DNA from: Bacteroidetes bacterium HLUCCA01
GTDB lineage: Bacteria > Bacteroidota > Rhodothermia > Balneolales > HLUCCA01
NCBI GenBank assembly: GCA_001314545.1
Contig: LIHN01000021.1
Span: forward strand, 1-64,000
DNA length: 64,000 nucleotides
Direction of reading: 5' to 3'
The position numbers and the translations under genes are program-made. Each line of letters starts with the position of its first letter. Positions within the stretch are counted from its first letter, which is position 1. The notes under the pieces are model-generated. The model was given only the letters and a program-made list of their open reading frames with translations. It was not told the DNA's origin and searched no databases. Shown piece by piece: positions 1-64,000 of this stretch.

Positions 1-1959
1 AGCACCTATACTGAACCGGTTCCCTACAAACGTATTATCAATAAATCGAGCCTGCGTACTCACCACGCCAGACTCCCCATTTCCCGAAAAGGTGTTGCCA
101 CTAATGGCCAGATTTTCTCTGGATCCATCATGAACCAGAAATAGTCCATGATTCTCATTTTTATCAAAGGTACTACCTGTCACCTCCAGTGAACCGGTAT
201 TATTATTAATATATACTCCATCCTGACCATTATTGCTAAAATTGGATGCCGAAATAGAGGAAATGGCAATATTCCAGGAAGCATTGCGATCAAATGTTAA
301 TCCACGCATTGCGTTATTGGAAGCTACCAGTTCACTGATGGTAATAGCTCCTGCAGTTGCATTCGTACCTCCAATCACCGTACCGTGCTGACCATTATAG
401 GAGGTCTCTATATCCGTAATGTTAAAGCTATTGGTAGCTATGGCAAGACCCGATCGTAAGTTGTTATTTATTTTGAGGCGTGTCCACTGAGATTGTTCAC
501 TACTCACACGAATACCCTCGTAAAGGTTGTTCGTAACGGCCACATCCGTAAACTGAAATGGAGCCTGCGCGTGTATTGCTGGACTATTAGAACCAGATCC
601 GGCAAATCGAATAATGACATGCTGCAGTGAGCTATTCTGAGACATACTCGTGATATCAATCTGATTCCAGTCCCCAGGCGCCGGAATGCTGTTATCTCCA
701 TCGCCGTTAGAATCCCCTCCAGCGGCATCATCCAAAATTGAGGTGAAAATAATAAGGTTATCGGCGGCGCCATTTGCTAGTAGGGTTCCGCTGACCTGCA
801 TACTCGCACCGGCGCTGAATTTAACAACCGTTCCGGGTTGAATGGTGAGTGTTCGATTTGCACCCACTGTGATTGAATTTTCTACGTGATATACATTCCC
901 GGTTTCCCACACCGTATCGGTATTGATACTCTCCGTTACCGAAATAACGGGCAAATCCGTAGCTCCAAATCGCCAGGGAGTAAACTCTACGATTCCAAAG
1001 GTAACTTTGTCGCCCAGTCCGGAGGTGTTTGATCCAACTGTAGGACCACTCGAACTCCCCCAAAAGTTGAACCTGGCTATAAGTTCAACCGTGCCAAGAT
1101 GCTCAATACCCCAATCCATATTTCCGGAAATCGTGTTGTTTACGATGGTTGGCTTGGTAGCACCGACTTCAATAACCCGAATACCAACAGTATTGGTAAG
1201 AATTTGATTATTCAGGATATCGGGCTGACCTCCATTATCAATCAAAATGCCAATCCCATTCGACTCAATAACATTATCCTGAATGGTAGGTGAGGCATTA
1301 ATTGGTACCCGTATACCACCTTGGGAGTTATTTGAGATAGTACTACCGGTTACCTGGTAGCTCAGGCTGAGGTCGGTGAAAATACCATACCCTTGATTGG
1401 CTGTAAATTCGGAATTGCTGATAGCCGGGGAGGAAGCACGTAAATTCACACCGTGTGAGGCACTGAACCGAAAGGTCGAATTGCTGATGTTTACTCCAAA
1501 TGCTCCCGTGGTATAAAATAGTTGTCCAGCACGTTCACCGCCTGAGCCATATTCCATGGTTACATAATTAATCACGGAACCCACGTTGGCTGTGTTCCGA
1601 AACTCGATGGTACCCCAGTCGCCTGCTGCCTTTGTTGCACTAGCGGAGGTAAATACGATTGGATTCCCATCGGTACCATCTGCAACAAGACCACCATCCA
1701 CCAGTACAGAAACCGCGTTGCCAAGTCTCACCTCCACGCCGGGATCGATAGTTAGCGTGGCTCCAGACGCAATTGTAATCGTTTCCGTAATGGTAACAGG
1801 ACTATTTGCGAGGGTCCATGTCGTATTGGATGTGATATCTTGTGAGACTGTAATCTGGCCCTGAGCCTGCACAGTTACAAAGAACATAAACATTAAAATG
1901 GCGGATAATTTATGTATTTGACCACCTATGAGATTTGAAATTGTAAACACGTTCGACAT
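1..1959 (-). CDS. secreted right-handed parallel beta-helix repeat protein, 5' part only (runs off the left edge)
   Basis: The frame from ATG at 1959 stays open for 653 codons to base 1, so the C terminus lies outside the window. An AGAGGA sequence about 8 nt upstream of this ATG favours it over an in-frame ATG at 1998. Residues 17-34 form a signal peptide (hydrophobic ILMFMFFVTV, then QAQG). The mature part is rich in short strand-turn repeats typical of Pfam beta_helix/NosD-like proteins (many SNN, NNT and NNS turns). It has two cap-like segments of the form LTI-x-PG-x-x-V at about residues 66 and 370, which suggests two helix modules in tandem. It is low in Lys and rich in Asn, Ser, Thr and Gly, as expected for an extracellular protein. 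A T9SS C-terminal domain would be expected off-window but cannot be seen. Surface adhesin or polysaccharide-interacting roles are possible; the function is not determinable here. Confidence 0.85.
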   Translation of the reverse strand, partial: MSNVFTISNLIGGQIHKLSAILMFMFFVTVQAQGQITVSQDITSNTTWTLANSPVTITETITIASGATLTIDPGVEVRLGNAVSVLVDGGLVADGTDGNPIVFTSASATKAAGDWGTIEFRNTANVGSVINYVTMEYGSGGERAGQLFYTTGAFGVNISNSTFRFSASHGVNLRASSPAISNSEFTANQGYGIFTDLSLSYQVTGSTISNNSQGGIRVPINASPTIQDNVIESNGIGILIDNGGQPDILNNQILTNTVGIRVIEVGATKPTIVNNTISGNMDWGIEHLGTVELIARFNFWGSSSGPTVGSNTSGLGDKVTFGIVEFTPWRFGATDLPVISVTESINTDTVWETGNVYHVENSITVGANRTLTIQPGTVVKFSAGASMQVSGTLLANGAADNLIIFTSILDDAAGGDSNGDGDNSIPAPGDWNQIDITSMSQNSSLQHVIIRFAGSGSNSPAIHAQAPFQFTDVAVTNNLYEGIRVSSEQSQWTRLKINNNLRSGLAIATNSFNITDIETSYNGQHGTVIGGTNATAGAITISELVASNNAMRGLTFDRNASWNIAISSISASNFSNNGQDGVYINNNTGSLEVTGSTFDKNENHGLFLVHDGSRENLAISGNTFSGNGESGVVSTQARFIDNTFVGNRFSIGA

Positions 1960-2277
1960 AGATAATTCCTCTGAGTTTTCCTGGATGATATACTGCATAA
2001 CAGTTCAGTTCTTAGATGCTGTCAGTCAATGCTAGAAAAATCTCCGTTCCCTGAAGGACGCAAGATTACACTGGCGTAGGGATGCTTGATGTAACAAACA
2101 CATATAGTCTAGCAGTGAATGACGAGCCTAAAATTGGGCATTGAGACGGGTTTAAAAAATTTACAGGCCAAATTACTTAGTTTTAAGTAGGAGCATGCTT
2201 GTAAACCACTACAATTGAATTAGTCAGAAAAGCTTCTCGTAGAACTGAAGCAAACTTGAATTGTAGCTGTATTATAA
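1960..2277. other. non-coding leader of the beta-helix gene
   Basis: About 320 bases of AT-rich sequence with no supported gene on either strand. It presumably holds the promoter of the beta-helix gene. I see no clear operator or structured RNA in it. Confidence 0.5.
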
Positions 2278-2313
2278 AAAAAAGGCTGCTCTCTTAACGA
2301 GAAGCCGCCTTTT
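2278..2313 (-). terminator. rho-independent terminator
   Basis: A GC-rich hairpin (GGCxGC..TCTC paired with GAGA..GCxGCC) is followed on the minus strand by a run of eight T. It would end transcription coming from the T9SS relic and tRNA-Arg side, insulating the beta-helix gene. Confidence 0.7.
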
Positions 2314-2318
2314 GGTCG

Positions 2319-2359
2319 AACCCAGTTGCTAATGGATAACCTACATTAGCTGGGTTTTT
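2319..2359 (+). terminator. hairpin with T tail, terminator-like
   Basis: AACCCAG pairs with CTGGGTT and CTAATG with CATTAG. The stem is followed on the plus strand by TTTTTA. It overlaps the stop codon of the T9SS relic. No plus-strand gene precedes it, so it may be the second half of a bidirectional terminator. Confidence 0.45.
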
Positions 2360-2521
2360 ATTTGATGAGTGTCATTCTTCTTGAAATTGTCACCGATGGC
2401 GTTTCAAGTCGGTAGATATAGATACCGCTAGCCAGGTTACTACCGTTGAATCGGACTTGGGTAACACCTGCTGATTTCTGCTCACTGATGTAGGTCTTAT
2501 GCGTATCAAATAGTAGCTCTA
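2358..2521 (-). pseudogene. orphan type IX secretion C-terminal sorting domain (gene remnant)
   Basis: In the minus frame ending with TAA at 2358-2360 the translation contains EQKSAG, then VRFNGSNLASGIYIYRLE, then SRRMTLIK before the stop. This is the classic end of a Por-secretion/T9SS type A sorting domain (Asn/Asp-x-x-x-LASGIYxYRL, then a basic tail). Only about the last 50 residues are present and there is no start codon or body. The upstream side joins a truncated integrase at about 2530. This is seen directly. The inference is that a secreted-protein gene lost its body in a deletion or when a mobile element came and went. Confidence 0.75.
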
Positions 2522-2536
2522 GCTCCTTCTCGGTAA

Positions 2537-2734
2537 TTATCTGCTGACTGAGTGTTTCATTAACTGGTTTTTTATTAATTCCGCCTCCTGCTCTTGTTCT
2601 AGCTTGCGTAGGTGTTTTTGAGCGATAGTTTTACTTGTCGTTCCGAGGGCTATGGAACTGGTAATTCTTTTTCCGTTTTGCATCCGTCGGAACACTACCT
2701 GATAGCGGTCTCCTCTCTTGCGAAGTGTTGCCAT
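2537..2734 (-). pseudogene. N-terminal fragment of a tyrosine integrase
   Basis: Sixty-five residues starting MATLRKRGDRYQVVFRR match the arm-type DNA-binding N terminus of phage/island tyrosine recombinases (a small basic three-strand domain followed by a helix rich in Lys, Glu and Gln). The core-binding and catalytic domains (R-H-R-H-Y) are absent. The frame stops at 2537, just before a T9SS domain relic in another frame. Its position 150 bp from tRNA-Arg, with CTACCAAT repeats between them, fits the remains of an element once integrated at that tRNA. Confidence 0.7.
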
Positions 2735-2753
2735 GATATAAGTGGTTGGGTGA

Positions 2754-2795
2754 CTACCAATTTGACTGGCAAATGGCTACCAATTGACTACCAAT
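2754..2795. repeat. three direct copies of CTACCAAT (putative integrase arm sites)
   Basis: CTACCAAT occurs at 2754-2761, 2777-2784 and 2788-2795, between the integrase remnant and tRNA-Arg. The complete element at tRNA-Leu has paired TTACCAAT copies near each end, so the repeat family travels with the integrases. The arm-site role is an inference. Confidence 0.5.
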
Positions 2796-2835
2796 AATGT
2801 TAGAAATGGGAACATTTATTCCCAAACCCCCTAAA

Positions 2836-2875
2836 ACAAAAAGCCCTGAACCGCGTTTTAACGCAATTCAGGGCT
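2836..2875 (-). terminator. terminator downstream of tRNA-Arg
   Basis: AGCCCTGAA pairs with TTCAGGGCT around a CGTTTTAACG inner stem. The minus strand continues TTTTTG. It sits a few bases past the tRNA 3' end. Confidence 0.75.
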
Positions 2876-2882
2876 ATGTTGC

Positions 2883-2959
2883 TGGTACACCCGTAGGGAT
2901 TCGAACCCCAAACCTTCTGATCCGAAGTCAGATGCTCTATCCAGTTGAGCTACGGGTGC
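2883..2959 (-). tRNA. tRNA-Arg (anticodon TCG)
   Basis: A complete cloverleaf: acceptor GCACCCG with CGGGTGT, D-arm with AGCTCAACTGGATAGAG, anticodon arm TCTGA-CTTCGGA-TCAGA giving anticodon TCG, and T-arm with GGTTCGAATCC. The 3' CCA is encoded. An integrase relic lies just downstream, so its 3' end was probably used as an attachment site. Confidence 0.93.
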
Positions 2960-3107
2960 AACTAAATGCCGGATAAACGGCATGGCTTTTCAGCAGACAC
3001 CAATAATACCAAGTTTTCGGATGAATGTCACCCCACCAATTGAAATTTATCCATAACGCAACAGACCCGGTCGGCATCCATCCGAGGCGAAAACCGGGGA
3101 CCGGGTG

Positions 3108-3860
3108 TTATCCATGTCCCAGCAAGATCTGAAACGCACTCATGGCCAGAACCGCCAGCGTCACCCACAAACCGACCGATTTCCCCTCGCACTTCTCCAA
3201 CGACTCCGGGATTAAATCGGCAAAGACCATCCAGATCATGGCCCCGGCAGCAAATCCAAGCCCGAAAGGCAGATATTCCCTGAAGACCTCAACAAACAAA
3301 AACGCCGGAACCGCCATCAGAGGCTGCGGCAAACTCGAAAAAATACTCCACCAAACGGCCTTGACCGGGGACGTCCCCTGCGGTACCATGACCAGACTAA
3401 TGGCCAGTCCTTCCGGAATGTTGTGAATGGCAATGGCAATGGCGATGAACACCCCAAACTCCATGGTGCTGGCAAATGAAACACCCACACTTACCCCCTC
3501 GGCAAACGAATGCACCGTCATGATGCCCAAAAAGATGAGCATTTGTCGTCGACCGCCCCCGATCAGCTTGGTTACTTCCGCATCGCCTCGACCATCCATC
3601 CACTTTTGTGCACCCACTACCAACAGCAGCCCGGCCAACATCCCACCCAGGGTCATCCACTCACCCAGCTCATACCCCTCCATCATCAGACTGAAACTGG
3701 CCGCCAGCATGAGTCCGGCCGCAACCGCGTTCGACCGACCTAAAAACGCCGGAGAAATATCCTTGATGAAGAAAAAAGGCACGGCCCCGAGCCCCGTAGC
3801 AACCGCCGTTAACAGGGCATACAAAAAAACGTTGACAACCGGCTCCGATAAAAATTCCAT
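3108..3860 (-). CDS. ZIP-family divalent metal transporter
   Basis: A 250-aa integral membrane protein with about eight hydrophobic segments. The two ZIP signature helices are present: HSFAEG (from residue 117) and HNIPEG (from 146). Their His/Glu residues form the binuclear metal site that moves zinc, and often iron or manganese, into the cytoplasm. The length and the polar loop between segments 3 and 4 (MDGRGDAEV, residues 88-96) match the short bacterial ZupT/GufA-like group. The leader reads AACCACCT directly before the ATG with no Shine-Dalgarno sequence. It is divergent from feoAB, so this is a small metal-uptake neighbourhood. The substrate cannot be fixed from sequence. Confidence 0.9.
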   Translation of the reverse strand: MEFLSEPVVNVFLYALLTAVATGLGAVPFFFIKDISPAFLGRSNAVAAGLMLAASFSLMMEGYELGEWMTLGGMLAGLLLVVGAQKWMDGRGDAEVTKLIGGGRRQMLIFLGIMTVHSFAEGVSVGVSFASTMEFGVFIAIAIAIHNIPEGLAISLVMVPQGTSPVKAVWWSIFSSLPQPLMAVPAFLFVEVFREYLPFGLGFAAGAMIWMVFADLIPESLEKCEGKSVGLWVTLAVLAMSAFQILLGHG

Positions 3861-4208
3861 AGGTGGTTAATTTGGCGTTAGAAGCTCCCGATGCCTGAAA
3901 ATATAACGAATACCCGTCCGTTTCAGCACAAAATTTCCTCACCACCACCTGCGTACCTACCCGCAAATACCTCAGTACCAAGCTCCACGCATGGTTCCAT
4001 CCCTCCCACCTGCGTTCCTACCGGTTTCTGCAGCGCAGCGACAGCAGCTCCGGTGCAAACCTCGTACAGGGGCAGCCACAACCCCTCTGCCCATACGTAC
4101 ACGCAGAGCGATGCAAACTGTTGACAAACCAACTTCACCCGTGTGTTCTTCCGTAAATTTGCGTAAATTATTTAGACTCATTACAGATAAAACAAGTCAC
4201 CTATCGCC
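3861..4208. promoter_or_regulatory. intergenic region with a TAnnTTTG promoter element before feoA
   Basis: About 350 bases between the divergent ZIP and feoAB genes without a supported gene. TAAATTTG at 4154-4161 matches the Bacteroidota -7 consensus TAnnTTTG and lies about 47 bases before the feoA start; a -33 element is not obvious. The AT-rich segment that follows (4165-4190) could hold an iron-repressor site, but I cannot match it to a known Fur or DtxR box. Confidence 0.4.
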
Positions 4209-4436
4209 TTGCCAAAGCTATCCGACATCCTCACCCCGGCCGAAAACCTGCGGGTAACCCGCGTGACCGGTCCTGCCCTGAACCGCATGCTGGAAATGGG
4301 CATCACCCCAGGCACCGCCATCGATTTCATCCGACAAGCACCCCTCGGATTCCCCATCGAAATCAAAGTCCGGGGCTTTTTGGTAGCCCTGCGCAAATCT
4401 GAAGCCGACCACATCGAGGTCGACCATCACGGCTGA
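4209..4436 (+). CDS. feoA: ferrous iron transport protein A (FeoA)
   Basis: Seventy-five residues with the SH3-like fold of FeoA: an N-terminal LSDILTPAENLRV, then RVTG, LNRMLEMGITPGTAI, APLGFPIEIKVRGFLVALRKSEA and a short acidic tail. FeoA is a small cytosolic partner that stimulates the FeoB channel. The start is TTG at 4209; no ATG or Shine-Dalgarno sequence gives a better alternative. It is followed nine bases later by feoB, so the two form an operon. FeoC is absent, as is usual outside gammaproteobacteria. Confidence 0.92.
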   Translation: MPKLSDILTPAENLRVTRVTGPALNRMLEMGITPGTAIDFIRQAPLGFPIEIKVRGFLVALRKSEADHIEVDHHG

Positions 4437-4445
4437 AAACCACCT

Positions 4446-6524
4446 ATGAAAACCTACCAGCGCATCGCACTCGCCGGTAATCCGAATACCGGCAAAACCA
4501 CCCTGTTCAACGCCCTCACCGGACTCCGCCAACGCGTGGGCAACTACCCCGGCATCACCGTTGAACGTAAATCCGGCTTCCTGAAATCCGCCGGAACCAC
4601 CCACGAAATCATCGACCTCCCCGGTCTCTACAGCCTCAATCCCACCTCCAAAGACGAGGAAATTGCCTGGCAGACCCTCACCGGAACCTACCCGTTTGAG
4701 CCCGAACCCGATGCCGTGATTGTGGTAGCCGATGCCACCAACCTCATGCGAAACCTCTACCTGGTCACGCAGATCACCGATCTCGGACTTCCTACGATGG
4801 TGGTGCTGACCATGATGGATGCCGCCCGTGAGCAGGACCGCCTGATCAACCCGCAGGCCCTGCAGGACACCCTCGGAGTGCCGGTGGTAGCCCTTAACGC
4901 CCGCAACGATGCCGAGGTCGACCAGTTGAAGGATGCCATCACGGCAGGGAACTTTGCCACGCCCGGGCCTTTGCAGTGGAAGCCCTCGGTAAAACTGCAG
5001 AAAGCCATCAATCACCTGCGAACGGGCCTGATAGACAGCAACGATGCCATTCCCGAACGCGCCGCCGATCTGGAAAGCCTCCGGTTGCTTGCCCAGGATG
5101 CCGCTCTTGACGCGCTCACCGGCGATGCACGTGCCGTGGTGGTCGAAGCCCGGCAAATGCTCGAGAAGGAAGGCCTGAACGGGTCGGCCGCCGAAGTGCT
5201 GGACCGCTACAACTACATCGATGAAATCCTGCAGACCGTCTGTGCCGGACCCGTAGATCCGCGCAAGTCGATCACCGAAACGATCGACCGTGTAGTCACC
5301 CATCGCATTGCCGGTCCTGCCCTGTTCATGGGCATCCTCCTGCTGGTGTTTCAGGCGATTTTCTCCTGGGCAGGTCCCTTTATGGACCTCATCGACCTGG
5401 GCTTTATCACCGCCTCCAACTGGCTGGCTGATACCCTGCCCGACGGCCTGCTCAACAGCCTGGTGGTGGACGGCGTGATGGCCGGACTCGGCGGGGTGAT
5501 GATCTTCCTGCCGCAAATTTTGATCCTGTTCTTCTTCATCGCTATTCTGGAAGGCACCGGCTACATGGCCCGCGCCGCCTTCGTCATGGACGGATTCATG
5601 ATGAAAATCGGGATGCACGGCAAATCGGTTCTGCCGCTGATGTCGGGTTTCGCCTGCGCCGTACCCGGAATCATGGCCACACGCGGCATCGAAAACTACA
5701 AAGAGCGCCTGATTACCATGATGGTACTACCCTTCATGGCCTGCTCGGCCCGACTGCCCGTATACGCCCTGCTCATCAGCGCGTTTGTTCCCGGCGATAC
5801 CGCCTTCCTGTTCTTCACCTGGCAGGGACTCACCTTCTTCGGACTCTACCTGTTCGGCATCGTGATGGCGGCCGTTGCGGCAACCATTTTCAAAAAATTC
5901 CTTCCGGGCGCCGGTCACACCCCCTTTTTGATGGAGCTGCCCACCTATAAAATTCCCGCCTTCAGCAACATCCTGTACCAGATGGGCGAGCGGGGCTGGA
6001 TATTCATCAAAGAAGCCGGTAAAATCATCATTGTAGTGTCGATGGGTCTCTGGGTTCTGGCTTCCTTCCCGGCCGGCGAACCCGGCATGAGCTCGGCCGA
6101 GCAGCTGGAAAACAGTTACGCCGGCCAGATCGGCAAAGTCATTGAACCGGCCATTGAGCCGCTGGGGTTCGACTGGAAAATCGGGATCGGGCTGATAACC
6201 TCATTTGCGGCGCGGGAGGTTCTGGTTGCTACGATGAGTACCATTTATTCGGTGCAGTCGGACGATGAGGACATTACCTCCCTGCGGGAGATGATGCTCA
6301 GCGATGTCAACCCGGAAACCGGCGAGCCGGTCTTCACCCTGCTTACGGCCATTTCTCTGCTTATTTTCTTTGCCCTGGCCATGCAGTGTATGAGCACCCT
6401 GGCGATTGTGAAACGCGAAACGAACAGCTGGAAATGGCCTGCTATTATGTTTGGCTACATGACCGCCCTGGCGTATTTCATGTCGTTTGTGGTGTATCAG
6501 GGTGGGAAACTGCTGGGATTTTAG
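4446..6524 (+). CDS. feoB: ferrous iron transporter B (FeoB)
   Basis: A 692-aa polytopic Fe(II) transporter with an N-terminal G-protein domain. G1 is GNPNTGKTT (11-19), the switch region contains NYPGITVE, and G3 is DLPG (57-60). The G4 position, normally NxxD, reads TMMD at 122-125, so the guanine-specifying Asn is replaced by Thr. An adjacent helical GDI-like domain follows (about 180-275). The membrane part starts near residue 290 and holds two Gate-motif regions, including GTGYMARAAFVMDGFMMKIG and SGFACAVPGIMATR, with conserved Cys residues (FACAVP and MACSARLPVY). The length is normal for single-chain FeoB. It forms an operon with feoA and converges on recD 33 bp away. Iron-repressed control is expected but not visible. 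Confidence 0.95.
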   Translation: MKTYQRIALAGNPNTGKTTLFNALTGLRQRVGNYPGITVERKSGFLKSAGTTHEIIDLPGLYSLNPTSKDEEIAWQTLTGTYPFEPEPDAVIVVADATNLMRNLYLVTQITDLGLPTMVVLTMMDAAREQDRLINPQALQDTLGVPVVALNARNDAEVDQLKDAITAGNFATPGPLQWKPSVKLQKAINHLRTGLIDSNDAIPERAADLESLRLLAQDAALDALTGDARAVVVEARQMLEKEGLNGSAAEVLDRYNYIDEILQTVCAGPVDPRKSITETIDRVVTHRIAGPALFMGILLLVFQAIFSWAGPFMDLIDLGFITASNWLADTLPDGLLNSLVVDGVMAGLGGVMIFLPQILILFFFIAILEGTGYMARAAFVMDGFMMKIGMHGKSVLPLMSGFACAVPGIMATRGIENYKERLITMMVLPFMACSARLPVYALLISAFVPGDTAFLFFTWQGLTFFGLYLFGIVMAAVAATIFKKFLPGAGHTPFLMELPTYKIPAFSNILYQMGERGWIFIKEAGKIIIVVSMGLWVLASFPAGEPGMSSAEQLENSYAGQIGKVIEPAIEPLGFDWKIGIGLITSFAAREVLVATMSTIYSVQSDDEDITSLREMMLSDVNPETGEPVFTLLTAISLLIFFALAMQCMSTLAIVKRETNSWKWPAIMFGYMTALAYFMSFVVYQGGKLLGF

Positions 6525-6556
6525 GATTGGCGGGAACTTACCGGGGTTTTTTGGGT

Positions 6557-8710
6557 TTACGTCGAGGGTATCTGAGCCAGTCGATCTGCCAATCCCGAAA
6601 ATCGCTCCACCTGCGAGGCCAGCATGCGGGTCCACAGTTCGCCTGTGCCCCATACCGCAAACACCTGCCTGGAACGGGTCAGGGCCGTGTAGGCCAGCTC
6701 ACGCGATAGCACCGGACTCCATTTATCCGGCAGGACGAGCAGCACATTGTCGTACTCCGATCCCTGGCTTTTGTGCACGGTCAGGGCCCAGGCCGTGGAG
6801 ACACTTTTGAGCTGAGCGGGTGCAATCCATCGCACCGAATCCGGTTCGGTTCCGGCAAAGGCCACCATTAAACGTCCGTCGATGAACCGGGTAAGACCGA
6901 TATCGCCGTTATAAATTTCCAGTTCATAGTTATTCGCCGTCGCCATGACGGGTCGACCTGCATACCATTCTTTACCGTTGCTGAGCTGTTGATCCATCGC
7001 TGCGTTGATCTGTACGGAGCCGTAAGGTCCCACCCGAAGTGCGGTCAATACCTGGAAGCGCTGAAGTAGCCCCAGTGCCTGTACATGATCTTCCTGCCCG
7101 TTGAGCAAGGTGAACAACGGTTCAACACCGTCACGTATTCGCCGGTAAAGGGCCTCCTTACCACGCGCCGTGCTGTCGTCCTTACTGAAACCGCGGGAGG
7201 CCTTCTGCGCGGCATCCCGTTCGGCGGCAGCCCCGACCCCAACCCGGGTTTCAGGTGGGGAACTGGTCATGTCAGAGGAAGCCGTACGGTATGCGGAACC
7301 CGTTGCCCGGACAGGTCCGGCAATGGTGACCGCCTTCCCCTGTTCCAGCAGATTCCACGCGGCAACGCCCGCTCCCGCATTAATGGTCCTGGCCAGTGCC
7401 CCGATTTCAGAGTGTTCGTCGAACCGCCACGATTTTGTGAGCCGAACGACGTTCGGCGCTTGATTCGATGCAATGTCAGCAAAAACCGAACCAGCTTCTA
7501 CGGATGAGAGCTGATCTTTATCGCCGAGCAGAATGAGCCGTGTTTCGGGTCGTAGCGCGCGGGCGAGGCGGGCCATGAGGGCGGCATCGACCATGGAAGC
7601 CTCATCCAGAATGACCACGTCGTACGGAAGGGGATTGAGGGCGTCATAAACCGATTTTCCCCGGGCAGGATTCCAGCGGATGAGTCGGTGGATAGTACTC
7701 GCCGCGGTGGGGATGGCGGCCCTGACGTGCTGCGGCGGACGAATTCGCTCGAGGTTGGCCTGGATGGATTCCATCATGCGTGCCGCGGCCTTGCCCGTTG
7801 GTGCACATAGCACAATACGAAGGTCCGGGCGCCGTGTAAGCATGGCCGTGAGCAACATGAGAACCGAATGGGTTTTGCCGGTTCCCGGACCACCGGTGAT
7901 TACTGCAAAACGGTAGGTCAATCCGGCCTGTACGGCCTGGTCCTGACCGGTTTGTTCAAGGTCTGTCTGGTCGCGTGCCGAGGGTTCCCGCTCAGTCGAT
8001 TCCCGCCCGTTTTGGACCGATCCCAACACGTTATCATCTGAACGGCCCCCACTTTCAAGTAGGGATTCAGATCGATGTTTATTCACGTTTTGTGAACTCT
8101 TATCCCCCAAACCATCAGAGGATTTCAGCGCTTCCGGCAGCGACCGCGAATTGACCATCGCAGCTACATCCAACTCGTACCGCCAGAATCGCCGCAGGTA
8201 AAGTCGACCCCCATCCAATATGATGACCCCATCCGCATCCGTGGAGGAATCCCCGGGACGCGGATATCCCGAAGCGGAGCTTGCCGCAGCAGCATCGACC
8301 GAAACAGTAGTGCCTGTTGCAGAGTTTGCAAGCGCTGCTGTGCCGGCAACGTCGTCTCCGGTGACAGCTTTCACAGTCCCATCCACCCGAACCACCGCTC
8401 CGCAGCGTACCAGGTCAATGAGTTTGACCCGATCCAGATGTGCGAAAGCCGTCCTGATGTTTTTAGCCGTCAGCCCCGACTTGATTGCCGCAAGGTGGGC
8501 AGCCAGCAGGTCCGTAATCGAGGCACCATCCCCCGGCCATGGAATGGCAATAGCCCCTTCGCGCTGCCGCAGGGACAGGACCATACCAACCATATACACC
8601 GCATCGGCTGCATCCGGATACAGCCGGGCCAGCAAACTGCACGACGCATGGTCGAGGTCCTCCGGATTCAACCCCAGCTTCTGTAATATTTGCTTATTCG
8701 AATATCCCAT
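6557..8710 (-). CDS. recD: RecD, exonuclease V alpha subunit (5'-3' helicase)
   Basis: A 717-aa SF1B helicase of the RecBCD enzyme, which unwinds and resects double-strand breaks up to Chi and loads RecA. Walker A GGPGTGKTH lies at about 273-281, motif II is VVILDEASMVD, motif III is LILLGDKDQLSSVEAGSV, and the C-terminal motif VI region contains LTVHKSQGSEYD and AYTALTRSR. Two stretches look inserted and disordered: about residues 200-262 before Walker A (rich in Ser, Asp, Glu and Gln) and a segment around residues 475-520 (rich in Ala, Ser, Arg and Gly). It starts one base after the recB stop and is the last gene of recC-recB-recD. Confidence 0.93.
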   Translation of the reverse strand: MGYSNKQILQKLGLNPEDLDHASCSLLARLYPDAADAVYMVGMVLSLRQREGAIAIPWPGDGASITDLLAAHLAAIKSGLTAKNIRTAFAHLDRVKLIDLVRCGAVVRVDGTVKAVTGDDVAGTAALANSATGTTVSVDAAAASSASGYPRPGDSSTDADGVIILDGGRLYLRRFWRYELDVAAMVNSRSLPEALKSSDGLGDKSSQNVNKHRSESLLESGGRSDDNVLGSVQNGRESTEREPSARDQTDLEQTGQDQAVQAGLTYRFAVITGGPGTGKTHSVLMLLTAMLTRRPDLRIVLCAPTGKAAARMMESIQANLERIRPPQHVRAAIPTAASTIHRLIRWNPARGKSVYDALNPLPYDVVILDEASMVDAALMARLARALRPETRLILLGDKDQLSSVEAGSVFADIASNQAPNVVRLTKSWRFDEHSEIGALARTINAGAGVAAWNLLEQGKAVTIAGPVRATGSAYRTASSDMTSSPPETRVGVGAAAERDAAQKASRGFSKDDSTARGKEALYRRIRDGVEPLFTLLNGQEDHVQALGLLQRFQVLTALRVGPYGSVQINAAMDQQLSNGKEWYAGRPVMATANNYELEIYNGDIGLTRFIDGRLMVAFAGTEPDSVRWIAPAQLKSVSTAWALTVHKSQGSEYDNVLLVLPDKWSPVLSRELAYTALTRSRQVFAVWGTGELWTRMLASQVERFSGLADRLAQIPST

Positions 8711-8711
8711 A

Positions 8712-11700
8712 TTATTGCTCCTCCACCGTCTTTAAACCCACCTGAAGTGACGCTGCAAAAGATGCAATCATCCCCGGATCGGGTCGGTCCGTAAAAATTC
8801 CGTTATCAGGAGTCTCTCCAACCCCGACGCCCCGCAGGAACAGATAAATCACACCGCCGAAGACCGCATCAAAATCGACTTCCCCAAGTCGGTTTCGCAA
8901 AAACAGATACAAGGCGAGGCTGTAATAATGATATTGCTGGGCATAACCCTTCTGGCGCATATGCCCCGCTAATGCACCGGGTTTGTAGGCATCCGGACCA
9001 CCCTCCAGCTTGTCGGATTTATAATCCAGGATGTAATACCTGCCTTCATGAAATACCAGCAAATCGATGAACCCGGTTAAGTAATACTGCGCATCCGGGG
9101 CGCCGGCAGTTGCAGGATCCCCGCCCATCCAACGCTGAAAGGCCTCCAGCTCACTGCGGCTATACGGCAGGTAAAACTGCATTTCGCGAAGGGTATCGTT
9201 TCGGGATATGGCCCCCAACCGAAACCCGCCCAGATCGGCCTGCAAGGTCCGGCTCACCATTGCGAGCAGGGTACCCTGATAATCCGGGGCGTTAAAACCG
9301 TATTGTGCAGCAAGTCGCTGCACAACGTCCGGAATTTCAGCGGCGACAGTAAAGTCAATCGTCTCGAAGATATCGTGCCAGAAATTTCCGGTATGCGCGC
9401 CCGCCGGAAACGATTGAATCTCCGTGAATGCCTCCGGAACTTCGCGCTGTTCCGAGCCCGCTGCATCGGACCCGACCGGATTCGAATCGACATATAAATC
9501 GGCACGCGGGTCCGGGTGCAACCGGGCGTCTTCGTTCCCTTCCTCGCCCAGTCGCAGGCGGGATTCTTCCCCGTCACCGGCACCCGAATCACTGCTTTTC
9601 AGCGAACTGTAGCTATCCACAAAGACATGCTGCTGCATGCGGCGGAATGTCCCGGCAGGCAATTCACGACAAACCAGCGGATCGTCCGATGTCCCGGGTT
9701 GATACCCGGTATCGGTGTCCGGCATAACCTCGTAACAGGCAAAGCGATGGTGTCCATCCAGCTGCCCGAGCAGCTCATCAATAAGCCGGTCATGATCTAA
9801 ACCTATCGACCGGTCGAAGTCGGTGATATCCCGCCATTGAACCTGTCCGGCCGCCGGATCCCGGAGCAACATAGCAACCAGCGGTGAGTCTGTACCCTGG
9901 GTTCTCGATCCCCGGACCATAGCATGGGGAACATAACATCGGTATTTCGAGCGGGTTACCGCCACGTACAACAGTCGCACCCGGTCTTCCATATTCTCTG
10001 CATCCATGGTACGCATCGGGGCTTCCGCCTCATCCTTGCTGCGACCCTGCGACTCCAGGCGCCTGTCGGTTACCTTGTTCCTGAAATCCAACGCAAAAGA
10101 GTCCAACTTTCGGTCGTAATACAGGGCAAGACCCGAACTTTTATTCCTGCTTTCCCACAAAAAAGGCGCATACACCACCGGAAACTGTAATCCTTTGCTG
10201 CTGTGCATGGTCATTATCGTCACGCGGTTCTCATCGCTTTCCAGTCGCATCTGGGTATTGTCCGACGACTCCCGGGCGGGATCATCACGCCGTGTGCGAA
10301 GCCACTGCGAGAGCCCCGATAAATTCCGGTGACTCCGGCGTTGCTCTTCGTACAGCAGCTCGGTAAGATGCCGTAGATTGGTTATGCTCCGCTCCCCGTC
10401 AGCCCCTCCCATAAGCCGTTTCTCGACCTCCAGCGTATCCGTTATATGCCGAAGTCCGGCCAGTACCCCCCGCTTAAGCGCATACTCCCGGGCCGTAGCA
10501 AAAACCTCCACCATGATAGACCAGCGCAGATCGTCTTCCTGCAGTTCAGCCAGTGCTGCGGCGTGCATTCCCCCCATGCGCGAGGTCAGCAGCGTTCGGA
10601 TGAGGGCCGTGCGCTGCGGATCTACCAGAATATCCAGCATCAGATTCACCATTCGGGCGTCTTCGCTGGTAAAGACACTCTCATCACCACCGATTACCGC
10701 GGGAACACCCAGGCTTTCCAGCCGTTTTTTCATGGCCCGGGCCTGCTGGTTGCTGGAGACCAGCACGGCAATATCTCCGGCAGAGACGGCTTCACACTGC
10801 GTTTGATGAGTTGACCCACGAGACCCGGAAGTCGCAGATGCTGAAAGACGGTCCTGTTGTTCAACTTCCGGTGTCCCCCCGCTGGCCTGATTCGCCGATG
10901 AACCGGCCTGTCGACCCTTATCGGGCGATTCTCCTCCACCCCCTGCCCCCGCAGAATCAAGAAATCCGGTCGTTTGACCATCCCGGGCCGACTGCAACGT
11001 TCGGGCGATGTGTCCGGCCGTCCAGCTGATTACAGCCCGTGAAGCTTTATCCTTCGAGGTAAACGGCATCTGACCCACCGACGGAAAATGGAGTCCACAG
11101 GCGTTGCCCGCATCCCCGGCCAGCTCCGCATCCACCTCCGACCTGAACGGATTCTCCTGCATATTCGCGGTAGCTGCATCGAAATGCAGTCCGGGATCAA
11201 TGAACGAGTACCGTCCTTCAAAAAGGGCATTGACCCCATCCACCATGTTGGCCGCACTCCGGAAATTCCGGGTCAGCGTAAACTTTTTATCTACGAGCTC
11301 GCGTGCCTTCATATAGGTGCGCAGATCAGCGCCCCGGAATTGATAAATGGCCTGCTTGGGATCGCCGATGAGGTAGAGCAGTCGCCTGCCTGGCAGTTCG
11401 TTATCGCCAGGCAACGCCGCGTCGACCACGCCGGCACCCCCTTCCCGGTCCGACCCGCCGGCCGTATCTGCTCCCAGAACCCCGGGCTCTGATCCCCCGC
11501 CCGTTTCCGCGTGAGCTGCAGCATCCATGAAAATCCTCCGAAAGATTTCAAACTGCACCGGATCCGTATCCTGAAACTCGTCAATCAGCCCGGCCTTGTA
11601 CCGGTTACGCAGTTCACGATGCAGCGAGCCGGTTCCGCCATTTTCCGGGGCATCCTCACGCAAGGCAACCGCCACATTGCGAAGCAGATCGTCAAAGGTT

Positions 11701-12824
11701 GTGACCCCATCGCGCGCGCACCGCTCGCGGAACAGCCGGCGGACCACCTCCAGCGCCCGTCGCTGCTCAAAATCGGGAATCCACGCCGCCAGTTCCAGCG
11801 CCTGCTGTATGCGCTGATGAACAGGGTGATCGGTACGATAGACACTCCCTTTTTTCAGCGCTTTTTCCTGCAAAAACCGGCTCCCGAGCTTTTCCGGATC
11901 CAGCTTTTTCCCAACAGGGACATACGCTGCCGGATTGTCCAGAAACGCAAACAACGCAGCTTCACGACCTTCAAAGTCTTTGTCGAGCCCGGCACGACTA
12001 ATATGCGTATCTGCCAGCTGCTGACGGATGTTCTCCCTGTCGTTTTCCCAGACATACCGGATTTCGCTGACAAGTTTTTCGAGCTGCGCTACCAGCGGGG
12101 CAATACCCGCCTCGCCGCCGGCGACCTCCTCCGCGGAAGCCGGCCAGGGCAGCTGCGGGTAGGGTCCGGCGGAAAAAGGCAGCTCCGGATAGATAATCCG
12201 CACCTCATCATAACGAAGCACCGATTGCATGGCACCAATCAGAACCTCCCTGCTCAGGGGTCCGTACAGCAGCGATGAGAGCATCCCTCCGGCCAGGGTG
12301 GCCTCGCCGGCATTATATCCCCGCCAGAAATCATGCACCGCATCCTCAATCAGCGCTCCCTTCCCCTCGGTTTCGATGGTTACATCGATGTCCGTTCGGG
12401 TGAGATGGCTGAATTCCGACAGCACCGTTTTGCAAAACCCGTGAATGGTAGAAATGGAGGCCTCATCGAAGCGCTGTTTACAGTTCTCGAGGTGCTGCAT
12501 GATGCCTGCGTGTGAGGATTTGCCCGGACCGTACTGCTCCAGGCAACCCATCAGAAACAGATCATCCCCGGCGCCCTCGCCCGATTTCAGCACGCGGATA
12601 ACCTGAATCAGTCGCTGATAAATACGCTCCTTGAGCTCCTGTGTGGCCGCCTCGGTAAAGGTCACCACCAGCACATCAGCCGGCTCCCATCGCTTTTCGA
12701 TGAATAGCCGGACCGTAAGTGCCTCGATATTCCAGGTCTTCCCGGTTCCGGCGCTGGCTTCCACCAGGTTGGTCCCCTCCAGGGGAGCTTTCATGACGTC
12801 AAATGGATGTATATCGGTGCTCAT
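8712..12824 (-). CDS. recB: RecB, exonuclease V beta subunit (3'-5' helicase and nuclease)
   Basis: A 1370-aa UvrD-family helicase with a C-terminal RecB nuclease. Walker A is EASAGTGKT (22-30), motif II is DEFQDTD (about 413), motif III is GDPKQAIYQFRGAD (about 480) and motif VI contains RLLYVAVTRS. The nuclease motif ILDYKSDK lies near 1264-1271, preceded by the catalytic Asp in GFIDLLVF, so both activities look intact. The chain is longer than E. coli RecB because of low-complexity inserts. The clearest, about 45 Gly/Ala/Asp-rich residues, sits between motifs II and III (DNA 11395-11526); others lie near DNA 10800-10985 and 9430-9605. It overlaps recC by four bases (ATGA) and abuts recD. 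Confidence 0.94.
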   Translation of the reverse strand: MSTDIHPFDVMKAPLEGTNLVEASAGTGKTWNIEALTVRLFIEKRWEPADVLVVTFTEAATQELKERIYQRLIQVIRVLKSGEGAGDDLFLMGCLEQYGPGKSSHAGIMQHLENCKQRFDEASISTIHGFCKTVLSEFSHLTRTDIDVTIETEGKGALIEDAVHDFWRGYNAGEATLAGGMLSSLLYGPLSREVLIGAMQSVLRYDEVRIIYPELPFSAGPYPQLPWPASAEEVAGGEAGIAPLVAQLEKLVSEIRYVWENDRENIRQQLADTHISRAGLDKDFEGREAALFAFLDNPAAYVPVGKKLDPEKLGSRFLQEKALKKGSVYRTDHPVHQRIQQALELAAWIPDFEQRRALEVVRRLFRERCARDGVTTFDDLLRNVAVALREDAPENGGTGSLHRELRNRYKAGLIDEFQDTDPVQFEIFRRIFMDAAAHAETGGGSEPGVLGADTAGGSDREGGAGVVDAALPGDNELPGRRLLYLIGDPKQAIYQFRGADLRTYMKARELVDKKFTLTRNFRSAANMVDGVNALFEGRYSFIDPGLHFDAATANMQENPFRSEVDAELAGDAGNACGLHFPSVGQMPFTSKDKASRAVISWTAGHIARTLQSARDGQTTGFLDSAGAGGGGESPDKGRQAGSSANQASGGTPEVEQQDRLSASATSGSRGSTHQTQCEAVSAGDIAVLVSSNQQARAMKKRLESLGVPAVIGGDESVFTSEDARMVNLMLDILVDPQRTALIRTLLTSRMGGMHAAALAELQEDDLRWSIMVEVFATAREYALKRGVLAGLRHITDTLEVEKRLMGGADGERSITNLRHLTELLYEEQRRSHRNLSGLSQWLRTRRDDPARESSDNTQMRLESDENRVTIMTMHSSKGLQFPVVYAPFLWESRNKSSGLALYYDRKLDSFALDFRNKVTDRRLESQGRSKDEAEAPMRTMDAENMEDRVRLLYVAVTRSKYRCYVPHAMVRGSRTQGTDSPLVAMLLRDPAAGQVQWRDITDFDRSIGLDHDRLIDELLGQLDGHHRFACYEVMPDTDTGYQPGTSDDPLVCRELPAGTFRRMQQHVFVDSYSSLKSSDSGAGDGEESRLRLGEEGNEDARLHPDPRADLYVDSNPVGSDAAGSEQREVPEAFTEIQSFPAGAHTGNFWHDIFETIDFTVAAEIPDVVQRLAAQYGFNAPDYQGTLLAMVSRTLQADLGGFRLGAISRNDTLREMQFYLPYSRSELEAFQRWMGGDPATAGAPDAQYYLTGFIDLLVFHEGRYYILDYKSDKLEGGPDAYKPGALAGHMRQKGYAQQYHYYSLALYLFLRNRLGEVDFDAVFGGVIYLFLRGVGVGETPDNGIFTDRPDPGMIASFAASLQVGLKTVEEQ

Positions 12825-15800
12825 AATGCGGCAAGTTCGGTTTTGTCCAGAAGGTCGCGATGCATAACATCCGTCACCCGCGATGCCATCAGTGAAAACA
12901 GCTGGTATTGATCCAGGTCGGCGGGTTGGAGCGGTTCACGGACCAGCTCCGGCGTGCAGAGGGTTTTCGAAGCGTCCTGCAGCACCGGACTTTCGTCACC
13001 GAAGGCCTCCGCAATCCAGGTGGTGTTGGTCTCACGAACATGCTCAGGCACCTTGAAATGATCGGTGACGGTAAGCTCTTCTTCAATCTGTTGGAGGGCG
13101 ATTTCGGGGGAGATCCCATCGCGTATGTGGTTCAGATAGAGTTTCATGCAGGCAGGGAAAAACGGTATGGGCCGGCGATACCCTTCTTCGAAAAAGGTCA
13201 TGATATCGGTGAGTCGCGATGAGGCTTCCTGCGGGGTAAGCGGGCGAAACGCAAATTCACGGATGTCGCGGAAAACGGATCGCGATACCATGTGATGCTG
13301 CAGGTTGAGCACAAGATGCTGCAACCAGGCACGAAAAACTTTGTATTCAGCAACGCCAGTATCGCCTTTGCCGGCCTCGAAGGTCCAGGCGGTCTGCTCG
13401 TGTACGTATGGAAATGCAGCGGCAATGCGGTATGTGGTGCCGCTGGCGGAGCGTACCGTGGCGTCAACTTCAAGGGGGGTAAGTGCAGGACGTTCACCTA
13501 TTTTCTCCTGCATATACCCGGTAAATGCCTTAATTTCGGCGATTAAACGATTCATTTGTCGTTTCCCGGCCTGACCTTCGGCCAGCAAACCGTCCCGGCG
13601 CAGGTAGGTCTGAAGGTCGGCATAGGCCAGCTCACCGGACTCGGCCCAGGTTCGCATGAGCTGCGTGCGCACAGTCCAGCCGGTAAGGTGGTCGAAATCG
13701 AAGGGCTCGGCCGACTCCCCGGGTACATCGGCATCGTCCAGCTGAATTCCGGGCTGCATCCGCAGCAGACTCTTGACCGGATCCCGGAAAAATTGCTGGA
13801 GGTCGGTCAGGGTGAGTTCCGTGGGCGGGGTGATATCGCTGCGCCAGGTTTCAAACAGGGGTTTCCTCGCCCTGCGACTTCTGCCCGACTCAGCGGCGAG
13901 GTCACGATATTTTCGGGAGTAGGAGAATCGGGGCGAGGTCGGTTCACGGAAATACTTCGGGCTGAAAGGCTGCAGGGCATGAACCGTTTTCAGCTTGGTG
14001 ATAAACGAGGTTTGTTCCCGGGGAAACTGCTCGGCAAGAAGGTCTTCCAGCATAGTGAGCATGACTGAGGGTGCCAGTTCTTTGTTGTCTTTCTGGCGCA
14101 TTCCGGTGTAGCTCAGATGCAATCGGGTGTCCGGGGTGAGCAGGTAATCCAGAAACAGCTGGCGGTCTGCATCCCGTCGGGACCGGTCGCCCGGTCGGGG
14201 CGACTGCGGGATGAGATCGAAGGCAGAAACCGGTGTTTTCCCGGGCAGTTTGCCGTCGTTCAGGCCGAGGATGGCCACTACGCGGAAGGGAAGCTGGTGG
14301 AGGGCGACCATTCCGGTGAAGGTGATGGTGCCGGGATTCCAGGCCCTGCCCAGACCGGTGGTATCCAGGATACCGCTGAGGTAGCTGCGAAGTACCGGGA
14401 AACTGACCGGGGCTGTCAGGTTGAGTTGTGCGGCCTGTTCCTGCAGCGATAGCAGTGCGGCACGAAAAGGACCGGCGTACTGCCTGCCGTCTTCGGATTC
14501 GGTGAAGATCTGTGTTGCGAAGTCGCTGAGGATGTCGCACCACCGGGGGATGGTGTGCGGGGTTTCGCTGTGGTGCTGCAGGGAGGCAAGGGCGTTGATT
14601 ACGGTGGCTAGTCGACCGAGCAACGCGCCGGTCTCTTGTCCGGCAACGGTGCTGCCGGTGAGCAGGTCTCCTACCACGACGTCTTCCCCTTCGGCGGCCA
14701 GCCACGACAAAAGCAGCCGGTCGATGCCGTGCTGCCAGGTATGCCGGCCACTCAGCGGGAAACCGGCCCGCTGCAGCTGTCCGGGATCAATACCCCATCG
14801 GATGCGTTGACGCATCACCCAATTATGCAACGTATGTCGTAGCCCCGTGCGGTCGGTCAGGTCCCCGAGCACAGGCCCGGTTTCCAACCAGTCAAGCACA
14901 TCGGGCACCTTGTACCGGGTCCCGACCAGGTTCAGCGACCGCAGCATGACGTCGGTTCCGGCTTCACCCACGCCGCGCCGCGCTCCCGCCACATGCAACG
15001 CCATCGGCTGCCTGCTTGCCGGGAAGACCTCCTCCACAAACGGGCGATACGCATCCGGGTCCGGCGTTACCACGGCCACATCCCCGGGACGCACCTCCGT
15101 CGTCTCAAACAAATCCAGCAGGTAATCGTGCAGCACTTCCACCTCCCGTCGGGCACTGTGACACACATGGATCCGAATCGATCCGGTGTCTGCCTCGTCC
15201 AGCGGCAGGGCCGGCCCACCTGCCGCCACACCCTGCACCCGCTGCAGATTATTCCGTGGTGGCGCCGGTTTCACATCCGCATCGCAGCGGGTCACCCCTG
15301 CATCCACGCCTTCTTCTTCTACAACCTCCCGGAAGGCCTCCTCCTGCTGCCGCGAATACAGATCCAGTCCGGCAAAATAACTGTCGGGCGCCACTGCGTG
15401 ACGTTGCAGGAACCAATACCATTCGTTTCGCCTGGCATGACGGGCGATGGCTTTCATCACCGGCAGGGGCAAAGCAGCCAGACCGAAGGCAAAAACCGCC
15501 GTGTTCGACTCCCCCGCACTTCCACCGGACTCTTGCATGAACCGATACCACAATCCCGCCCGGTTTGGTACCTGCGGCCACCGGTTGACCAGCTCCTTCC
15601 ACAGGGCCGACTGCCATCGTACTTCACGCGGATCCGGTTGTTTACCGGTCACATCGTTTTGAACCAGCGTACCCTCCCAGGAAAGCAACCACTCCGGACG
15701 GTACATGATGTATTGGTCGAAGGCATCGGCGATCTGGGATGCGATGTCCCATCGCGCTCTGGATATAGCGGCCGAAAAGCCGCCGGAGACGCGGCCGTCT

Positions 15801-16336
15801 GTCCCGGGTGCTTTTGAAACCCGGTCCGGCGCTGACGTGTCTTGCGGCGCAGCGTCGCCCGATCCGACGGCAGCGGGGTACGGATTACGCTGATGCAATT
15901 CCCCGCATGTATCACCCCCGGCACCCCCCGACGCATAATCACGCTGATGTAGTTCCCCGCCAGTTTCGCCCCCGGCCCTGCGGGCAATGCGTTCAACCCA
16001 TCCGTTCAGGTGCGACCATGCCCGGGTGCCGTCGTCTTCATCCAGCAGGGTGTACAACATCCATTGCAACTGCGATTTATCCAGCAGGGAACGTCTGGCA
16101 GCCGGTTCCAACGCCTCAAACTGCTCCCTCAGCCAGGCGGCAGGCAGCATAAAACGGAGATTGGCACTGATACCGCTCGCATCGGCAATCTGAAGCTGCA
16201 GCCAGCGGGCCATATCCATATTCGGCACCAAAATGGTAATCGGTCGGAAGGGATGGGGGGGCGTATGCCGGTTAATTTCCCGGATAAAAGCCCTCACTAA
16301 CTCTTGATGTGTGGAAGCGGTGTAGCGGTATATCAT
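12821..16336 (-). CDS. recC: RecC, exonuclease V gamma subunit
   Basis: An 1171-aa catalytically dead helicase-like subunit that scans for Chi and scaffolds RecB and RecD. Recognisable features are the N terminus ITILVPNMDMARWLQLQIAD followed by ISANLRFMLPAAWL, RSLNLVGTRYKVPDVLDWLE in the middle, and a C-terminal LTDLQQFFRDPVKSLL region. It is the first gene of recC-recB-recD. A hydrophilic insert near residues 118-180 contains two tandem copies of an 18-residue unit built around GELHQR, which the E. coli protein lacks. The length is close to the family norm. Its promoter should lie in 16337-16520. Confidence 0.92.
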   Translation of the reverse strand: MIYRYTASTHQELVRAFIREINRHTPPHPFRPITILVPNMDMARWLQLQIADASGISANLRFMLPAAWLREQFEALEPAARRSLLDKSQLQWMLYTLLDEDDGTRAWSHLNGWVERIARRAGGETGGELHQRDYASGGAGGDTCGELHQRNPYPAAVGSGDAAPQDTSAPDRVSKAPGTDGRVSGGFSAAISRARWDIASQIADAFDQYIMYRPEWLLSWEGTLVQNDVTGKQPDPREVRWQSALWKELVNRWPQVPNRAGLWYRFMQESGGSAGESNTAVFAFGLAALPLPVMKAIARHARRNEWYWFLQRHAVAPDSYFAGLDLYSRQQEEAFREVVEEEGVDAGVTRCDADVKPAPPRNNLQRVQGVAAGGPALPLDEADTGSIRIHVCHSARREVEVLHDYLLDLFETTEVRPGDVAVVTPDPDAYRPFVEEVFPASRQPMALHVAGARRGVGEAGTDVMLRSLNLVGTRYKVPDVLDWLETGPVLGDLTDRTGLRHTLHNWVMRQRIRWGIDPGQLQRAGFPLSGRHTWQHGIDRLLLSWLAAEGEDVVVGDLLTGSTVAGQETGALLGRLATVINALASLQHHSETPHTIPRWCDILSDFATQIFTESEDGRQYAGPFRAALLSLQEQAAQLNLTAPVSFPVLRSYLSGILDTTGLGRAWNPGTITFTGMVALHQLPFRVVAILGLNDGKLPGKTPVSAFDLIPQSPRPGDRSRRDADRQLFLDYLLTPDTRLHLSYTGMRQKDNKELAPSVMLTMLEDLLAEQFPREQTSFITKLKTVHALQPFSPKYFREPTSPRFSYSRKYRDLAAESGRSRRARKPLFETWRSDITPPTELTLTDLQQFFRDPVKSLLRMQPGIQLDDADVPGESAEPFDFDHLTGWTVRTQLMRTWAESGELAYADLQTYLRRDGLLAEGQAGKRQMNRLIAEIKAFTGYMQEKIGERPALTPLEVDATVRSASGTTYRIAAAFPYVHEQTAWTFEAGKGDTGVAEYKVFRAWLQHLVLNLQHHMVSRSVFRDIREFAFRPLTPQEASSRLTDIMTFFEEGYRRPIPFFPACMKLYLNHIRDGISPEIALQQIEEELTVTDHFKVPEHVRETNTTWIAEAFGDESPVLQDASKTLCTPELVREPLQPADLDQYQLFSLMASRVTDVMHRDLLDKTELAAL
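15887..15988 (-). repeat. tandem 54-bp duplication inside recC
   Basis: The sequence ACGCTGATG and its following ~40 bases occur at 15887 and again at 15941, a 54-bp (18-codon) period with scattered differences. In the protein this gives two units of the form GG-E/D-T-x-GELHQR. It is an in-frame expansion in a probably disordered loop. Confidence 0.7.
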
Positions 16337-16445
16337 GGACTAAACATCGTCTGATTAAGGGATATTGTCAAATATCGCTTAATGGTATGAATACCGCCAA
16401 AGCAAAATGAATTTTCAGATACCTCGCAGTGCCCGCCTGCCTGCC

Positions 16446-16541
16446 AAAACCCGTACTATATCGTCCTGGAATTTGGCGGATTAAAGGCCGGAAAACACTA
16501 TAAAAAAGCTCCCCAAAACCCGCACTAAACCGTCCTGGAAT
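16446..16541. repeat. 27-bp direct repeat spanning the hemN 3' end
   Basis: Copies at 16446-16472 and 16515-16541 differ at only three of 27 positions. The right copy contains the last codons and stop of hemN; the left lies in the hemN-recC spacer. The two are 69 bp apart. The spacer (16337-16524) holds no other supported feature. Confidence 0.75.
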
Positions 16542-17892
16542 ACGATCGCTGCTCAATATTTTCAGGAAGGTAGGCATCAAAGACCATGGCGATATTTCGC
16601 ACAAAAAGCCTTCCTGCCTCGGTAACATTAACCCCCTTACTGTCGCGCGAGACCAGCCCGTCGGCCACCAGTTCGTGCAGGCGTTCCATTTCCCGTGAAA
16701 AGTACGCCCGGGAATCGATCCCGTACTGACGGTCAACCTCCGACCATACCAGTTTTTGTCCGCACATCAGCTGCATAATCACATCCCGGCGGATGGCGTC
16801 ATCGTTGGTCAGCCGGTACATTTTAGTCACAGGCAACTCGCCGCGGTCCAGGGCTTCATAGTAGGTATCCAGGTCTTTATGGCGCTGCGTCATGACCGGA
16901 CCAATCTGGGATATAGCCGATACCCCGAAGGCCCAGGTGTCAGTGCCGGCCCGGGTGCTGTACCCCTGAAAATTGCGTTGCAGGGTGCCGTCTTGTCGAG
17001 CTCGGGCCAGTTCATCACCGGGCAGGGCGAAGTGGTCCATGCCGATGTAGACGTAACCGGCCTTGGTGAGTCGCTCAATGGCAAACTGAAGCATCTCCAG
17101 CTTTTCGTCCGGTTTGGGCAGGGTATCATCTTCAATGAGTTTCTGGGCCGGAAACAGTTTGGGCATGTGGGCGTAGTTGTACACCGCCAGCCGCTCCGGA
17201 CGGAGCGACAAAATCTGTTCGATGGTGTTGGCAAAACGCTCCGGCGTCTGCATCGGCAGTCCGTAAATCAGGTCCATGTTTACCGACTTGAACCCGGCTT
17301 TGCGAAGCCATCGGGTTACATCACGGTTCTGTTCAAAGGGTTGAATACGGTGGATGGCCTGCTGAACTTCCGGGTTGAGGTCCTGCACACCGATGGAGGC
17401 CCGGTTGAAACCGATTCCCCGAAGTACCTGAACCTGGGCATTGGTGACGTAGCGAGGATCCATTTCCACGCTGCATTCGGCATGGGGATCAAAATTGAAA
17501 TACTCCTGGAGTTTCAGGCTGAGTCGCATCAGCTGCTCGGGCGACAAAAACGTGGGGGTTCCGCCGCCCAGGTGCAGTTGGGTTACACGGTGGCCTTCAG
17601 GTAACCGGCGCGCCGCCAGGGCGAAATCTTTCTCCAGATAGTCCAGATAGGTATCCGCATCCGATGATTTGCGGGTGATGACCTTGTTGCATCCGCAATA
17701 CCAGCAAAGCGACCTGCAAAACGGCAGGTGAATATAAATAGAGATGTCTTTCCCGGGTTCAACTGCCAACTCAATGGCAGTCTCCACCCCCTTCAGATCA
17801 GAAACGGGTGCCAGTAAAAGGGCGGTAGGATAGGAGGTATAACGAGGACCCGCAACGTTGTACTTCTTGATAAGAGTTGAGGTCGGTAACAT
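16525..17892 (-). CDS. hemN: oxygen-independent coproporphyrinogen III oxidase (HemN)
   Basis: A 455-aa radical-SAM enzyme that decarboxylates two propionates of coproporphyrinogen III to give protoporphyrinogen IX without oxygen, in the cytosol. The 4Fe-4S/SAM motif is C59-x3-C63-x2-C66 followed by G-C68, as in HemN rather than HemW. LHLGGGTPTFL, VEMDPRYV and GVQDLNPEVQ follow in order, and the C-terminal winged-helix-like domain (RRDVIMQLMCG) is complete. I chose ATG at 17892, before LPTSTLIKKYNVAGPRYTSYPTA, which matches the family N terminus; an in-frame ATG at 18039 would add an unrelated 49-residue extension. It is divergent from a cytochrome gene, with an FNR/Crp-like palindrome between them. 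Confidence 0.94.
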   Translation of the reverse strand: MLPTSTLIKKYNVAGPRYTSYPTALLLAPVSDLKGVETAIELAVEPGKDISIYIHLPFCRSLCWYCGCNKVITRKSSDADTYLDYLEKDFALAARRLPEGHRVTQLHLGGGTPTFLSPEQLMRLSLKLQEYFNFDPHAECSVEMDPRYVTNAQVQVLRGIGFNRASIGVQDLNPEVQQAIHRIQPFEQNRDVTRWLRKAGFKSVNMDLIYGLPMQTPERFANTIEQILSLRPERLAVYNYAHMPKLFPAQKLIEDDTLPKPDEKLEMLQFAIERLTKAGYVYIGMDHFALPGDELARARQDGTLQRNFQGYSTRAGTDTWAFGVSAISQIGPVMTQRHKDLDTYYEALDRGELPVTKMYRLTNDDAIRRDVIMQLMCGQKLVWSEVDRQYGIDSRAYFSREMERLHELVADGLVSRDSKGVNVTEAGRLFVRNIAMVFDAYLPENIEQRSYSRTV

Positions 17893-18044
17893 AGTTCTTT
17901 GCAGTATATTGGCTTTTGGCGAAACAGCACATCCACAAACACCTGTAATTTTGTGCTGCTGCAACGGTTTTTCAGGCTTTTCTGGAATTAAAATACTCAC
18001 CGGCCCCCAAGCCTCATAATATTGCCCCTTATCTTGCAAACAAA

Positions 18045-18056
18045 TGATGATTATCA
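18045..18056. promoter_or_regulatory. FNR/Crp-type palindrome TGATGATTATCA
   Basis: TGAT-N4-ATCA is the core of the FNR/CRP-family consensus (TTGATnnnnATCAA). It lies in the 374-bp spacer between hemN and the divergent cytochrome lipoprotein, both redox genes that such regulators often control. The outer consensus bases do not match, and the site is 153 bp from hemN and 211 bp from the cytochrome start, so it is only a candidate. Confidence 0.35.
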
Positions 18057-18266
18057 GGCAAGAAATGTTAATTCCGTTGCATTTCAGCTCAACGCAGACC
18101 CTGAAATCTGAACGCCTGCGTGAAGATTATATACCATCAGGGCATTTTTCCGGTTGAGCTTTGCCCCCTTCCTGCCTACATTGCTATACATTATCTGGTT
18201 CGCGCGCATACAATGCCACATACGTGTTCATTTCCTGCACGACCTGCACACTCACCCCCCTATACT

Positions 18267-18740
18267 ATGATCAAGCACCCCGCTATTCTCCTGATTGCAG
18301 GCACCCTGACCCTGGCAATCCTCCTTCCGGCCTGTATCAGCAACACCTATGAAAAAGAAGTAGTGGAAGTTGCCGGTCCCGGACTGGCCACCCAGATGAA
18401 CAGTATTCAGCACTGGTCGCACAAACTCGGCCTTTCTGTGGAAGCGGAAAATATGGAGCTGACCGATTTCTACCTGCACGAGCTGGAGGAAGCCGCAGAA
18501 TTCCTGATAGAAACCGTGGAGGAGTACGATGGGTACCCGATAGCAGAACTGACTCAGGTTAAACTGGTACCCGGTCTGGAGGCCCTGGAAGCAGCCGTGG
18601 ATTCGGGCGAATGGGAACAGATACGGCGCGATTATACCGGTCTGGTGGCTTCTTGTAACAGCTGCCATACCGCAACCGACCATGGTTATATTGTGATTAC
18701 CGAAGGCTACGGCAATAACCCGTTCAACCAGGAGTTTTAG
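18267..18740 (+). CDS. c-type cytochrome lipoprotein
   Basis: A 157-aa protein with a lipoprotein signal (IAGTLTLAILLPAC, lipid-modified Cys23) and a single heme-c motif CNSCH at residues 130-134 near the C terminus. The middle is helical and acidic, suggesting a four-helix cytochrome c'-like or cytochrome b562-like fold in which CxxCH near the C terminus is typical; this fold call is an inference. It would sit on the periplasmic face of a membrane and carry or sense electrons. I chose ATG at 18267 because the signal peptide starts there; an upstream in-frame ATG at 18120 adds 49 residues unlike any leader. It is divergent from hemN. Confidence 0.8.
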   Translation: MIKHPAILLIAGTLTLAILLPACISNTYEKEVVEVAGPGLATQMNSIQHWSHKLGLSVEAENMELTDFYLHELEEAAEFLIETVEEYDGYPIAELTQVKLVPGLEALEAAVDSGEWEQIRRDYTGLVASCNSCHTATDHGYIVITEGYGNNPFNQEF

Positions 18741-18898
18741 ATCGATACCTGCAGCTGATCAGATGCTGAGCGTGGTTTAAACACATTGCACCGGTGCTAC
18801 AGAAGACAGACCGTATCGCAACGACCTGAGGACCTGGTATGGATTTACAAGACCATCGCTGCATCGGGGTAGCCAGCCCGGGACCGGTTATAAAACGA

Positions 18899-19720
18899 CT
18901 ACTCCGATTCCGGATCGTTCAGCACCTCACGCATATCCTGAATATGCATGCCGATTTCGTTGCGCACTTCAAAGATCCGTTCATGCAAACTGCGGTAATC
19001 AACCAGTCGCATAAATTGCCGATTTCGGAGTCCGGGAAGTAGTTCGAGAATACGGTTGGCACTATTGAGAGCACGCTTACAGTAGGCGATATTCCCGCCA
19101 AGTACATCCAGGTCGTATCCGAAGGCAAACCCGCCGGCAATCTTGGTACCCAGATTCACGGTTTCAGTGACCAGCTCAATGAAATACAAATCCTGCTCGC
19201 GTTCCGGAACCAGTTCGGCCAGCTTGAGCATTTCGGCAGCCAGCATACGTGATTCTTCGTAAATCTGGTTGTACTCATCGGCGTCAAAGAGGTCGTCATC
19301 CTGAAGGTCTGCCATTTCCTGAACCCACATCGATTCGGAAATGCCATCGTTTTCAAGGGCCTGGCGATCAGCGTGGCTCAGACTTTTTTTCCATTCCTCA
19401 CCATCGTCCATATCCTCAGCATCGTCCCCCTCCTCGCCGCTCATGAAGAAGTCGTCCAGCTCATCATCTTCATCGTCTTCCCAGTCGTCATCGTCATCCG
19501 GGAAATACGCATCTTCGAACATGAGCTCATCTTCAATGTAGGCATCGATGGCGTCTAACTTGGATGGATATTTTTTCAGGAAGCGGGCCCAGCGGGGCAT
19601 GTCTTCCCCGAGGTTGCTTTCAATGAAAGACCGAAGTGCTTCGCTTTTCTGTTCCATTTCGGTAAGATGAGCCTCCCACTGGAATTCATCCCAGATTTCG
19701 TCATCTTCGTATGAACGCAT
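18899..19720 (-). CDS. conserved-looking acidic protein of unknown function
   Basis: 273 residues with no domain I recognise. The first 75 residues look helical (MRSYEDDEIWDEFQWEAHL and on). They are followed by a very acidic low-complexity run (about 74-110, mostly Asp and Glu) and then a helical C-terminal half with ordered hydrophobic spacing (MLAAEMLKLAELVPEREQDLYF, KIAGGFAFGYDLDVLGGNIAYCKRALNSANRILELLPGLR split over several helices). There is no signal peptide or membrane segment. It follows the purine nucleoside phosphorylase gene but is separated from it by a terminator. Cytosolic and probably alpha-helical; no function proposed. Confidence 0.75.
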   Translation of the reverse strand: MRSYEDDEIWDEFQWEAHLTEMEQKSEALRSFIESNLGEDMPRWARFLKKYPSKLDAIDAYIEDELMFEDAYFPDDDDDWEDDEDDELDDFFMSGEEGDDAEDMDDGEEWKKSLSHADRQALENDGISESMWVQEMADLQDDDLFDADEYNQIYEESRMLAAEMLKLAELVPEREQDLYFIELVTETVNLGTKIAGGFAFGYDLDVLGGNIAYCKRALNSANRILELLPGLRNRQFMRLVDYRSLHERIFEVRNEIGMHIQDMREVLNDPESE

Positions 19721-19754
19721 AGCGTTGGTTCCTCAGGCAGTTTGGCTGTATAAA

Positions 19755-19783
19755 AAAAGGCCGGTGTTTAACGCCGACCTTTT
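19755..19783 (-). terminator. terminator after the purine nucleoside phosphorylase gene
   Basis: On the minus strand AAAGG-T-CGG pairs with CCG-GCCTTT, followed by a run of seven T. It separates the phosphorylase operon from the acidic protein gene. Confidence 0.75.
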
Positions 19784-19791
19784 AAAGATAC

Positions 19792-20628
19792 TCAGAGTCG
19801 CTCAAGAGTGCCAATCATAACTTTGGTCATCTTGGGCTCGGCCATATCGGCCGCCTCCAGAATGTGCTTCATGTCAACGGGTTCAAGCGCATCCGGGAAA
19901 CATTCATCGGTAATTACAGAGATGCCAAGGGTTTTCATGCCCATGTGCACGGCAGCGATGACTTCCGGCACGGTACTCATACCTACCACATCACCGCCGA
20001 TCTGACGCAGAAACCGGTATTCGGCTTTGGTTTCCAGGTTCGGACCGGTTACGGCTACGTAAACACCGTGATGCATTTTAATGGCGTTATCAAGGGCAAC
20101 CTGGTCGGCCAGGTCGATGAGGCTGCGGGTGTAGGGTTCGCTCATGTCCGGAAAGCGCACACCCAGGTCATTGTCGTTGGCCCCGATGAGGGGATTATCG
20201 CCCAGCAGATTGATATGATCGGTGATACACATGATGTCACCCCTGCGGAAATTGGGGTTCATCCCGCCGCAGGCATTGGAGACCAGCAAGGTATGGGCGC
20301 CGTTGGATTGCAGCACACGCAGCGGGAATACAATCTGCTGCATGGTGTAGCCCTCATAATAATGAAACCGACCCTGCATGGCTACTACCGTTTTACCGCC
20401 AAGTTTGCCGAAGAGGAGTCTGCCGGCATGACTTTCTACCGTGGAAACGGGAAAATGGGGGATGTCTGCGTAGGATATGGAGGTTTCGACGTCAATTTGT
20501 TCAGCCAGCCGACCAAGGCCGGTACCCAGAATGATTACGTATTCTGGTCGGGACTGTGTTTTTTCCTGTATAAACGAAAGCGCTTCGGAACGCTTGGCCC
20601 GGAACTGGGCAACGGTTTCTAAATGCAT
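19792..20628 (-). CDS. punA: purine nucleoside phosphorylase (trimeric PNP-I type)
   Basis: A 278-aa enzyme that phosphorolyses inosine and guanosine to the base and (deoxy)ribose 1-phosphate in purine salvage. The phosphate loop [13 protein letters not shown], the phosphate/purine segment [16 protein letters not shown], the motif GRFHYYEGY and the signature [24 protein letters not shown] are all present, as are [11 protein letters not shown] and the base-contacting [12 protein letters not shown]. The length fits the trimeric class (about 270-290) rather than the hexameric DeoD class. It lies 17 bases after a DivIVA-domain gene in the same direction and is probably co-transcribed with it. Confidence 0.93.
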
Positions 20629-20645
20629 GTAAACTAATTTGGTTG

Positions 20646-21266
20646 TTATTCAATTTTGTCCAGAAAGTCGTCGAGGTCATCAGCGTCGGGAATAACAAAA
20701 GCGGTTGAGCTGTCCTGGTGGTCAGATGATGCGGGCTTTTGCCGGGGTTCCGGGGCGTTGGCTGCAGCCGCATCGGCCTCGGCTTCCTCGTCGCGGTTCA
20801 GGGTAAATATACCACCTTCATCTTTGGAAAACCCGCTGAGCGATTCCTGCGCCAGATCCAGGTAAGAACGCATACCACGGATGATTTCCTCCCGACGGTC
20901 CAGCAGGGTGCGGATATTCTGGCGGATTTCGTGGCGCTGCTGGCGGGCCTTGCCAACAATGGCCTCGGCGTCCATTTCGGCTTTCTCAATGCGGTTGCGG
21001 GCTTCTTTTTTGGCACCGGCAATGCGTTGATCGGCATTTTCTTTGGCAGTCTGCAGGGTTTCATGCAGGGCCTGCTCCACCCGCTCGTAGTGGCGGAGCT
21101 TGTCTTTCAGCTGATCAATTTCGCGGGTCAGGTCTTTATTGCGCGCTACCATGTACTCCCATTCGGTGGAAAGTACATTCAGGAAGGCTTTCACTTCGCC
21201 GACATCATAGCCTCGCAGTGATTTTTCGAACTGTTGTTGCTTGATTTCAAGTGCGGTGAGTTTCAT
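20646..21266 (-). CDS. DivIVA-domain coiled-coil protein
   Basis: A 206-aa protein whose first 60 residues match the DivIVA/GpsB lipid-binding domain ([30 protein letters not shown], then a coiled coil). Residues 30-140 are a long coiled coil, and the C-terminal 60 residues are acidic, Ala/Asp/Ser-rich and probably disordered. DivIVA-type proteins bind curved membrane at poles or division sites and recruit partners. It is widespread in this phylum, and its exact role is unknown. It lies between two small membrane coiled-coil genes and punA, all in one direction. Confidence 0.88.
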
Positions 21267-21370
21267 ACGTAGCGCCTGGGATTGGTGAATATCAGTTAAA
21301 AATACAACCGTTTACCGGATGTTGCTAAGCTAACGCAATTTAGAGCCCTGCCGTATGTATAGCAACCGAA

Positions 21371-21721
21371 TTACTGCCCGCGAAGCTGATTTCGCAGCAC
21401 ACCGGTGGATTCATCACGGTCTGCCTGCGTATTGCCCGACCAATCTTCCGGTTCGCCCGGGTATTCGCCAAGTTTGCCGGCAGCATCCACCCTATCCTCA
21501 TCGGTGACCAGCGCCTCCAGGGTTTGCAGTCGTTTTTCAACACGGACTTTGTATTGGGTAAACTCATCGCGACTGACAACGCCGTTTTCGGAGAGCTTGT
21601 TGCGTGAACGCGTATCAATCCAGTAGCGGATCAGGCTGAAAAACCCATGAAACAGAAACCCGGCGAAGGCCAGTCCGCCAACCACACTGACCAGAGCTAT
21701 TATAACTTCTCCCGGTTCCAT
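21371..21721 (-). CDS. small membrane protein with coiled coil (unknown)
   Basis: A 116-aa protein: one N-terminal membrane segment (IIALVSVVGGLAFAGFLFHG, residues 6-25), a basic RYWIDTRSRNK, a coiled coil (QYKVRVEKRLQTLEALVTDE) and a polar tail. The layout resembles its upstream neighbour and, loosely, PspB of the phage-shock system (one membrane helix followed by an ER-x-x-LE-x-I coil). I do not recognise a specific family. It starts three bases after the stop of the 106-aa gene, so the two are translationally linked. Confidence 0.75.
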   Translation of the reverse strand: MEPGEVIIALVSVVGGLAFAGFLFHGFFSLIRYWIDTRSRNKLSENGVVSRDEFTQYKVRVEKRLQTLEALVTDEDRVDAAGKLGEYPGEPEDWSGNTQADRDESTGVLRNQLRGQ

Positions 21722-21724
21722 AGG

Positions 21725-22045
21725 TTATCGCGTCCTTTTTCGTGCAAGTTGATTCACGAGGCGCTCGTTGAGCTCTTCTGCGTCGGTTTCATCGTGAATA
21801 TCCATACCCGAGTCAAAGGAAGCACTCTTGCGGCTGAACTCGTCCGGGTCGCTGGCAGCGATGGTTTCCAGATTACGTACTCGCTTGCGTAGCGCCTCGA
21901 TTTCAACGTTGTAACGCTGCTCCAGCTCCTGAAGTTTGGGCTCAATACCCATGCCGGTTTTGGCCATGGCTTTGTAGCGTTGCTTAAACACCTCTCCAAT
22001 TACAGCAGCCGTCAGAAATATGGCGAGAAAAGTCCACATACTCAT
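21725..22045 (-). CDS. small membrane protein, PspB-like layout
   Basis: A 106-aa protein with a membrane helix at residues 4-17 (WTFLAIFLTAAVIG), then a coiled coil (LQELEQRYNVEIEALRKRVRNLETIAAS) and a polar, acidic-then-basic tail. The single helix plus an R-x-x-x-LE coil is the PspB pattern, but the match is by layout only. It is the first gene of a run continuing with the 116-aa protein and, after about 100 bp, the DivIVA-domain gene. Starts at ATG 22045 or 22039 (MSM) are equally possible. Confidence 0.75.
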   Translation of the reverse strand: MSMWTFLAIFLTAAVIGEVFKQRYKAMAKTGMGIEPKLQELEQRYNVEIEALRKRVRNLETIAASDPDEFSRKSASFDSGMDIHDETDAEELNERLVNQLARKRTR

Positions 22046-22235
22046 ACTCGTACAATTTGAAGTTTTAGATTACTGCAACACACATAGTACGAAAATATCT
22101 GCTTTGTGTTTAGTCGGTTTTTCAGGTGACGCCGAAACTGCAGGCATCTGCAGACAGGTCTTACGCGCCGGGAGATGCATTTACCTGAATCGGGGAAACA
22201 CACAAGTGAAGGGCCGTTCACATTGAGTACATTTT

Positions 22236-22946
22236 TTACTCGGTATTGCGGGCACCAAAAAGGGCTGATCCCACACGTACCATGGTAGATCCTTCCTGAA
22301 TGGCCACGTCCAGGTCGCCGGACATGCCCATCGACAAATGCTCCAGTTGTACAGCACCCTCGTTATTTTTCGCGTGCAGATCACGCAATTCACGAAGCAG
22401 CCGGAACTGAGGTCGTATCAGCTCGGGGTCTTCTTCAAGAGAAGCCATGCCCATCAGTCCGCGTATGACCACATGCTGCATCCCCCGCGATGCCTCCAGT
22501 ATGGCCTTGAGATCTTCGGGCTCACAGCCACTTTTCTGATCTTCTTCACTGATATTGATCTGTATGAGCACGTTGATAACCCGATTGAACTCGGCAGCAC
22601 GTTTTTCAATCTCTTTGAGTGTCTTTAGTTTGGGAACCGAGTGAATCCAGTTGACCCGCGGAGCCATGTATTTGACCTTGTTGGACTGCAATGCCCCGAT
22701 CATATGCCAGACGGCATCGTCCGGTCCATCCTCCATTTTTGGAACCAGCTCCTGTACCTTGTTTTCACCAAAATGTACCTGCCCGGCCGCGTGGGCCTGC
22801 AGTATGGCTTCCAGGGGCTTGGTTTTGCTCACAGCCACCAGCAGAATATCGGCCGGATTCCGGCCACAGCCTACCGCACTGTTTCGGATTTCAGTGAGAA
22901 CACGATCAAGTTGCGCAGGTATGTCTGGATTATGACTGACAGGCAT
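22236..22946 (-). CDS. YggS/PLPBP-family pyridoxal-phosphate homeostasis protein
   Basis: A 236-aa PLP-binding protein of the YggS (PROSC) family, a single-domain TIM barrel that buffers cellular PLP rather than catalysing a known reaction. The Lys that holds PLP is in LLVAVSKTKP. It is followed by FGENKVQEL, WHMIGALQSNKVKY, VLIQINISEEDQKSGC, LMGMASLEEDP and the phosphate-binding end LSMGMSGDLDVAIQEGSTMVRVG-x-ALFG. I chose ATG at 22946 (PVSHNPDIP) because the 18 residues from an upstream in-frame ATG at 23000 are not family-like. It is divergent from the Nif3-like gene. Confidence 0.93.
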   Translation of the reverse strand: MPVSHNPDIPAQLDRVLTEIRNSAVGCGRNPADILLVAVSKTKPLEAILQAHAAGQVHFGENKVQELVPKMEDGPDDAVWHMIGALQSNKVKYMAPRVNWIHSVPKLKTLKEIEKRAAEFNRVINVLIQINISEEDQKSGCEPEDLKAILEASRGMQHVVIRGLMGMASLEEDPELIRPQFRLLRELRDLHAKNNEGAVQLEHLSMGMSGDLDVAIQEGSTMVRVGSALFGARNTE

Positions 22947-23130
22947 GTGTCTTTTTTCTTTACGTTCTGATATAAATACCGTATTTTTCTCCACTGTCAA
23001 AGAAACGAAGCGGAATTTTGAACACGATTTCTTTCCATTCCCAATTTACGAAAAAACTTGCCCTATTCAGGCGAGAACTTGATTTTCTCTGTCAATGCTC
23101 AGCTAACCATGAGGTGAAGCAGCACAAGCA

Positions 23131-23934
23131 ATGAGCAATACAGCAGTCCATCATATTTCTGAATTCTTTGAACACTGGGCGCCCTTCTCTACCCAGGCAG
23201 AATATGACAACGCTGGTCTGCTACTAGGATCCCAACATCAGCTCATTACCGGCATCCTTACCTGTCTGGATGTTACCGATGCCGTTGTGGATGAGGCCAT
23301 CAGCAAAAACTGCAACCTTATTGTTGCCCACCATCCTGTCATTTTCCGGAAACTGGCCCGCATTAGTCCGGATACCCCCCAGGGAGCACTCATTTACAAG
23401 TTGATTCAGGCAAATATTGCCGTACTTGCGGTTCACACAAATCTGGATGCCGCCCAAAATGGCGTTTCCTTTGTGCTGGCCGACCTGCTGGGAGTACGAA
23501 ACCCTGAAATCCTGGCCCCTGCTGACGCTTCAGGTACAACCGGATTCGGCGTAATTGGCCAGCTCGATGAACCCGTTACACGTGAAGATCTGCTCAACCG
23601 TATTTGCTCCGTCCTGCAGACTCCCGCGGTGCGTTATGCCGATAATTTTAAGGATGACCAGCTTTCTACCGTAGCCGTATGCGGTGGCAGTGGGGTGAGC
23701 CTCGCCCGGGAAGCACGCAAAGCCGGAGCCCAGGCCTACATAACCGCCGATATTAAGTATCACGATTATTTCGATACCGGGATGGTACTGGTGGATGCCG
23801 GTCATTATGAGACTGAGGTCCCAATCGTTGCGCACATGGCCCGTCAGATTTCCCGAAAATTCCCGGACCTGGTCATTAACCCCACCGAAACGGTCACCAA
23901 TCCCATGCAGGTCCACATCGCTGCAAAAAATTAA
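23131..23934 (+). CDS. Nif3-like dinuclear metal centre protein (YbgI family)
   Basis: A 267-aa member of the Nif3/DUF34 family, which forms hexameric rings with two metal ions per subunit. Metal ligands are visible in AEYDNAGLLLGS (start), NLIVAHHPVIF (double His), AVHTNLDAA and the C-terminal DAGHYETE. GTP cyclohydrolase-related or metal-chaperone roles have been suggested for the family; none is established here. It is followed by the CT398-like coiled-coil gene 33 bp later, a pair found together in many genomes and probably one operon. Confidence 0.93.
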   Translation: MSNTAVHHISEFFEHWAPFSTQAEYDNAGLLLGSQHQLITGILTCLDVTDAVVDEAISKNCNLIVAHHPVIFRKLARISPDTPQGALIYKLIQANIAVLAVHTNLDAAQNGVSFVLADLLGVRNPEILAPADASGTTGFGVIGQLDEPVTREDLLNRICSVLQTPAVRYADNFKDDQLSTVAVCGGSGVSLAREARKAGAQAYITADIKYHDYFDTGMVLVDAGHYETEVPIVAHMARQISRKFPDLVINPTETVTNPMQVHIAAKN

Positions 23935-23967
23935 GTACAGAAAACCCAACCATCAGCACACCACCCC

Positions 23968-24702
23968 ATGAAAGAAATATTACAGAATCTCGCCAACCTC
24001 CAGTATATCGACTCACGTATTGATGAGCTGTCAAGGCTGCGCGGCGATCTGCCGGAGGAAATCCTGGAACTGGAGCATGAAATCGACCGTGCTACATCCA
24101 TTATCAACAGGTTGGAAGCCCAGGAGATGGAGCTCACTCAGGAGCGAAAAAATCTGGAACTCGACCTGCAGGACTCAGCGGCACTCATCGAGAAGTATGA
24201 AACCCAGCAGATGACCGTTCGCAACAACCGCGAGTACGATGCGCTCACCAAAGAGATTGAGTCGCAGAAGCAGGCTACCGATAATGGCCGGTCACGTCTG
24301 GAGGAAATCGCGATTATTCTGGAAGAGTCGTCCCGTAAAATGACCGATCTAAAGGCGGAACTGGCTGACCTGGAAGAGACGTACACCAGCAAGAAATCGA
24401 ACCTCACCGAAGTTGTGGAAAAAACACGCAATGAAGAAGATGAGCTGCTGAAAGTGCGCGAGGAAGCCAAAGCCAAGGTTGATACCCGATATCTGCGCAG
24501 TTATGAGCGACTTCGCAACGGGCTGCACAACGGCATTGCCGTGGTGGCTATGGAGAAAGGCGCCTGTCTGGGGATGATGCTGCCTCCGCAGGTTCAGAAT
24601 GAGGTTCGGAAAATGAACAAAGTCATTATCGATGAGAACTCGGGACGCATTGTGATCGATCCGGAGTTTTTCGAAAACGCCAGGGCTCAGTTCAAGTTCT
24701 GA
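23968..24702 (+). CDS. CT398-type coiled-coil protein with a degenerate zinc ribbon
   Basis: A 244-aa protein: a long antiparallel coiled coil (residues 1-185, including NNREYDALTKEIE) followed by the conserved C-terminal ribbon region (GIAVVAMEKGACLGMMLPPQVQNEV and DENSGRIVIDPEF read in two parts). In the family the ribbon has two CxxC pairs near CSGC-x-x-x-LPPQ and CENCGRIL. Here only one Cys remains (GACLGM) and the second pair reads DENSG, so zinc cannot be held in the usual way. The family is linked to secretion or flagellar export in other bacteria but its function is unknown. It lies downstream of the Nif3-like gene. Confidence 0.85.
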   Translation: MKEILQNLANLQYIDSRIDELSRLRGDLPEEILELEHEIDRATSIINRLEAQEMELTQERKNLELDLQDSAALIEKYETQQMTVRNNREYDALTKEIESQKQATDNGRSRLEEIAIILEESSRKMTDLKAELADLEETYTSKKSNLTEVVEKTRNEEDELLKVREEAKAKVDTRYLRSYERLRNGLHNGIAVVAMEKGACLGMMLPPQVQNEVRKMNKVIIDENSGRIVIDPEFFENARAQFKF

Positions 24703-24730
24703 CGGCAGGACCGGAAGACCTTACAGCAGC

Positions 24731-26272
24731 CTAAGCTGTTGTATCCCCGGCTCCGAACAGGTTTACTTTCGTAGAATGGGAGTCTGTTCGGGGCAATACT
24801 ACGGCCGTGTTACGCATCATCTGGATATAAAAACGGATCATGTCTGCGTAATTGTCGATGGTAATACGCTCGTTGGTTCCGTGTACGCGGTCCAGATCAC
24901 TGGCATCACTTCGGATAGGCAGAAAGCGGTAGATATTTTTGGTCAGATGGGTGTAATGCCGGGCATCCGTAGCCCCTACCATCAACGAGGGTGAAACCGA
25001 TACATCGTTGAAGACCTGCCGGATGGAGACCTTCAACAGCTTGTAGTACTTACAGTTGGTATCGGAAACCGGGGAAGGCTCAATGTAACCATCCAGTTTT
25101 CTGATTTTAATTCGGGGATCTTCCACCGTTTTGCGGACGTGCGCAATAACTTTTTCGATGGTATCATGCGGATGCACCCTGAAATTGACCACGGCTTTGG
25201 CCTGGGTCGGGATGAGATTCTCTTTGATACCGGAATCGAATATGGTGGTGGCGGTGGTGGTACGCATCGCCGCATTGGTAGCCGGTTCGGCAGAAAGACG
25301 ATTTTGAAACAGCTTACGGAACAGCCACAGGTTGGCAATGGCTGAGCGGTAGGGAATGGGCAAACGCGGCGCCATGGTTTCGAAGGTGCTGCGCATGATT
25401 CCGCTCAGGTGACCTGCCATGGGATTGGACTCGAGCTTATGAATGGCACCGCTGAGAATACCGATGGATGTCACCCCCTGCGGCACCGATGAGTGCCCCC
25501 CTTCGGATTCAACACTGAGTTCCAGACTCAGATAGCCTTTCTCTGCAATGGCTACCAGTGCAACCGGTTCCTGCTTCTGAGACAACAGATTATGGGCAAT
25601 TACCAGTCCTTCGTCCAGCAGGTAGTCTAACTCAACGCCCCGGCGTTCAAGTACTTCGGCAATTTTCATGGCACCCTCGATGCCGTCAACCTCTTCGTCG
25701 TGACCGAATGCCAGGTAGATAGTCCGGGCAGGTTTGTATCCGTGTTCCAGCAGCCACTCAACCGCTTCGAGCAGCCCCATTACCCCGCACTGGACATCCA
25801 TCGTGCCTCTGCCATACACATGGGTATCGGTGATGTGCCCGGAAAAAGGTGGATATTCCCAGTCGCCCTCGGTACCCGGCTCCACCGGAACCACATCCAG
25901 GTGGGAGGTAAACATGACCGGCTTAAGTTTCTCATCATTGCCCTGCCAGGTGTAGAGCAAACTGAACTCGTTGATAACCTCACGTTTGAGATGCTGGTGT
26001 ACACGGGGGAAGGACTCCTGGATGAAGGCATGCTGCCTGCGGAATTCATCGGCATTGAAACCATGCTGATCCTGTGTGGAGACAGTCTTGAACTGGATGG
26101 CCTGGCTGAGTCTTTGGACGGCTCCTTGTATGTCGAGTCCGCTGAAACTTACGTCACGGGGTGTTCGGGCTTTCTGGGTAAACATGATGGTGCGTGTAAG
26201 CACAACGAGTCCGACCCCGAGGAGTGTGACCAATAACAGGTAAAAGGAATATTCGAGTGAGGTAATAATCAA
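24731..26272 (-). CDS. membrane-anchored M20 peptidase (carboxypeptidase S / PM20D1-like)
   Basis: A zinc M20 peptidase of about 513 aa. Metal and catalytic motifs are TSHLDVVPVEPG, then YGRGTMDVQ (bridging Asp), GHDEEVDG (Glu base and ligand) and a C-terminal TDARHY (His ligand), the CPS1/PM20D1 pattern. The dimerisation domain lies between. The start is uncertain: a TTG at 26272 gives an N-terminal membrane anchor (YSFYLLLVTLLGVGLVVL), whereas the first in-frame ATG after the anchor is at 26185 and would lose it. An ATG at 26431 would run into the oppositely oriented RNase P RNA gene, so I reject it. It cleaves or condenses N-acyl amino acids or dipeptides. Confidence 0.85.
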   Translation of the reverse strand: MIITSLEYSFYLLLVTLLGVGLVVLTRTIMFTQKARTPRDVSFSGLDIQGAVQRLSQAIQFKTVSTQDQHGFNADEFRRQHAFIQESFPRVHQHLKREVINEFSLLYTWQGNDEKLKPVMFTSHLDVVPVEPGTEGDWEYPPFSGHITDTHVYGRGTMDVQCGVMGLLEAVEWLLEHGYKPARTIYLAFGHDEEVDGIEGAMKIAEVLERRGVELDYLLDEGLVIAHNLLSQKQEPVALVAIAEKGYLSLELSVESEGGHSSVPQGVTSIGILSGAIHKLESNPMAGHLSGIMRSTFETMAPRLPIPYRSAIANLWLFRKLFQNRLSAEPATNAAMRTTTATTIFDSGIKENLIPTQAKAVVNFRVHPHDTIEKVIAHVRKTVEDPRIKIRKLDGYIEPSPVSDTNCKYYKLLKVSIRQVFNDVSVSPSLMVGATDARHYTHLTKNIYRFLPIRSDASDLDRVHGTNERITIDNYADMIRFYIQMMRNTAVVLPRTDSHSTKVNLFGAGDTTA

Positions 26273-26375
26273 AGTAAGGACAGATGACTGATAACAATGC
26301 GGTAATATAAAGTTTTCGCTGACCTGAGTCACTACAGATTTTACGTAACATAGAGGCAGTATTCGTACCTTTAGA

Positions 26376-26743
26376 CCAGGGCGTCGCCGGGTGATCGCTG
26401 CATAGCAGTATGCAGAGGAAAGTCCGGACACCTACGGACACCGTGCTTCCTAACGGGAAGGGTCCTTCAGTAAGGATACAGCCAGTGCAACAGAAAGTAT
26501 ACCGCCCGGACTTCGGTCCGGGTAAGGGTGAAATGGTGAGGTAAGAGCTCACCGTCCCGGATGGTGACATTCGGGTGCAGGGTAAACCTCACGGGGTGCA
26601 AGATCAAGCAGGCAGTATGTGCAGTCCGTCGCAACGCTGCCGGGTAGATCGCACGACCGTACCGGTGACGGTGCGGCCAGATAAATGATCACCATCCGGA
26701 TGCGAATCCGGATACAGAATCCGGCTTACAGGCGGCGCCCGCC
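26376..26743 (+). ncRNA. rnpB: RNase P RNA (bacterial class A)
   Basis: Helix P1 is a 10-bp pairing between GGGCGTCGCC (26379-26388) and GGCGGCGCCC (26731-26740). The universally conserved GAGGAAAGTCCGGAC follows near 26413, with ACAGAAA-type and GGTAAACC core elements inside, and AGAATCCGGCTTACAGG near the 3' end completes P4. This is the catalytic RNA that trims tRNA 5' ends. It converges on smpB, and the P1 3' strand runs into CCCGCCTTTTTT, which serves as a terminator. Confidence 0.95.
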
Positions 26744-26759
26744 TTTTTTCCGGGACTTG

Positions 26760-27227
26760 CTATCCCCTGGCTTGTTTCAAGCGGCGGTCAATCTCCCTGC
26801 GGGCATCTTTTTCAGCCAGTGAGGCTCGCTTATCAAACATTTTCTTGCCCCGGGCCAGACCGATTTCAATTTTGGCCTTGCCTTTCTTGAAGTACAGGGC
26901 AAGAGGAACCAGGGTATAGCCTTTCTGCGTGATGGCCCGGTCAATTTTCTCGATTTCCTCTTTATTCAGCAGCAGCTTGCGGGTTCTGCGTTCATCATGG
27001 TTATTGTACGAACCCTGCTCGAAGTGCTTGATGTAGAAGTCTTTCAGAAAGATTTCACCGTTGTTCATGTACGCAAATGAATCCACAAAAGAGCAGTTAC
27101 CCTGCCGCAGACTTTTGACCTCTGTACCCTGCAGCACAAGCCCTGCTTCCCACGTTTTATCAATGTGGAAGTCGTGACGTGCTTTTCGGTTTTGCACAGA
27201 GACCGTCTTTTTGGCGGATTCGGCCAT
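26760..27227 (-). CDS. smpB: SsrA-binding protein (SmpB)
   Basis: A 155-aa oligonucleotide-binding-fold protein that carries tmRNA to stalled ribosomes. The family run is present: QNRKARHDFHIDKTWEAGL, LQGTEVKSLRQGNCSFVDSF, then NNHDERRTRKLLLNK and the basic C-terminal tail KKMFDKRASLAEKDARREIDR that enters the empty mRNA channel. The length is standard. It ends 17 bases from rnpB, in the convergent direction. Confidence 0.96.
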   Translation of the reverse strand: MAESAKKTVSVQNRKARHDFHIDKTWEAGLVLQGTEVKSLRQGNCSFVDSFAYMNNGEIFLKDFYIKHFEQGSYNNHDERRTRKLLLNKEEIEKIDRAITQKGYTLVPLALYFKKGKAKIEIGLARGKKMFDKRASLAEKDARREIDRRLKQARG

Positions 27228-27276
27228 ATCGTCCTGATGGTTGGTGGTGAAGCTGCAGCTGTAGGGTCAGGCGGGT

Positions 27277-27702
27277 TTACAGCATAACCCGGTCTTCGGC
27301 CACACCTTCAGGGATGGGACGGTTCAGACTGCGGTAAATTCCCTCAATCAGCTGAATTTGCTCCATAGCCTGCGCATTGCCCGGATCCAGTTCCAGAGCG
27401 CGGCGCAGGTGTTGTAGTGCAGCTGGCATGCGGGTACGCTGATCCGCAATTTCACCGTGGGTCATTTCCCAGGCGAAGGTCATGTGGGTGACCAGCAGCA
27501 ATTCGGAGCGTTCCGGCTCTGCGGTCACCGACTCGCTGATGTAACGGAAAGCCGCTTCATGATCGCCCTCGCCGATGTGGTATTCTACACGCTCGTGGTG
27601 CGACATTGATGCCATGTCCGGGGTTACGCTTTCGGGCTCTGCAGAACCTCCGCAGGCTACCAGTAAAAAAGCAAGGACCGTGAAAGAAATAGTTCGGTAC
27701 AT
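27277..27702 (-). CDS. small lipoprotein with a TPR-like helical domain
   Basis: A 141-aa protein with a lipoprotein signal (FTVLAFLLVACGG, Cys near residue 17) and a helical domain with tetratricopeptide-like spacing: GEGDHEAAFRYISESV, then ALQHLRRALELDPGNAQAMEQI near the C terminus. No enzyme motif. I chose ATG at 27702 because it begins the signal peptide; an ATG at 27750 would overlap the upstream protease gene's end. It lies 11 bases after the site-2 protease gene, so the two are probably co-transcribed. Confidence 0.8.
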   Translation of the reverse strand: MYRTISFTVLAFLLVACGGSAEPESVTPDMASMSHHERVEYHIGEGDHEAAFRYISESVTAEPERSELLLVTHMTFAWEMTHGEIADQRTRMPAALQHLRRALELDPGNAQAMEQIQLIEGIYRSLNRPIPEGVAEDRVML

Positions 27703-27713
27703 AGTTGGTTTCG

Positions 27714-29042
27714 TTAAAAAATTACATAAACAGGGCTGGGGCTGATGCATAGAATAAACACGACTATGGCAGTCCAGCCCAGGATTCGCCGGGTTCGGGT
27801 TAAAGGTACATCAACAAAGACGGGAGGGTGTTCAATTCCCACCAGAAACAATAAAAATACGGACCATACAAACCAGATGAAAAAACCGGCTGTCGGATCA
27901 AATCCCACTACTCCGTAAACGAGGGAGAACGCACCGGAAAATGCCGCAATCCAGGCGGGAATCACCCATCGCCAGTCGCCCCGAAGCCCGCGGCGAAGCA
28001 TCATGAAGGCTACCAGTCCCCATAACGACCAACTCAGTGTTGCGAAGTGATTGTCGTAGCTTTCCAGCAGCATATGCAGCACCGGAACAGCGCCAACCCC
28101 CCCCAGGGTAACCAGCGTTATGAAGAATACACGTGCAAAAATCCGGTGTTTACGGTATCCGATCAGGCAGTACATGATGTGTCCGCCGTCAAGCTGCCCC
28201 ACAGGCATAAGATTAAGCGCGGTAAAGAACAGCCCGAGCCATCCGGCAAACAGAAACGGATAATGGTACATCTCCCACATTGGCGGTGCATTCTCGAAAA
28301 ATGAGGCCAAAAAGGAGTAAAGCAGGGTATTGCCCAGCACCAGCAGCTCTCCCTGAGCATCAGGCAAGGGTTCATCGGGCCAGGCATTGTGTTCGGCAAC
28401 GTAGGCTTTAACGTCTTCATGCCCCGGAAAATTCATGATGAATTCCGGTCCGGGAAGGGTGGCGAAGCCTATGAGCAGTACCGTAAGTGACACAACAAAT
28501 CCCGCAATGGGCCCGGCGATGCCGATGTCAAAAAGCTTGCGGCTGTCGGATACGGGCTCTTTGATGCGGATAACCGCACCGAAAGTGCCGATGAACGTAA
28601 ACGGAAGCGGTATGAAATACGGCAGTGAAGTGCGGACCTTATGCCTGACTGCCGCAAAATAGTGACCGAACTCATGGGTTGCCAGAAAGGCCAGAAGCAG
28701 CAAGGCAAACAAGAGCCCGTCCAGTACAACACTCCACAAACTATCGGCTGTCTCAAATCGACCTGTAAACGCAACACCGCGCTCGGTTACCGTAGCGACG
28801 GTCAGCAGGAATAAGGCGATGTGTTTGGCAAGGGTTTTGGCACGTAAATCTTGTAAGGGTTCGTTACCGTACGGATTCCCCGGACTCAGATAGCTCCCGC
28901 TGTAGGCATGTACCCGTTTTTCCTGCATCTGACCGGCGTCAACGCCACGTGAATCAGGCAGATTTTCAGCATGGTTTCCAGGCCCCCGGTCTCCCTTTGG
29001 TGTGGCTGCACTCCCCTCAGATTGTTGTTCTTCCTGACTCAA
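27714..29042 (-). CDS. site-2-type (M50) membrane metalloprotease
   Basis: A 442-aa polytopic protease. The zinc site is HEFGH at 123-127 within a membrane helix, with the third ligand in the second signature MPVGQLDGGHIMY (about 276-288). The N-terminal 70 residues are polar and disordered, and six to eight further membrane segments follow. No PDZ domain is seen, which places it with the EGY1/S2P-like group rather than RseP. Proteases of this type cut membrane-bound regulators within the bilayer; the substrate is unknown. The downstream lipoprotein may share its operon. Confidence 0.9.
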   Translation of the reverse strand: MSQEEQQSEGSAATPKGDRGPGNHAENLPDSRGVDAGQMQEKRVHAYSGSYLSPGNPYGNEPLQDLRAKTLAKHIALFLLTVATVTERGVAFTGRFETADSLWSVVLDGLLFALLLLAFLATHEFGHYFAAVRHKVRTSLPYFIPLPFTFIGTFGAVIRIKEPVSDSRKLFDIGIAGPIAGFVVSLTVLLIGFATLPGPEFIMNFPGHEDVKAYVAEHNAWPDEPLPDAQGELLVLGNTLLYSFLASFFENAPPMWEMYHYPFLFAGWLGLFFTALNLMPVGQLDGGHIMYCLIGYRKHRIFARVFFITLVTLGGVGAVPVLHMLLESYDNHFATLSWSLWGLVAFMMLRRGLRGDWRWVIPAWIAAFSGAFSLVYGVVGFDPTAGFFIWFVWSVFLLFLVGIEHPPVFVDVPLTRTRRILGWTAIVVFILCISPSPVYVIF

Positions 29043-29052
29043 ATTACATTAA

Positions 29053-30288
29053 TTAATCATCGCTTCGGCTGATAGGCAGGGTCATACAACGCGCCCCACC
29101 CCGGCCACGGCATAGTTCATGTCCGGTGAAAGATATAGCTATTTTACCAGACTTGTCGGGATGGAAACCCGTGTCTTTGTATGCCGCGATAAACTCATGC
29201 TGTGTCATAATGCTGTACCCGTGGCGCGCCATAGCCTCGAAGCTGTGTACATTACGTTCGTAGCCGACAACCACACCGGGCGCCAGACAAAACAGGTTTG
29301 CTCCATCGCTCCATTGTTCCCGGTACTGCATAACCGTCTGGTCTCCGCCGCAGTTGATGAAGGTCATGTCCTGGTGCAAATATTCTTCAAGCGCATGCTT
29401 GAGCGATGGTTTCAGGGACGTCGTAAGCTGGTCGCCCTGTCGTCTCAGTGCCACTACGTTGTGTGTTCGGTTGACTATGGCCGGCGGAAAAACCACACAT
29501 TCATTCGGGGATGCAAACGTAAAAATGGTATCCAGATGCATGGACGAGCGCTGCTTGGGGATATCTACTATCAAGACGGTCTCAACACCTTTTTCCAGTA
29601 TGGATTTTCCGGCCTGCATCACGCCGCTGAACGAGGTCCGCTCGCTCATCCCGATGAGTACCAGGTTTTCAGAAGCGACCAGAATATCCCCGCCCTCTAT
29701 TGTATCGGTATCCGGAATTCGGATCACATGGTCACGCACCGTATCAAACAACGAATGGAACATGATGAGGGTCTCCATAAGGATAGACTCCCGTATGCGT
29801 GCTGTTCGTGCAAATTGCGACAAAACAATCCGCTTGCCGATAACCGCAGCCAGGTCGCGGGTAAACAGGATATTCGGCGACGGATTCAGTCGTACATCGG
29901 GCAGTGCGGCATGCACGCCGTCAACAGCAAAACGAGTCAGCTCCCCGGCGTCCAGCTCAAGCATAGCCTGGCGCCGTGTTGCCAGCAGCTTATCAGGATA
30001 TCGGCGAATCAGCCGTTCTACAAAAAACAGGCGAGCTTCCTCAAAACCAAAAGCCTGCCTGACCAGATCCAGGACTTCGTACACCTGTCCGCCCTCCGGC
30101 ATGGCTGTGCGGAAAATCTCCAGCATATCACGGTGTTCCTGACTGGCCTGCGACTCAAAAATGATATCATCGAACAACAGTTCATGCATATTGTCCGGAT
30201 GCACATGGGTAACCTCCGGACCCGGTGTATGAACAATCACGCCGTTCAGCCTTCCCGTCTCTGATGTAACCCGAATCTCCATATCCAT
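29053..30288 (-). CDS. arcA: arginine deiminase
   Basis: A 411-aa guanidino-modifying enzyme that turns arginine into citrulline and ammonia. Family signatures in order: LNGVIVHTPGPE (start), LFTRDLAAVIG, EGGDILV, HLDTIFTFASP (catalytic His), NCGGDQT and RGRGGARCMTLP with the nucleophilic Cys at about residue 401. I chose ATG at 30288 (or the in-frame ATG at 30282), where family similarity begins; a longer frame from 30525 crosses into the divergent gene. No ornithine carbamoyltransferase or carbamate kinase gene is adjacent, so a full deiminase pathway is not shown here. Confidence 0.92.
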   Translation of the reverse strand: MDMEIRVTSETGRLNGVIVHTPGPEVTHVHPDNMHELLFDDIIFESQASQEHRDMLEIFRTAMPEGGQVYEVLDLVRQAFGFEEARLFFVERLIRRYPDKLLATRRQAMLELDAGELTRFAVDGVHAALPDVRLNPSPNILFTRDLAAVIGKRIVLSQFARTARIRESILMETLIMFHSLFDTVRDHVIRIPDTDTIEGGDILVASENLVLIGMSERTSFSGVMQAGKSILEKGVETVLIVDIPKQRSSMHLDTIFTFASPNECVVFPPAIVNRTHNVVALRRQGDQLTTSLKPSLKHALEEYLHQDMTFINCGGDQTVMQYREQWSDGANLFCLAPGVVVGYERNVHSFEAMARHGYSIMTQHEFIAAYKDTGFHPDKSGKIAISFTGHELCRGRGGARCMTLPISRSDD

Positions 30289-30382
30289 CTGATTTCGTTG
30301 GTAGTGTTCCTGCAAGCACGATGCGGCTAATATACAGTTTCTGAATATGAAATCGGCCGGCGAGTCCGTATTTTTGAGCTGA

Positions 30383-31258
30383 ATGAGTACCCGAGACGAA
30401 ATAGCATCACTGCTGTATCTGCTGGATGATCCGGACGACTTTGTGCGAAATTCGGTAATACAGCGGTTCGAGGAGTTCAACGCCGCAAGCATCCCGCTGC
30501 TGGATGAGTTCCGGGCCACGTCCAAAAACCAGGCTGAACGTCAGGTACTTGACGATGTACTCCTTAAACTGACCTTTCCATCGCTGGAGACCGACTTCCT
30601 GAACTTTATTGAAGGCGGTATTATGAGCTACACCGAACTGGAAGCCGCCGTTCTGATGCTCTCACGCATTGACGACCCAACACTGCGGGAAGAGCTCTAC
30701 ATCCGAAAGCTGGACCGCCTGGCCGATGAAATCCGCAGCGAAATCAGCTACACCCTGCAACCGCTCCGGCAGCTTAAACTGGTGATGAAGCATATCTATG
30801 AGCAGCACGGATACACCCCGGCTAAACAGGAGTACTACAAACCCACCTATGCCCATCTGCACCGGGTTCTGGATGGCAAGTCCGGTATTCCGCTGACCCT
30901 GGCATTCATTGCCCTTTTTACGGCTCGTCGGCTGGAGTTACCGTTGAGCGGAGTCAATATGCCGGTACATTTTTTGATGCGGTACGACTTTGACACACAG
31001 GTTGTTTTTCTGGACCCCTTCAATTCCGGCGAAACCGTGACCATGAATGATTGTCTGAACTTCCTGAAACGCCACAACATCCGGCCTGAACAGGCGTACT
31101 TTAGTCCGGCTCACCCGGTTCAGATGCTGCTTCGCACCATGCGAAATCTCAACAACAGCTACACACGTGAGGGTGATGCGCTTCGGGCAGAACGCGTCCA
31201 GGTGCTCATTACGCACCTGGAGCTGACATACGGGGGCAATCCGGCTGCGGAGAATTAA
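30383..31258 (+). CDS. SirB1/transglutaminase-like (Transglut_core2) protein
   Basis: A 291-aa cytosolic protein. Residues 1-100 are helical, HEAT-like repeats (DEIASLLYLLDDPDDFVRNSVIQRF). They are followed by the SirB1-type domain: YYKPTYAHLHRVLDGKSGIPLTLAF, then GVNMPVHFLMRY and FLDPFNSGETV. Members lack known catalysis, and the usual role is unclear. It is divergent from arcA, and its 3' end overlaps the convergent efflux adaptor by four bases. Confidence 0.87.
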   Translation: MSTRDEIASLLYLLDDPDDFVRNSVIQRFEEFNAASIPLLDEFRATSKNQAERQVLDDVLLKLTFPSLETDFLNFIEGGIMSYTELEAAVLMLSRIDDPTLREELYIRKLDRLADEIRSEISYTLQPLRQLKLVMKHIYEQHGYTPAKQEYYKPTYAHLHRVLDGKSGIPLTLAFIALFTARRLELPLSGVNMPVHFLMRYDFDTQVVFLDPFNSGETVTMNDCLNFLKRHNIRPEQAYFSPAHPVQMLLRTMRNLNNSYTREGDALRAERVQVLITHLELTYGGNPAAEN

Positions 31259-32604
31259 TCGTTTACCTTAAGTACGTCACCGTCGCTGAGCTGGCGTGAA
31301 AGAACACGATAACTGCCGGTAACGATTGCGGCACCTTCATCCAGGCCGCGCAGTATGTGGATGAACTGGTCGTCATTGATGCCCGTCTCCACCTCGACCA
31401 TCTTTGCTTTACCCTCTTCAACCACAAATACTACACGACGGATATCTTCCCGGTGAACGCGGCTGCCGGATTGTTCGGCTACCTGCTCAACACTGATTTC
31501 ATCCTCGGAAGCCGTATCATCCTGCTCCCGGTTGAGGTCCGCGAAATCCCGCACGGTCACCGACTGGATCGGAACGGCAACCACATTTACCTCGGTCTGC
31601 GTTTCAATATCTACAGAAGCTGACATCCCGGGTTTAAGGTAGGGAGGCTGATTCAATGCTGTCACTTCCAGCGAGGCACGTTGCTGCATGGTCAGGGCAG
31701 AGGCTTCCACATTATGTGGGGTAACAATGCGGATTTTAACAACATATTCTGAAACTTGTTCGGTGGTTCCCTCTCCTCTGCGTGTAGCTGAATTGGCAAT
31801 CTCGGTTACAATGCCCTGAATGGTCTGCCCCGGATAGGAATCCACAAGAACGCGGGCCGTATCATTCACTGCCACGTTCATGATATCATTTTCATTCACG
31901 CGCACTTCCACCTCCATCTGCTCCATTCGGGCGATGCGCAGAATTTCCGTGCCGCTCATCTGAACGCTTCCCACAACGCGTTCGCCGCGTTCCACATTCA
32001 ATTGACTGATTGTGCCTGTCATGGGAGCGCGGATGACCGTCTGGCGAAGTTCTTCCCGGGCACGCCTTAACTGCGCTTCTACGCTTTGCACGGTATAACG
32101 GGCCGCATTATGATTGGCCTCCTCGGCCTCAAATTGTGTCTTTGCGGTGATGTACTCCATGCGGGGTATCAGTTCCCGCTCGTAGAGCTGACGCTGCGAC
32201 TCATAGTTTACCTCAGCTCTGAGTTTACTGGCAAGCGCTTGCTGCTCACGGGCACGAGCGTTGAGCAGTCCCGCCTGAATTTCATCGATGCGCGCTTCAT
32301 ACAGGTCTGGACGGATACGCAGCAGTAAATCACCCTGATTCACAAAATCGCCTTCTTTGACGGGCAATTCGATGATCTCACCACTCACATCCGGCGAAAG
32401 GATTACTTCAACTTCGGGTCGGATGATACCGGATGCGGAAACCAGCTGGGTCAGCGTGCGGCGCTGGGCTTCCGCAATGTCAACTGCTGTGCCGGTTTCG
32501 GCTTCAAACCAGCCGGCTGCCCGACCGATCAATCCGGTGGCAACAAAGACCACAAGAAGGGTGAGTAAAATCCAGAGTGTTCGTTTAGATGATTTTTTAG
32601 CCAT
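31255..32604 (-). CDS. HlyD/MacA-like periplasmic adaptor protein
   Basis: A 449-aa membrane-fusion protein: an N-terminal membrane anchor (TLWILLTLLVVFVATGLIG), a biotinyl-lipoyl half (GEIIELPVKEGDFVNQGDLLLRI), a coiled-coil hairpin (about 105-195), the second lipoyl half (APMTGTISQLNVERGERVVG), a beta-barrel and a membrane-proximal domain. It links an inner-membrane pump to an outer-membrane channel. It follows two MacB/FtsX-type permease genes in the same direction after a 141-bp gap. No ATPase and no TolC-like gene is adjacent. Confidence 0.9.
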   Translation of the reverse strand: MAKKSSKRTLWILLTLLVVFVATGLIGRAAGWFEAETGTAVDIAEAQRRTLTQLVSASGIIRPEVEVILSPDVSGEIIELPVKEGDFVNQGDLLLRIRPDLYEARIDEIQAGLLNARAREQQALASKLRAEVNYESQRQLYERELIPRMEYITAKTQFEAEEANHNAARYTVQSVEAQLRRAREELRQTVIRAPMTGTISQLNVERGERVVGSVQMSGTEILRIARMEQMEVEVRVNENDIMNVAVNDTARVLVDSYPGQTIQGIVTEIANSATRRGEGTTEQVSEYVVKIRIVTPHNVEASALTMQQRASLEVTALNQPPYLKPGMSASVDIETQTEVNVVAVPIQSVTVRDFADLNREQDDTASEDEISVEQVAEQSGSRVHREDIRRVVFVVEEGKAKMVEVETGINDDQFIHILRGLDEGAAIVTGSYRVLSRQLSDGDVLKVND

Positions 32605-32745
32605 GATAATCGATGTTCAGAGTAATAGGAAAGGCTTGTGTCAGTCAGAGCTGTTGACGGTTATGAAGCCTGTTTGTTACAGTCAGAGCGAAGTGATTCA
32701 TTTTAAAACGCAATAAGTCAGGCGGCGGAAATCAGGCAACCACCT

Positions 32746-33966
32746 TTATTCGTAGCGCAAGCATGTTATGGGGTCCAGCCGGGCGGCTACCATAGCCGGA
32801 TATACGCCGAAGAGAAGCCCGATTATGGTCATACCACCAACACCGGTAACCACGGCATTCCAGGGAATCACAAAAGCAGTTTCCATGACAATTGAAAGGA
32901 TATTGCCTCCGGCAACGCCTACCAGAATACCAATGAGTCCCCCGATCTGGCAAATTACCACCGTCTCCAGCAAGAACTGCTGAACGATAGCCCGGCGGGT
33001 TGCACCAATCGATTTACGTATGCCAATCTCCCGGGTTCTTTCCGTAACAGATACCAGCATGATATTCATCACGCCAATACCGGCGCCCAGCAGTGCAATT
33101 CCGCCCACCACCAGGCCAAAAATAAACAGGTATCCGGTGAGACTGTCGAACGTACCCCGCAGGGATTCGTTCGTCGCAATCTCAAAATCGCTGGGTTCGC
33201 CGGGTGCAACCCCCCGAATCACCCGCAGCAATCCGGTGAGTTCGTCGATGGTCTCATTAATCATGAGGATATCCGGAGCCTGGACCATAATGCTGACATT
33301 GCGATTGAATCCGTAAACAATGCCCATACGGGTGTAGGGAGCCAGCACAAAATTATCCAATGAAGAACCCATGATACTTCCCTTGGCACCGGCCAGCCCG
33401 ATTACCGTGTACGATTGTCCATCAATTCGGATGGATTTACCAATGGGTGTTGCGTCTCCGAACAGTGCCTGACGGACATCCTCACCGATTACTACCACCG
33501 GCCGGGCATTCTGCACTTCATCCAATATAAAATTCCTGCCTTCTTCAATATCGTAGGCGTTGTTCATCATCCAGTTCTCATTGCTGCCGTAAATGGGAAT
33601 GTTCGGATTGGTTTGTGCATCGGCAGATTCCACACGGGTAAACCGGAACATAACGTCCGGACTCATAAAACGCCCCATAACCGAGCGCTCCTGCAATGCT
33701 TCGAACTGATCGAATGTGATTCGTTGCCGGTTACGAAAGGCGCTGGCATCGCCCATCTGCACCATGGGTCGGGTGGATATATTGATTACCGAACCTCCCA
33801 TCACCGACATCGTGTCATCGAAATACCGTTCAATGACTTTAACACCGGTTGAAGCAGAAATCACGGCAAAAACCCCGATTACTATCGCCAGCAGGGTAAG
33901 CATGGAGCGTAATTTATTTTCAGCGAGGGCTCCGGTGGCAATTCTGAAAACTTCAAAAATATTCAT
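32746..33966 (-). CDS. MacB/FtsX-type ABC transporter permease (second of a pair)
   Basis: A 406-aa permease: a first membrane helix (LRSMLTLLAIVIGVFAVISA), a large MacB-type periplasmic domain (about 45-250) and three C-terminal helices with the FtsX signature (GGIALLGAGIGVMNIMLVSVTERTREIGIRK split by helix ends) and GATRRAIVQQFLLE. It resembles its upstream neighbour and probably forms a heterodimer with it. Such pairs export lipoproteins, peptides or toxic compounds using a separate ATPase, which is not encoded in this cluster. The seven-base gap to the upstream permease supports an operon. Confidence 0.9.
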   Translation of the reverse strand: MNIFEVFRIATGALAENKLRSMLTLLAIVIGVFAVISASTGVKVIERYFDDTMSVMGGSVINISTRPMVQMGDASAFRNRQRITFDQFEALQERSVMGRFMSPDVMFRFTRVESADAQTNPNIPIYGSNENWMMNNAYDIEEGRNFILDEVQNARPVVVIGEDVRQALFGDATPIGKSIRIDGQSYTVIGLAGAKGSIMGSSLDNFVLAPYTRMGIVYGFNRNVSIMVQAPDILMINETIDELTGLLRVIRGVAPGEPSDFEIATNESLRGTFDSLTGYLFIFGLVVGGIALLGAGIGVMNIMLVSVTERTREIGIRKSIGATRRAIVQQFLLETVVICQIGGLIGILVGVAGGNILSIVMETAFVIPWNAVVTGVGGMTIIGLLFGVYPAMVAARLDPITCLRYE

Positions 33967-33972
33967 GGGATG

Positions 33973-35199
33973 TTACTCGTAGCGAAGTGATGAAATCGGA
34001 TCTGCCTTGGCGGCCTTGTACGCCGGAAGAAAGCCGAAGGTAAGACCGGTAAGCGTGCATATTACAACGGCCTGGATTACCGTTCCCCAGTCGAGATGGG
34101 CAACAAAAACGGTGTTGATCAAGGCGGTGGTACCTAAAGAAAGCAGGATGCCGATCAGACCGCCGAAAATGCATATAACCACGGCTTCTACCAGGAACTG
34201 AAACAGAATTTCCCTGGATTTAGCCCCGATGGCCTTACGGATACCGACTTCCTTGGTACGTTCTTTCACTGATACAAACATGATATTCATGACGCCGATT
34301 CCGCCGACAAACAGGGCGAGGCCGGTCAGGAACAAGCCAATGCCATAGATGGCTCCGGTCAGTGCCCGGTACTGCTGGCGAAACATATCCAGTTTGTTGA
34401 TGGCAAAATCATTATCCTCCCCCGGCTGAAGTCCACGGATTCTGCGCATCAATCCTTCAACTTCGTATTCACCCTCCTCGAGGGCAGCTTCATCGGGGAA
34501 TTTCACCTGTAACTGGACTCCGCCCCGGTTGCCGTAATTCCGTGCGAAGGTTTGTATCGGGATGATTACCTGGTTGTCAAAACTTTCCAGTCCCAGAAAC
34601 CGGCCCTGCTCTACGAGTACTCCGATAACCTCAAACCGTTGTCCGGCAAAACGGACGGTTTGTCCGATCGGATCCCGCTGATCAAATAACACCTCGGCAA
34701 TGCCGCTTCCGATCACCGCAACATTGCGTCCGGAGCGATTCTCCTCATCGGTGTAGAATCGACCGTCCTGCAGGTCAACGGAACCGGTTATGGCATAGGA
34801 AACGGAAGCCCCCCGGATGTCAGCGCTCTGCACTGTTTTATCTTCGAAGCGGATGTTGTCACCACGAAATTTAACTGCAGCTACGGCCTGAGCATATTCA
34901 GAAAGCGACTGAAGCTGTTCGGCATGACGGATTTCAATTTCGGGGCGGTTGATGTAGTCCCACCAGTTGTAGTTGGCGCCAAAACTCCAGGGCCATTTTT
35001 GCACAAAAACCACATTCTGCCCCAGCATACTCAGGCTGCTTTCAAAACTCCGGTTGATTCCGTCAATAACGGTGGCCATGGTAGTGACAGAAACAATACC
35101 GATTACGATACCGAATGTTGTAAGGAAGGCACGTACTTTATTGGTCCAGATGGCAACCCAGGCAATTTTAGTGCCTTCGTAAAGACTTCGAAGGAGCAT
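33973..35199 (-). CDS. MacB/FtsX-type ABC transporter permease (first of a pair)
   Basis: A 408-aa permease with a short cytoplasmic start, the membrane helix FGIVIGIVSVTTMATVIDG, a MacB periplasmic domain and the C-terminal FtsX helices (FVGGIGVMNIMFVSVKERTK then EVGIRKAIGAKSREILFQF). It is the first gene of the permease-permease-adaptor cluster. The periplasmic domain differs from its partner mainly in the first half. Without the ATPase gene the transport direction is inferred from the adaptor (export). Confidence 0.9.
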   Translation of the reverse strand: MLLRSLYEGTKIAWVAIWTNKVRAFLTTFGIVIGIVSVTTMATVIDGINRSFESSLSMLGQNVVFVQKWPWSFGANYNWWDYINRPEIEIRHAEQLQSLSEYAQAVAAVKFRGDNIRFEDKTVQSADIRGASVSYAITGSVDLQDGRFYTDEENRSGRNVAVIGSGIAEVLFDQRDPIGQTVRFAGQRFEVIGVLVEQGRFLGLESFDNQVIIPIQTFARNYGNRGGVQLQVKFPDEAALEEGEYEVEGLMRRIRGLQPGEDNDFAINKLDMFRQQYRALTGAIYGIGLFLTGLALFVGGIGVMNIMFVSVKERTKEVGIRKAIGAKSREILFQFLVEAVVICIFGGLIGILLSLGTTALINTVFVAHLDWGTVIQAVVICTLTGLTFGFLPAYKAAKADPISSLRYE

Positions 35200-35213
35200 A
35201 CAGATGGGGTTAA

Positions 35214-35258
35214 TAAAAAAAAGGCGGCGGGTGGTTCTTTGTGAACTACCCGACGCCT
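35214..35258 (-). terminator. terminator after the prolyl oligopeptidase gene
   Basis: AGGCG-x-CGGGT-x-x-TTC pairs with GAA-x-TACCCG-x-CGCCT, followed on the minus strand by a run of eight T. It separates the peptidase gene from the permease operon. Confidence 0.8.
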
Positions 35259-35315
35259 GTGTACGAGATGGTACCCTTAGTGTTTCGCTTCGTTACGGAT
35301 GCGTTTATGCAGTGC

Positions 35316-37436
35316 TTATGGCCGGCGGATACGCAGTCCGGTTTCATGGGCAACAAATGCCCAGCGGTCGGCCGCTTCCTGTATAATCATGGAGGTAGGC
35401 TTGCCGGCTCCGTGACCTGCACGTGTTTCAATTCGTATCAGAACCGGATTATCGCCGGCGTGCTGCTCCTGCAGCTCGGCGGCGAACTTGAAGCTATGCG
35501 CAGGAACCACCCGGTCATCCCTGTCTGCAGTTGTAATCAGTGTGCTGGGATATCGCACTCCGGGCCGTACGTTGTGAAGCGGGGAATAGGCATGCAGGTA
35601 TTCAAAGCCTTCCGGGTCCTCACTGGTACCATAGTCACTGGCCCAGGCCCAGCCAATGGTGAACTTGTGATACCGCAGCATATCCAGCACCCCAACGGCA
35701 GGAATCGCCGCAGCAAAAAGATCCGGTCGCTGCAGCATGACCGCAGCCACCAGCAGTCCTCCGTTGGAACCGCCGCCGATAGCCAGGTGCTCAGGTGATG
35801 TATACGACTGATCAACGAGATATTCAGCCGCGGCGATGAAATCGTCAAATACGTTCTGCTTCCGCTCTTTGGTGCCGGCCAGATGCCACTCCCGACCATA
35901 TTCTCCGCCTCCGCGGATATTGGCGACCGCGTAAATACCCCCCTGCTCCATCCATACCAGATTACTCACGCTGAATCCGGGTGTCAGGCTGATGTTGAAC
36001 CCTCCATACCCATACAGATACGTAGGATTTTTACCATTCAGTTCTACACCCTTTTTGTGTGTTATAAACATCGGAACGGTCGTTCCGTCTTTACTCTGAT
36101 AGAAAACCTGCCGGGTTTCATAATCATCCGGATTAAAATCAACCTCCGGGGCACGAAATACCGTTACTTCATCGGTTGCAAAGTCGTACCGAAATATCGT
36201 TGACGGATAGGTGTAGGATGAGAAGCTGAAAAAAGCTTCATTATCTTGTTTACGACCCGAAAAACCACTTGCTGACCCGATAGCCGGGAGCTCAACCGTG
36301 CGTTGAAGTGATCCCTGCATGTCATGGATGCGGACTTCAGAACGGGCGTCAACCAGATAATTAGCTACCAGTCTGTTGGCCACCACTGATACTCCGTTGA
36401 GTACGTGATCATCTTCGGGAATGATTTCCTGCCAGCCGGACCGCTGCGGGCGACGGGTGTCAATGCCTACAACACGGTATTTCGGTGCATCATGGTTCGT
36501 GAGGAAGTAGAAGGTAGATCCTTCGTTGGTCAGGAAGCTGTAGCTGGCATCAAAGTCATCCAGCAGCCGGACTACCGGACTGCCGCTTTGCCGCAGGTCT
36601 TTGTAGTACACTCTGTTCCGGGGGTCCGTACCCTGGGTAATGGTAATAATCAGGAAATTACCGTCATCGGTCACGCTGCCATACATCCCCCAGTCGGGCT
36701 GATCAGGGCGTTCGTAAATCAGAAGGTCTTCGTCCTGCGAGGTTCCCAACCGGTGGTAGTAGAGTTTCATGTTCCGATTGGCGGCTGTCAGTTCTTCACC
36801 GGGAGCAGGCTGCGGAAAACGGCTGTAGTAAAAACCACGGTTTTCTTTATCCCAGGAGACTCCCGAAAATTTTACCCATCGGATACGGGTATCCAGATCT
36901 TCACCGGTTTGCACATCGCGTACAAAAAATTCACGCCAGTCTGAGCCGCCCTCGGATTTGGCGTACGCGGCATAGCGTCCGTCGTCAGATATTGCCAGAC
37001 TGCTCATACTGACGGTACCGTCTTCCGAGAAGGTGTTCGGGTCGATGAGAACCTCCCCATCGGCATCGAGCTGATCTTGCTTATAGAGCACAAACTGATT
37101 TTGGAGTCCGTCGTTGTAATAATAGAAGTAGCGGTCGCCACGACGGAAGGGTGAGCTGTAGCGGGGGAAATCCCAAAGCGTAGTGAGTCGTTCCTGTAAG
37201 GTGGTTCTTCCGGGCAATGATTGCAGATAGGGGTACGTGACCGCATTCTGGGCGGTAATCCAGTCTTGCGTCATATCACTGTTCGGATCTTCCAGCCACC
37301 GCCAGGGGTCGGCTACCGTGGTTCCGAAAAAATCGTCCGTTACATCGGATTTTGGAAAATCCGGGTAATCAAAGGTCTGGGGCGAGTTGCACGCCATAAC
37401 CATCATGAGCGCCATAAAAGGGAGTACTTGTTTCAT
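35316..37436 (-). CDS. prolyl oligopeptidase family (S9) lipoprotein
   Basis: A 706-aa serine peptidase with a beta-propeller (about 60-420) and an alpha/beta hydrolase domain. The nucleophile is in GGGSNGGLLVAA (Ser near 555), the Asp in TTADRDDRVVPAHSFKF (about 640) and the His in RAGHGAGKPT (about 676). DPWRWLEDPNSD near the start is the S9A hallmark. The signal is a lipoprotein type (FMALMMVMACNSP), which places it in the periplasm or on the outer membrane; it hydrolyses short proline-containing peptides. I chose ATG at 37436 over 37505 because the lipobox starts there. Confidence 0.93.
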   Translation of the reverse strand: MKQVLPFMALMMVMACNSPQTFDYPDFPKSDVTDDFFGTTVADPWRWLEDPNSDMTQDWITAQNAVTYPYLQSLPGRTTLQERLTTLWDFPRYSSPFRRGDRYFYYYNDGLQNQFVLYKQDQLDADGEVLIDPNTFSEDGTVSMSSLAISDDGRYAAYAKSEGGSDWREFFVRDVQTGEDLDTRIRWVKFSGVSWDKENRGFYYSRFPQPAPGEELTAANRNMKLYYHRLGTSQDEDLLIYERPDQPDWGMYGSVTDDGNFLIITITQGTDPRNRVYYKDLRQSGSPVVRLLDDFDASYSFLTNEGSTFYFLTNHDAPKYRVVGIDTRRPQRSGWQEIIPEDDHVLNGVSVVANRLVANYLVDARSEVRIHDMQGSLQRTVELPAIGSASGFSGRKQDNEAFFSFSSYTYPSTIFRYDFATDEVTVFRAPEVDFNPDDYETRQVFYQSKDGTTVPMFITHKKGVELNGKNPTYLYGYGGFNISLTPGFSVSNLVWMEQGGIYAVANIRGGGEYGREWHLAGTKERKQNVFDDFIAAAEYLVDQSYTSPEHLAIGGGSNGGLLVAAVMLQRPDLFAAAIPAVGVLDMLRYHKFTIGWAWASDYGTSEDPEGFEYLHAYSPLHNVRPGVRYPSTLITTADRDDRVVPAHSFKFAAELQEQHAGDNPVLIRIETRAGHGAGKPTSMIIQEAADRWAFVAHETGLRIRRP

Positions 37437-37619
37437 AGGTTTACATCTAAATTGACGTTGATCTGTAGCAAAGGTATAAAAATTGTTCCTTCCTGCCGAA
37501 TTCACTATAATGAGGGTTGACGGTTATCCGGCCGGCTTAATTATACCAATCCGGGATAATTAAGCCATTTCAGACGCATTTCCAGGCAGTCTGCCGATTC
37601 AAATCACACCTCGAATTAC

Positions 37620-38201
37620 TTGTTAAATTTTGTCCACTTTATAAAGCACCTGAGTCACACGGGCGCCGTAGCACCCAGTTCACGCCACCTGGCTATGGAG
37701 ATGGTACAACCCATTCGCCGCTACAGGGCTGCGAACCCCGGCAAAGCGCTGCGAATTCTGGAATTGGGACCCGGTACAGGCCCGATTACAGAAATTATTT
37801 GTCAGTCGATGCGACCGGCTGACAGCCTGGACATCGTTGAAATAGATCAGCGATTCTATAAGGATATCCATGCCCGGTTCAGCGGACCACGTGTCAGGGT
37901 GTTCAACCTGGATGTGCTGGATTTTCAGGTTAAGCAACCCTATGACGTCATCATCAGCTCCATCCCTTATGAGCAGATTCCGGTGGGAATTACCCGGAAA
38001 ATCTGGAAGAAAAAACTGGATATCATAGCTGCAGGCGGATCAATCGCTTACTACAAGTATTACCGGTTTAATCACTTCAGCTGTCATTTTGAGCGCGAAA
38101 TCAACCGGGCGTATTGCACCCATGAAAAAATGATCTGGCGAAATGTCCCGCCGGCTATAGCGTATCACCTGACGTTGCCTCAGGCAGAATTGCCATCCTG
38201 A
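37620..38201 (+). CDS. class I SAM-dependent methyltransferase, phospholipid N-methyltransferase-like
   Basis: A 193-aa methyltransferase starting at TTG 37620. FVHFIKHLSHTGAVAPSSRHLA followed by ILELGPGTGPITEII (SAM-binding motif I) is the pattern of PmtA-type phosphatidylethanolamine N-methyltransferases and of rRNA-dimethylase-like relatives. SSIPYEQIP follows where NPPY/NLPY-type motif IV occurs. It acts at the inner membrane if PmtA-like, making methylated phospholipids. The activity is inferred from family similarity only. It converges on the YgjP-like gene with a 22-base overlap. Confidence 0.8.
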   Translation: MLNFVHFIKHLSHTGAVAPSSRHLAMEMVQPIRRYRAANPGKALRILELGPGTGPITEIICQSMRPADSLDIVEIDQRFYKDIHARFSGPRVRVFNLDVLDFQVKQPYDVIISSIPYEQIPVGITRKIWKKKLDIIAAGGSIAYYKYYRFNHFSCHFEREINRAYCTHEKMIWRNVPPAIAYHLTLPQAELPS

Positions 38202-39082
38202 AACAGCAGTTGCTCGTGCCCGCGCAACCATCGGTGGGCAGTCCGGTAGTCGGGGTAATGTTCGGCGACCAGACTCCAGAATAATCCACTGTGATTCATG
38301 TGCACGGTGTGGCAGAGTTCATGAATCATGATATAACGGCGGATTTCCTCCGGACAATGGATCAATCGCCAGTTCAGGGAGATGATACCACGGCTGGAAC
38401 AGGTTCCCCACTTCGTTTTCTGGGATCGTACAAAAATCCGGCTCCAGGTAAAGGGGAGCGTTTGTGCAAGAGCCTCGAATTCTTTGGGCAGGCGTTCTCT
38501 TGCTTCCGCTTTAACCCAGGCTTTAAGTACATCAGCCGGTACGTCAATCAAATCCCTGTCATTGTGAGCACCAGACCGTGGCATAATTGGCTGGTCAGTT
38601 GTTCCGGTACTCAGACCAAAACCGGCACCTCTCCCCGCCGGCACAGTGTGCGAATGCGAAATCGGTGCTGAGCCAACCGGTGTGCTTCGATCAGCTAACT
38701 GCTCTATGGCGGGAATAATGATGGACGGGCGATGGGATTCCGGCGGGTAGACATCCACACGGTCAGTACGCCAAACCAGTAACCAATCGGCCGATCCGGG
38801 ACGAGGCGGTCGGGCAATCAGCGGAATCCACCGGCCGTGGAGCAGAACAAAGCCCCGGTGGTCGTCCAGAATTTGTCGGCGTTTTTGCAGTTTTTCCTGA
38901 AGTCTGGCCGATGTTTCCCGCACCCAATCCTGTCGCTCCCGCAGGAAATCGGCCATCTGCCTTTCGCTGCATCGCAACGGGGCGGAAACAATCACGGCGT
39001 CGGTTTTCACCCGAATACGCAGGCTGCGCTGGTTGCGTCGTTTAATAAACGTAACTGGCGGACAGCCCGGCAACTCCATCAT
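38180..39082 (-). CDS. YgjP-like (DUF45) zinc metallopeptidase
   Basis: A 300-aa protein with the YgjP/WSS1-like fold. The start PPVTFIKRRNQRSLRIRVK and the helix MADFLRERQDWVRETSARLQE match the family. The metal site is MIHELCHTVHMNHSGLFW (HExxH then a downstream His), preceded by KTKWGTCSSRGIISLNWRL. Residues about 118-178 are a Ser/Pro/Thr/Gly-rich segment absent from typical members (about 230-240 aa), so the chain is about 60 residues too long. It overlaps the stop of the upstream hydrolase by one base (TGATG), indicating coupled translation. Confidence 0.88.
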   Translation of the reverse strand: MMELPGCPPVTFIKRRNQRSLRIRVKTDAVIVSAPLRCSERQMADFLRERQDWVRETSARLQEKLQKRRQILDDHRGFVLLHGRWIPLIARPPRPGSADWLLVWRTDRVDVYPPESHRPSIIIPAIEQLADRSTPVGSAPISHSHTVPAGRGAGFGLSTGTTDQPIMPRSGAHNDRDLIDVPADVLKAWVKAEARERLPKEFEALAQTLPFTWSRIFVRSQKTKWGTCSSRGIISLNWRLIHCPEEIRRYIMIHELCHTVHMNHSGLFWSLVAEHYPDYRTAHRWLRGHEQLLFQDGNSA

Positions 39083-39954
39083 CAGACAAGGTAGGTTTGA
39101 AACCAGCGTATGGTATGATCCACCACGTGAGCAAATTCATCAGGAAGTTCTTCGCCGTCATAAGGATGGTAGCTCCCGAAGGTGTGACCGCCCTTGTCCA
39201 GCAGCAGTTTTTCTTTGTCGAAACCGGCACAGGCCTCAACCAGTTGCTGGGAGTTTTTATGTGGAACGGTTTCGTCATCTGTGGCATGAATCGCCAATAC
39301 CGGGATGTAGAGCTCACGAATACGTTCCAGGGCGTTAAACCGGTCTTCAGCGTGCACCACATCGGTATACAGCTGCGGTCCGATGGGTAATGCTTCACCG
39401 GTTCGGGCATTTTGGATGACCACATCCCCGCCCGACTTCCAGGTTTCCTTCATGGCATCGGTCCAGCTGTCTGTAAGATTGGCTACAGGGGCCCATGCCA
39501 CCAGGCAGCTGATATCGTCAATTTCAGCGGCGGCCAGTACGGCGGTATGTCCGCCTCGCGAGTGCCCGATAATGCCAAGCGGATAGAGCTCGTCTACTCC
39601 GGCCGTAGCGGCCATTTTACCGGATCGGATTTCCGCGACAATCGACGCGACATCGTTGAGTTCCTGGGTGATGGTCTGCGTACGGAAAAGTTCAGCCTCG
39701 GCGAAGGTGTCCTGTGCCGGGGGAACGCCTCCGTGTGAAAAATTCATCGCCAGAACGGCGAAGCCCTGTCGGGCCATTTCAAAGAAGGCATCGGGGAAAG
39801 TGCCCCAATCCTTAAACCCTTTGAATCCGTGCAGAAACAGGATTACGGGCAGTGATCCGGTGTAGTTTCCGGGGGTATACAGATCGAAACGGATGGGATT
39901 TCCCTCCGTTGACCGTACCGACCCGCTGTGTTTTTTTATAACGCGATGAGGCAT
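39082..39954 (-). CDS. alpha/beta hydrolase (dienelactone-hydrolase-like)
   Basis: A 290-aa cytosolic hydrolase with no signal peptide. The oxyanion region is LFLHGFKGFKDWG, the nucleophile elbow is GHSRGGHT, the acid is in HATDDETVPH and the His in KGGHTFGS near the C terminus. It resembles acyl-peptide hydrolase/esterase relatives; the substrate is unknown. Translationally coupled with the downstream YgjP-like gene. Confidence 0.88.
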   Translation of the reverse strand: MPHRVIKKHSGSVRSTEGNPIRFDLYTPGNYTGSLPVILFLHGFKGFKDWGTFPDAFFEMARQGFAVLAMNFSHGGVPPAQDTFAEAELFRTQTITQELNDVASIVAEIRSGKMAATAGVDELYPLGIIGHSRGGHTAVLAAAEIDDISCLVAWAPVANLTDSWTDAMKETWKSGGDVVIQNARTGEALPIGPQLYTDVVHAEDRFNALERIRELYIPVLAIHATDDETVPHKNSQQLVEACAGFDKEKLLLDKGGHTFGSYHPYDGEELPDEFAHVVDHTIRWFQTYLV

Positions 39955-39996
39955 GATCCGAGCTCCAGACTAGTTAGATTAGCCCAATGTATGCAA

Positions 39997-41226
39997 TCAG
40001 CGCTTTCCGCGCTTATATTTACTATCGGATTCTTTCATGTCCAGATTAAATAATTTCACCAATTTTCTCAGGTCGTTGACTTCATTGGGGCGCAGATAGC
40101 GCCACCGACCGTTGCGAAGGCCCCTGATATGCAGTCCGCCGTAGGTAATTCGGGCCAGTTCGATGGAGGGATATCCGATAGCTTCCATCATACGCCGGAC
40201 CAGGTGGTTCCGGCCCTCCAGTACGGTTACCTGAATGACCGTTTCGCTTCCGGGTACTCGTTGAACACGGTGTGGTATGGCGGGACCATCTTCCAGGGTT
40301 ACTCCGGCCGCAAGGGTTCTGAGCTGCTCATCCGATACGGGCTCAGGGGTCATAATTTCATACACTTTCCGGACCTTGTATTTCGGGTGCATGAGGCGGT
40401 GAGCGAGGTCGCCGTCGTTGGTAAGCAGGAGCAGACCGGTAGTCTGGCGGTCGAGACGGCCGACGGGATAGAGCCGGTGTCCGGTGCCATCCTCTACCAG
40501 ATCCATCACGGTATTTCTGCCTTTCTCGTCATCCGTGGTGGTAATGTAGTTTTTCGGTTTGTTCAGCAAAATGTAAACGAAGTCGACCGGATTGACCGTT
40601 GCGCCGTCAACGGTGACCACGTCTTTGCGTGAGACTTTGGTTCCAAGTTCGGTTACCACGGTGCCGTTGATGGCAACTTTACCCTCGGCAATGAGGGTAT
40701 CGGCCTCACGACGCGAACATACGCCGGAGTTGGCGATGTACTTGTTCAGGCGGTAGGAGTCATCGGTATCAGAGATGGTCTTTGCTGTAAACTCGGCCTT
40801 CTCCGGGGAGTTTTTGTCGATTCGTTTGGGTGGAAGTCCGGCAGGGCGCTTCGTTTTCAGGGGTTTTTTACGGGGTTCATCGTAAGTGCCCGTCTGTTCG
40901 GTCTTCAGCTTGTTGTAGGCTCTCCGACCCTCCTTGGCGGGCAGGAAATCATCATCACCGGATGATTCGCCTTTTCTGGAGGATGTCTTTCCGGCAAAGT
41001 TTTTCTTCCGGCCCGTTCGACCGGATGCAAAATCGGGACCCGACTCGCTGGTGGTTTTAGCGGATGGTTTCTTTTTAAAAATACTCCCGCTTGAAGGTGG
41101 AGTAGGTGCAGGCCGGGCCGTTTTTTTGCGATGGCTGTCTGCGGGCTGGTCGGTATCGGATGGCTTCTTGGGGGTCAAAACGGGATGATCTGGATTCGGA
41201 TGGTTATGAACATAGAAAATACGCAA
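39997..41226 (-). CDS. RsuA/RluB-family ribosomal RNA pseudouridine synthase
   Basis: A 409-aa protein. Residues 1-150 are Lys/Pro/Ser/Arg-rich and disordered, a tail common in this phylum that probably binds RNA. The S4 domain follows (LNKYIANSGVCSRREADTLI and KVAINGTVV), then the synthase domain with catalytic Asp in VGRLDRQTTGLLLLTNDG and the closing RNHLVRRMMEAIGYP. RluB/RsuA enzymes isomerise a uridine in 23S or 16S rRNA. It is upstream of tRNA-Leu in the opposite direction. Confidence 0.92.
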   Translation of the reverse strand: MRIFYVHNHPNPDHPVLTPKKPSDTDQPADSHRKKTARPAPTPPSSGSIFKKKPSAKTTSESGPDFASGRTGRKKNFAGKTSSRKGESSGDDDFLPAKEGRRAYNKLKTEQTGTYDEPRKKPLKTKRPAGLPPKRIDKNSPEKAEFTAKTISDTDDSYRLNKYIANSGVCSRREADTLIAEGKVAINGTVVTELGTKVSRKDVVTVDGATVNPVDFVYILLNKPKNYITTTDDEKGRNTVMDLVEDGTGHRLYPVGRLDRQTTGLLLLTNDGDLAHRLMHPKYKVRKVYEIMTPEPVSDEQLRTLAAGVTLEDGPAIPHRVQRVPGSETVIQVTVLEGRNHLVRRMMEAIGYPSIELARITYGGLHIRGLRNGRWRYLRPNEVNDLRKLVKLFNLDMKESDSKYKRGKR

Positions 41227-41242
41227 ACATTAAGGATTTAAC

Positions 41243-41274
41243 TTGATTCGTCAATTTTATTCCCCGTATATTTG
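41243..41274 (+). promoter_or_regulatory. promoter of tRNA-Leu (TTG / TATATTTG)
   Basis: TATATTTG at 41267-41274 fits the Bacteroidota -7 consensus TAnnTTTG exactly. A TTG at 41243-41245 sits 21 bases upstream, as the -33 element should. Transcription would start just before the tRNA at 41288. Confidence 0.7.
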
Positions 41275-41287
41275 TTGCTCTCTATGC

Positions 41288-41374
41288 GCCCTGGTGGTGA
41301 AATTGGTAGACACGCTATCTTGAGGGGGTAGTGCTGGCAACGGCGTGCTGGTTCGAGTCCAGTCCAGGGCACCA
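41288..41374 (+). tRNA. tRNA-Leu (anticodon GAG), attachment site of the 7-kb element
   Basis: A type II tRNA: acceptor GCCCTGG with CCAGGGC, a D-arm, anticodon stem CTATC/GGTAG around TTGAGGG giving anticodon GAG, a variable arm, and T-arm GGTTCGAGTCC. The terminal CCA is encoded, but the last two bases (41373-41374) lie beyond the repeated att sequence and so come from the element side. The 3' 21 bases recur at 48353-48373. Confidence 0.94.
41352..41372 (+). other. attL (21-bp core, 3' end of tRNA-Leu)
   Basis: Identical over 21 bases to 48353-48373. It begins in the T-loop (TTCGAGTCC) and ends in the acceptor/CCA (GGGCAC), the usual core for tyrosine integrases that use tRNA genes. Confidence 0.9.
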
Positions 41375-41383
41375 ATAAACAAG

Positions 41384-41416
41384 CTAACTCATTGAATTGC
41401 AGTGAGTTAGTTTTCT
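41384..41416 (+). terminator. terminator just inside the left end of the element
   Basis: CTAACTCA pairs with TGAGTTAG around an 11-base loop, followed by TTTTCTTGTT. It would end transcription from tRNA-Leu, replacing the chromosomal terminator now at 48385-48422. Confidence 0.75.
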
Positions 41417-41418
41417 TG

Positions 41419-41438
41419 TTACCAATAGCGTTACCAAT
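41419..41438 (+). repeat. paired TTACCAAT direct repeats, left end
   Basis: TTACCAAT at 41419-41426 and 41431-41438, separated by four bases (12-bp period). The same pair with the same spacing and orientation is at 48225-48244. Probable integrase or excisionase arm sites. Confidence 0.6.
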
Positions 41439-41476
41439 TTTCTAAAAAAAACAATCCCTGCTGGTACCGTTGGTCT

Positions 41477-41524
41477 AATCTAAAATGTTTTGTTTGGCCG
41501 TCATTTTTGACATTATTGACAGCC
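41477..41524 (+). repeat. 48-bp inverted repeat, left copy (TGTCA/TGACA half-sites)
   Basis: Matches the reverse complement of 46889-46936 at 41 of 48 positions without gaps. The first 18 bases are identical, four of the next five differ in a small cluster, and the last part has TTGACATT and TTGACAGCC repeats. Non-coding here. See the right copy for interpretation. Confidence 0.85.
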
Positions 41525-41585
41525 GTTCAGAATACACTACTGAAATTCATATATTGCCGGTGTGGTTACCAGCGTATATGGTGTG

Positions 41586-41630
41586 AAGAGGCCGGTCTCA
41601 TGTGGTGTGAGTAACGGCCTCTTTCTATTT
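41586..41630 (+). terminator. hairpin with T-rich tail next to the last element gene
   Basis: AAGAGGCCG (41586-41594) pairs with CGGCCTCTT (41615-41623), and the plus strand continues TCTATTT. The stop of the leftmost element gene overlaps its right end. It may block readthrough in either direction, although the minus strand lacks a T run. Confidence 0.5.
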
Positions 41631-41829
41631 ATGGCCTGCGCTGATATTCGTGCAGATAGGTGCCATTGCCCAGCTGTACCGTGCTGATACGTTGAAAGCG
41701 TTCCGGGTGCCGTACCTGTTCGGCTGAGCCCACAATGTGCCGGTGTATTTCAGGTACCTGAATTGAATCCCTGCCGTGTTCGATTGCTTCCAGCCGGTGT
41801 AACCGCTTTAGTAGGGTTATGTTTGCCAT
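41629..41829 (-). CDS. 66-aa unknown protein, paralogue of its neighbour
   Basis: It starts MANITLLKRLHRLEAIEHG, a short helix or coil, followed by a segment likely to form beta strands and the end YLHEYQRRP. It aligns end to end with the adjacent 67-aa protein (shared MAN, L-x-x-RL-x-x-LE, R-H and E-aromatic-Q/K-R end), so the two arose by tandem duplication. Its start codon shares one base with the neighbour's stop. No family recognised. Last gene of the element's leftward operon. Confidence 0.65.
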   Translation of the reverse strand: MANITLLKRLHRLEAIEHGRDSIQVPEIHRHIVGSAEQVRHPERFQRISTVQLGNGTYLHEYQRRP

Positions 41830-42032
41830 TAGTCGATACGCTTAAATTCACGGATAGTAACCCCAGCAACCCTATTGCCTCCTGGTGGTTCGTGCTTTTC
41901 GGTATCAACCTCGAAAAGGTGCGGAAAGTCTATTTGATCACGATGCCGGATTATGTCCACTACCAGCGTAGGTGCCGGCTTTAGGGTGCGTTCAAGTGAT
42001 TCCAGCCGGGTGAATAGCTTAGTGTTTGCCAT
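41829..42032 (-). CDS. 67-aa unknown protein, paralogue of its neighbour
   Basis: Begins MANTKLFTRLESLERTLKP and ends TIREFKRID. The N-terminal RL-x-x-LE helix and the C-terminal E-F-K-R are shared with the 66-aa protein downstream. The middle (LVVDIIRHRDQIDFPHLFEV) looks like strand-helix-strand. There is no cysteine pair or membrane segment. It starts three bases past the stop of the 81-aa gene, so the small genes are translated as a chain. Confidence 0.65.
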   Translation of the reverse strand: MANTKLFTRLESLERTLKPAPTLVVDIIRHRDQIDFPHLFEVDTEKHEPPGGNRVAGVTIREFKRID

Positions 42033-42035
42033 GAT

Positions 42036-42281
42036 TTACCCTGCCTTGCTGTATGCGTTTGCGGTTTCAAGTTCGGTCAATCGCTTCTCAATGTCCGATA
42101 CTTCTGTAATGCGTGCGTAACTGTTCGCCAACGTTGCAAGGGAATTGATCGCCCTGATACGGCTGTCTGCATCTTTTTTCGTATCGGTATAGATCCGCTC
42201 TAATTCAATCAGCGCTGTACTCATGGAAGCCCGCAGTTCATCCAGCGTTAACGGCTTTCGTGTTCGTCTTAATCGTGCCAT
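42036..42281 (-). CDS. 81-aa helical unknown protein
   Basis: A basic start (MARLRRTRKPLTLDELRAS) followed by three predicted helices (ALIELERIYTD, SRIRAINSLATLANSYARI, VSDIEKRLTELETA). The layout resembles small phage packaging or adaptor proteins, but I cannot identify a family. The leader is CC/ACC-rich (ACCACCTAACCACCTGACCA before ATG) without a Shine-Dalgarno sequence. First of the three smallest genes at the end of the element. Confidence 0.65.
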   Translation of the reverse strand: MARLRRTRKPLTLDELRASMSTALIELERIYTDTKKDADSRIRAINSLATLANSYARITEVSDIEKRLTELETANAYSKAG

Positions 42282-42339
42282 TGGTCAGGTGGTTAGGTGG
42301 TTGTTTATTTTTAAGATACGAAATATCCATAGGGGTTTA

Positions 42340-42398
42340 CATACTTTGCACATATTCAAAGTAGTATGTGCTGAGCCGGTTTCCCAGCCCAGCACATA
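42340..42398 (-). promoter_or_regulatory. two overlapping, mutually exclusive hairpins (attenuator-like)
   Basis: Hairpin A pairs TATGTGCTG (42365-42373) with CAGCACATA (42390-42398). Hairpin B pairs CATAC and TTTG (42340-42348) with CAAA and GTATG (42357-42368). They share bases 42365-42368, so only one can form in full. They lie in the 125-base gap between the 78-aa and 81-aa genes of the element. Confidence 0.4.
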
Positions 42399-42406
42399 AC
42401 CGCCTT

Positions 42407-42643
42407 TTATCGTCTTTTCAATGAGTCGAGAATGGCCTGCCTGTTAGCCTCATACTCTTTATCGCTCATTGATTTTATCTCCTCATCGCTGAAACCAGCC
42501 GTTGCCAATCCGGCCGACTTTTCAGCCTCAGCGTATACCTCAGCAAATTTTCTGCCGGTAGCTCGCTCAATAGCCTGAACATCTCTTTCATTGAATGTGC
42601 CATGTTCGTTCATCAGTTTACTTAGGTCAATTACTGTTTTCAT
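42407..42643 (-). CDS. 78-aa unknown protein
   Basis: An acidic, helical protein (MKTVIDLSKLMNEHGTFNER, then VQAIERATGRKFAEVYAEAEKS and FSDEEIKSMSDKEYEANRQAI). It overlaps the 190-aa gene by four bases (ATGA), so it is translated with it. No domain recognised. Confidence 0.65.
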   Translation of the reverse strand: MKTVIDLSKLMNEHGTFNERDVQAIERATGRKFAEVYAEAEKSAGLATAGFSDEEIKSMSDKEYEANRQAILDSLKRR

Positions 42644-43212
42644 GCTTTGCTGTTTTTAATGGTGAGTATTTGCTCTCGAAATTGTGGATAGGTGAGTTTT
42701 CTCACATTGCCAATCAGGTCAAAATTCAGGTTGAATGGATATGGCACAATGTTATCAGAGTAAATTCCGCTTCCGTCCATCTCCTGCCGGATAGCCTCGA
42801 TATGCTTTGAGTAGTCCTGGAGCTTGTCGGCCGTCTCGATTAGTGCGGTTAGAATCGGCTCTGCTTTCTGCCTGAAATAACTTTCAGCCGGCAGTTTCAA
42901 TGCGGTTTGAGCATCTTTTAACTGTGCCTTGCGAACCGGCAGCAGCTTCTCTGCGACATCCAGCCTCATCTTAGCCTCGTTGGCCTCATCCTGTACTCGT
43001 TTGAACCTGATCCGCATATCCTCTACATTGCGATCCGTTGCCAGGCCAGCCTCAGCATCGGCCATAATGCTCGTGAGCTCTTCGTAAACTTTCGGAATCG
43101 CAGCGGTGGCTTTTTTGTACTCATCCTGCGTTGCCGTTATATTCAGCCGTGCATTGCGTTCGGCTTCTTTGGCCTTTTTAAAGTCGGCCAATGCTTCTTT
43201 ATATGGTTTCAT
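42640..43212 (-). CDS. 190-aa coiled-coil unknown protein
   Basis: Mostly heptad-patterned helix (residues 5-135: EALADFKKAKEAERNARLNI, VRKAQLKDAQTALKLPAES), then a short globular end with PYPFNLNFDLIGNVRKLTYP. Phage scaffold or tail-assembly-like helical proteins have this look, but I find no specific match. The leader has CCACACC and ends ACATACC-ATG. It follows the primase-like gene after 25 bases. Confidence 0.7.
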   Translation of the reverse strand: MKPYKEALADFKKAKEAERNARLNITATQDEYKKATAAIPKVYEELTSIMADAEAGLATDRNVEDMRIRFKRVQDEANEAKMRLDVAEKLLPVRKAQLKDAQTALKLPAESYFRQKAEPILTALIETADKLQDYSKHIEAIRQEMDGSGIYSDNIVPYPFNLNFDLIGNVRKLTYPQFREQILTIKNSKA

Positions 43213-43237
43213 GGTATGTTTGGTTTATGGTGTGGTT

Positions 43238-44269
43238 TTATCCCCAGTCGGCCGGATAGCCTCGGGAGTCGAATATTTCACCGGTATAGGGGTTGAATCC
43301 GTGTGGTGCCTCTCTATCGGTGAAAGTTTGGTAAAACGGCCTCGAGATTTGCTCTGTAAAGGCCGATAAATTTAACGTTGCCAGGTAATCTGCCAGGTCG
43401 AAACCTTTTTCCTGCTCTCCGGCATGAGTTTCAAGTAAATCAGATACGCTGATCCTCGCCAGGTTGCTAAATCGGTCTGCGTAGTGCTGCCAATCCGCAT
43501 AGCATCCGACATCGGGAAATAGCACAACGGATAGACCTGCAACGGATCGCATTTTATAGCTGTTAATGCCCTTTAGCATACCGGTTGCAATCCAGGTGAA
43601 GCTCGGGAAATACTCGGATGCTATGATTGCCGTTTTCTCGCTCTCAACAATGGCAATAGGTTTATTCGAGTCAATCAGGTGGCTACCGTAAAAGCATTGT
43701 ACCAGCTCGAATGAGTCACGTTCCAGGATGCCCTTACGTGCCAATAGCGTATGAATCCAATCGTATGAATAACCGGTCTTTTCTCTCTTGCCGGTCTCAA
43801 CGTTGTATTTGATTAGCTTGCCGGATCGTATTTGACCGTTCTCATCAATCAGCCAATAGATAGGCCAGCCTGCAACGGCCGTTCCTTTTGAACCTGTGCC
43901 GACTTGATACCTCCTCAGCGCTCTCGTTGCAATATCAGCAGACCATCCAGGCAAGTTTTTCAAGTATTGGTGTAGCTGATTAGCCTCATAACTGCCCTGT
44001 GTGGCCTCGAAATATTCCGGCTCAATAGTGCTCGGTTTCGGTGGTTTCGGTACGGTATAGGTCGTTTCTGTGGCTGTGGAATTGCTCAGACCGCCCTGCG
44101 TTGGTGTGACATGATAACCGCATGAGCTTTCACGGTCACATCGGCCAATATCGGGAGCCAAATACGCTTTTGTTTGGGTATCAATGTACCGTACCAGCCG
44201 TTTCTTTCCGCAATTAGGGCATTTGTGCTTTTTGCTGGATGAGTCCAATATGTAACGGAATTGCTTCAT
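43238..44269 (-). CDS. zinc-finger primase-like protein (DUF6371/Toprim-type)
   Basis: A 343-aa protein opening MKQFRYILDSSSKKHKCPNC with a zinc finger of C17, C20, C44 and C50 (KCPNCGKK, GRCDRESSCGYH), typical of phage and plasmid primases. The second half has Toprim-like signatures: PIAIVESEKTAIIAS, SVVLFPDVGCYADW and DLLETHAGEQEKGFDLADYL. Bacteroidota mobile elements often carry this protein next to an SF3 helicase. I prefer ATG at 44269 (the family N terminus) over 44284. The 3' part of the helicase gene overlaps its start, so translation is coupled. Confidence 0.82.
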   Translation of the reverse strand: MKQFRYILDSSSKKHKCPNCGKKRLVRYIDTQTKAYLAPDIGRCDRESSCGYHVTPTQGGLSNSTATETTYTVPKPPKPSTIEPEYFEATQGSYEANQLHQYLKNLPGWSADIATRALRRYQVGTGSKGTAVAGWPIYWLIDENGQIRSGKLIKYNVETGKREKTGYSYDWIHTLLARKGILERDSFELVQCFYGSHLIDSNKPIAIVESEKTAIIASEYFPSFTWIATGMLKGINSYKMRSVAGLSVVLFPDVGCYADWQHYADRFSNLARISVSDLLETHAGEQEKGFDLADYLATLNLSAFTEQISRPFYQTFTDREAPHGFNPYTGEIFDSRGYPADWG

Positions 44270-44273
44270 ACGG

Positions 44274-45833
44274 TCAGCCTCCAACGGTCATAAAGAATAC
44301 TCTGCCGATCTCCTTGCGTTGGTCAAAGAATCCCAGGCCGTTCATGCGTTTATTGAAATTCTTTCGAGCCAATGCCCGTAAACCCTCATCGTAGCAATAC
44401 GCCTTATAGGATTGATATAACTCCTGAGATCCTTTGTAGTGCTCAGTATGAGGCTTAAAATTTCGCTCATCAACGAACATCGCAACGGAGTCGGCCTCCT
44501 TTTTGTAGGTTTCAAGTGCTTTGTTAGATGCCTCACAACGGCTGAAACCGCCCTGCTGCAATAGTCGTGAGAGTCCATCCAACACCCAATTGAATACGCC
44601 AGGCAACTCTCGGTGGATAATCTTTTTCGGCAGATCAGGATCCCTGTTTTCAGGTTTGATATAGACATCGAACGGAATGATTAGAAACCGTTCAAAGTAT
44701 GCTGCTGTGTGCTCGACATCGGCCGGCAGCTGGTTTGTGTTAAAAGCAAACTTGCAAACATTGGTGAGCATGAATGGATCTCGATACGGTAACCGTGCCT
44801 CTATCGGCTCACCGGATGCCAGCTGTTTAAATGTATTGCTTTGGAGTCGGTCACCTATGTCAGATGCCCAATTAACCAGCTTACCTGATAGTTTGGCTCG
44901 GTAATATCCGGACTCATCGGTCAGATTCGATAGACTGTAATAGGTGATGTTCTCATCGCCCAGCATTGCCCGAATAATTTCAAACAACACGGATTTGCCG
45001 TTTCGACCGGCTCCATACAGAAACAGCACCTTTTCCAGCTTCATGCCTCGGGTAAACAGATAACCCATAAATTCAGCCAACACTTTACGGCTCTCCGGAT
45101 CCGGCAGAACCTCCTCCAGGTACCTATGGAATTGCGGAGCCTTTGCTTTGGAGTCGTACCGGAATTGCAATTGATAGGTGAGGAAATCTACTGCCTTTGG
45201 TGGTCTGAGCTCCTGGTACTTTGGAGTGATTTCAAACGTACCATTGGCCAGGTTAATGAGTACAATTTCAGCATCATACTCCGGAGCCGGTAGGTGAGCG
45301 CTTGTTGCAAACTGTTTGAATAGCTTGTCTTTAAATTCGTAATACCTGGATTTGAGCTTTTCAACACCCATGCGTTCAGCTGCCTCGCCAATGAAATTTT
45401 TCAGCTCAGGCTCATCAACACGGACCCAATGCGTGCCGGTGTAAACGTAGTAGTAACCCTGGTGCATACATAGACCCCAGCCGTTTTCTGTGGCCGTCTC
45501 GAGTATGATTTCAATGGCAATTACTATACGGTGCTGATCGGTAACTCTTCGGCTCTCGATACGCTTTTGTAGGCTTTGCATCCGTTCCGATTTCTCTTTC
45601 CGCTCCTGGTTGGTACCTTTTATAGGCTTATCAGCAAGGTATTTAAACAGCTCGTCTCTCTCGTGTCTTTCGGCAGCCTCCTCCGGAAATGCCAGGTTAC
45701 GGAAATCAACTTTCTCGGGTATACTTGATAGCAGTTTCCGGAGTGCAGCAGCAACTATTGGCTGGCCGTGTGGTGAGTCGGCCTGGGTTGCCACTCCGTT
45801 AACGTGCTCTTTCAACGTTTCAGGTGTGATCAT
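44274..45833 (-). CDS. P4-type SF3 helicase/primase C-terminal protein (D5-like)
   Basis: A 519-aa protein. The N-terminal 200 residues are a D5_N-like domain (GWGLCMHQGYYYVYTGTHWV). They are followed by an SF3 helicase with Walker A GAGRNGKSVLFEII (about 273-286), Walker B region KLVNWASDIGDR, the sensor/motif C asparagine in KFAFNTNQLP and FERFLIIPFD. This is the replication helicase of P4-like satellites and related plasmids; it would melt the origin and recruit the host polymerase. It lies between an HTH gene (7 bases) and the primase-like gene (overlap). Confidence 0.9.
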   Translation of the reverse strand: MITPETLKEHVNGVATQADSPHGQPIVAAALRKLLSSIPEKVDFRNLAFPEEAAERHERDELFKYLADKPIKGTNQERKEKSERMQSLQKRIESRRVTDQHRIVIAIEIILETATENGWGLCMHQGYYYVYTGTHWVRVDEPELKNFIGEAAERMGVEKLKSRYYEFKDKLFKQFATSAHLPAPEYDAEIVLINLANGTFEITPKYQELRPPKAVDFLTYQLQFRYDSKAKAPQFHRYLEEVLPDPESRKVLAEFMGYLFTRGMKLEKVLFLYGAGRNGKSVLFEIIRAMLGDENITYYSLSNLTDESGYYRAKLSGKLVNWASDIGDRLQSNTFKQLASGEPIEARLPYRDPFMLTNVCKFAFNTNQLPADVEHTAAYFERFLIIPFDVYIKPENRDPDLPKKIIHRELPGVFNWVLDGLSRLLQQGGFSRCEASNKALETYKKEADSVAMFVDERNFKPHTEHYKGSQELYQSYKAYCYDEGLRALARKNFNKRMNGLGFFDQRKEIGRVFFMTVGG

Positions 45834-45840
45834 GGTGTGG

Positions 45841-46128
45841 TTATTTAGTACGTGGTGTGACTTCTATTGACCGGATGAATCGCATAATTTCGACTCTCGG
45901 GTACAATATTTTGCGACCGTGCTGCGAGAATGGTATCTCGTTACGGTCTCGCATATTCTGTATAGTCCTGGAGCTCCATCCGGTCAACTCGATGAGCTCA
46001 GATGTGTTCAGCCAGGGCTTGCTCGTTGCCTCCTGGATCAACTCGGGGAGCCGATCCTCGACAACCTTAGCGAGCGCTTTCTCGATTGCTTTTTCAAGCT
46101 CATCATGTGTGGCAATGTAGGCCGTCAT
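45841..46128 (-). CDS. helix-turn-helix DNA-binding protein (AlpA/excisionase-like)
   Basis: A 95-aa protein with an N-terminal helix and a winged HTH at 38-85: PWLNTSELIELTGWSSRTIQ, NMRDRNEIPFSQHGRKILYP. HTH_17-type proteins in islands act as excisionases (AlpA) or replication/early regulators. It is the gene before the helicase, as in many Bacteroidota integrative elements. It probably binds sites in the element such as the 48-bp repeats, which is an inference. A stable 7-bp hairpin (46185-46204) precedes it. Confidence 0.83.
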   Translation of the reverse strand: MTAYIATHDELEKAIEKALAKVVEDRLPELIQEATSKPWLNTSELIELTGWSSRTIQNMRDRNEIPFSQHGRKILYPRVEIMRFIRSIEVTPRTK

Positions 46129-46184
46129 AATGCTTCATATTTGTTGCGGTTATTGTAACTGCATCAAACTTAAAGCAATTAAGA

Positions 46185-46204
46185 CCCGTTATTGAGGTAA
46201 CGGG
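46185..46204. promoter_or_regulatory. hairpin/palindrome CCCGTTA-N6-TAACGGG
   Basis: A perfect 7-bp inverted repeat between the 202-aa gene and the HTH gene. No T run follows on the minus strand, so an operator for the HTH protein is as likely as a terminator. Confidence 0.45.
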
Positions 46205-46208
46205 GTTA

Positions 46209-46817
46209 CTATTTTAGGGTACTTTTGTTACGTCTGTATCTTTTTAACGCTGACTGAAAAGACTCAAATGTTGTGTATCTCTTTTCCATCCCCAGCTCAG
46301 TTTGTTCGGAATTCATCTTTGCAAATACAGACTTCCAGGTTTCACCATCCGATCGGCTCTGATAGTACCAGTTAGCCAGCTCGAAAAAAGAGTCCGGCTC
46401 ACGATACCTCTGCCGTAATCGCTCATTCATGTGCTCCGTTAGAATTGGGTTATCATTCCAAACTGAGCTGAATAGCTGCTCATCTTTGTCAATTATACTC
46501 GCATAACGGCTGTATAGTAAATCTCTCTCTGATTTAATGTAATTAATTTGATCTCTTAGGTGCTTAACCAACGCTTCGTTATCAGTACGTGAGATGTAAC
46601 GCTCAATTACATCTATTAAGTCAGTCCATCGCTCATAAGCCAATTGTGCACCATGCTCGATGTGCACTAACTTACTTCCGCCCTGATAAACCTTATCAAT
46701 TAATTCAGGGATTGCTTTTTTTACATATTCTTCGCTATTGACGAATTTTGCGAAACCTCCAAAGATTTCTCTCATTTTCCTACGCTGTCGTTCAAATTCG
46801 TATTCTCTATTGCTCAT
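46209..46817 (-). CDS. 202-aa unknown protein
   Basis: A helical, charged protein (MSNREYEFERQRRKMREIFG start). No family recognised. Residues 65-115 look like a coiled coil (YERWTDLIDVIERYISRTDN and on), and the C terminus is basic (YRRNKSTLK). The leader has three CACACC units directly before ATG. It is the first gene after the integrase in the leftward direction, with the right copy of the 48-bp repeat in the gap. Position alone suggests an early or control role. Confidence 0.7.
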   Translation of the reverse strand: MSNREYEFERQRRKMREIFGGFAKFVNSEEYVKKAIPELIDKVYQGGSKLVHIEHGAQLAYERWTDLIDVIERYISRTDNEALVKHLRDQINYIKSERDLLYSRYASIIDKDEQLFSSVWNDNPILTEHMNERLRQRYREPDSFFELANWYYQSRSDGETWKSVFAKMNSEQTELGMEKRYTTFESFQSALKRYRRNKSTLK

Positions 46818-46888
46818 GGTGTGGTGTGGTTTGGTGTGATTTATGAAATCGGCTCGTATGGCCTGATTTCAATGGTGGTGTAATTGTT

Positions 46889-46936
46889 GGCTGTCAAAAA
46901 TGTCAATAATGACACTTGAACAAAACATTTTAGATT
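46889..46936 (-). repeat. 48-bp inverted repeat, right copy
   Basis: Reverse complement of 41477-41524 at 41 of 48 positions. The first bases include the integrase stop codon; the rest is intergenic. Read on the minus strand it contains TGTCA-N4-TGACA (a small palindrome) and a further TGACA nine bases on. Together the two copies enclose every element gene except the integrase. Paired iteron blocks of this kind serve as ori and crr in P4 (known for P4, inferred here). Confidence 0.85.
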
Positions 46937-48138
46937 CCATCCTCATCGAATATACTTTTCAGTCCATCATCTATATTGTACTCCGATAGGCTCGCCAGGT
47001 ACCGCTCCGTTGTGGCTCTCTTGCTGTGGCCTAATGCGGAGCCAATCCAATCAATATCCATATTCAGAGACCGTGCCCAGCGTGCGAACGTATGCCGTGC
47101 GATGTGGAAAGCGATGTTTGTTTGAATACCGGCCATACTCTGCAATTCTTTCAGCAGCAGATTTACCTGAGCATTGGCTGAATGAGCCTTGCGTTTCAGC
47201 TCTCGACCGGTGAGGCTTTTGTCTTTAATGATCGGGAAAATGAAATCATCCGGAGCGATTTCATCGGTACGGTAATACTCGAGTATTTTCAATGCCTTGC
47301 TGGTCTGTGCAATGCTCTTGCTCTTTTCTGTCTTTCCCATTGTATAGATGAGCCGGCCGTCTACAATACTATTCCAGCGCAGCGTTGCAAAGTCTGTGAA
47401 CCGGATCCCAGCGTTATACATACTGAATAGAAAGTAGTTCCGAACGTGCCATACCAGGGAGCCTGTCTCAATGTCAAGGCTCTCGATGCGCTTAACCTGC
47501 TCCGGTGAGAGAGCTTGCTTTTTGTTTTCTACTGAGCTTACAATCTCAACTTTTGAAGAGGCAAATACATCATTTTTAGTGTAGCTGTTTGCCAGGGCAT
47601 AGCTGAATACATTTTTCAGGCATGAAATATACTTTCTCACCGTGTTTTGGTGGTTGCCGTACTCGGTCATTAGAAACCGCTGATATTCGTTGATTACATC
47701 GGGAGTTATGCTATCAATGGAAATGCCCTTGCCTCGCAGCTCCTCCATCCGTTCAGCTGCATAGCGTATCTGCTTTGGCCGGTGATAACCTCCATCGCTT
47801 GCAAGTTTCTCAGCGACTTCCAGCGCAATGCCTTTGAAATCCTTTGTATCACCGTCTTTCAGCAGATTAGCAATGTAATGCCGGCTCGCTGTCGGATCCG
47901 TTACAACGGCCTCTTGAGCCTGGTGCAATTTCAACTGAATTGTACGGTTGAAAGTTTTGGCCAACGGATGAGCCGTTTTTACCCTGCCTTTGTTCGGATC
48001 CCAAAACGTTTTCTCAACGCTGATTCCGGTTGAAACCAGGCTATACTTGCCGTGCTGAGTCACCCTGATATAGACCGGATATTCTCCGTTCCGCTTCTTT
48101 CGTCTTTCAAGTAAGTATGGTCTAACTGTGATACTCAT
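46930..48138 (-). CDS. tyrosine recombinase (integrase) of the element
   Basis: A 402-aa phage-type integrase. Arm-binding start MSITVRPYLLERRKKRNGEY, SAM-like core-binding domain about 100-195, catalytic domain with R246 (GIRFTDFATLRW), H345-x-x-R348 (HIARHTFARWA), H371 (ALGHSKRATTERY) and nucleophile Y380. All catalytic residues are present, so it should be active. It lies 214 bp from attR and reads away from it; the paired TTACCAAT sites are in that gap. Confidence 0.94.
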   Translation of the reverse strand: MSITVRPYLLERRKKRNGEYPVYIRVTQHGKYSLVSTGISVEKTFWDPNKGRVKTAHPLAKTFNRTIQLKLHQAQEAVVTDPTASRHYIANLLKDGDTKDFKGIALEVAEKLASDGGYHRPKQIRYAAERMEELRGKGISIDSITPDVINEYQRFLMTEYGNHQNTVRKYISCLKNVFSYALANSYTKNDVFASSKVEIVSSVENKKQALSPEQVKRIESLDIETGSLVWHVRNYFLFSMYNAGIRFTDFATLRWNSIVDGRLIYTMGKTEKSKSIAQTSKALKILEYYRTDEIAPDDFIFPIIKDKSLTGRELKRKAHSANAQVNLLLKELQSMAGIQTNIAFHIARHTFARWARSLNMDIDWIGSALGHSKRATTERYLASLSEYNIDDGLKSIFDEDGI

Positions 48139-48224
48139 GGTCTGTGTATTTACATCGGGAAAGTTTCGTCTGGAAAGACTTAACTATATTAGTATGGTAA
48201 TAGGCTGACGGCTCTGAAACCGTG

Positions 48225-48244
48225 TTACCAATCTTGTTACCAAT
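48225..48244 (+). repeat. paired TTACCAAT direct repeats, right end
   Basis: TTACCAAT at 48225-48232 and 48237-48244 with four bases between, matching the left-end pair in sequence, spacing and orientation. Between integrase start and attR. Confidence 0.6.
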
Positions 48245-48352
48245 GGAATATACATACTATTGCGTGAAGTGAAAGCAATTAACCGCAAAATATCCGCTAA
48301 ATGTGCTTTTTAGCCGGTTATGTCACCATGAGATAAGCAACGGAAAGTACAA

Positions 48353-48373
48353 TTCGAGTCCAGTCCAGGGCAC
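48353..48373 (+). other. attR (21-bp core)
   Basis: Perfect copy of attL. The chromosomal base order after the core is ACAAG rather than CAATA, so the ancestral tRNA-Leu ended GGGCACAC and had no encoded CCA; the element supplies it. The remaining parts of 48139-48590 hold the integrase leader and a terminator. Confidence 0.9.
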
Positions 48374-48384
48374 ACAAGAAAAAT

Positions 48385-48422
48385 TAAGGCTTTGTAATTC
48401 AATGAGTTGCAAGGCCTTTTTT
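48385..48422 (+). terminator. original chromosomal terminator of tRNA-Leu
   Basis: AAGGC-TTTG pairs with CAAG-GCCTT across a 15-base loop and ends in TTTTTTG. It lies 12 bases past attR, where the tRNA terminator would be before insertion. Confidence 0.75.
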
Positions 48423-48590
48423 GTTTAGGTGCGGCGTTTCGGCAGTGTTTCTGTCTGCAAAATTTGGTCGTACGGTGCCGGAGCCTCGGTTGAATCCAAC
48501 GTTCACCCTGAACCAGAATGGCAAAGCCGATAAGGTTATACTCCGGTTGAATCTATGCGGATGTTCTCGTCATTATTTTGGGACGAGTGG

Positions 48591-49628
48591 TCAGGCGTTG
48601 GCGGTCTTGAACATCGCTCTGAACCGTTTTACGTTTGTTCGGGAGACCGGGATTTCATCGGCACTATGGGAGAGCTTTAACTGCAGTCCGAGTGTGTTGC
48701 CGGATGCCTCCCTAACATGGCGCAGGTTCACGATAAAGGCCCTGTGGGTGCGCATGAAAACGGGGTATGGTTTGAGTTGTTCTTCCAGGCTGTCTACTGA
48801 AATACGGACCGTCTTTACATGTACTTTTAGCCGACCTTTGAGGATGGGTGCATCGGGTCCGTGCGTATGGCTTACCTTGGCACTATCCTCATCACCACCT
48901 GAATACCTCTCGTCCGCTCTACCTGCCATGGTTCGACTTCCGGCAGGGGTACTGCCCCCGTACCGTTCGTCGGTACGACCATACTCATGCGCTTCCAGCA
49001 AATGAAACTTAACATAATTCCCGTCTGCCTCGGCATACAGCAGTTGGGAGGCCCTGAAAACAGGATCATCTTTTTTCAGAGGCGTCTGAATTATTATTTG
49101 TGGATCACCGCTTTTGGGGATGTTAACCAGATTCACCGTTTCCTGTCCGCCGGCATACGAAAACAGGGTTTTGAACTGCCGGATAGTAGCTGCAACCATA
49201 GGAATACCCGTAATTAAGGCGGTATTCTGAAGCGAATTGGCGTAGGTATCCCAATTCCAGCGGGGGGCAGATTCTTCCAGCAGGAAAGCCGACAAAAACA
49301 CCGCAGTACCCAGGTTGATCAGAACGAATCCGACAGATAGCAGCTCCGAGAGCAAGGTCCAGGGTTCGGTGGCATCATCCCCGCGAAGCAAGTGGATTAG
49401 TTTGAATGAGGCAAAAGCAGCAACACCCACGCAAAGCGCATACATGGTCATGGTAATTTCATAGCCAAAATATGCACCGGGATAAGACCCTAAAGGACGA
49501 TATACCAGCACGAACAGCAGCGATATAAGTGCCAGAAGAGGCGCTCTTTTTTCAGGTTTCCGTATGAAGTAATTGACCGGAAACGGTCGGTAGAACAGGT
49601 GTTGCAAAGACAACATAGTTGGGGTCAC
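48591..49628 (-). CDS. membrane-bound LytTR-domain transcription regulator
   Basis: A 345-aa protein: four membrane helices in residues 28-165 (LLALISLLFVLVYRP, MTMYALCVGVAAFASF, VGFVLINLGTAVFLSAFLL and TALITGIPMVAATI), then a LytTR DNA-binding domain (LLYAEADGNYVKFHL, VFMRTHRAFIVNLRHVREA, IPVSRTNVKRF). A roughly 50-residue Gly/Ser/Arg/Asp-rich insert, with two DERY-x-GG units 19 residues apart, splits the LytTR domain where a short turn is normal. It is divergent from the PAS histidine kinase gene across 177 bp, which suggests shared control or a functional link. Confidence 0.87.
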   Translation of the reverse strand: MTPTMLSLQHLFYRPFPVNYFIRKPEKRAPLLALISLLFVLVYRPLGSYPGAYFGYEITMTMYALCVGVAAFASFKLIHLLRGDDATEPWTLLSELLSVGFVLINLGTAVFLSAFLLEESAPRWNWDTYANSLQNTALITGIPMVAATIRQFKTLFSYAGGQETVNLVNIPKSGDPQIIIQTPLKKDDPVFRASQLLYAEADGNYVKFHLLEAHEYGRTDERYGGSTPAGSRTMAGRADERYSGGDEDSAKVSHTHGPDAPILKGRLKVHVKTVRISVDSLEEQLKPYPVFMRTHRAFIVNLRHVREASGNTLGLQLKLSHSADEIPVSRTNVKRFRAMFKTANA

Positions 49629-49805
49629 ATCGCATAGTTATAATCGGGTGGCAGCAATATTGATCAATTTCGTGCCAAAAGCCAATCGGCCCGGCAATAA
49701 GTTTACCCTATATGATAAAACTAAAGTTATTGATGGAATATTTCGATAATATCGATTGTCGGAAGTTGCTAAATAGCTGGCTTGTGAAGTTTTGGTGATG
49801 AAAAA

Positions 49806-51770
49806 ATGAACTACCTCCAAAAAGAATTATACCTTCTGGTCAGGGAAGAAGACCATATTTTTAGTTTTATACAGGAAGCTACGCTGGACGGTTTGTGGTA
49901 CTGGGACCTGGAATCGCCGGAAGATGAGTGGATGGACGCCAAATTCTGGACCACCCTCGGGTATACTCCATCGGAAATGCCCCATAAGGTCGCTTCCTGG
50001 CAAAATCTCATTCACCCCGAAGACCTTGAGGAAGCCAAAAAGCGTATCGGGGCACATCTGGGAAATCCGGAAATCCCCTACGACCAGATCGTCAGATATA
50101 CTGGTAAGTCCGGGAAGACGGTATGGGTTCGTTGTAGGGGTAAAGCTCTTCGTGACGCGAACGGTAAGCCGGTTCGCATGCTCGGCGCTCATCAGAACGT
50201 AACCGAACTGATGGAAAACAACCTCGCTCTTAAAAAAACAGAGCAGGAGTTACGACAAATAATTCTGGAACTTGACGCAACCAGAAAAGATTTGCAGTCC
50301 AGCGAGGCCAAGCTGCGCAGTCTGGTATCCTCGCAGTCTTCGTACGTAATTCGCACCGATCTGAAGGGGGATTACACCTATGCCAACGAAACCTTTCTTA
50401 ACACTTTTTCGCACCTCCACAGCGGACTGGATACCCTGCTGGGTACCAGCAGCATGAATGCAATCTACCACGGTGATCATGAAAAAGTAATCGGGCTGAT
50501 TCATGCCCTGATTGCCGCGCCGGATCAGATAATGCAGATTGAGCTGCAAAAAAAATTGCCGGATGGCAGTCTGATGCACACCTTGTGGGACTTCGCATGT
50601 ATTCTTGACCCTCACGGAGCCCCTGTTGAAATTCAGTGCATCGGCATCGACATCACCCAGCGAAAAGCCGATGAGGAGCGAATCAGGAAACTTTCACAGG
50701 CGGTTGAACAGAGTCCGGCCAGTGTGATGGTTACCAATCTGGATGGCAGCCTGGAATATGTGAATAAAGCTTTCTGTGAGATTTCAGGCTATTCGCCGGA
50801 AGAAGTGATGGGTCGGAATCCACGGTTCATGAAATCCGGCAAGCAAAGTCCCCAATTTTACAACAATCTTTGGAAACGTATTACAACCGGTCATGTCTGG
50901 CACGGCGAGTTTCACAACCGTAAGAAAAACGGCGAACTGTTCTGGGAGTCGGCCTCCATATCTCCCGTTAAAAATGATGAAGGCGAGATTACCCATTATG
51001 TAGCCGTGAAGGAAGACATCACGGAAAAAGTACAACTCATGGAAGACACCCGATTGTTACTCACCGAAAAGGAGGAGCAGAACAGTCGGCTGACCAGTTT
51101 CACCCATATTGTTTCCCATAACCTACGTTCCCACAGTGCCAACATGATTGGTATTCTGAACCTGCTGGAGATGGAGAATCCGGAACTGATGAGCAATCCT
51201 TATGTGGAGCTGCTTCAGGCTTCATCGCTCAAACTGCAGGAGACCATTACCGATCTGAATGCTGTACTGGATATGAGCATTAAAGGCAATGCCGCGCGGG
51301 TCGACCTTGATTTGCATAAACACGTTCAGAGTACCTGGAGCAGTATTTCCCTGCTGGCACAGGATGCCCGTGTAGCATTGCATAACGATGTGCAGCAGGG
51401 GTACACGGTTCGGGTAATTCCGTCTTATCTGCAGAGCATTATCCTGAATCTGCTGACCAATGCTATTAAGTACCGATCTCATGAACGCGATTCTGAGGTT
51501 CGCGTTGCAGCATGGCGTGATGAAGACCACCATGTTATAACGGTCACCGACAATGGCATTGGAATTGATCTCAATCGCCATCAGAACACCCTTTTCGGGA
51601 TGTATAAAACGTTTCATGAACACCAGGACTCCAAAGGACTGGGGCTGTTCATGGTAAAAAATCAGGTTGAGGCCATGGGCGGGGCCATTCAGGTTGTCAG
51701 CGAGGTAGGCGAAGGGACCACCTTCACCATTTTACTGCCGCTCACCGGGTCTGAGGTCACTCCCAGATAG
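49806..51770 (+). CDS. multi-PAS sensor histidine kinase
   Basis: A 654-aa cytosolic kinase with no membrane segment. PAS/PAC 1 about 20-140 (GLWYWDLESPEDEWMDAKFW), PAS 2 about 170-290, PAS 3 about 298-415 (SQAVEQSPASVMVTNLDGSL, ISGYSPEEVMG). Then the phospho-acceptor helix with SHNLRSHSANMIGILNLLE (His near 438) and a HATPase with NLLTNAIKYRS, VTDNGIGIDL and GLGLFMVKNQVEAMGG. There is no receiver domain and no response regulator beside it; the divergent LytTR gene is the nearest candidate partner. Its 3' end overlaps the convergent asparaginase gene by 14 bases. Confidence 0.92.
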   Translation: MNYLQKELYLLVREEDHIFSFIQEATLDGLWYWDLESPEDEWMDAKFWTTLGYTPSEMPHKVASWQNLIHPEDLEEAKKRIGAHLGNPEIPYDQIVRYTGKSGKTVWVRCRGKALRDANGKPVRMLGAHQNVTELMENNLALKKTEQELRQIILELDATRKDLQSSEAKLRSLVSSQSSYVIRTDLKGDYTYANETFLNTFSHLHSGLDTLLGTSSMNAIYHGDHEKVIGLIHALIAAPDQIMQIELQKKLPDGSLMHTLWDFACILDPHGAPVEIQCIGIDITQRKADEERIRKLSQAVEQSPASVMVTNLDGSLEYVNKAFCEISGYSPEEVMGRNPRFMKSGKQSPQFYNNLWKRITTGHVWHGEFHNRKKNGELFWESASISPVKNDEGEITHYVAVKEDITEKVQLMEDTRLLLTEKEEQNSRLTSFTHIVSHNLRSHSANMIGILNLLEMENPELMSNPYVELLQASSLKLQETITDLNAVLDMSIKGNAARVDLDLHKHVQSTWSSISLLAQDARVALHNDVQQGYTVRVIPSYLQSIILNLLTNAIKYRSHERDSEVRVAAWRDEDHHVITVTDNGIGIDLNRHQNTLFGMYKTFHEHQDSKGLGLFMVKNQVEAMGGAIQVVSEVGEGTTFTILLPLTGSEVTPR

Positions 51771-52902
51771 CCACTTCAAAATACCCCTGGGAGTCGATGG
51801 CGCCCCGGAACATGCCGGGCGAGTTAAAGGTCATTGAAATGGTACCGAACCGGTCGACAGCAATAATGCCTCCATCGCCCTGATCCAGTTTGCCGTTGAT
51901 CACACGGTCAGCGGCCTCCTGCAAGGTTAACCCGTCGAACTCGATACCGGCCGCAATCTGGTAGGCTACCACGTTTCGGATGAACTTCTCCCCATGACCG
52001 GTAGCTGATATGGCGGCGGTTCGGTTATCGGCATAGGTTCCCGCCCCGATGACGGGCACATCGCCAACGCGGCCCGGCATCTTGTTGGTCATGCCTCCGG
52101 TAGAGGTGGCTGCAGCCAGGTTCCCATCCCGGTCCAGCGCCACGGCACCGACGGTTCCGTAGCGGTCGGCCTCCTCCAGGAAAATGACCTCGCTGAAAGT
52201 ACCGGATCCGGACGCAGACGGGGTGCTATGGAGTGCCCCTGGGGAGTTGGTCTGTGGGGTGGTCGGATGGCCGGTTGTCTCTGCTGCGGCATATCCCCGG
52301 TGTACCCCGGCAGGAACCCCAGACTGCTGAGCGGCACGCTGAAGGGCACGGTCGAGCTGATTACGGCGAATTTCTGTGTTGAAAAAGGTATTGTCTACCC
52401 GCTCAAGGCTGGTCTGATCGGCCAGCTGCTCTGCTCCCGCTCCGGCAAAAAAGACATGCGGGGTTTCTTCCATAATGTAGCGGGCCATGGAAATGGGATT
52501 GCGCACGGTTCGGAGTCCTGCTACGGCACCGGCGTTCAGATCCCTTCCGTCCATGATAGCGGCATCCAGCTCATGAACGGCTTCGCTGGTGTATACAGCG
52601 CCCACGCCGGCATTAAAGCGGGGATCATCCTCCAGGATCATCACCACCGCCTCCACAACATCCAGTGCAGAGCGACCCTCACGCAGCATCTCCTCGCCCG
52701 CTCTGACGGCGGTTTCCAGGGATGCCAGGTATCCCTCGCGCACCTCATCGGAAATGTCCCTGGAAATTACCCCGGCTCCCCCGTGAATCACGAGCGCGTA
52801 TTCTTTCTGGGTTTGCGGAGAGGAGGTTGAAGTCTCGTCGGACGGAACGCCGCAGGCGAAGGCAAACAGGGCGAAGAGCGCCGATATGCTGACTATTTTC
52901 AT
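51757..52902 (-). CDS. isoaspartyl peptidase / L-asparaginase (Ntn-hydrolase) lipoprotein
   Basis: A 381-aa Ntn-hydrolase of the plant-type asparaginase family, exported as a lipoprotein (ALFALFAFACGVP). VIHGGAG opens the alpha subunit. The self-cleavage site and nucleophilic Thr are in DRYGTVGAVALDRDGN (about 247), followed by STGGMTNKMPGRVGD and GHGEKFIR. A Thr/Pro/Ser-rich stretch just before the cleavage site is expected for the flexible linker. It releases beta-aspartyl dipeptides or asparagine in the periplasm. Confidence 0.92.
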   Translation of the reverse strand: MKIVSISALFALFAFACGVPSDETSTSSPQTQKEYALVIHGGAGVISRDISDEVREGYLASLETAVRAGEEMLREGRSALDVVEAVVMILEDDPRFNAGVGAVYTSEAVHELDAAIMDGRDLNAGAVAGLRTVRNPISMARYIMEETPHVFFAGAGAEQLADQTSLERVDNTFFNTEIRRNQLDRALQRAAQQSGVPAGVHRGYAAAETTGHPTTPQTNSPGALHSTPSASGSGTFSEVIFLEEADRYGTVGAVALDRDGNLAAATSTGGMTNKMPGRVGDVPVIGAGTYADNRTAAISATGHGEKFIRNVVAYQIAAGIEFDGLTLQEAADRVINGKLDQGDGGIIAVDRFGTISMTFNSPGMFRGAIDSQGYFEVAIWE

Positions 52903-53046
52903 AGGATTAGCAATTAAATGGATCGACCAGGTTATGCGGTTGAATTTGCCGAATTAACGGCGGTTTGCCAAGTAAAAAAAGATTACAGGCAAAAGGTGTA
53001 TTTTGTGGTGATTCCGGCCGGAAACAATTTCAACGCTCGTTATTTG

Positions 53047-55392
53047 ATGTTAATGCAATCCCGACTCCTGCTGACACTTTGCTATGTACTGCTTTCCGGC
53101 ACGCTGCTGGCCCAGTCTGTTCCCCCGATTTTCAATCTGTCTGCGGGATTCTACGCTACGGAGCAGTCGCTGCAGCTTTCCCATCCCCGCAGTGATGTTG
53201 TGATTCATTACACGCTGGACGGAACTACGCCCGGGCCCTCCTCCCCGGTTTACAGCGGTCCGATTACCCTGCGCGACCGAACTGCTGACCCGGAAGTATA
53301 CTCCCTGATTCCCACCAACGATGTTCCGCCGGGTAACCCCTACAACGAAGAATGGCTGCCGCCGCGCGGACCGGTTTTCAAAGGCACCGTAGTACGGGCC
53401 GTTGCCGTTGACGACGCCGGATGGACCAGTCCGGTGAACACCTCCACCTACTTCATCCACCCTGAAGGGGCCGGGCGCTACCAGCTGCCTGTGTTCTCGA
53501 TATCGGTAGATCCCGACCATTTTTTCAGCGATGAAACCGGAATTTATGTACGGGGATTGCCTGACAGCATTCCCAATTATGATCGTCGCGGGGCGGACTG
53601 GGAGCGACCCATTCATCTGGAGTTCTTCGAAGCCGATGGTCGCAGAATCCTTTCACACGGAGCCGGCGCACGCATCCATGGAGGCACCTCGCGGAACCGT
53701 CCCCTGAAAACCCTCCGACTCTACGCCCGTAACGAGTACGGCCAGACCTGGTTCAACTATCCCTTCTTTGCCGACAAGCCGGTAGCGCGGTATAAACGCC
53801 TGCTGCTGCGCAACTCCGGCAACGACTGGAGCGAATCCATGCTGCGCGACCTGTTCATGCAGCAGCTCCTCATCGGCAGCACGGAACTGGATGTGCAGCA
53901 CGGTCGGCCGGCTGTGGTCTTCATCAACGGCGAGTTCTGGGGCATCAAAAACATCCGCGACCGGTTCGATGAGCGCTACCTGCAATCGCACTACGGCATT
54001 GACACCGATCAGGCCACCTTTCTGGGTCCGGCTTTCCTGCCCGAAGGGTACGATTACTTCGCCGTGGCCCGCGACAATCCCGAAGGACTGGAGCATTTCC
54101 GGGAGCTCTTCCGCATGTTCAGCACCGTGGTTACCTTCATGAACGATGCGCGCATCGCTGAAATCGGTGAGAAAATGGACCTGCGCAACTTCACCGACTA
54201 CAATGCCGCCCAGATCTATTTCCGCAACACCGACTGGCCCGGCAACAACAAACTCTTCTGGCGCTACAACTTCACCCATCTGGATAGCCTTCGGCAGGGC
54301 CCCATGCCGCGCACGGCCAACGTTCGCGACGGCCGGTGGCGATGGATGGTATTTGATACGGACTTCGGTTTCGGGCTAAACTTCGACTATGTAGAAGGGT
54401 CCGGCACCAACTTCGGGCAGCGTCCGCACGGGGGCAACGATGCCGGCCACAACACCATCGCCTTCGCCCTGGAAGAAGTCTTCACCGGCTGGCCCAACCC
54501 ACGTCGGTCTACCTTCATGCTGCGCTCGCTGCTGATCAACGAGCGTTTTCGCCACGAGTTCATCAACCGCTACGCGGATTTACTCAACTCAGCGTTCAAA
54601 GCGGAGCGCGTTACGGCCGTGCTGGACAGCCTCGCCGCGCAGTATCGTCCGCACATGGATGAGCATAGCCGGCGATGGAATCAGCCCGCATCGCTGCAGG
54701 CCTGGGAGGAAGAAATTAACCGGATGCGCACCTTTGCCCTGCTTCGTGAAGACGCCCTGCGCGCCCATCTGGGCAATGAGCTGGATGCCGGCGAAGAGCG
54801 CAGACTTACCGTTGATGTGAGCGATGAACGAGGTGGCCGGGTTCGGGTTAATACCCTGGTTATTGATACGGCACTGGCCGGTGTGCATGACGGTGTCGCC
54901 TACCCCTGGGAAGGGATTTATTTCAGCGAAGTACCCGTAAATCTGGAGGCTATTGCCGCGCCCGGACATCGGTTTGTACGATGGGAGGTGGTCGGCGGCT
55001 CGGCGTCTGTGCCTGAAACCGGGGCGTTGATTGCCATTGAGCTGGAGACTGCGCTGCACCTGCGTGCCGTGTTTGAACCAGCCGAAACGGGCGTACATCT
55101 GGAAGATGAGGAATCGGCACTGCCCCGTGAACTGGAGCTGCTTCCCCCCTCGCCCAATCCGTTCAATCCGTCAACAACGGTGCGGTACCGGGTTCCCGAT
55201 ACCATGCACATACGCCTGGAAGTATTTGATGTGACCGGTCGGTCAGTACGACTTCTGGCCAGCGGGCTGCACAACGGAGGCGAGCATCAGGCTGTTTTTT
55301 CTCCGGGCGAGGCTGCCAGTGGCGTGTACCTGGTACGACTTCAGGGTGACGCAGGCTTTTCAGACAGCCGGACCGTGAGTTTTGTGAAGTAA
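53047..55392 (+). CDS. secreted CotH-domain protein with T9SS C-terminal domain
   Basis: A 781-aa secreted protein: signal peptide (SRLLLTLCYVLLSGTLLAQS), a chitobiase/HEX-like C-terminal-type domain (HYTLDGTTPGPSSPVYSGPI), then a CotH kinase-like domain (GARIHGGTSRNRPLKTLRLY, NGEFWGIKNIRDRFDERYL, then DTDFGFGLNFD), an Ig-like region and a T9SS sorting domain (PSPNPFNPSTTVRYRVPD and the end SRTVSFVK). CotH homologues can phosphorylate secreted proteins; activity here is inferred. I prefer ATG 53047 (or 53053) over 52918, because the signal peptide begins there. Confidence 0.9.
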   Translation: MLMQSRLLLTLCYVLLSGTLLAQSVPPIFNLSAGFYATEQSLQLSHPRSDVVIHYTLDGTTPGPSSPVYSGPITLRDRTADPEVYSLIPTNDVPPGNPYNEEWLPPRGPVFKGTVVRAVAVDDAGWTSPVNTSTYFIHPEGAGRYQLPVFSISVDPDHFFSDETGIYVRGLPDSIPNYDRRGADWERPIHLEFFEADGRRILSHGAGARIHGGTSRNRPLKTLRLYARNEYGQTWFNYPFFADKPVARYKRLLLRNSGNDWSESMLRDLFMQQLLIGSTELDVQHGRPAVVFINGEFWGIKNIRDRFDERYLQSHYGIDTDQATFLGPAFLPEGYDYFAVARDNPEGLEHFRELFRMFSTVVTFMNDARIAEIGEKMDLRNFTDYNAAQIYFRNTDWPGNNKLFWRYNFTHLDSLRQGPMPRTANVRDGRWRWMVFDTDFGFGLNFDYVEGSGTNFGQRPHGGNDAGHNTIAFALEEVFTGWPNPRRSTFMLRSLLINERFRHEFINRYADLLNSAFKAERVTAVLDSLAAQYRPHMDEHSRRWNQPASLQAWEEEINRMRTFALLREDALRAHLGNELDAGEERRLTVDVSDERGGRVRVNTLVIDTALAGVHDGVAYPWEGIYFSEVPVNLEAIAAPGHRFVRWEVVGGSASVPETGALIAIELETALHLRAVFEPAETGVHLEDEESALPRELELLPPSPNPFNPSTTVRYRVPDTMHIRLEVFDVTGRSVRLLASGLHNGGEHQAVFSPGEAASGVYLVRLQGDAGFSDSRTVSFVK

Positions 55393-55503
55393 ACCGGTCG
55401 GCCGGGCCCGCTGATCTGGCCGCGGCAGGCAATCGATGGACTTCGGGAACGTCGCCCGGCAGCGGGTATCCGTGCCGGCGCTGTCCCGAAACAGGATTAT
55501 CCC

Positions 55504-56640
55504 TCAGAACCGATTGCTTTGTCCCTGTTCGCTGTGCATAATCATCAGGTTCTGCGCAATCCGCCAGGCCGTAACGAGGTCTTCCTCCAGAATGAACTCA
55601 TCATCGGCGTGGGGTTTCTGGGCGCCGATGCCGATGTTCACGGCCGCATACCCGCGCTCATTGAGTACATTGGCGTCGCTGCCGCCGGAGTAGCGCAGCG
55701 GATCAACGGCAGCGCCGGCGCGGTGTATAGCTTCTTCCAGGGTGCGGACCAGCAGGGAGTCCGGATCCAGATCGAAGGGTGCGAAGTCTTTGGTCCGGAT
55801 GAACTCAAGCGATGCGCCATGACGTTCACAGGCCGTGGCAAAGGCCGTTTCAATACGGTCGAGGTGGGTTGCAACGGCATCCATGGTCTCGGAGCGAACC
55901 TCTCCGGTGGCTACACAAAGCGGTGCTACGATGTTGTTGGCCTCCCCTCCGTGAATGGTACCTACGTTGATGGTCGTCATTTCATCGAGCTTGCCGATGG
56001 TAACGCCCTGCAGGGCTTCGGCGGCGACCATAATGGCCGATATCCCCTCCTGCGGGGCCACGGCGCTGTGTGCAGCGCGACCTTTAATCCGGGCTTCGAA
56101 ACGAAATTTGCCGGCGCAGGTGCGGATGTAGGCGCCCGGCCGGCGGGAGCTGTCGAACACGAATACCGCCTCTACATCCAACCCGCCGAAATCCAGGAGC
56201 TCGGCACCTTTCAGACCGATTTCCTCGGCGATGGTAAAAACAACCATGTAATTGGGCGGGCTCAGAGTAACATCCAGAAGCAGCTGCAGGAGCACCGCCA
56301 CACCGGCACGGTTGTCGGCGCCCAGCTGGGAGGTACCATCGCTGGTTATTTTGCCCTTGTCACGCAGAATGCCGATTCCCGTAGTATCCCGCACCGTGTC
56401 CATATGCGCCATATACACCCGCACGGGTTTGGCGGGATCAAAATGGGCGGGTTTAATCAGCAGATTACCGGTGTTGCCACCCAGCGCCCGTCCGGCGTCG
56501 TCGGTTTCAACGGTGAAGGGAAGTCCGTCAAGCCGCCGGCGGATATGCGCGGCGAGGGCGGCCTCGTTGAGCGACTTCCCGGGGATGCCGGCCAGCTCGA
56601 TAAACAGCTGAATAAGGGTTTCGTTGTTCGTCATGTGCAC
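55504..56640 (-). CDS. M20 peptidase, tripeptidase-T-like
   Basis: A 378-aa cytosolic zinc peptidase. Metal-site motifs: YMAHMDTV, SQLGADNRAGVAVLLQLL (bridging Asp), FTIAEEIGLKGAE (catalytic Glu) and SGGSDANVLNERG near the C terminus. The order and size are those of PepT-like/M20 aminotripeptidases. ATG 56634 is as likely a start as 56640. It lies between two T9SS-secreted protein genes and may finish digestion of imported peptides. Confidence 0.9.
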   Translation of the reverse strand: MHMTNNETLIQLFIELAGIPGKSLNEAALAAHIRRRLDGLPFTVETDDAGRALGGNTGNLLIKPAHFDPAKPVRVYMAHMDTVRDTTGIGILRDKGKITSDGTSQLGADNRAGVAVLLQLLLDVTLSPPNYMVVFTIAEEIGLKGAELLDFGGLDVEAVFVFDSSRRPGAYIRTCAGKFRFEARIKGRAAHSAVAPQEGISAIMVAAEALQGVTIGKLDEMTTINVGTIHGGEANNIVAPLCVATGEVRSETMDAVATHLDRIETAFATACERHGASLEFIRTKDFAPFDLDPDSLLVRTLEEAIHRAGAAVDPLRYSGGSDANVLNERGYAAVNIGIGAQKPHADDEFILEEDLVTAWRIAQNLMIMHSEQGQSNRF

Positions 56641-56686
56641 CTATGTTCAGAGTAAAGACCGTGTATAACAGGAGCGAATTCCATCG

Positions 56687-59380
56687 TTATTTCACCAGCA
56701 TCATTTTCCGGGTGATGCGGGTTTGAGGCGTACTGAGTTCGTACATATACAGACCGCTCGACAGCTCCCGGGCGTCGAATCGGGCCTGATGCTCCCCGGC
56801 GGCGCGCACCTCGTCAACCAAAACAGCCACCACCCGACCGGTGACATCATAGATGCGCAGGGTGACCGGCATGGCTTCGGGTAAGGCATAGGTAATTGTA
56901 GTAGCCGGATTAAATGGATTCGGGAAGTTTTGGCTAAGGGCAATCTGAGCCGGAAGGGATTCCGCGGCATCTGCGGAAGTTGGGTCGGCCACGGTTATGC
57001 GCACAGGCAGGGTTACGGTCGGATTGTTCGGATCGCTGGTGCGGATAACGATGTTACCTTCCAGAGTTTCACCCTCCGTCAGCGTTGCCGCATCGAGATC
57101 AACAGCAACGTAACCCGTTTCGCCCGGGGCTATGGTGCCGGCCGGCTCGGCAAACGACAACCAGGAGTAACCTGAAAACAAACGGGTCACCCGAAGGTTG
57201 TCAATGTCCATGAAATCATCGGCATCCTGCTCGACCCGTCCAAAGAGGATGTAGTCGAAGGTCCGGTGCTGCAGCATGGGAACCCGTGCAAATTCCACCC
57301 CGTCCAGGGCGTAGGTCAGGGTATTTTCCTCGGCGTTGACGGCAATATCAACCCGGTAAAAGCGGTTCAGCTCCAATTGCGGGGTATCATTGCCCCGACC
57401 AAACGTCTCCGAGCCGTCGATGGCGACCCGGAAGTACATCAGTCCGTCATTCGTGATCACAAACCCGCCGGCTATCCCCCCGGTTTGCGCCGAGTAAATA
57501 TAGACATCGTACCGGGAAGAGGCGTCCCCGCTCAGGTACATATCAAAGGAGGCGGTGTAGGCGCCCACCTGTCCGCGACCAAACAACGGTGTTACAGCCG
57601 ATACAAATTCTCCGGCAGAGGCAGCTGCAATAGACCGATTTCGAAAATGCTGGCTTCCGTCTTTCGCGTTCACGTTGGCAATGTCAAACGAGCGGGTGGC
57701 GTTGTTCGTGCGAAGCTGCCGGTGCGCTTCATACGTACCGGTTGCAAATCCCTCGGTCGACTCAAACCCGGTTTCGTAGAGCACCTCCACAGCCTCAGTC
57801 GTCTCCGCGGGGGCTCCTTGCTTCGCTGGCGGCGGGGTTACAGACTCAACGCCCGGAACCACCTCGGCCGACCATCGCAGCGGTGAGTCGCCGTTGTTGC
57901 TGACCGGAATATGAACCCGAACCGAGCGACCCTCGCCCACAATGGCATCCACGGGAACCTCGGTTATCTGCGCTGCGGGTGCGTCAGTGATAGTTGGCAG
58001 GTAGCCCGCCACGGTATGCTTGATTTGTCGCAGGGCCTGGGCATTGTCAGCCGGACCGGGCGTTACACCGCGGGAACCGGTAAAACCACCCTCGGAACTC
58101 ACATCCGGATTGGAGAAACCCGGGTAGGAAATGGAACCTGATGAACCGTAATGCATGACGGTGTGACGCATCTGCCGGAGGGGATCGCTGTCGGCATTGG
58201 GCGATGGGGCAAAATACTGCCAGCCGGTCGAGTATTCGAACAATCCGCCGGAGAGGCTGGCCGCGTTCTGGCTCTGGGTCCGACCGTGGGCAGCGCCCAG
58301 GTTATGACCGATTTCGTGGATGACGGTGAAGGTATTGAAAGCCCGGATGCTGTTCACCGAAAAACCGAGTCGGGGTGAGCCGGCATAGTTGGAGAGCCTC
58401 CAGGCAATCCCCAGCGTGCTGGAGTTGTCCTGAACATAGAGCGCAACCACATCCGCACCGTGTTCCCGTCGCAGGGTATGCACCTCATCCATGAAATTAT
58501 CGTGCTCATTGGTATCGCTCACGCGGAAAACACCCGTTTCGGTGGTAATCCGTCGCAGGTGCACTTCCATGCCCACCAGCAGATCGTTGTTGTAGGATGT
58601 CTGGTGTGTGTGAACCAGGCGCAGGGTAATGCCGGTCTCTGAATTGTCCAGGGCCAGCTGGGAGAGCGTCATGGTCTGGGCAATGGCCATATCGATGGTG
58701 ATACCGGCACGGATAAACGCCTCACTGGCCGCGGCCTGCGTATGAACCATCATTACGTCCAGCACGACCTCCTCACCCAGCAGACCGTCGAACGACTGCA
58801 CGGGGAGGTTGGGAATGACGGATTTCAGGGGCGAGGGGGTGTTGATCATCTCGCGGAGGTCGACCTGAGCGGCACGTACAGGATGCAGGTCGAAGGTTTC
58901 CGGCTGCAGCGACTCATCCACGGCGCAGCTCACCTGCAGGAGGCGGTCGTTGCGCATGCGGGAGAGGTATTTGGAAGACGACTGCGGATCGGTGCCGAGG
59001 TGAAAGACCTGTTCATCAGCCAGGGAGAGTATTTTCCCGGTCAGCTGGTCGTCGGTGAACGTAAGCGTTGCGTAGCGGCTCTGATTGTACACATCGCGGG
59101 CGATGACCGACCAGACGCCGGGCACATACTGGGTTTTCCGGGTGACACGGAAGCTGCGTTCAACGCCGTCCAGCGGCATGGTAATGATCTCACCGGCATC
59201 GGGTGGAGTGGCAACAAAGCCGGCGTCCATATCGATGGCGAGGCGTTGATGCTCATCGGGAGCCGGACGGAAAATGACCGACTCGTTAACGGTAAAGACC
59301 GATTGCGCGTGCAGCGCGGTTGCAGGCATGACGAGTGCCAGCAGGAAAGTGCCCAGGGCACGGACCGGGGTAAAAGACAT
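56687..59380 (-). CDS. secreted reprolysin-like (M12) metalloprotease with T9SS domain
   Basis: An 897-aa secreted protease. Signal peptide (VRALGTFLLALVMPATALHA), a propeptide-like N-terminal region, then the catalytic domain with metzincin site HEIGHNLGAAHGR (about residue 352). The family Met-turn is expected after it, and SGSISYPGFSNPD follows. Next come a concanavalin-like beta domain (about 580-740) and a T9SS sorting domain (QNFPNPFNPATTITYALPEA, LSSGLYMYELST, RKMMLVK). I chose ATG 59380, which starts the signal peptide, over 59443. It degrades extracellular protein. Confidence 0.9.
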   Translation of the reverse strand: MSFTPVRALGTFLLALVMPATALHAQSVFTVNESVIFRPAPDEHQRLAIDMDAGFVATPPDAGEIITMPLDGVERSFRVTRKTQYVPGVWSVIARDVYNQSRYATLTFTDDQLTGKILSLADEQVFHLGTDPQSSSKYLSRMRNDRLLQVSCAVDESLQPETFDLHPVRAAQVDLREMINTPSPLKSVIPNLPVQSFDGLLGEEVVLDVMMVHTQAAASEAFIRAGITIDMAIAQTMTLSQLALDNSETGITLRLVHTHQTSYNNDLLVGMEVHLRRITTETGVFRVSDTNEHDNFMDEVHTLRREHGADVVALYVQDNSSTLGIAWRLSNYAGSPRLGFSVNSIRAFNTFTVIHEIGHNLGAAHGRTQSQNAASLSGGLFEYSTGWQYFAPSPNADSDPLRQMRHTVMHYGSSGSISYPGFSNPDVSSEGGFTGSRGVTPGPADNAQALRQIKHTVAGYLPTITDAPAAQITEVPVDAIVGEGRSVRVHIPVSNNGDSPLRWSAEVVPGVESVTPPPAKQGAPAETTEAVEVLYETGFESTEGFATGTYEAHRQLRTNNATRSFDIANVNAKDGSQHFRNRSIAAASAGEFVSAVTPLFGRGQVGAYTASFDMYLSGDASSRYDVYIYSAQTGGIAGGFVITNDGLMYFRVAIDGSETFGRGNDTPQLELNRFYRVDIAVNAEENTLTYALDGVEFARVPMLQHRTFDYILFGRVEQDADDFMDIDNLRVTRLFSGYSWLSFAEPAGTIAPGETGYVAVDLDAATLTEGETLEGNIVIRTSDPNNPTVTLPVRITVADPTSADAAESLPAQIALSQNFPNPFNPATTITYALPEAMPVTLRIYDVTGRVVAVLVDEVRAAGEHQARFDARELSSGLYMYELSTPQTRITRKMMLVK

Positions 59381-59736
59381 AAGGTTAAGGAATAAGGGTT
59401 GTCGGGCCAGGCGGGGTGGGCCTTTTGCCGGCAACAAGTACATGGTTATGATGCGCTGCCTGAGCAGATAAACCCGATTACACCATGAAAGGTTGCCGGG
59501 CTTTTGACCTGAATATTGTGGATAATATAGAGATTTTTTGTCAGGCAGCGACCTTGCAAGGGCTGTGCTGATATTTTATTACCATTTTGCGGGCAAATTT
59601 CAGACCTTTCGTGGTGCTGGTCTGGTTGTGCGCGCAAGAGTACTACACCGTTTGCCGGCCCGTTGACCATGTCGATTTAACCCGTCGGGGTATGACCACC
59701 TCCGTCGGATTCCCCTCCATCTGCAGACCCTCTCCC

Positions 59737-61434
59737 ATGAAAAAGTTCCATGCATGCCTGCTGCTGTCTTTGCTGCTGTTCTCCGCCCCTGTACAAGGCC
59801 AGGTCGGGTTCCCAAAAATCTACGCTAATGCCGCCGTGGTCAGTGCCACGCAGGAGGCTTCCGATGCCGGCATCGAGATCATCCGACAGGGCGGAAATGC
59901 GGTGGATGCGGCCGTGGCCGTTAAATTTGCCCTGGCTGTGACCTTCCCGGCGGCCGGCAATCTGGGCGGAGGCGGATTTCTGGTGCTTCGCAGTGCCGAT
60001 GGGAGTGTACACACCCTGGATTTCCGGGAAATGGCGCCCTTGGCGGCCCACCGCGATATGTATCTGGATGAAAACGGGGATGTGATTGACGGGCTCAGCA
60101 CCTTCGGGCATCTGGCGTCGGGGGTTCCCGGCACGGTGGACGGCATGATTACTGCGCTGGACCGCTTCGGCACCTTGCCGCTGGAGGTGGTCATGGAGCC
60201 GGCAATCCGGCTGGCGCGGGATGGATTCCGGCTGAGCTGGCGTGAGGCGGCAGCGCTGAATCGCGGTCGCGACCGATTTGCACAGTTTGAAGGTTCGAGG
60301 CAGTATTTCACCAAAGCTGACGGCAGCGATTTCACCGAGGGCGAGCTTTTTGTTCAGGCCGACCTCGCCCGGACCCTCCAGCGCATTGCCGATGAAGGTC
60401 GGGACGGGTTTTATGCCGGCGAAACGGCCGACCTCATGGTGCGGGAAATGCAGGAGAATGGCGGCATTTTCACCCACGAAGACCTGGCCAATTATCGCAG
60501 TGTGTGGCGGGAGCCGCTGCAGGTTCAATACCGCGACTACACCGTGCATCTGATGGGTCCGCCGAGCAGCGGGGGCATCGCCATCGGGCAGATGCTGCAA
60601 AAACTGGAGCCCTACAACCTGGAGCGAATGGGGTATAACTCGCCCGAAACCGTTCATCTGATTACCGAGGTGAGTCGGCGGGTGTATGCCGACCGCGCCG
60701 AGTTCCTGGGCGATCCCGATTTCTACGATGTCCCGCGGGCGGAGCTGCTCACACCGGCGTACAATCGCGACCGGATGCGGTCGTTTGATCCCTCCCGGGC
60801 CACGCCCAGCGCCGAGGTGAGCCATGGCAATCCCGTTGCTGCCAGCGAGTCCTGGAATACGACGCACTTTTCGGTGGTCGATAACGACGGGAATGCGGTC
60901 TCGCTGACCACTACGCTGAACAGCGGATACGGCTCGTTTGTGAGCATCACAGGTGGCGGGTTTCTGATGAACAACGAAATGGACGACTTCTCCATCAAGC
61001 CGGGAGTACCGAACCAGTTCGGGCTGCTTGGGGGCGAGGCCAATGCCGTGGAACCCGGCAAGCGCATGCTCAGCAGTATGACGCCCACCATCGTCACGCG
61101 CGACGGTCGGCTGGAGATGGTGCTGGGAACGCCGGGAGGGTCCACCATCATGACCACCGTATTGCAGGTCTTTTTGAACATCGCCGAATTTGGCATGAAT
61201 GTGCAGCAGGCCGTTGCGGCACCGCGCTTTCACCACCAGTGGATGCCGGATCGACTGTACTTTGAGCCCTACACCTTCAACAAAGCCACCCGCGACCGGC
61301 TGGAGTGGTATGGCCACGAGCTGAGTCCGCGCCGTTTTTACACCGGCCAGGCCAACTGCATTGTGGTTGACGAGGGGGGGCGGATCCAGACCGGCGCCGA
61401 TCCCCGCGGCATGAACCACGCAGCCGGGTTTTGA
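59737..61434 (+). CDS. ggt: gamma-glutamyltransferase
   Basis: A 565-aa periplasmic Ntn-hydrolase that cleaves gamma-glutamyl bonds such as in glutathione. Signal peptide (ACLLLSLLLFSAPVQGQ), substrate-binding IIRQGGNAVDAAVAV and NLGGGGFLVL, then the self-cleavage site NTTHFSVVDNDGNAVSLTTT with catalytic Thr375 and the LNSGYGSF segment. The lid and C-terminal TPGGSTIMTTVLQV are present. I chose ATG 59737 for the signal peptide; upstream ATGs add unrelated sequence. A hairpin follows the stop at 61440-61463. Confidence 0.94.
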   Translation: MKKFHACLLLSLLLFSAPVQGQVGFPKIYANAAVVSATQEASDAGIEIIRQGGNAVDAAVAVKFALAVTFPAAGNLGGGGFLVLRSADGSVHTLDFREMAPLAAHRDMYLDENGDVIDGLSTFGHLASGVPGTVDGMITALDRFGTLPLEVVMEPAIRLARDGFRLSWREAAALNRGRDRFAQFEGSRQYFTKADGSDFTEGELFVQADLARTLQRIADEGRDGFYAGETADLMVREMQENGGIFTHEDLANYRSVWREPLQVQYRDYTVHLMGPPSSGGIAIGQMLQKLEPYNLERMGYNSPETVHLITEVSRRVYADRAEFLGDPDFYDVPRAELLTPAYNRDRMRSFDPSRATPSAEVSHGNPVAASESWNTTHFSVVDNDGNAVSLTTTLNSGYGSFVSITGGGFLMNNEMDDFSIKPGVPNQFGLLGGEANAVEPGKRMLSSMTPTIVTRDGRLEMVLGTPGGSTIMTTVLQVFLNIAEFGMNVQQAVAAPRFHHQWMPDRLYFEPYTFNKATRDRLEWYGHELSPRRFYTGQANCIVVDEGGRIQTGADPRGMNHAAGF

Positions 61435-61439
61435 TCGTG

Positions 61440-61463
61440 CCGCGAGCCTGAACCAGGCTGCGG
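61440..61463 (+). terminator. hairpin after ggt
   Basis: CCGC and AGCCTG pair with CAGGCT and GCGG around AAC. Stable, but without a clear T run, so termination may be partial. Confidence 0.5.
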
Positions 61464-61592
61464 GCTTTGGACGGTCTTATGGGGTTGAGGCTTTTTATGG
61501 GCTTTGATAGCACTTGACCTTGAACTAAATACGGGTTTTCAAGGCACACCGCGAGATTGGAACGTGTATGAGTCGACCTTTCAGGCAAATTA

Positions 61593-61634
61593 ATGCCAAA
61601 AATTCAGTCATACATTAAAACATCCAATTTTTAA
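61593..61634 (+). other. 13-codon leader ORF echoing the Fic N terminus
   Basis: ATG to TAA encodes MPKIQSYIKTSNF, close to the Fic start MPEIQTY. It overlaps the palindrome at 61609-61640. It may be a duplicated gene start or a leader peptide; expression is unproven. Confidence 0.35.
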
Positions 61635-61640
61635 TGTATG
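61609..61640. promoter_or_regulatory. perfect 12-bp inverted repeat before the Fic gene
   Basis: CATACATTAAAA, eight bases, then TTTTAATGTATG. Two further ACATTA copies lie at 61669-61674 and 61683-61688. The AT-rich palindrome 65 bases before the start codon fits an operator; the winged-helix C terminus of Fic makes autorepression a reasonable guess. Confidence 0.55.
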
Positions 61641-61704
61641 TATAGCAGGAATACCTTATTTTGATGTTACATTAGTGAACAAACATTAAATTTAGGGTAT
61701 TTTA

Positions 61705-62841
61705 ATGCCAGAAATACAGACGTATCCCGTCAATCCTGATCGCAATCAACCCTGGAATGGGCTCCCCCTTCTGCCGATTGCACCTTCTCTGTATCGGGAC
61801 GTCGATATTTATGAACAACTTGGGAAAGCCAAGGAAGCACTGGCTATGCTCGCCGGTCGCAGCATTGCTATTCCGAATCCCGGCATGCTCATCAATTCCA
61901 TATCCCTGCAGGAAGCAAAAGTCTCGAGTGCCATCGAGAATGTATTCACCACAGATGATGAGCTTTACAGAGCCATCAGCGATTCAAAAATAGATAGCGA
62001 AGCACCCGGTCCGGCAAAGGAAGTCTTACGGTACCGCGAAGCCCTTTGGACCGGATATCACTACCTGAAAGAAAAAGGCCGGTTCGACCGGGAATACTTT
62101 ATCAAACTGTATCAAATCATACAGGATAGCAGCGATGGAATTCGTCCGCCGTTTGCCAGGACGTTCATACGAATGGGTGGCACCGGACCCAATGCCGGCA
62201 AGCCCGCCTACACTCCACCCCGTGGAAAAGGTATTGTGGAAGCGAAACTGGATAACCTCATTCAGTTTCTGAATGACGAGCAATCGCAGCCCGATGATAT
62301 ACTGTTAAAAATGTGTATCGCACATTATCAGTTTGAAGTAATTCACCCGTTCAGAGATGGAAACGGCAGGGCAGGACGAATCATGAACCTGCACATCATC
62401 ACCCGAAATCAATTGCTGGATTTACCCATTCTGTATCTGAGTCGGTACATACTGGAACACAAGCATGACTACTACGAAAATTTGGCGGGGGTGTCCCGTT
62501 ACGGCAACTGGAAAAGCTGGTTCATCTACATGCTGAAAGCCGTGGAATGGACCTCGAAACTAACCCTCCGCAAAGTGAATGATATCATAGACAGCAAAGA
62601 TGAAATTTTGCAGGTATTGCGAGAACAGACCGATGTGCGTCGACCCGAGGACCTCTGTGAGGCCATTTTTACCCAGCCCTATATCAAAGTTAACCATCTC
62701 ACCAACCGCGGTCTTTACGCCGAAAATACGGCTCGTAATTACCTCAATCAATTATCCGAACTTCAGGTCTTGCAGAAAAAGGAAATTCGTGGCAGGCACT
62801 ATTACATAAACCCCGCATTGGTGGAGATACTGGCATATTAG
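61705..62841 (+). CDS. Fic-family AMP-transferase-like protein (class II, autoinhibited)
   Basis: A 378-aa protein with a Fic_N domain and the Fic core. The active site is HPFRDGNGRAGR at 214-225, fully matching HxFx(D/E)GNGRxxR. The inhibitory helix motif SSAIEN at 74-79 ([S/T]xxxE[G/N]) lies N-terminal, which makes it a class II Fic whose Glu blocks ATP gamma-phosphate binding. The C-terminal 80 residues form a winged helix (VNHLTNRGLYAENTARNYLN). It modifies target proteins with AMP when de-inhibited. No separate antitoxin gene is adjacent. The base composition is more AT-rich than its neighbours, so it may be acquired. Confidence 0.92.
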   Translation: MPEIQTYPVNPDRNQPWNGLPLLPIAPSLYRDVDIYEQLGKAKEALAMLAGRSIAIPNPGMLINSISLQEAKVSSAIENVFTTDDELYRAISDSKIDSEAPGPAKEVLRYREALWTGYHYLKEKGRFDREYFIKLYQIIQDSSDGIRPPFARTFIRMGGTGPNAGKPAYTPPRGKGIVEAKLDNLIQFLNDEQSQPDDILLKMCIAHYQFEVIHPFRDGNGRAGRIMNLHIITRNQLLDLPILYLSRYILEHKHDYYENLAGVSRYGNWKSWFIYMLKAVEWTSKLTLRKVNDIIDSKDEILQVLREQTDVRRPEDLCEAIFTQPYIKVNHLTNRGLYAENTARNYLNQLSELQVLQKKEIRGRHYYINPALVEILAY

Positions 62842-62950
62842 ATTAAGCACCCTCACCTTTAACAGATTCTTTGTACTTTCAGCAGTCAGGGAAAACCGGG
62901 GCTGAGGCATTTATGCCCGGCATCACATCTACAGCATATCCAGGTAAACC

Positions 62951-63982
62951 GTGAACATCATCGTCATAAAATTTGGGACGGCCTCCATCACGCAGGCTTC
63001 CGGAGAGCCCGATGAGGGCGTCATCGCCGAAATTGCCCGGCAAACGGCCGCGTTACATCGCAGTCATCGTATTATCATTGTTTCGTCCGGGGCAGTGGGA
63101 GCCGGCAAAAGCTCCATCAAACGCTACAACGGCAGCCTCCATCAGCGCAAGGCGGCGGCGGCCGTGGGCAATCCCATCCTGGTTGGCCTGTACGCCCGGC
63201 ACTTTGCCCCGCACGGCATCAGTATTGCCCAGAGTCTGTGCGAACGCTCCCATTTTGCCGACCGCACCAAGTTTCTCCAGCTCAAAGACACCTTCGAGAC
63301 CCTGTGGAAAAGCGGCATCATCCCCATCGTCAATGAAAATGACGTCATCAGCGACCGGGAGCTGAAATTCTCTGACAACGACGAGCTGGCTACCCTGCTG
63401 GCCGCGGGATTCGGGGCCAAAGCCCTGCTGCTGTGTACCTCCCCCGGCGGACTCCTCAACCAGCAGGGGCAGATTGTGCCACGCGTTGAGCAGGTCAACG
63501 ACGCCTTCGCGCTGGTCCGCCGCGAAACGTCCGACCTCGGCCTGGGGGGCATGACCTCCAAACTCACCTTCGCCAAACTGGCCGTCACCATGGGCATCGA
63601 AGTGTGCATTTTCGGCATGCAGCACCCCGACGGACTCCTCCGCGCCGTTGACGGCACTTCCGGGACCGTTTTCACCGCCCGCGATGTGTCTGTATCTGCC
63701 CGAAACCGATGGCTGGCCAGCGGCGGACTCTCCTCGGGTCGGATTACCGTGGATGACGGTGCCGAAAAAGCGCTGCGCAGCAGAAAAAGTCTGCTTGCAG
63801 TTGGAGTTACCGGTTTTTCGGGCGATTTTGCCGCTGGTGAAATAGTGGAACTGGCCCTCGGGCCCGACCCCTCACCGGTGCTGGGCGTAGCCCGGACCCG
63901 ACTCTCCTCGGCCGAACTTGCCCAAAACGGAGCCGCGAAGAACCTGGAAGTGGCCCACGCCAACGACATTGTTTTATTGTAA
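62951..63982 (+). CDS. proB: glutamate 5-kinase (ProB)
   Basis: A 343-aa amino-acid kinase that starts proline synthesis by phosphorylating glutamate. VIKFGTASI and IIIVSSGAVGAG open the kinase domain; PIVNENDVIS and KFSDNDELATLLA hold the glutamate/ATP site, and LGLGGMTSKL the phosphate-binding turn. A C-terminal PUA domain follows (from about 265: GRITVDDGAEKALRS). GTG at 62951 is the start. The usual partner proA would be next, off the right edge. Confidence 0.93.
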   Translation: MNIIVIKFGTASITQASGEPDEGVIAEIARQTAALHRSHRIIIVSSGAVGAGKSSIKRYNGSLHQRKAAAAVGNPILVGLYARHFAPHGISIAQSLCERSHFADRTKFLQLKDTFETLWKSGIIPIVNENDVISDRELKFSDNDELATLLAAGFGAKALLLCTSPGGLLNQQGQIVPRVEQVNDAFALVRRETSDLGLGGMTSKLTFAKLAVTMGIEVCIFGMQHPDGLLRAVDGTSGTVFTARDVSVSARNRWLASGGLSSGRITVDDGAEKALRSRKSLLAVGVTGFSGDFAAGEIVELALGPDPSPVLGVARTRLSSAELAQNGAAKNLEVAHANDIVLL

Positions 63983-64000
63983 GTTTGGCGCTGCAGCCTG

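Follow-up and report, generated by a model that had tools for sequence, protein, structure and literature searches.

Gene content and boundaries of the element

The window, that is, the whole 64-kb stretch of DNA analysed here, contains an intact element inserted at the 3' end of a tRNA-Leu(gag) gene and bounded by two copies of a perfect 21-bp direct repeat, TTCGAGTCCAGTCCAGGGCAC, lying 7,001 bp apart. The element encodes ten genes, all on the minus strand and all open frames: a tyrosine integrase, p202, an HTH_17 protein, an SF3 helicase, a Zn-ribbon/DUF6371 protein, p190, p78, p81, p67 and p66. The features are given below with coordinates, strand and supporting evidence.

41288..41374, plus: tRNA-Leu(gag), the target gene, with the first att copy within its 3' end (ARAGORN)
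41352..41372, plus: att repeat 1, 21 bp, in the tRNA 3' end (repeat search; empty sites in congeners L043 and L044)
41386..41414 (about), plus: hairpin and T-run directly past the tRNA (read from the sequence; inverted repeat I2)
41417..41438, plus: near-end repeat TGTTACCAATAGCGTTACCAAT, possible integrase arm site by presumed function (repeat family D9; 86% match to 48223-48244)
41476..41523, minus: iteron site B, three 9-bp iterons and an AT-rich box (L003/L005/L046 matrix score 11.3)
41629..41829, minus: p66, RLEALE-type small tail-module protein (open frame; L099 homologue 35%, E 2e-9)
41829..42032, minus: p67, RLEALE-type small protein, probable p66 paralogue (open frame; about 31% identical to p66)
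42036..42281, minus: p81, conserved helical tail-module protein (homologues in 10/129 Balneolales genomes; structure model)
42407..42643, minus: p78, small tail-module protein (42% match in L097)
42640..43212, minus: p190, coiled-coil protein of the tail module (weak profile match to L097/L100/L201 coiled-coil proteins, probability 59%)
43238..44284, minus: Zn_ribbon_16 and DUF6371 protein, putative primase (Pfam; NF040506 above cut-off)
44274..45833, minus: SF3 helicase of the P4-family primase C-terminal type (D5_N, DUF5906, Pox_D5; TIGR01613)
45841..46128, minus: HTH_17 excisionase/AlpA-like regulator (PF12728, 43 bits)
46209..46817, minus: p202, variable second gene (C-terminal part in common with L005 and L077)
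46890..46937, plus: iteron site A, opposite in orientation to site B, at the integrase 3' end (L003/L005/L046 matrix score 13.2)
46930..48138, minus: tyrosine integrase with Arm domain and SAM-like domain (PF00589, PF17293, PF13102)
48223..48244, plus: near-end repeat TGTTACCAATCTTGTTACCAAT, possible integrase arm site by presumed function (repeat family D9)
48353..48373, plus: att repeat 2, 21 bp (repeat search; the right flank runs on into the congeners' downstream sequence)

The first-pass annotation, made from the sequence alone, had described perfect 21-bp att repeats, an integrase with all catalytic residues, an HTH protein, an SF3 helicase and a zinc-finger primase-like protein as a complete integrate-and-replicate unit. 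The repeats were verified at 41352-41372 and 48353-48373, the domains by Pfam and NCBIfam, and the integrase residues (R, HxxR, H and Y) by eye; the unit so described is supported. The helicase scores 184 bits against TIGR01613, "phage/plasmid primase, P4 family" (cut-off 108.7). In the DUF6371 protein, TOPRIM-like VESEKTA and LFPD motifs can be read from the alignment, and its catalysis as a primase is presumed from sequence; a search by sequence for a relative of solved structure returned none, and the predicted structure (pLDDT 47) was too poor for use.

No further copy of the repeat with up to three mismatches is present elsewhere in the 64-kb window, and none was obtained in 100 shuffles. 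As a control, random 85-nt stretches of the window had longest same-strand repeats, at a distance of 5-11 kb, of at most 13 nt. An examination of relatives without the island, as proposed in the first-pass annotation, identified two congeners in which the site is uninterrupted and both flanks join on the same 21 bp (L043, 8858-8878; L044, 2825-2845). The helicase is absent from both, and the host sequence to the right of the element is the original downstream stretch of the tRNA. The element has probably moved since its genus arose. The hairpin and T-run at 41386-41414 probably represent a replacement tRNA terminator brought by the element.

The remaining six proteins matched neither capsid, terminase or relaxase families nor, convincingly, any defence family in Pfam, PHROGs and PADLOC, and the same holds in NCBIfam for p202, p190, p78 and p81; PADLOC returned just weak coiled-coil-type matches to p190 and a 14-bit match to p78. 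Profile scans of all ten proteins therefore agree with the earlier statement that structural, conjugation and known defence genes are lacking.

Related elements and the iteron pair

Searching genomes with the helicase defined a clade of six elements, namely that of the window, L002 (continued in L104), L003, L004, L005 and L046, with the gene order integrase, variable gene, HTH, helicase, primase and tail. The HTH gene of L004 was detected by tblastn alone and is not in the ORF list, and the L002/L104 join is a deduction from the ends of two contigs in the same genome, where the att pair is not measurable. Both ends are resolved in five elements, including the one in the window, and all of these lie at tRNA 3' ends, measure 7.0-10.8 kb and have exact att pairs; of the other four, whose att repeats are 15-19 nt long, one is in tRNA-Leu(gag), two are in tRNA-Val(gac) and one is in tRNA-Leu(cag). 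Looking for the same island in relatives had been proposed in the first-pass annotation, and the search provided five further elements of the same gene order, four of them located at tRNA 3' ends. The same geometry is found in L055 (tRNA-Glu) and in the compact elements L097-L100 and L111-L113, which were found by p81 or by the HGG protein (see below), their repeats measuring 12-69 nt. At 12 nt, the repeat of L111 carries no weight alone, since random 85-nt stretches reach 13 nt.

More distant elements have the integrase-HTH-helicase-primase core followed by restriction-modification, Druantia-like or E1-E2/JAB genes. The earlier description of an element with no recognisable payload thus holds for this copy, but not for these more distant elements of the same core, which carry defence genes. 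Given that satellites frequently bear defence genes, according to the part of the literature considered (PMC9122126), the element could be read as a defence carrier, its small unknown proteins forming an undescribed anti-phage system. However, PADLOC gave no convincing match for these proteins, and the tail genes keep a constant, core-like order across many elements, so that we regard this reading as very improbable.

Within the clade, the best-conserved parts are the replication genes and a 48-nt iteron site, in which three 9-bp iterons are combined with an AT-rich box. The motif was first found via repeats inside the elements and then tested by matrices. With a matrix built from L003, L005 and L046, and hence free of the window, the two window sites score 13.2 (site A) and 11.3 (site B), and the next-best place in the 64 kb scores -20.1; a second matrix was built with the window sites, and its window scores are consequently not independent. 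The held-out elements L004 and L002/L104, which are in neither matrix, also have the pair (43-59 bits, with other loci at 17 or below). Overall, an inverted pair is present in 6/6 clade elements, with one site at or shortly past the integrase 3' end and the other near the tRNA end, and a third copy in L003 and L005. The satellite P4 has a two-part origin, ori and crr, acted on by the P4 alpha protein. By analogy, and considering the iterons, the AT-rich box and the adjoining P4-type helicase, the pair resembles a bipartite P4-type origin and may function as one; a regulatory role of the sites may also be envisaged.

These data bear on whether the element is a decayed prophage remnant, as could be supposed from its integrase and primase families, which are phage-type. 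The frames are intact, the att pair is exact, empty sites exist, size and order are alike in six elements, the iteron pair is conserved, and p81 of the relatives is under purifying selection (see below), all of which makes a remnant scarcely credible. Likewise, the homologues are not scattered decayed fragments, relatives with empty sites are at hand, and no hidden terminase, capsid or conjugation gene was detected in the scans of the unknown proteins, these being the points that the first-pass annotation had named as able to overturn its reading.

The tail module, p81 and the HGG protein

The unknown proteins on the tRNA side belong to a common module, composed of a coiled-coil protein, p78, p81 and the small RLEALE proteins, which is also present in elements with unrelated primases; p190 is weakly tied to the coiled-coil proteins found in other elements. 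Homologues of p81 occur in 10/129 Balneolales genomes, each within a compact integrase-headed element (in G175 via the L002/L104 join); one such element, L202, has no adjoining tRNA. In L097, L099 and L201 the p81 tail accompanies another kind of primase, BT4734-like, together with a protein resembling replication organisers (as matched in PHROGs for L097), and in L098 and L100 other proteins occupy the position of the replication genes. The p81 proteins of L005 and L097 are about 90% identical despite unrelated primases and different tRNA sites, and closely related pairs of p81 relatives have dN/dS values of 0.04-0.09. Judged from the sequences, p81 is under strong purifying selection in these relatives and the tail genes, whose order recurs across many elements, behave as core and not as variable cargo.

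The structure model of p81 consists of two helices (pLDDT 81). A fold search against PDB gave no significant match (none better than E 0.19), a search of phage records gave no match, and the 46 pattern matches in IMG/VR included no confirmed relative. We also considered p81 as a plain small terminase, and this was rejected on the profile comparison with the HGG family (probability 0.2%) and on the negative fold search.

Five elements (L004, L046, L111, L112 and L113) lack p81 and have at its place in the tail an HGGxSTG protein. This protein is above the NF041373 cut-off in 3/3 cases tested, and its matches to PHROG small-terminase families are partial, strongest for L046 (E 5e-8) and weak or none for the others. 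HGG relatives are encoded on 187 IMG/VR contigs. Among 80 fetched contigs, 28 were inspected, and in most of those that could be read the HGG gene is directly followed by an ORF of ~430-530 aa. Pfam identified terminase domains in 7/9 such downstream ORFs, the others having no match and a DEAD match. Since the viral homologues usually directly precede a large terminase gene, the HGG protein is, by position, probably a small terminase. A tenth protein tested, encoded by the next gene further downstream, matched DUF4055.

In about 15 elements, p81 and HGG never occur together, a mutual absence that is only suggestive, as p81 or HGG served as the query by which most of these elements were found, with the selection bias that this brings. 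The six helicase-found elements comprise four with p81 and two with HGG. From position and mutual absence, we hypothesise that p81 is a substitute for the HGG small terminase.

The host genome has no match to the terminase models PF03237 and PF17289, and thus no helper prophage by those two. This is not strong counter-evidence, because PICMI satellites use virulent helpers, as stated in the part of the PICMI description considered here (PMC10803314). No helicase or primase relative was confirmed in IMG/VR. A 45% helicase match in MT835758.1 ("Bacteriophage sp.", human faeces) was discarded as virion evidence, the contig looking like a bacterial chromosome with an inserted element.

Two further readings have to be weighed against these data. 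The element may be a helper-free minimal integrative replicon that excises, replicates as a circle from its iterons and reaches new cells through natural transformation, vesicles or chance transduction, with the tail serving replication, copy number or stability rather than packaging. The replication genes and iteron sites being the best conserved, the lack of terminase homology in p81, the two negative terminase models and the want of a confirmed IMG/VR relative would all fit. However, the small-terminase-like protein in the tail of five siblings would be needless, and the tail is retained where the replication genes are swapped, so that we see this replicon as unlikely, though still worth considering. 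Alternatively, as integrative islands of such size are often mobilised via conjugation, a plasmid or ICE, resident or incoming, might transfer the element with the help of a relaxase that escaped recognition or of a sequence mimicking an oriT. The element's types of integrase, HTH and primase are indeed widespread across Bacteroidota, but no relaxase or mobilisation family was found by Pfam, NCBIfam or PHROGs, and the siblings have a small-terminase homologue instead; conjugative mobilisation is, in our view, improbable.

The first-pass annotation had left two choices, a phage satellite with undescribed hijack genes or a new minimal replicon. The comparative sequence data favour the satellite, as the siblings bear a small-terminase homologue at the place of p81; transfer by phage is still a deduction. 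We therefore consider it rather probable that the element is an intact phage-satellite-like island, for which packaging by a helper via the tail module is proposed.

Comparison with described satellites and proposed life cycle

The general features of satellites are present: own integration, own replication genes and no structural genes of its own. Many PICIs carry a small-terminase homologue. The window element resembles them in its small size, in integrating and in encoding its own replication genes, and some of its siblings bear such a homologue. In this copy, however, no small terminase can be recognised, and the integrase and HTH genes share one orientation. Tycheposons and VEIMEs integrate at tRNA genes with a tyrosine recombinase, and in this general description they may resemble the window element. 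Both are named as proposed satellites of marine bacteria in the part of the source drawn on (PMC11389934).

With P4-like satellites, the element has in common a P4-family SF3 helicase, an AlpA-like regulator, a tyrosine integrase and iterons in two places, comparable with ori and crr. The helicase is above the cut-off of the alpha-type primase-helicase model PF03288 (23.0 bits, cut-off 21.4) with its helicase part only; P4 has one alpha protein, whereas here the helicase and Zn-ribbon/primase parts are in two genes. The P4-like feature list, in the section of the source considered, includes Psu, delta and epsilon, together with the capsid-size gene Sid, for which a custom profile is used (PMC8628076); none of the first three (PF07455, PF04606 and PF10554, respectively) has a Pfam match among the ten proteins. 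Hence, the P4-style label given earlier is apt for the mechanism (P4-family SF3 helicase, primase, inverted iteron pair) but not for the gene set, with Psu, delta and epsilon absent and the primase a separate gene.

PICMIs of Vibrionaceae, in the portion of their description considered here (PMC10803314), are about 6 kb and without capsid-remodelling genes, and are similar to the element in their core of integrase, AlpA/HTH_17 and DUF5906 primase, their direct repeats and their few genes. Among the PICMI model features PF00589, AlpA PF05930/PF12728 and DUF5906 PF19263, the element has PF00589, PF12728 and PF19263 above cut-offs. The PICMI-listed primase DUF3987 (PF13148) is absent from its Pfam matches, the separate primase-like gene being a Zn-ribbon/DUF6371 one. 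In addition, the host belongs to Balneolales and not Vibrionaceae, PICMIs integrate beside fis and not in tRNA-Leu(gag), and the same portion of the description makes no mention of a tail module or an inverted iteron pair (PMC10803314).

Measured against the published models, the element is neither P4-like (Psu, delta and epsilon absent) nor a PICMI (not at fis). In open-licence papers on satellites or phage-inducible islands of Balneolales or Bacteroidota, covered mostly by title and abstract, no description of such elements was found. The family apparently matches no described satellite family, being set apart from P4 and PICMI by those models.

Since some relatives carry a phage DNA-packaging gene, the element probably travels between cells inside the particles of another virus. 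In the proposed cycle, a helper phage would induce the island, which would excise as a circle. The iterons would then serve the helicase and primase as a two-part origin from which the circle is multiplied, in the way that ori and crr serve P4 alpha. The tRNA-side module (p190, p78, p81, p67 and p66) would divert the DNA-packaging machine of the helper to the island, with p81 as a compact substitute for, or modulator of, the small terminase whose position HGG takes in the siblings. The complete account, a new Balneolales satellite family in which the tail protein p81 (81 aa, helical and without relationship to known small terminases) takes over from the small terminase and redirects the packaging motor of the helper, with interchangeable replication modules and one clade using an inverted iteron pair as two-part origin, is advanced tentatively, as possible rather than probable.

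If the account is true, the iteron pair would offer a ready means of testing how a split P4-type helicase and primase recognise an origin. In that case, p81 would be a short, testable candidate hijacker of phage packaging, and the lineage would have its own satellites, marked across unrelated integrase and primase types by a compact gene module, by which such satellites would be directly searchable.

Repeats and arrangements at the integration sites

Close to both ends of the window element, at 41417-41438 and 48223-48244, the same direct repeat (TGTTACCAAT) is present, and similar end pairs were identified at four loci of relatives (L097, L098, L100 and L046). These near-end pairs could be integrase arm sites.

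At L112, one of the loci encoding the HGGxSTG protein in place of the tail protein p81, the first element at tRNA-Arg(acg) is directly adjoined by another integrase gene with HTH-type genes behind it (13877-19901); both lie at this one tRNA, which looks like a stack of two elements. At L114 (8473-9460), a protein like that of L046 and an HGGxSTG protein adjoin tRNA-Leu/tRNA-Met, with no integrase or replication genes around them, and this region is probably a remnant.

The replication core in more distant loci

Five more distant elements (L047, L048, L049, L076 and L077) have the integrase-HTH-helicase-primase core, followed, across the group, by defence genes (type I and type III restriction-modification, a DruE-like helicase, E1-E2/JAB and a metallo-beta-lactamase-like protein). 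Most of them lie near tRNA-Arg(tcg); an att pair was found for none of the five. The same core is contained in MT835758.1 (L072), together with an OLD/AriA-like ATPase gene. Despite its label, "Bacteriophage sp.", this record seems to be Bacteroidales-like chromosomal DNA carrying such an element.

Primase C-terminus and RLEALE proteins

The DUF6371 primases of the clade (in the window, the putative primase at 43238-44284, minus strand) terminate in the peptide NPxTGEIFDxRGYPxxW, which also ends the BT4734-like primases of L097, L099 and L201. The two primase types are unrelated, and the shared terminal peptide looks as if both bound one common partner.

The helicase relatives L056 and L057, from another family of the phylum, share a non-tRNA site near a ruvC-like gene. 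RLEALE-type small proteins are found at their end too, so this portion of the tail may predate Balneolales and extend beyond it.
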